The notes beneath the pieces are model-generated. The model ran no database searches and was not told the DNA's origin. It saw only the letters and a list, made by a program, of their open reading frames with translations. Below are positions 1 to 21,744 of a DNA stretch of 21,744 bases, piece after piece. The first letter of the stretch is position 1; every line of letters starts with the position of its first letter. Source of the DNA: a virus; the IMG/VR virus record IMGVR_UViG_3300025417_000103, positions 1 to 21,744 of that record; one strand, given 5' to 3'. A program made the position numbers and the translations under genes.

Positions 1-1
1 C

Positions 2-919
2 CCACCTCCGCCCCCACCTGCACCCCCTCCACCAGCAACGACCTCCCCGTCAACATCTAAGACGAAACCTCAAGTAACTAGTAAAGATACTGACTGGAGA
101 GTGAAACTAACACTAGCGCCCGGAGCATCGTATTTGTATAATGATCCAAATGTAAAGAATGATCCTACAAGTATATTATATCCATTGGGACCTTCTGGTA
201 CAGGTGGAATAATATTTCCTTATTTACCGCAAATTAGTTTAAGTTATCGTGCAAATTATGATAGTGCGGATATCACACATACTAATTATAAAAATTATTT
301 CTATAAAAATAGTGCTGTGGAAGACATTAACATTACAGCCGATTTTACAGCACAAGACGTTACTGAAGCAAAATATATGTTAGCGGTGATACATTTTTTC
401 AGATCAGTTACTAAAATGTTTTATGGTCAAGATACAACTCCCCCGGGCGGTACTCCCCCACCGTTATGTTATCTTAGTGGTTTAGGTGCATATCAATTTA
501 GTAACCATCCAATTGCAATTACAAATTTTTCATATAGCTTACCTAACGATGTTGATTATATTAGAACAGAAAATTTAGTAGGTGGCTTTAGTGCATCACC
601 AATTCAAACTTTAATAGCTTCTACTCCCGGTAAGGCAGGGAAACCTAGCATATTCAGTGGAATTGCAACATCAATAAACAAATTTATGTCAGAGCATAGA
701 TTAGGTGGCGCTAAACTTACCCCGGGAGCAAAACCTGTCGCCCCGTCATTTAAAAATATAGCATCTGCAATTGATCAAGTAACATATGTACCAACTAAAT
801 TACAATTGCAAATTACAGCAGTACCGATAGTAAGTAGAAAAGATATCAGTACAAACTTTAAACTTAATGGTAGTAAGAGTTATAGTTCAGGTGACTTACT
901 TAAAGGAGGATTCTGGTAA
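2..919 (+). CDS. Baseplate tail-tube cap protein, gp48-like (5' partial)
   Basis: The reading frame is open from base 2, so this is the C-terminal about 305 residues of a longer protein. A GTG at 101 is an internal Val codon, not a start: no stop lies upstream and no ribosome site precedes it. The visible part begins with a proline-rich linker (bases 2-49), then a Thr/Ser/Lys-rich stretch. A compact domain follows, with motifs WRVKLTLAPG, IIFPYLPQISLSYRANY, DFTAQDVTEAKYMLAVIHFF, RSVTKMFYGQD and an NFSYSLPNDVDYIR segment. From memory these match the tube-cap (gp48) proteins of marine T4-like phages; the gp48/gp54 pair is related to tube proteins and links the baseplate hub to the tail tube. 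The stop overlaps the next start (gp53) by one base, which suggests translational coupling. gp54 is the main alternative. The structural role is fairly sure, the exact paralogue less so. Confidence 0.65.
   Translation, partial: PPPPPPAPPPPATTSPSTSKTKPQVTSKDTDWRVKLTLAPGASYLYNDPNVKNDPTSILYPLGPSGTGGIIFPYLPQISLSYRANYDSADITHTNYKNYFYKNSAVEDINITADFTAQDVTEAKYMLAVIHFFRSVTKMFYGQDTTPPGGTPPPLCYLSGLGAYQFSNHPIAITNFSYSLPNDVDYIRTENLVGGFSASPIQTLIASTPGKAGKPSIFSGIATSINKFMSEHRLGGAKLTPGAKPVAPSFKNIASAIDQVTYVPTKLQLQITAVPIVSRKDISTNFKLNGSKSYSSGDLLKGGFW
904..909 (+). promoter_or_regulatory. Strong Shine-Dalgarno for gp53
   Basis: A perfect AGGAGG lies 9 bases before the ATG at 919, inside the 3' end of the gp48-like gene. 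It is the best ribosome site in the window and fixes the gp53 start, which overlaps the upstream stop codon (TAATG). Confidence 0.85.
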
Positions 920-1224
920 TGGCAGTCTCATATTCACAAAACAGTCCATATTATACTACTAGTGTTTATAATAATTTATTTTTAGATATTATGGACAACA
1001 GAGATATTACTCCCGATCCAACTGATGTGTATTGGCAAATTACTCAAACTTATCATATGAGACCTGATATGTTAGCATATGACTTATATGAGAACAGTCA
1101 ATTGTGGTGGGTTTTTGCACAAAGAAATCCTAATATGATTAAAGATCCATTGTTTGATTTTGTTGCAGGAACATATATATTTCTACCACAACTAGATAAT
1201 TTAAAAACACAGTTAAGTTTATAA
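919..1224 (+). CDS. 53: Baseplate wedge subunit gp53-like
   Basis: A 101-residue protein with the hallmarks of the gp53 family: an N-terminal YYTTSVYNN segment, then DITPDPTDVYWQITQTYHMR, DMLAYDLYENSQLWWVFAQR and NPNMIKDPLFDFVAGTYIFLP. The Y-x-L-Y-x-N-xx-LWW core and the following 'D P ... F ... G ... I ... P' pattern are LysM-like, as in other phage baseplate proteins. T4 gp53 is about twice as long (near 196 residues), so this is a short version consisting mostly of the core domain. In T4, gp53 joins the wedges to one another around the hub. The start is supported by the AGGAGG site, and the gene sits between a tube-cap gene and a hub/spike pair, as expected in the central baseplate cluster. 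Confidence 0.85.
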   Translation: MAVSYSQNSPYYTTSVYNNLFLDIMDNRDITPDPTDVYWQITQTYHMRPDMLAYDLYENSQLWWVFAQRNPNMIKDPLFDFVAGTYIFLPQLDNLKTQLSL

Positions 1225-1225
1225 T

Positions 1226-4069
1226 ATGGATATATCTCAAGTTACTAGCCCAGATGGTAGTTATACTAGATATAATACTAGTACCCTAACACCAAATACT
1301 ACTACAGTAGAAAAATGGAATAAGGACGGTACATTAGCAAGTTCTCAAGAAGTACCTACTAATTCATTAGCCAACGTGGATAAAGGTACGCCTGTAGTTG
1401 ATAATACTCAATCAAGTGCACCTCAAAAAGGTGTTTCATATGTAAATAAGTTAGGTGATGAAAGTGAAAAAGAGTTTCAGGCTACAAAAGCAAATAATTT
1501 AGCACAACAAAAAGCAGATGATGCTTTGTATGAAACTGTTAAAGTACCGGATGCAAATTATAAAGATGGGTATAGATACGATAAAGTACTGAAAACACCA
1601 AAACCAACTGACCAACTTAATACTCTAACAAAAGAAGTTAATGATGATTCAGGTAAAAACAGTACAACACCAGCCACACCCATACAAGTAGATACCCCGG
1701 GTAACCAAAATAAAATTCCAACCAGAGATAATCCTTTATCTGCATTTTCTAGTTACACATACAACATAAGTTTGTATATGATTAACCCTGATTCTTTTAA
1801 TCAATATCTTAATAAAGGTACAGTTCCTAGTGACTGGGAATTAATATGTCGTAGCGGTGGTATTAATAATAGTTTAGATAAAGATAGTGCTAATATAAGA
1901 CCAGATGGGTTTGATTTAGACTACTTCATAGACAATTTACATATTACTACTGCTATTAGCAGTCAGGAAACATTGAGTCCTGCAACTAGTTTTGATTATC
2001 AATTTCAGGTAACAGAACCATATGGATTTACTTTTCCAACTAGATTAGTTAAAGCAGCAGAACAAATGCAAAAAAAGGGCGATACTACAGGAAGCAAACC
2101 GGCAACAAAAACAATAACTGCACTAGCAACAAATTTCATGTTGGTCATAAGATTTTATGGGTATGATAGTAAAGGTAATTTAGTAACTAATACTAAGTAC
2201 CCATTGGCTGATAATGTAACAGATAGCAATGCTTTGTTTGAAAGAACATTCCCTATTATAATATATTCGTTTGATTTTAAACTAGATAACAAAATGGTAG
2301 TTTATAATATCAAAGCGAAATCAGCACCAGAACAATATGCATATAGTAAAACTGCTATGGAAATTCCTGAAACTATCTCAGTAAAGGGAGAAACAGTACA
2401 GGATGTATTACAAGGTTCCGATGAAACTAATAATAAACCAAACATATTGGGTTTAATGCAAGCATTGAATGATTACCAAAAAAGTTTGAAAGACAAAGAA
2501 CAAATTGAAGAACCTGATACTTATAAAATATTATTCGAACCTAATTCCGGTATTGATGTTGCAATGGTAACTGACCAATCTAATTCAGTAGTTAAAAGTA
2601 AAACTCCAAATTCACCTGTGACATCAGCGAATCAAGTTAACGTAAAAAACGAAACTAAAGCTAGTGACATATCTACTAATATGAGATCCATAACTTTTAA
2701 TAAAGGTGATACTATATTACAATGTATTGATACAGTTATATCTCAAAGTTCTTATATATTAGATAAATTAAAAAATAAACCTGATGAAAAAGTAGCAGAA
2801 GTTAAAAAACAAGATAAAGACTATACAGCTAATACTCCTGAAGAATTTGCATGGTACTCAGTAATACCAACAGTACAATTTGGTAAGTATGACAACAAAA
2901 GAAATACATACTCAAAAACTGTGACTTATGTAATAAAACGATATGAGACACCTTATATTAAATCACCCAACGTGGCTAAAACTTTACCATATTATGGTCC
3001 TTATAAAAGATATAAACATTGGTACATGAGCGGTGACACCCAACCAGGTGTTAAATTACAAGAAAAAGAAATTATAAGTTACGATCTTCAATATAATTTA
3101 TTGTACATAAACCTAGCAGGTACTGGAACAGATGCTCCTTTAGCTGAAACTAATAGCACCGCACAAACACAAATCTCTGGTGGTGGAACCAATCCTCAAG
3201 GCCGTTTACCAGGTACAGTAGATAAAGCATTGTCTTCAGTTAAAACTTTTTTGTACAGTCAAGGAGATCAAATAAAAGCAAAAATTGTAATATTAGGAGA
3301 TCCTGATTTCTTATTAACTTCTTCTGGTAAAGGCGCCGATGAAATTATTAATAATAAATGGGAAACAAGTGATAAAACAATCAACTCAGCCTCAGGACAG
3401 GTATTTATTGAAATTGAGTTTAGAAATGCAGATGACTATGATACACGTGGTAGCGGGTTGATGAATATAACTAAAGATGGTGATATATTGTTTTGGGATT
3501 ATCCTCAAAATATTAAAAAAACTTCACCACAGGGTATTATATATAATGTTTGGCAAGTTCTTAGTTCATTTGAACACGGGTTATTTAGACAAGAATTAAA
3601 AATAGCCCCGCCAAATTTTAATGAATATTTAGATCCTAATGATACAAAACAAGATGAAACTGCACGTGAAGATGCAGACCCTAACAGTAACCCAACTGAT
3701 AAACGTTTGGCTGCCGGAACACAAACTGCAAATGGATCTACAACTAGTACCCCGGTAAAAAAATATCCCACAATAAAACCTACAATTAAGCCATCTTTGA
3801 CAAATTCGTTTACACCATCACCTAATTCGCTACAATTACCAGGAACCGTACCCCCACTAACAACTAATAAATTGACAGCTGGATTGGCTAATACGGAATC
3901 CGGTAAGCCGTTATCAGCCTTTAATGTAGCTAATGATGATAAAAGTGGGTATAATGTAGACTTAAGTCAAGCAGAACCTTATGTAAGTTCAGGTAGACTT
4001 CCAAGTACATCTCCTGATAGTTCAAGTAACAAAGTTTTAAGAAATCCAAGAACCGGAAGGCCATGGTAA
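1226..4069 (+). CDS. Large virion structural protein, candidate baseplate hub (gp27-type role)
   Basis: A 947-residue protein. Residues 1-165 are hydrophilic and rich in Lys, Asn, Thr and Gln, probably disordered. A folded core starts near residue 171 with SYTYNISLYMINPDSFNQYL and runs to about residue 800. Near residue 486 is SITFNKGDTILQCIDTVI, near 691 GDPDFLLT, and at 770-793 GIIYNVWQVLSSFEHGLFRQ followed by a hydrophobic strand. These three elements in this order recall the hub proteins of contractile tails (gp27/gpD type), and the position directly before the gp5-like spike fits. The last about 150 residues are rich in Pro, Thr, Ser and Asn with no obvious fold. T4 gp27 is only about 390 residues, so this would be a much enlarged version. 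No strong Shine-Dalgarno is visible; the ATG lies 1 base after the gp53 stop, so coupled translation is likely. The structural role is likely; the gp27 assignment is inference. Confidence 0.6.
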   Translation: MDISQVTSPDGSYTRYNTSTLTPNTTTVEKWNKDGTLASSQEVPTNSLANVDKGTPVVDNTQSSAPQKGVSYVNKLGDESEKEFQATKANNLAQQKADDALYETVKVPDANYKDGYRYDKVLKTPKPTDQLNTLTKEVNDDSGKNSTTPATPIQVDTPGNQNKIPTRDNPLSAFSSYTYNISLYMINPDSFNQYLNKGTVPSDWELICRSGGINNSLDKDSANIRPDGFDLDYFIDNLHITTAISSQETLSPATSFDYQFQVTEPYGFTFPTRLVKAAEQMQKKGDTTGSKPATKTITALATNFMLVIRFYGYDSKGNLVTNTKYPLADNVTDSNALFERTFPIIIYSFDFKLDNKMVVYNIKAKSAPEQYAYSKTAMEIPETISVKGETVQDVLQGSDETNNKPNILGLMQALNDYQKSLKDKEQIEEPDTYKILFEPNSGIDVAMVTDQSNSVVKSKTPNSPVTSANQVNVKNETKASDISTNMRSITFNKGDTILQCIDTVISQSSYILDKLKNKPDEKVAEVKKQDKDYTANTPEEFAWYSVIPTVQFGKYDNKRNTYSKTVTYVIKRYETPYIKSPNVAKTLPYYGPYKRYKHWYMSGDTQPGVKLQEKEIISYDLQYNLLYINLAGTGTDAPLAETNSTAQTQISGGGTNPQGRLPGTVDKALSSVKTFLYSQGDQIKAKIVILGDPDFLLTSSGKGADEIINNKWETSDKTINSASGQVFIEIEFRNADDYDTRGSGLMNITKDGDILFWDYPQNIKKTSPQGIIYNVWQVLSSFEHGLFRQELKIAPPNFNEYLDPNDTKQDETAREDADPNSNPTDKRLAAGTQTANGSTTSTPVKKYPTIKPTIKPSLTNSFTPSPNSLQLPGTVPPLTTNKLTAGLANTESGKPLSAFNVANDDKSGYNVDLSQAEPYVSSGRLPSTSPDSSSNKVLRNPRTGRPW
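4055..4060 (+). promoter_or_regulatory. Probable ribosome site of the spike gene
   Basis: GGAAGG ends 12 bases before the ATG at 4073 and lies within the last codons of the preceding gene. The spacing is slightly long but no better site exists, and the ATG follows the upstream stop by 3 bases. Confidence 0.5.
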
Positions 4070-4072
4070 TAT

Positions 4073-7000
4073 ATGTCAGCTAATGAAAATCTAATTAAAT
4101 TATTTGGTGCATATAGCACTAACAAAGATACTAGGGGCGGTGCTCAAACTATCCCCAGTGCAGTTATAGGTATTGTTAAAAACAATATTGATCCAACTCG
4201 CAGCGGTAGAGTTGAAGTATACTTAGTAAGAGGTAATAGTAGTGATCAGGATAATCCTGCTAGTTGGGTACCTGTTAACTATATGAGTCCTTTCTTTGGA
4301 TATACGACAAATGGGGCAAGTACTAGTGATGATGGAAAATATTTAGGTAATCCTAATAGTTATGGAATGTGGATGACACCCCCTGATGTAGGGACTCAAG
4401 TGTTATGTGTATTCTTAAACGGTGATCCTAACTTTGGTTATTACATAGGTTCATTACCTTTACCTGGATTAACATTCATGGTGCCTGCAGTAGGTGCAAG
4501 CGATTATTTGTTGGCTAATTCAAGTGAAGCACAAAGTTATGGTGGTGCTAAAAGATTACCAGTAACTGAATATAATAATGCAAATAAAAAATTAGATGAT
4601 AGCCCCGGAGTTGTTTATAGTCCAAGACCTGTACATAGTTATCAGGCAGCTATATTATTCAAGCAGGGATTGATAAAAGATACTGATAGAGGAACTATTG
4701 GTAGCAGTAGTATGCGTGAAAGTCCTAGTAAAGTATTTGGTATAAGTACACCCGGAAGACCTATATACAAGGGTGGATATACTGATGATACAATTGCTGG
4801 CGCTATTAAATCTAATGCACCAGATGATAGTTTTCAAATAACAGGTCGTAGAGGCGGACATAGTTTTGTTATGGACGACGGTGACGTTACGGGCAAAGAT
4901 CAATTAATAAGATTACGTACTGCTACGGGTCATATGATAATGATGAATGACTATGCTCAAACATTAATTATTATGCATGCCAATGGTCAAAGTTATATTG
5001 AATTGGGTCGTGAGGGTACAATTGACATGTACTCTACTAACTCAGTAAACATTAGAACTGAAGGTGATTTAAATTTACATGCAGATAGAAATATAAACAT
5101 AAATGCAGTTGGTGATTTAAGTATGTCTGCTAAAAATCTTAAAATGGAAAGTTTAAAAGATACTACTCAATATGCTGGTGCAAAATATAATGCTTACGCA
5201 AAAGGCGACTATACTATTAAAGGTGAAAGTAATTATGCAGTTGATGTCGCCGGCGATTTAGGATTAAAAAGTTCAGGTACTGTATTTTTAAACGGTGGAA
5301 AAAATAAACCAAACATTAAAATTAATAGCGGTACTATATCAGTAACACCACCTAAGGTATCTCAACATAAAGTAAATGCATTATCAGATACGTTGTATGA
5401 TAGTACTAAAGGATATAACTCTGCACCTGCTTATATGTCTAGTATTGTTAATCGTGCACCAGCGCATATGCCATGGGATATGGCAGGTAAAGGGGTTGAT
5501 GTATCAACAAATAAAAGTTCTAGCGCTGCTTTTGCTGCATTACCATCTAGTCAAATACAAGCATTAAATAGTGCAGTTGGTACTGCTTCCGCAGTTACTA
5601 ATCCTAACTTAATGGCAACAGTACCTGATCTAAGCGCAGCAGCAAACGCATCAAGCACATTAGATAAAGGTGCAATGACAGGTTTAGTGTCACAAATGGC
5701 AGTTGCAGCACAAAACGGACCAGCCGGAGCAGCAATAGCATCAGTCGGTGGTGCAGGTGCAGGAGTACTAAGTAATGGAACAACATCAACCGCAGTAGTA
5801 GGTGCATTTGCTATGTCACCAAATCAATTAGAAGATGCTGGTGTAATTAAACCAGGATCAGCTACAGCAGTAAATGCAAGTGTCGCTAAAGGTGCAAGTG
5901 TTCAAAATGCAATGCCAGATAATATCTTTACTGGACAAAATGGTACGAATAGTTTAAATCAATTTCTTAACAACACGCCTGCACAAGCTGCCGGTGCTGC
6001 AAACTTATTGAATAAGAGTGAAAGTAGTTTGATTAGTTCAGGTATACTTTCTGGAAACGAACATTCTACACAAACAAGTGGATTAATTTTAAGCACTGCT
6101 ATGGCAGGATTAGGTCCAACTGCAAACTTTTTATCAAGTACAGGATCGGTACCCGGGGTATCTGCTCTTACTGGTCAAGGATTAAGTACGTCAGTAGCAA
6201 ATCAATTAAATGGTTCTCCTGCTGATTTGATTGCTGGTGGTAACGCTGCCGGCGCACTTGCGGATAAAGCAATGTCAACATTAAGCGGTGTACCCTTAGG
6301 TGGCATTGATGTAACCGCAGCACTTAAAGGTTTTGCGTCTGGATTATTTTCAACTGTATTAAGCGCATTCAAAAGTTTTACGCCTAATGTACCACAAAAT
6401 TTATCTACTATATCAAGTGCATCAGGTGCATCATCATTGGCTAGTGGAGCAAATTTAGGTGCTTTGGCTGGTGCAGCGGGGCAAGTAGCAAGTCAGGCAG
6501 CAAGTGCAGGTGTTCAGGCTGCACTTGCAAGCAATCCAGAATTATCAGCGGGGCTAGCAATCGCAAATCAAGTAAGTAGTGGAAAACCAATTACTGCTCA
6601 AAGTCTTGCCGGCGCAGCTATTTCAAGTGAAGTACCAGGTGTTAATCCAACTGCCTTAGGTGGCGTACCAAGTGGTGCAGTAGCACTAGACACAAGTAGT
6701 ATTCCGTCAAGTGCAGGAACACAAAATATATCTGGTGCTATAAGTTCATTAGCCGGCGCAGCAGGTACTAGTTCTTTGGGAACAAGTATAGCATCTGCAC
6801 AAAGTGCATTGGGTGGTAGTTCATTATCTGATATAGCAGGGGCAGGGTTAGCACCAAGTCAATTAAGTAGTCTTAATGCATTGTTTAGTACAATAGGTGG
6901 AGGAGCATTAAATATTAGCTTACCAAGTATTAAAACTAATAGTTTTGATACCAGCGGTATGGCCTCAACTACAAAAGGTTTAACTGTCCCCGGAGTTCCA

Positions 7001-7243
7001 CCTTTGTCTTTTGGTACAAAGAATACTGCACCGGCAACTACTTCAAGTGATATCATATCACTTAATCAACAGATAGATGCAGCAGAAGCCGAATGTAAAA
7101 AATTATTTGCTGCATATGAAACAACAAAAGCACAATATGGGTATGAAAGTGCTCAAGCAAAAGAGGCCCTACACCAATATTCAGTGGGTGTACAAAAAGC
7201 AGAAGATTTAGAAGAAAAGTTATCTAAAACTAAAGCAGTATAA
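4073..7243 (+). CDS. 5: Baseplate central spike, gp5/VgrG-like, without lysozyme domain
   Basis: A 1,056-residue protein. Residues about 27-132 form an OB-fold typical of gp5/VgrG: AVIGIVKNNIDPTRSGRVEV, then SWVPVNYMSPFFG, PPDVGTQVLCVFLNGDPNFG and YYIGSLPLPG. Residues about 262-415 resemble the spike's triple-stranded beta-helix: GHSFVMDDGD, LIRLRTATGHMIMMND, then short alternating repeats such as INIRTEGDLNLHADRN-like strands (SVNIRTEGDLNLHADRNINI, AVGDLSMSA, AVDVAGDLGLKSSGTV). The roughly 130 residues between the two show nothing like the T4 gp5 lysozyme. Residues about 485-950 are a long Ala/Gly/Ser-rich extension; within it 578-690 (SPNQLEDAGVIKPG, FTGQNGTNSLNQFL, SSGILSG) looks like a discrete helical module. 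The end (about 996-1056) is a charged coiled coil. It would trimerise under the hub and pierce the outer membrane. Assignment is firm for the N-terminal half; the extension's function is unknown. Confidence 0.87.
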   Translation: MSANENLIKLFGAYSTNKDTRGGAQTIPSAVIGIVKNNIDPTRSGRVEVYLVRGNSSDQDNPASWVPVNYMSPFFGYTTNGASTSDDGKYLGNPNSYGMWMTPPDVGTQVLCVFLNGDPNFGYYIGSLPLPGLTFMVPAVGASDYLLANSSEAQSYGGAKRLPVTEYNNANKKLDDSPGVVYSPRPVHSYQAAILFKQGLIKDTDRGTIGSSSMRESPSKVFGISTPGRPIYKGGYTDDTIAGAIKSNAPDDSFQITGRRGGHSFVMDDGDVTGKDQLIRLRTATGHMIMMNDYAQTLIIMHANGQSYIELGREGTIDMYSTNSVNIRTEGDLNLHADRNININAVGDLSMSAKNLKMESLKDTTQYAGAKYNAYAKGDYTIKGESNYAVDVAGDLGLKSSGTVFLNGGKNKPNIKINSGTISVTPPKVSQHKVNALSDTLYDSTKGYNSAPAYMSSIVNRAPAHMPWDMAGKGVDVSTNKSSSAAFAALPSSQIQALNSAVGTASAVTNPNLMATVPDLSAAANASSTLDKGAMTGLVSQMAVAAQNGPAGAAIASVGGAGAGVLSNGTTSTAVVGAFAMSPNQLEDAGVIKPGSATAVNASVAKGASVQNAMPDNIFTGQNGTNSLNQFLNNTPAQAAGAANLLNKSESSLISSGILSGNEHSTQTSGLILSTAMAGLGPTANFLSSTGSVPGVSALTGQGLSTSVANQLNGSPADLIAGGNAAGALADKAMSTLSGVPLGGIDVTAALKGFASGLFSTVLSAFKSFTPNVPQNLSTISSASGASSLASGANLGALAGAAGQVASQAASAGVQAALASNPELSAGLAIANQVSSGKPITAQSLAGAAISSEVPGVNPTALGGVPSGAVALDTSSIPSSAGTQNISGAISSLAGAAGTSSLGTSIASAQSALGGSSLSDIAGAGLAPSQLSSLNALFSTIGGGALNISLPSIKTNSFDTSGMASTTKGLTVPGVPPLSFGTKNTAPATTSSDIISLNQQIDAAEAECKKLFAAYETTKAQYGYESAQAKEALHQYSVGVQKAEDLEEKLSKTKAV
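5527..6916 (+). repeat. Ala/Gly/Ser-rich low-complexity region of the spike protein
   Basis: This part of the spike gene (residues about 485-948) codes for runs such as GALAGAAGQVASQAASAG and ISSLAGAAGTSSLG. The 9-mer GCCGGCGCA recurs at 6248, 6608 and 6752, each time encoding Ala-Gly-Ala, and stands out against the AT-rich background. It is degenerate rather than a tandem array. Confidence 0.6.
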
Positions 7244-7244
7244 A

Positions 7245-7248
7245 AGGA
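7245..7248 (+). promoter_or_regulatory. Ribosome site of gp25
   Basis: AGGA lies 7 bases before the ATG at 7256, directly after the spike stop codon, in the 12-base gap between the two genes. Confidence 0.65.
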
Positions 7249-7255
7249 AATAATC

Positions 7256-7705
7256 ATGGCAACATACATAGGATTCAGTACTCAACACGTAGAAAATATA
7301 AGATCGACCGGACAACCCAGGGGGATTAATAACTCTGTTGGAACAAGCAATCAAACTGTTAGAACCGGAAAGAATTTTAGAAGCGTAGATGAACAACTAG
7401 TTATACAAGACTTTATTAATTCATTGAATATAACACAAGGTGAAATACCCGGAAACCCAGCATATGGGACTATTCTTTGGAGCTTTATCTTTGAACCAAA
7501 CACAACTGATGTAAGAACTGCCTTAGAAGAAGAAGTTACCAGAGTTGTTGCAACTGATCCTAGAATAACATTAAACACTTTAACGACTACTACATATGAG
7601 GCTGGTATTATGATGGAATTGGAGCTTGCAATAAATCCATTCAATAACCCCATTGACTTATCAGTAACATTTGATCAAGCATCAGGAACCGCAACATTAA
7701 GTTAA
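7256..7705 (+). CDS. 25: Baseplate wedge subunit gp25
   Basis: A 149-residue protein, close to the size of T4 gp25 (132 residues). It has the gp25/gpW family signature: NSLNITQGEIPGNPAYGT, then a LWSFIFEPN strand-turn, a helix with a conserved acidic run (ALEEEVTRVV) and DPRITLNTL, followed by a C-terminal beta hairpin (GIMMELELAINPFNNPIDLSV). The FEP and DPRI motifs are the family core. gp25 sits at the sheath-baseplate junction and, with gp6 and gp53, forms the core bundle of the wedge that passes the trigger to the sheath. Its place just before gp6 fits. The Shine-Dalgarno AGGA supports the start. Confidence 0.92.
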   Translation: MATYIGFSTQHVENIRSTGQPRGINNSVGTSNQTVRTGKNFRSVDEQLVIQDFINSLNITQGEIPGNPAYGTILWSFIFEPNTTDVRTALEEEVTRVVATDPRITLNTLTTTTYEAGIMMELELAINPFNNPIDLSVTFDQASGTATLS

Positions 7706-7721
7706 AAACACGGTTTTTAAC
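7701..7721 (+). terminator. Perfect hairpin after gp25 (possible terminator or processing site)
   Basis: The arms GTTAAAAAC and GTTTTTAAC are perfect reverse complements separated by the loop ACG. The left arm overlaps the gp25 stop codon. The stem is 9 bp but has only two G-C pairs, and no T-run follows, so it is not a classic intrinsic terminator. It may stabilise the 3' end of the upstream mRNA or mark the junction between two transcripts, because a promoter-like sequence follows at once. Confidence 0.4.
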
Positions 7722-7724
7722 TAC

Positions 7725-7732
7725 GATAAATA
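7725..7732 (+). promoter_or_regulatory. Candidate T4-type late promoter before gp6
   Basis: GATAAATA matches the T4 late promoter box TATAAATA at 7 of 8 positions. It lies in the largest intergenic gap of the window, just after the hairpin and 17 bases before the gp6 ATG. A start site about 6 bases downstream would give a short leader of about 12 bases with an AAGAGA ribosome site. Such short AT-rich boxes arise by chance in this composition, so only position supports it. Confidence 0.4.
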
Positions 7733-7749
7733 TATAAAAGAGATTATCT

Positions 7750-10700
7750 ATGGCAACAAGTTCAAGACAAAGTAATATATTTGGTATAAACGATTGGAAA
7801 ACATTATATCAAACATACAGTTCGGCTGATTTTCAAAGCTATGACTTTGAAAGCCTTCGCAAGAATTTTGTTGATTATTTACGCATAAACTACCCAGAAA
7901 CTTTTAATGATTACGTAGAAAGTAGTGAATATGTTGCATTGCTAGACATTATGGCTTTTATGGGCCAAGCATTAAGTTTCCGCGATGATTTAAACACACG
8001 TGAAAACTTTATTGATACTGCCGAACGTAGAGATAGTGTTATCAAACTTGCAAACTTAGTTGGTTATAACCCACAAAGAAACTTGGCAGGTCAAGGATTT
8101 TTAAAAGTAACAAGTATACAAACTACAGAACAAATCACAGACATTAATGGCATTAATTTAAGTAGTCTTGCAGTATTGTGGAATGATCCTGCTAATCCAA
8201 ATTGGCAAGATCAATTCAATACAATTATTAATGCTACATTAGTAAGCGCACAACGTGTTGGTAAACCGGGCAACAGTCAAACATTGCTTGGGGTAAAGAC
8301 AGACGAATACAGTATTCAAATTCCTACTAGTGCAACACCTACTTCTAGCTTTGGTGCTACTATAGATGGTGTAAGTATGAATTTTGAATGTGTTAGTATG
8401 ACAAGCGTTAATAGCAATTCATTGTATGAAAAACCACCAGTAAGTGATGGTACATTTAATATACTATATCGCAATGATAATTTAGGATTTGGTAGTAATA
8501 ATACCGGATTCTTTATGTATTTTAAACAAGGATCACTAAGTACATATCAATTTAATATAGCCGAACAGATTAGCAATCAAATAGTTGACATTAACATTCA
8601 AGGTATTAATAATACCGATACTTGGTTGTACGATGTGGATCCTACTAGTAATGCTTTGATCGCATGGAAACAAGTTGACAGTATATATGCACAACAAAAT
8701 TCTACTAATGCACAAATTTTTAGTGTAATTAGCAGATTCAATGATCAAGTTAGTTATGTGTTTGGTGATGGTACTTTTGGACAAATGCCAATTGGTAATT
8801 TTGTTGCATATATTCGTGCGGGTAATGCATTAACATATAATATAAATCCAAGTGATTTCAGTGGTATTGCTGTTAATATTAATTATTTAAGTAGAACAGG
8901 ACGATCAGAGACACTAACATTAACACTAGAATTGCCTTTACCGGTAACTAATGCACAAGCACGTGAGACATTGCAAAACATTAAAACACGTGCACCACAA
9001 CGCTATTATACACAAAATCGTATGGTTAACGGAGAAGATTATAATAACTTCCCATTCACTTTATACAGTAGTATTATTAAAAGCAAAGCACTTAATCGTG
9101 TAAGTGTTGGTATTAGTAGAAACTTTGATTTATTAGACCCAACTGCAAAATACAGTTCAACAAATGATTTTGCAGATGATGGTGGCCTATATATAAATGA
9201 AGATGTAGGCCATGTTAGTTTCAATCCAACTAACAGTAGTGAAATTGTCAAGTTTTTATCAGAGACATTAAGTGTAATATTAGACAGTCCTAAAGTATTG
9301 CAGTATTATGCTGCACATTATGTATGGATGCAACAATCAGCTACGATAGATGCTACAAATACATATTATTGGAATCAGAGTGGATTCAATTCAAATCAAA
9401 CAAATGGATACTTCTATAATAGTTATGGTCCTATACAAATAGGCGTTTATACTAGCGGTAACAGATCATACATTACAGAAGGTGCAATGTTACAATTTGT
9501 TGCACCTAGCGGATATTATTTTGACAGTAACAATCAATTAGTAGCGGGTATTGCTAATCCAAGTAATATTACTTCTATTTGGACTAGCGTTGGTAGTGTT
9601 ACAGGTGATGGCTCAAACAACAATGTTGGTAACTTAAGTAATGGCACAGGTCCAGTAGTGTTAACAAATATTGTACCTAATGGGTGTATTCTAGTTAATA
9701 TTATTCCAAGTTTTACCAACATATTACCTGTCGCAGTAACGCAAGAATGTATTACATTGATTAATCAAAATCAAAGTTTCTCATTGTTGTTTAATAATAC
9801 ATTGTTAGCTAATCAAAATCGTTGGACAATAAGCACATACAATGATACAAATTGGTTTGTAAATTTCTTAAGTTTGGGTGGCAATAGTTATACTGTTACA
9901 TATAGAAGCCTTAGCTATTATTTTGGTAGTGTAAATGAAGTTAGATTTACTTATGATGCTAACAAAATTGTATTTGATCCACTAAGTGGAAAAATAATGC
10001 AAGACCAAGTTAAGATATTACAAAGTAATACCAATCCACTAAGTAACTGGCCATTAGCAAAAGACACTACATTGTATGTGGTTGGTCAACCAGTAGAAAC
10101 TGATGGATACGTTGATGATTATGCAGTTGAAGTATCAACGTATGATCCTAATGTTCCGGGAGTGTTACGTGATCCTCATTTCTTCCAAGATATTACCGGG
10201 TATCAAACAGGTTCAACCAATTTACAGTTTTTCACGTTCTTCCAACAAATTACTGATGCAAACTTGTTAACAAGATATGTAATGTTACCAAGCAACAGCG
10301 TTGTTTTTAGCTATGGAACACAACAAGATATTAGTGTAGTTATGTATGAATACCCAATCAATACAATTTTCTACGCAGTATTTGAAAACAATTTTTATCA
10401 ATCACAATACGACACCACTACTAGTGCAAATATATATAATTTATATTTAATAACTGGGTATACTGCTATGACAGGTCGTCAAGGATTATATTTCCAATAT
10501 AAGCATATTAGTGATGAAACTACTAGAATTAACCCATCAAGTACAAATATTATTGACTTGTACCTTGTAACACAAAGCTATTACACATTATATCAAAATT
10601 GGATTAATGATACTACTGGTGTTGTAGCGGAACCTGACTTACCAACAATTGATGAATTAACTCAGGCATATAGTAATTTAGATAACTACAAGATGTTAAC

Positions 10701-11118
10701 TGATAACATTGTTATGAATAGTGTTCAATTTAAACCATTGTTTGGTAGTAAAGCAGCACCAAACTTACAAGCAACTATTAAAGTTATACCCAATCAAGGA
10801 ACCACTGCAAGCAATAGTGAAATTATTAGTAGCGTTTTATCTGAAATGAATAATTATTTTAGTATTGATAATTGGGGATTTGGTGACACGTTCTATTTTA
10901 GTGAACTTGCAGCATACTTACATAACAAATTAGGAGACTATATCAATAGTGTGATATTAGTTCCTAACGATCCTAATTTAACATTTGGTGATTTATATGA
11001 AATAAAGTGCTCACCTTATGAGATTTTTGTAAATGCAGCACAAGCAAGTAACATTGTAATTATTTCAGCATTGACCCCGGCGCAATTGCAAACAAGCGCA
11101 AGTACTAGTTCAAGTTAA
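7750..11118 (+). CDS. 6: Baseplate wedge subunit gp6
   Basis: A 1,122-residue protein, against about 660 in T4 gp6. The N-terminus carries the gp6 core: SYDFESLRKNFVDYLRINYP, EYVALLDIMAFMGQALSFR, DDLNTRENFIDTAERRDSVI and KLANLVGYNPQRN. A second family signature lies near residues 415-470: APQRYYTQNRMVNGEDYNNF, SSIIKSKALNRVSVGISRNF and LLDPTAKYSS. The C-terminal part (from about residue 990: LTDNIVMNSVQFKPLFGSK to GDLYEIKCSPYEIF) is also baseplate-J/gp6 like. The extra length is Asn/Thr/Tyr-rich beta sequence in the middle (about 530-980). gp6 dimers form the continuous inner ring of the baseplate and change shape on sheath contraction. The ribosome site is weak (AAGAGA, 7738-7743). The identification is secure; what the middle insert does is unknown. 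Confidence 0.92.
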   Translation: MATSSRQSNIFGINDWKTLYQTYSSADFQSYDFESLRKNFVDYLRINYPETFNDYVESSEYVALLDIMAFMGQALSFRDDLNTRENFIDTAERRDSVIKLANLVGYNPQRNLAGQGFLKVTSIQTTEQITDINGINLSSLAVLWNDPANPNWQDQFNTIINATLVSAQRVGKPGNSQTLLGVKTDEYSIQIPTSATPTSSFGATIDGVSMNFECVSMTSVNSNSLYEKPPVSDGTFNILYRNDNLGFGSNNTGFFMYFKQGSLSTYQFNIAEQISNQIVDINIQGINNTDTWLYDVDPTSNALIAWKQVDSIYAQQNSTNAQIFSVISRFNDQVSYVFGDGTFGQMPIGNFVAYIRAGNALTYNINPSDFSGIAVNINYLSRTGRSETLTLTLELPLPVTNAQARETLQNIKTRAPQRYYTQNRMVNGEDYNNFPFTLYSSIIKSKALNRVSVGISRNFDLLDPTAKYSSTNDFADDGGLYINEDVGHVSFNPTNSSEIVKFLSETLSVILDSPKVLQYYAAHYVWMQQSATIDATNTYYWNQSGFNSNQTNGYFYNSYGPIQIGVYTSGNRSYITEGAMLQFVAPSGYYFDSNNQLVAGIANPSNITSIWTSVGSVTGDGSNNNVGNLSNGTGPVVLTNIVPNGCILVNIIPSFTNILPVAVTQECITLINQNQSFSLLFNNTLLANQNRWTISTYNDTNWFVNFLSLGGNSYTVTYRSLSYYFGSVNEVRFTYDANKIVFDPLSGKIMQDQVKILQSNTNPLSNWPLAKDTTLYVVGQPVETDGYVDDYAVEVSTYDPNVPGVLRDPHFFQDITGYQTGSTNLQFFTFFQQITDANLLTRYVMLPSNSVVFSYGTQQDISVVMYEYPINTIFYAVFENNFYQSQYDTTTSANIYNLYLITGYTAMTGRQGLYFQYKHISDETTRINPSSTNIIDLYLVTQSYYTLYQNWINDTTGVVAEPDLPTIDELTQAYSNLDNYKMLTDNIVMNSVQFKPLFGSKAAPNLQATIKVIPNQGTTASNSEIISSVLSEMNNYFSIDNWGFGDTFYFSELAAYLHNKLGDYINSVILVPNDPNLTFGDLYEIKCSPYEIFVNAAQASNIVIISALTPAQLQTSASTSSS

Positions 11119-11132
11119 CACAGGCATAAAGA

Positions 11133-14100
11133 ATGGCAACAATTATAAGAACCATTGATTTCTTACCAGAGATATTTCGCACCAACACCAATGATCAGTT
11201 TTTATCCGCAACATTGGATCAACTAATTCAACCACCGGACTTTAGAAAAGTTCAAGGTTATATTGGTAGTAAATTTGGTTATGGTGTAAAGAGCACAGAT
11301 CAATATGTACAAGAACCTACACTATCTAAAACACGTTATCAACTAGAACCTAGTGTGGTCAATCTTGATCCAATTACTGGCAAGCCAACCGATATGATTA
11401 CATATCCTGAAATGATTGATGCCATAACACTAGAAAGCGGGATAACACCTAATCATAATAACTTATTCAGTAATCAATTTTATAGTTGGGATAGTTTTGT
11501 TGATTTAGATAAATTAATTAACTTTGGTCAATACTACTGGGTTCCACAAACACCTGAAAGTGTAGAGATAACTACGTCAACTCAATTGTTAAATGCTAAT
11601 ATAGCAGTTATTTCAAATACAGATAACACATACAGTATTGACTTCAATGGTACTACATACTCTGTAGAAAATCCTACTCTTACCTTAGTAAGAGGTGGAA
11701 CATATACATTTAACGTAAACCAAAGTACACCTTTCTATATTCAAACATTACCTGGTGTTGATGGGGTAGATCCTGCAAGTACTAATATTAGTACAAGAAA
11801 TATTATAGGATTAGATTTTAATGGTGTATCTAATGGCACTATGACATTTACTGTGCCAGTTGCCGGCACTTCTGGTTACAATTATGCAAGTAGCATATCA
11901 GTTGATTTAGTATCAAATCTACCATTCAATGAGGTTAATGGAGCCCCGTTAAGTTTATTAAATGGTATTGATGGTGTTTCTAGTGTTGATGGAAAAACTG
12001 TAATATTTTATGGAAGTAAACCGGGCGAGATAGGAAGCATAGGTGATTATTTTGACGGTGATAGATTTGATAATCCTAATTCTAGTTTTTCAGGAAGTAT
12101 AGACCAACCATTGACAGGTACTATATTTAAAATAAAAATAGTTGGGTCTGATAATGATGCAGTAATTGAGTTAGAACCATATCAAGTTATACCTAATGAT
12201 ACATTGATCACAATCACTTATGGTGTACAATATATCAAAACAAATTTTGTAAAGAACAGTCATGGTGTATTATCTTTACTGCCAGCAGATACATCAACAT
12301 TGAATACATTATATTATCAGGATGGGTATAATGCTGATAAAGTAGGTAAGATAAAAATCATTGATAGTGTTGCTAGTTCTGTATTAGATGTTAATGATAT
12401 TTTATATAAAAGTAAGTATACAAGCCCTAACGGAATAAAATTTACTAATGGACTATTAGTTAAATTTACTGGTAATATAGTACCAGAAAAATATTTGAAT
12501 AATAACTACTACGTAGAAGGTGTTGGATCTAGCATACAGTTAATACCAGTTACCGAAATGATAACACCTGAGCCATTTACTAGCACAGTAAGTGAACCTT
12601 TTGATGGTGCTAACGATTCATTTGATCAAAACAGTTTTGGTAATACAATTAATTTACCAATAACTCCTGATTATCTTACAATCAATCGTTCTAGCATTGA
12701 TAGAAATGCATGGTCAAGAAGTAATCGTTGGTTTCATGTTGATGTATTAAACACTATTGTAGCAAACAATCTAACAAGTCCTATTGCTAGTGCTGCTTTA
12801 AAAAGTGGCTCTGCTAGAGCAAAAAGACCAATTATTGAATTCTATCCTAACCTAAAGTTAATATATAGTGGATTAAATGGTAAATTGCCAGTAGACTATA
12901 TTGACACTACAACAACTAACGCACTATCTATATTAGCCGGAAAAGACCCAAGTAGTTATCTTCCAGATGGAACTATAACAGGTAATGATACAGTAAATGC
13001 TGAACTTGTAAATTCATTTTTATTTGATGGCTGTAGAATTATATTTGCAGCTGAATCACCGGAAGCTAGAAGTAAAATTTATGTAGTTAACATTGCTACT
13101 ATTAATGGACAAAGACAACTGACTTTCAACGTTGCCGGAGACGGGTATGTAAATCCAGGTGATCAAGTTGTAATCACTAATGGCCAAACTAACAAAGGAT
13201 TCAGTTTTTATTATAACGGTAGTGATTGGATTAATGGTCAAACAAAAACTAGAGTAAATCAACCACCGTTATTTGATGTGTTTGATTCAAACAATATTAG
13301 TTTTAGTGATGGTAATTACTATCCGGGAACTAATTTTAATGGATGTACATTATTTCAATACTTACCTGGCACAGGAACTAAAGATCCTATTCTTAATTTT
13401 CCTATTCAATATAGTGGTGTAGGTAATTTGAATGATGTTAATTTTGTGTGTACGTTAAACACAGATACATTTAATTTTGTTAACAGTGGAACATCAGTAA
13501 CATTACCAGTAAGTGATGGATTTGTATTTAAATATACTGATCCTAATAATTACACTAGACAAATTGGATGGCAAACTGCTGTTGGTAAAAGTTTTCAATA
13601 TCAAATTTTTAGATATGAGTATACTGGTGCTGCTGGTTTACCAATAGTTAGCTTTACCATTGATATACCAATGAAAGATGGCACCACAACACCATGGCCT
13701 ACTAGTGTTGTGTATATAAACAATAACAGAATTGCTAATACAGAGTACTATGTTACAGTTAGTAATGGATCAACTGTTGTTAATTTAACTACATCATTGA
13801 ACACAAATTCACTAATCACGATAATGATATATAGTGATGAAATAAGTAGTACTGGTTATTATGAGATACCTAGCAACTTAGAACAAAATCCATTCAATGA
13901 TGCAATCACTACTATAAATGCAGGTGATATCAGAGGTCACTATAAGAGTATTTGTAATAACGTATATAATTTTACAGGCGATCCGTTTGGTGCAAACAAT
14001 TACAGAGATTTAGGAAACGTTGTACCATACGGTACGAGAATTACACAAAACAGCGCAAGTTTAGTAACTGCAGCTGCATTCATTAGAAGACAAGAAACAA

Positions 14101-17100
14101 ATTTCTTTAACAGTATCAGCTATAATTCTATTGAGTATACTAAATTTAAAGCGTTACTATTAAACACGGTTTCTAATCAAGATTATACTCCTTATAACAA
14201 TGCACCTGACATGTTAGACGAAGTATTAGAAATCATAACTTCAACAAAAACTACATCAAGTCCGTTTTTCTGGAGTGATATGATTCCTAGTAAAACACCG
14301 ACTTATGTTAATGCATATACGTTTAAGATAGGAATATCAAATACTGTATATCCATTACAAAGAGTATATGATTTTAAAAATGCAAATTATTATAGCGTTT
14401 TGTTATATGTTCAATATACAAATAATGGTATAGTTCAATATAAACAACTGATAAAAGATATTGATTATTTTGTTAATGCAGATAATCCATACGTGTTACT
14501 AGCCACACAATTGAATGATGGTGATATTGTTGTAGTTAAAGAGTATACACAAACTTATGGAAGTTATATTCCAAGTACTCCCACTAAAGTAGGATTCTAT
14601 TCTGCGTATGTACCAGAAGTTGTATTAGACCAAACTTACTTACAACCTACTCAGTTTATCAGGGGGCACGATGGAAGTCTTAGTAAGTTATACGGAGATT
14701 ATGATCCATTAACTAATTTCTTTAGTGATCCTAGAGATAGTTTATTATTTGAATTTGAAAATAGAGTCTTTAATAATCTTAAAATAGCTAATAGAATTCC
14801 TGTAGATTATTATGATGTTTTCCCCGGGCAGTTCAGAACTACAGGATATAAACAGTCAGACTTATTTAAATTATATAACGTAGGTGTTTTAAATTGGGTG
14901 GGATTAAATCGTATTGATATTGCTACTCAGTACTATGACCAAACTAACGAATATACATGGAACTATCTTGGATCAAAAAACAAACTAACAAATACTAACT
15001 TCAATCAAGGTAGTTGGAGAGGTATATATCTTTGGTTGTATGATACTGCAACGCCCCACGACACACCATGGGAAATGTTAGGCTTTACTATTGAACCTAG
15101 TTGGTGGATAGATAGATATGGTCCTGCACCATATACAAGTAATAATACATTATTATGGACTGATTTAAGTAATGGTTATATCTATAATAATGGACAACCT
15201 TATGTTGACAGTAGATTTGCTAGACCAAGATTATTAGATATTTTACCAGTAGATAGTAATGGTAATCTATTAAGCCCATTTGAAACAGTTGTTGGTAACT
15301 ACAACGCAAAAACATTTAACACAAATTGGGTAGTAGGAGATATGGGTCCTGCTGAATATAGTTATCGTAAAAGTAGTACATGGCCATTTGATTTAATGCG
15401 AATATATGCATTAACAAGACCTAGTGACTTTTTTACATTGGGGCTAGACTTAGATGTATATCAATACTATAGCGAATTCAATCAATACTTAGTATATGGT
15501 AGATTAAGAACTCCACCAAATCTTAAAAATACACAGTTCTATGGTCATGATGCAAACAATGCATCACATAGTTATATCAATTGGATAGTTGACTATCTAA
15601 ATCAGTATGGAGTAAATGGTACTACTATAATTGAAACTTTGTTTGAAAACTTAGATGTAAGATTAACTTATAGAGTCAGTGGTTATAGTGATCAAAATAA
15701 ACTAAACTTTATTATTGAAAAGGGATCACCTAATAGCACAAATACTTCATTAATGATTCCTAGTGAAAACGTTAATGTTATCTTACACTCAAATGAACCT
15801 AATGATAGTATAGTATACAGTTCAGTAATTGTTCAAAAAACAAGTACTGGATTCAAAATATTTGGAAATAGTCAGAATAAAACATATTTTGTAAGTTACA
15901 ATCCTTTCGCTAATGGAAAAGTAACACCTATCACGGTAATAGACTTAACAGTAAATGCCCCTATACAATTTAGTGATCAAATTAATTATACTGCCTATGG
16001 TACTGAACTATCACTAACTGATTTAGTTAATTTCTTATTAGGATATGGTAATTATTTAGAAACTCAGGGAATGATTTTTGATGACATACAAAATGGTACT
16101 CAATTAGATTGGTATCAAATGTGTGCTGAGTTGCTATACTGGGTTAGAACTGGATGGGAAGTAGGTAGTGTTATTAACTTAAACCCATGTGCTAATCAAA
16201 TTCATATAGTGACACCTAACGGAATCATACAACCTTTCACATACTTACAAGATAACTTTATTTTAAATCAAAATTTAGTACCTATCAAGTTAAGTGATAT
16301 GGCAATTTATAGACAAAGCAATACTTTTACTGCTAAAGTTTTGACTAACGGTGATGCTATCAGTTATTTTAAAGCAGATATTAGTGCTATAGAAAACGCA
16401 GTAATCTTTGATAATCAAACATTATTCAATGATGTAATATACAATTTGATTACAGGATTACGTCAACAACGTTTATATCTAAGAGGTAGTAAAACTAATC
16501 AATGGGATGGTACGCTTTATGCACCTGGATTTATAATTAATTCAGACAATGTGCAAGAATGGGCGCCCAATACAAAATACAACAAAGGTACTATCGTAAC
16601 ATATAAACGACAGTACTTTATGGCTAACCAAACGGTTATTGCACCTACAACTACATTTAACTACAATGATTGGCTATTAACTAATTATGGTAAAATAGAT
16701 AAAGGGATACTACCTAATCCTAGCACACGTGCAAGCGAAACTAATTTCTATTACGATACATACAGATCCACTATAGATACCGATGGAGAGTTATTACCAT
16801 TTAGTTTAATAGGATTTAGACCTAGAGATTATCTAGCACAAGCAGATTTAAACAATATATCTCAAGTAAACTTCTATCAAAACATGATTGAAGAAAAGGG
16901 TACATTAACTGCAGCTAATAATTTATTAAATGCAACAATTCAAAATAATGCAATGCAGTATGATATATACGAAAATTGGATGATATTGAATAGTAGTTAT
17001 GGTGGAGTATTGAATCGTAACTTTGTAGAATTTACATTAGACGAATCGTTATTAAACGGCAACCCCTCAATAATAGGATTGATTAATGGTAATAATATTG

Positions 17101-20100
17101 ACGAAGCCAATCAACAAGTACCATTAACTAAAATTGCTAATTATGGTAGAATGTTATCAGACACTAATTTACTACCAGTAGATACTAGCAGTATGGTTAA
17201 TAGTTTGCCGGACGCAGGCTATGTTAATTTAGATGATGTTACATTATATTCTTATACAGTTGAAAGATTAGACAATGCTAGTATCTATTCTGTGTATGCT
17301 AATGATTATATTTGGATAGCTGATAATCAAAGTACATGGAAGATATTTACTCCTGTAAGTTTGAGTTGCCATATAACATCAGTAGCTAACAATCTTAACA
17401 ATACGTGTGTACTTACAACGACTATTCCACATGGTTTAAGTCAATATGATGTAATTGGTATTGCACATTATGATTCACGTATTGATGGATTCTATACAGT
17501 CCAACAAATAGTTAGTAATACGTCTGTGTTGGTTAATTTAACCTTATCTAATTCAACTACTAATATATCTTTTAGTAATTTTGGATTGTTGTATAAACTT
17601 AATAATATGAGAGTAAGTGATCCTACAAAGATCAATTCACTACCATTATTATCAAACGAATTCACTTATACTAATGTATGGGTAGATAAAGCGAATACTA
17701 ACGATTGGGCACTATATCAAAAAGTTATTAATTATAATGATAGCAATTTTGATTTATTCAGTTTAAATAACGGTGCATTAGGTAGTTCAGTAGCTTATGT
17801 TCCTAAATTAGGTTATTATGTTTCTGACCCGATCAAAGGTAAAGTTTACAAATATATCAAAAGCGGTCAAGGATATATTCAAACAGATACTATAACGCAT
17901 GGTGTTGGGTTTGGTACACAAATGGCTCGCAATGATGAATTTTTAATCATCAGCGAACCAAATGATAGCCAAAGTAATTTGTACATTTATCGTATAGTTC
18001 AACTTCCTGAAGTAGAAGCATTAGTAGAAGAACAAATTATTCCAGTAGTGAATAAGTATGTTGGTACTAGTATGGCATTTAGTGGTGATGGTAACTACTT
18101 ATTTGTGGGCGCACCAAAGATTAATAGCGTAATGTATTTTAACAAACAAGTTGATTTTGCATACATTCCGTTTACAAGCACATTTACATTAACATCTACG
18201 GTACAAGTTACACATGGAAATTCGCAGATAATTATTAATTTAAATTCGTCAAGTGATACTTATTTTGAAAATGAAATTGGTAATGCTATTGGTCAAGTAA
18301 TATATATTAATAATGTTTCATATAGCATATCAGGTCAAGCCGGTAATCAAATTACTTTAAGTTCTAACTATACAGGTACTACCGGAACTAATGTCTCAGC
18401 GTACATTAAAGTTTACGAAAATGCACCTGTAAGTGCTTCAACTAATCCATTAGATAAATTCTTTAAAGTAAGAGGTAATGTAATACCTACATTTACCCCA
18501 GGTAAACGTACTGCGTTTGTGCAGTATAGTCAATATGGCAGTTCAGTATTGTATGGATTTGGTTATGATGCACAAGCAGGTTACAACTTAAATGGTTCAT
18601 ACGATCCAAACAGTGCAGTTTATCCACCAGCACCAGCATCCGGTGATCCTGCATTCAATCAAAAATATAGAAGCTATTATTTTGTTATAACAGGAAAAGT
18701 TGATTTATCATCTGTAGTATCAGTTACTATTTCAATAGATCCAACCGTTGACAAAGCAAACTACACAGTAAATTCTAGTAATAGTACATACGATAGTGTT
18801 ACAAATACAACAAAGATTTATATTTCTCAAGCTGAGTTTAATGGTATAATTTATGAAGAATTATTCTATACTTTAGACCATTATAATATATATAATTTAA
18901 CAATAGGTAAAGGATCAACTGCACCTATTTTAACACCAACATACATATTAGGTGTGGGTAACTATGTAACAGTTATTACTGCTGAATATGATAGTACCAC
19001 TGATACTAGTACAGTTCACACAGTTGAACGTATAGGATATAGCATAACACCAAGTACAATTTCAGCTATTAATGGTTCAAATACATACGCACAGGCTGTT
19101 AATAATCAGTTTAATATTCTTGGATTAATTTATATCAATAGTAGCGCAGAATTAAATCAACCTATACCTGGTTCAACGGTACCAAAGATTCAAACTCAAG
19201 GTTCTGATAACTTTGGTGCAAGTATTGCAGTTAACCATGATGCAACTAAAATATTCATTGGATCTCCAACATACCATGTACAATTAAGTAGTGATCCTGA
19301 AGTACCACCCGTACCAAATGTAGGTGTTGTATGGGTATACGACAGATTAGTTGAAACTTGGCAAGTTCAATATACTCCCCAAAATTTTGAGATATATGCA
19401 GTAGTTACGCCGTGGATGCCTACAAGCAATATGATATTAACTATCAACGGACAGCCAATTAGCCCCACAAAATATAAAACATTTTTATACACTACAATTA
19501 TTGGTCCACGTGTTAAAGCAGGTGACGTTATCACTATAAGTGATACTATACTTGTATTGAGTGACCAGTTAACAAGCTACCAAGACATTAATGGTGTAAT
19601 ACCAAATCAACAATTTGGTACAAGCATTAGTTGCAACAGTACTGGAAGTGAAGTTATAATTGGATCTCCTTATGATTTGGGTGTACAGGGACAACAAGGT
19701 GCTGTGTATCGTTTTACCAACGAAGGTAAACGCTTTGGATTTGTTACTGCATTAATTGCAGCAAATAATCAATTGGGTGCAACTGATATATTCATTAATG
19801 GCTATAACGTAATGATACCTACTGGCGATGCATTTGCAATGGCAGAGGCTATTAATCTTGCACAGATTAATAATGTATTTGCATATACTACACAGGATGA
19901 TAACGGAAGTGATCCTAGATTAGTTATCAGATTGATTAATACTGATTTAGGTCCCGCTAACAACAAACTTAACATAACAGTATTGAATGGTAATTATTTC
20001 TATGAAATGGGAATAGCACCATATACTATAACACAAGTTATAAGAGAACCCCACCCGCAAAATAATAGTCAGTTTGGATATAATATTAAGTTTAACGAAC

Positions 20101-21744
20101 AAAACAGTTTTGTAATAACTTCACCCAGAGCAAATCGTTTTGCTGAAACATTCTTTGACCACGTTGATTCAAATATGCATTACAATACGGTGTTTGATTT
20201 AAATCTTACAACGTTTATAGATTCATTTGATAACGCAGGTGCTGCATATATGTTTGATTATATCAGCCCTTACAATGAGGCTTTATTAAACATAGGTCAA
20301 TATGTTTATGCACAACCTGTTAATGACAATACAAGTGATTATGGTTCATTACCAATGTATGGATCTAGTTTAGACTTTAATAACAATACTGTTATTATTG
20401 GTAGCCCAAAATTTAACACTAGTTTAGCACGAACAATTAATGGAAAATTTAATATCTTCTTTAATAGTACAGGAAATCAAGACTGGAGCGTATTCAGAAA
20501 CAGTTCTCCTGTAGTAGATGTAAACAAAATTCAAAAGATTCAGTTATATAATAACTTAACTGATGAAAATTTAATATCACTAGATTATATTGATCCATTA
20601 CGCGGTAAGATGTTAGGTGGTGTACATGAGAATTTAGATTATATTGGTACAGTTGATCCTGCAGGATATAACAATACAAACTATAAATCAACTTCAATAG
20701 TTTGGAATAGCAATCAAGTAGGTAAAACATGGTTTGATACAAGTTCAACTAAGTTTTTAAATTATCACCAAGATGATATAGCATATAATGCTAAGTATTG
20801 GGCTAACTTATTCCCCGGTAGTACAGTTACTGTATATACATGGATAGAAAGTAGTGTTACACCTGCGTTCTATACAGGTCCGGGCACCCCTTACGATATG
20901 CTAAAGTATACAACATCATACGGTGTTGACACTAATAATAATTTAGTATCATTATATTATTTCTGGGTAAGAGGCACAAATCAGTTAAGTAAAGGTAAAA
21001 CATTAACTGATTCAATTATAGAGCAATATATCGCAAACCCACAAAATAGTGGTATAGCATACATGGCTCCACTACGCCCTGATGCATACGCACTATATAA
21101 TGTGCGTGATTATGTTAATGGATTGAATACAAATATTCACATTGGATTTGGTACTGGTACAGTTGATAATGAAATACATAATAACTTTAAGATTATAAAA
21201 AGTAATTATGCAGATGATTTCTTACCAGGACTACCAACTGCAACAAATACAAGTCCTAGTGGATTATACAATAGATTACTAGAAAGTTTTGCAGGTTTAG
21301 ATGAAACAGGTGCAAACGTACCTAACTTTAGATTGCCTGCGTATATGCAAGTTGGCATTAGTGTAAGACCTAGACAAAGTATGTTTATTAACAGATATAA
21401 TGCATTAAAGAATTATATAGAATTTGCAAATAACATATTAAGTCAGTATACAGTAAGTGAATTTAGCAATCTTACATATTTGAACACTAGCGGAGAATTC
21501 TTTACAACCAGTGATTTATGGTCAAGCGTATACTGGTGGGCTACTGGATATGGCAACACTACAAAAACAAATGCAGAAGTTGGTATATTTGCAGACTTAT
21601 ATAGAATTACACCAAGAGAAGGAATGATTGTAGGTGTAGCTAAGAATGGTCAGGGCAATCGTGAAGTATACTTATACACTAATAGTCAATGGACTAGAAT
21701 TGGTTTGCAAAATGGTACTGTAAAACTATCAGATGTATTATGGG
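11133..21744 (+). CDS. Giant virion structural protein, in the gp7 position (3' partial)
   Basis: The frame opens at an ATG 14 bases after gp6 and stays open for 3,537 codons to the window edge; I read it through and found no stop. T4 gp7, the gene after gp6, has about 1,030 residues, so this protein is at least three times longer. Visible parts in order: an N-terminal RTIDFLPEIFRTNTNDQFL with LDQLIQPPDF and FGQYYWVP (1-145); a cupredoxin-like beta domain (about 161-262); small beta modules; a Trp-rich block near 1310-1360 (PWEMLGFTIEPSWW, RYGPAPYTSNN); a CBM5/12-like motif (1810-1847); a PHGL module (about 2080-2140); and seven FG-GAP-like repeats (2216-3126). Cysteines are rare. No signal peptide or transmembrane segment is seen. 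A large peripheral wedge protein with host-contact domains is the best reading. The N-terminal and Trp-rich blocks recall unnamed giant structural proteins of marine T4-like phages. Orthology to gp7 rests on position only. Confidence 0.85.
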   Translation, partial: MATIIRTIDFLPEIFRTNTNDQFLSATLDQLIQPPDFRKVQGYIGSKFGYGVKSTDQYVQEPTLSKTRYQLEPSVVNLDPITGKPTDMITYPEMIDAITLESGITPNHNNLFSNQFYSWDSFVDLDKLINFGQYYWVPQTPESVEITTSTQLLNANIAVISNTDNTYSIDFNGTTYSVENPTLTLVRGGTYTFNVNQSTPFYIQTLPGVDGVDPASTNISTRNIIGLDFNGVSNGTMTFTVPVAGTSGYNYASSISVDLVSNLPFNEVNGAPLSLLNGIDGVSSVDGKTVIFYGSKPGEIGSIGDYFDGDRFDNPNSSFSGSIDQPLTGTIFKIKIVGSDNDAVIELEPYQVIPNDTLITITYGVQYIKTNFVKNSHGVLSLLPADTSTLNTLYYQDGYNADKVGKIKIIDSVASSVLDVNDILYKSKYTSPNGIKFTNGLLVKFTGNIVPEKYLNNNYYVEGVGSSIQLIPVTEMITPEPFTSTVSEPFDGANDSFDQNSFGNTINLPITPDYLTINRSSIDRNAWSRSNRWFHVDVLNTIVANNLTSPIASAALKSGSARAKRPIIEFYPNLKLIYSGLNGKLPVDYIDTTTTNALSILAGKDPSSYLPDGTITGNDTVNAELVNSFLFDGCRIIFAAESPEARSKIYVVNIATINGQRQLTFNVAGDGYVNPGDQVVITNGQTNKGFSFYYNGSDWINGQTKTRVNQPPLFDVFDSNNISFSDGNYYPGTNFNGCTLFQYLPGTGTKDPILNFPIQYSGVGNLNDVNFVCTLNTDTFNFVNSGTSVTLPVSDGFVFKYTDPNNYTRQIGWQTAVGKSFQYQIFRYEYTGAAGLPIVSFTIDIPMKDGTTTPWPTSVVYINNNRIANTEYYVTVSNGSTVVNLTTSLNTNSLITIMIYSDEISSTGYYEIPSNLEQNPFNDAITTINAGDIRGHYKSICNNVYNFTGDPFGANNYRDLGNVVPYGTRITQNSASLVTAAAFIRRQETNFFNSISYNSIEYTKFKALLLNTVSNQDYTPYNNAPDMLDEVLEIITSTKTTSSPFFWSDMIPSKTPTYVNAYTFKIGISNTVYPLQRVYDFKNANYYSVLLYVQYTNNGIVQYKQLIKDIDYFVNADNPYVLLATQLNDGDIVVVKEYTQTYGSYIPSTPTKVGFYSAYVPEVVLDQTYLQPTQFIRGHDGSLSKLYGDYDPLTNFFSDPRDSLLFEFENRVFNNLKIANRIPVDYYDVFPGQFRTTGYKQSDLFKLYNVGVLNWVGLNRIDIATQYYDQTNEYTWNYLGSKNKLTNTNFNQGSWRGIYLWLYDTATPHDTPWEMLGFTIEPSWWIDRYGPAPYTSNNTLLWTDLSNGYIYNNGQPYVDSRFARPRLLDILPVDSNGNLLSPFETVVGNYNAKTFNTNWVVGDMGPAEYSYRKSSTWPFDLMRIYALTRPSDFFTLGLDLDVYQYYSEFNQYLVYGRLRTPPNLKNTQFYGHDANNASHSYINWIVDYLNQYGVNGTTIIETLFENLDVRLTYRVSGYSDQNKLNFIIEKGSPNSTNTSLMIPSENVNVILHSNEPNDSIVYSSVIVQKTSTGFKIFGNSQNKTYFVSYNPFANGKVTPITVIDLTVNAPIQFSDQINYTAYGTELSLTDLVNFLLGYGNYLETQGMIFDDIQNGTQLDWYQMCAELLYWVRTGWEVGSVINLNPCANQIHIVTPNGIIQPFTYLQDNFILNQNLVPIKLSDMAIYRQSNTFTAKVLTNGDAISYFKADISAIENAVIFDNQTLFNDVIYNLITGLRQQRLYLRGSKTNQWDGTLYAPGFIINSDNVQEWAPNTKYNKGTIVTYKRQYFMANQTVIAPTTTFNYNDWLLTNYGKIDKGILPNPSTRASETNFYYDTYRSTIDTDGELLPFSLIGFRPRDYLAQADLNNISQVNFYQNMIEEKGTLTAANNLLNATIQNNAMQYDIYENWMILNSSYGGVLNRNFVEFTLDESLLNGNPSIIGLINGNNIDEANQQVPLTKIANYGRMLSDTNLLPVDTSSMVNSLPDAGYVNLDDVTLYSYTVERLDNASIYSVYANDYIWIADNQSTWKIFTPVSLSCHITSVANNLNNTCVLTTTIPHGLSQYDVIGIAHYDSRIDGFYTVQQIVSNTSVLVNLTLSNSTTNISFSNFGLLYKLNNMRVSDPTKINSLPLLSNEFTYTNVWVDKANTNDWALYQKVINYNDSNFDLFSLNNGALGSSVAYVPKLGYYVSDPIKGKVYKYIKSGQGYIQTDTITHGVGFGTQMARNDEFLIISEPNDSQSNLYIYRIVQLPEVEALVEEQIIPVVNKYVGTSMAFSGDGNYLFVGAPKINSVMYFNKQVDFAYIPFTSTFTLTSTVQVTHGNSQIIINLNSSSDTYFENEIGNAIGQVIYINNVSYSISGQAGNQITLSSNYTGTTGTNVSAYIKVYENAPVSASTNPLDKFFKVRGNVIPTFTPGKRTAFVQYSQYGSSVLYGFGYDAQAGYNLNGSYDPNSAVYPPAPASGDPAFNQKYRSYYFVITGKVDLSSVVSVTISIDPTVDKANYTVNSSNSTYDSVTNTTKIYISQAEFNGIIYEELFYTLDHYNIYNLTIGKGSTAPILTPTYILGVGNYVTVITAEYDSTTDTSTVHTVERIGYSITPSTISAINGSNTYAQAVNNQFNILGLIYINSSAELNQPIPGSTVPKIQTQGSDNFGASIAVNHDATKIFIGSPTYHVQLSSDPEVPPVPNVGVVWVYDRLVETWQVQYTPQNFEIYAVVTPWMPTSNMILTINGQPISPTKYKTFLYTTIIGPRVKAGDVITISDTILVLSDQLTSYQDINGVIPNQQFGTSISCNSTGSEVIIGSPYDLGVQGQQGAVYRFTNEGKRFGFVTALIAANNQLGATDIFINGYNVMIPTGDAFAMAEAINLAQINNVFAYTTQDDNGSDPRLVIRLINTDLGPANNKLNITVLNGNYFYEMGIAPYTITQVIREPHPQNNSQFGYNIKFNEQNSFVITSPRANRFAETFFDHVDSNMHYNTVFDLNLTTFIDSFDNAGAAYMFDYISPYNEALLNIGQYVYAQPVNDNTSDYGSLPMYGSSLDFNNNTVIIGSPKFNTSLARTINGKFNIFFNSTGNQDWSVFRNSSPVVDVNKIQKIQLYNNLTDENLISLDYIDPLRGKMLGGVHENLDYIGTVDPAGYNNTNYKSTSIVWNSNQVGKTWFDTSSTKFLNYHQDDIAYNAKYWANLFPGSTVTVYTWIESSVTPAFYTGPGTPYDMLKYTTSYGVDTNNNLVSLYYFWVRGTNQLSKGKTLTDSIIEQYIANPQNSGIAYMAPLRPDAYALYNVRDYVNGLNTNIHIGFGTGTVDNEIHNNFKIIKSNYADDFLPGLPTATNTSPSGLYNRLLESFAGLDETGANVPNFRLPAYMQVGISVRPRQSMFINRYNALKNYIEFANNILSQYTVSEFSNLTYLNTSGEFFTTSDLWSSVYWWATGYGNTTKTNAEVGIFADLYRITPREGMIVGVAKNGQGNREVYLYTNSQWTRIGLQNGTVKLSDVLW
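11614..11918 (+). other. Cupredoxin-like beta domain in the giant protein (no copper ligands)
   Basis: Residues about 161-262 show the pattern of cupredoxin-like domains found in marine phage structural proteins: NPTLTLVRGGTYTFNVN, then PFYIQTLPG, and NGTMTFTVPVAGTSGYNYAS. In copper-binding members the 'PF' segment has a His nearby and the last strand carries Cys-His-Met ligands; here these positions are Gln, Tyr, Ala and Ser. The fold is inferred from pattern, and it would serve a structural role only. Confidence 0.5.
16560..16673 (+). other. CBM5/12-like carbohydrate-binding motif in the giant protein
   Basis: Residues 1810-1847 read W-x-P-N-T-x-Y-x-K-G-x-x-V-x-Y, then QYFMANQ, and end in NDW. 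This is the aromatic and glycine pattern of the small chitin-binding type-3 (CBM5/12) module, with the first and last Trp and the Tyr-xx-Gly-xx-Val core kept. It may bind a cell-surface glycan, or be a reused beta module. Confidence 0.5.
17362..17556 (+). other. PHGL-type small beta module in the giant protein
   Basis: Residues about 2077-2141 contain TTTIPHGLSQYDVIGI followed by GFYTVQQIVSNTSVLV. The pattern 'T-x-PHGL-x-xx-D-x-V ... G-x-Y-x-V-xx-V' recurs in large phage tail proteins as a short beta-barrel-like unit. It sits just before the propeller-like repeats. Role unknown. Confidence 0.45.
17778..20510 (+). repeat. Seven degenerate FG-GAP-like repeats (putative beta-propeller)
   Basis: Repeat starts (base, residue): LGSSVA 17778, 2216; FGTQMA 17910, 2260; VGTSMAF 18060, 2310; FGASIAV 19212, 2694; FGTSISC 19614, 2828; FGYNIKF 20073, 2981; YGSSLDF 20358, 3076. 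Each is followed after about 8-12 residues by a strand ending in Ser/Gly-x-Pro or similar: YYVSDP, LIISEP, LFVGAP, IFIGSP, VIIGSP, VITSP, VIIGSP. Most then close with a hydrophobic aromatic strand such as GKVYKYI, NLYIYRI, GVVWVYDR, GAVYRF or GAAYMFDY. This is the FG-GAP_2-type pattern of integrin-alpha-like propellers, and seven copies is the number needed to close a ring. Acidic calcium loops are not conserved. Gaps between repeats vary from 44 to 384 residues because of inserted domains. Confidence 0.75.

Follow-up and report, generated by a model that had tools for sequence, protein, structure and literature searches.

The giant tail protein of a virus recorded in IMG/VR as IMGVR_UViG_3300025417_000103 contains an embedded seven-bladed FG-GAP propeller, an assignment that is well supported by Pfam FG-GAP_2, by a blade HMM, by the AlphaFold model of a compact homologue and by Foldseek comparison. 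Judged from sequence comparison, the propeller appears to be an insertion in one beta-hairpin of the giant. The stretch of DNA analysed in this work (the window, 21,744 nt) comes from this 21.7-kb virus record, and its features are listed in Table 1. A sequence-only reading had picked out seven FG-GAP-type repeats at 17778-20510 and suggested an integrin-alpha-like ring serving as a receptor- or glycan-binding head within the baseplate wedge; these coordinates correspond to residues 2216-3126 of one unbroken frame.

Table 1. Coordinates of baseplate genes, giant protein blocks and propeller elements in the window.
Feature	Residues of the giant	Position	Strand	Basis or remark
gp53-like baseplate wedge gene		919..1224	+	phrog_7145 E 1.7e-25; Phage_gp53 just under cut-off
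gp5-type baseplate hub / tail lysozyme gene		4073..7243	+	context
gp25-like baseplate wedge gene		7256..7705	+	GPW_gp25 above cut-off
Probable gp6-like baseplate wedge gene		7750..11118	+	weak Gp6-like match, under cut-off
Giant tail protein	3537 in window	11133..21743	+	open frame, continues past window end
N-side conserved block	1 to about 2105	11133..17447	+	profile matches, propeller-less jumbo phages
Left hairpin strand NDWALYQK	2190-2197	17700..17723	+	junction comparison with empty sites
Propeller with inserts, seven-bladed, FG-GAP	about 2207-3122	17751..20498	+	blade HMM, AlphaFold, Foldseek
Blade 1	2214-2255	17772..17897	+	blade HMM, AlphaFold/DSSP
Blade 2	2258-2306	17904..18050	+	blade HMM, AlphaFold/DSSP
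Blade 3	2308-2667	18054..19133	+	blade HMM, AlphaFold/DSSP; strands c and d separated by a long insert
Blade-3 insert, 3-4 loop	2340-2657	18150..19103	+	poorly predicted, no family match
Blade 4	2692-2813	19206..19571	+	small beta insert in 3-4 loop (about 2742-2804)
Blade 5	2826-2970	19608..20042	+	FG-GAP core above Pfam cut-off
Blade-5 insert, 3-4 loop	2864-2963	19722..20021	+	
Blade 6	2979-3062	20067..20318	+	conserved 39-residue 2-3 loop
Blade 7	3074-3122	20352..20498	+	strand d from right hairpin strand
Right hairpin strand QDWSVFRNS	3116-3124	20478..20504	+	junction comparison
C-side conserved block	from 3128	20514..21743	+	common to propeller-less jumbo phages

FG-GAP Repeats in the Giant Protein

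Exactly seven FG-GAP-type repeats were found in the giant, between residues 2217 and 3092. The all-blade HMM matched residues 2217-2233, 2259-2276, 2309-2328, 2692-2712, 2826-2846, 2980-2998, and 3074-3092, and it gave seven matches at the same places in each of the relatives L002-L008 (L002 and its two identical copies had one extra weak stray match, far away). No match was detected by this HMM in eight named relatives. Pfam FG-GAP_2 matched blade 5 at 29.6 bits against a curated cut-off of 23 (E 8e-7). The seven repeats of the earlier reading were borne out. Matches to FG-GAP_2 at E <= 0.1 were present in 21 of 26 homologous segments, the strongest one examined being in L107 (E 9.2e-18, three stretches). 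In a held-out-blade HMM test, blades 3, 4, 5, and 7 scored better than 200 of 200 shuffles and blade 6 was weak. Blades 1 and 2 were not recovered from the sequence of the other blades; their assignment thus rests on predicted structure.

The top PDB sequence match of the propeller profile was integrin alpha-4, a weak one (E 0.012). The DxDxDG loops that bind Ca2+ in integrins were not found in the window's propeller, and Ca2+ loops were missing from six of the seven blades across all relatives; a looser pattern was detected in blade 5 only, in 7 of 26 sequences. "Integrin-alpha-like" is therefore an appropriate description of the fold and not of the calcium loops, whose absence means that the propeller is not an integrin. 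The propeller segment had no match in named phages or in bacterial and archaeal genomes, its DNA region had no match, and NCBIfam gave none. Scanning IMG/VR with the propeller as a single sequence gave no match; relatives were obtained from IMG/VR via the conserved block and alignments, and the best 80 of 591 were kept.

Predicted Fold and Structure Matches

The AlphaFold check with inserts kept, proposed in the sequence-only reading, was carried out on the window's own segment with an alignment of 26 sequences. The model reached a pTM of 0.71; pLDDT was 83-95 over most of the blades and under 50 for the greater part of the blade-3 insert. DSSP assigned strands a-b-c-d in blades 1-6 and a-b-c in blade 7. 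Integrin alpha5 was the best Foldseek match of this model (E 7.5e-6); the TM-score was low, as expected from the large loose inserts. The compact homologue L051 was modelled with flanks included (60 sequences) and reached pLDDT 87.6 and pTM 0.82, with no segment under pLDDT 50; its 28 strands make up seven blades of four strands each.

In Foldseek comparison of the L051 model with the PDB, integrins alphaV, alphaIIb, and alpha5 were among the best matches, with TM-scores of about 0.48-0.57 by target length (0.57 for alphaV) and 10-11% identity. The seven-bladed WD40 protein Ciao1, a closed ring, gave a TM-score of 0.65 by target length. The top PDB match by E-value was a yeast Elp123 chain, which superposed poorly (TM 0.17). 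From these structure alignments we infer that the four-stranded blades would be closed in one ring. The best matches in the viral library were proteins of uncultured Caudovirales, and FG-GAP proteins from large eukaryotic viruses came next. Large viruses commonly encode proteins of the FG-GAP type.

The Giant Protein and Its Gene Neighbourhood

Where the frames of relatives are complete, the giant has 5246-6485 aa. It matched 85 phage records and, with an E-value of 5e-256, the family phrog_10938 (annotated "virion structural protein"). Its N-side block gave profile matches in PA5oct, 121Q, RaK2, Atu_ph07, Phosso, SCTP-2, Vibrio 2.275.O, and Hallingskeid; no match was found in the PDB for the conserved block. 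Upstream of the giant lie, in order, the gp53-like gene, a gene for a 947-aa protein, the gp5-type hub/lysozyme gene, the gp25-like gene, and the weakly matched gp6-like gene, the same baseplate gene order as in PA5oct, 121Q, and CBB, where the position of the last corresponds to annotated gp6-like genes. The giant directly follows this gp6-like gene and thus occupies the slot of T4 gene 7. Profile comparison of the giant with T4 gp6, gp7, gp8, gp9, and gp10 did not detect homology (probability 0.7% for gp7), and the label "wedge" is accordingly positional. That part of the earlier reading is favoured by the position after gp25 and gp6 and by mass spectrometry of virions: the giant homologue CBB_236 was detected in this way (PMC5259590), as was phAPEC6 gp245, a 381.9-kDa protein beside a wedge protein and a homologue by size and position (PMC7247149), and the record note for PA5oct gp355, also a giant homologue, lists it as a virion protein by mass spectrometry.

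Some further features of the giants were noted. Two are very large among phage proteins, that of L041 being complete at 6485 aa and that of L044 incomplete at 6808 aa or more. In the L002 giant, S-x-D-G-x-x-W repeats at about residues 4320-4680 (locus about 20890-21970) suggest a second propeller, Asp-box/BNR-like, toward the C-terminus and past the window end; these repeats had no Pfam match. Similar motifs occur in L025, L031, and L051. A weak match to CBM_5_12 (chitin-binding type), under the cut-off, lies at 16557-16634 (giant residues 1809-1834) in the conserved part; Atu_ph07 shows a similar weak match, and the annotation of a PA5oct-type homologue reads chitin-binding type-3.

Insertion Site and Distribution

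At the junction in the window, 918 residues separate the W-x-V strands, from ...NVWVDKANTNDWALYQK to QDWSVFRNS...LDYIDPLRGK. In propeller-less relatives the same flanking strands are spaced by 26 (L124), 12 (PA5oct), 3 (SCTP-2), and 7 (Atu_ph07) residues, the strands of the distant PA5oct, SCTP-2, and Atu_ph07 having been paired by eye. The propeller profile found nothing in the named jumbo phages that share the N- and C-side blocks. Given the sharp junction and the empty sites, the ring has apparently come to occupy the turn of a single hairpin. In the L051 model the second hairpin strand is strand d of blade 7; the ring would thus begin after hairpin strand one (W-x-V/L-Y) and close with strand two (W-x-V-F/L) as blade-7 strand d. 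An insertion with empty-site relatives is beyond what the sequence-only reading could see.

Among contigs retrieved by the N-side block alone and with both flanks present, 69 of 70 carried the propeller (L017-L061 were excluded from this count because they had been retrieved by propeller motifs); it was missing in L124. In a conserved-block tree of 107 rows, with the outgroup set apart by long branches, all carriers fell in one group with 99% support and the named phages fell outside. L124 was nested inside the carrier group, adjoining a carrier (support 89). Carriers in one clade together with a nested L124 fit one gain and one loss, i.e., a propeller characteristic of a single clade of uncultured jumbo phages, with one apparent loss.

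Other sequences occur near the insertion site in propeller-less phages. The giants of Atu_ph07 and Phosso have, at about residues 1650-3200, a segment of some 1100-1500 residues with G-x-GY-x-P repeats that immediately precedes this hairpin, and a beta-rich stretch at about 2100-2350 of the SCTP-2 giant looks LamG-like by eye. Pfam and PDB gave no support for these as modules and we do not claim them.

Variable Inserts and Evolutionary Rate

The 3-4 loops of three blades hold inserts of very different lengths among 26 relatives: 4-318 aa in blade 3, 61-153 aa in blade 4, and 92-186 aa in blade 5. All three therefore lie on one face of the ring. The 1-2 loops show almost no length variation. 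A match to the Flagellin_IN motif was obtained for the blade-5 insert of L126; no family, Flagellin_IN included, matched the blade-5 insert of the window. One subclade has a CBM5/12-like insert in a 4-1 loop, the match being under the Pfam cut-off.

Propeller dN exceeded N-flank dN in 25 of 26 close-pair comparisons (21 of 22 distinct pairs), with a median ratio of 1.9. Since dN/dS was below 1 throughout, the faster evolution of the propeller may reflect relaxed constraint. Aligned identity to relatives was 23-43% for blades 1-4, 43-49% for blades 6-7, and 46-53% for the N-side flank. The 4-1 loops were the most variable class (2.15 bits), followed by the 3-4 loops (1.91). The expected fast evolution on the ring faces was thus seen in part: at the sequence level, the domain as a whole evolves faster, and among loops the 4-1 and then the 3-4 class vary most.

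Discussion

Baseplate propellers have been described before in phages, and that of the jumbo phage phiKZ, in gp131, has seven blades. It has a proposed, unproven receptor-binding role (PMC4901313) and is the C-terminal domain (PDB 4GBF) of a different protein, whereas the one described here is an internal insertion. PDB 4GBF was absent among the 50 best PDB matches listed for L051. The baseplate propeller of phi11 Gp45 has a likely glycan (GlcNAc) site (PMC4901313) and differs in having five blades; Gp45, from a siphophage, is a trimer and a receptor-binding protein in its own right. Like the window's ring, integrin alpha and Pfam FG-GAP/FG-GAP_2 proteins combine FG and GAP-type motifs with seven blades of four strands each; the phage ring differs from integrin alpha by lacking DxDxDG loops, by its domain-sized 3-4 loop inserts, and by being embedded in a tail protein. 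In Atu_ph07, gp320 ("hemagglutinin protein", NC_042013.1 243018-244199), encoded beside tail-sheath genes, has four FG-GAP_2 matches and a structure match at TM 0.65 by target length, but it is a small stand-alone protein (about 393 aa) and the Atu_ph07 giant is without a propeller. The giants of the RaK2/121Q/PA5oct/CBB type (phrog_10938) are homologous to the window's giant in both conserved blocks and share its gene neighbourhood, but they have no propeller and their insertion hairpin is empty. The best viral-library structure matches, A0A6J5L8L4 and A0A6J5L0K2 (E 1.4e-26 and 1.1e-19, 17-19% identity), are deposited as uncharacterized or YHYH-domain proteins, and we found no description of the insertion for them. 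Among the open-access papers searched, none joined FG-GAP to a baseplate or phage tail, and those joining FG-GAP with bacteriophage and virion dealt only with eukaryotic viruses. As far as the databases and open-access papers were searched, the FG-GAP ring in a gp7-position giant, the exact empty site, and the spread through one clade are new.

We consider that the FG-GAP propeller in the gp7-position giant is probably, though by no means certainly, a host-surface contact module on the baseplate. In a jumbo contractile-tailed phage, a ring of integrin-alpha type inserted in the giant at the T4 gp7 position would carry extra small domains on one face, formed by the 3-4 loop inserts of blades 3, 4, and 5; several copies may be displayed at the baseplate rim, where the ring could touch a cell-surface glycan or protein at adsorption; its inserts and loops would then be adapted to the host. 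Such an adhesion role is plausible in view of the variable loops and inserts, the faster evolution, the sub-threshold CBM5/12-like insert, the dispensability of the module in relatives, and the phi11 and phiKZ precedents. The missing Ca2+ loops count against it, and so does the conservation of blades 6-7, which equals that of the N-side flank and fits an internal contact. Propellers are general protein-binding platforms, and the ring could instead be a docking platform within the virion that anchors a tail fibre, a whisker, or a neighbouring wedge, its faster evolution tracking that of the partner. The well-conserved blades 6-7 and 39-residue loop of blade 6 agree with docking, as does the place of the giant within a structural gene cluster; nevertheless, the close relatives L124, PA5oct, 121Q, and RaK2 have giants that function without a propeller, which is therefore not required to assemble the shared baseplate, and insert lengths vary strongly. 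We regard docking as possible but rather doubtful.

Some propellers cleave polysaccharide, phage endosialidases being an example (PMC4901313), and by that precedent the ring or an insert might be an enzyme acting on surface polysaccharide; this is unlikely in our view, as neither Pfam nor NCBIfam gave an enzyme family match and the closest structure matches aligning across the whole ring included no enzyme. It is more improbable still that there is no single closed ring, the number seven being a coincidence and some repeats belonging to separate small domains. The failure to recover blades 1 and 2 from the other blades would be in line with this, as would a window model that is confident in the blades only and has low TM-scores to integrins, but the L051 model, well predicted along its length, matches a closed seven-bladed ring and the same seven repeats recur in all of L002-L008.

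The host-contact reading can be examined further by comparison, because the empty-site relatives and the one apparent loss are natural controls for the role of the module. More speculatively, the hairpin may be a natural acceptor site for adhesion modules, and this clade may have built its main host-recognition ring, with exchangeable inserts, into the wedge, not relying only on separate tail fibres; we put this forward tentatively. A large folded module of adhesion type lies cleanly embedded within a phage tail protein that is otherwise conserved, and the segment of ∼900 residues pinpointed here may be useful for the study of host recognition in uncultured jumbo phages.
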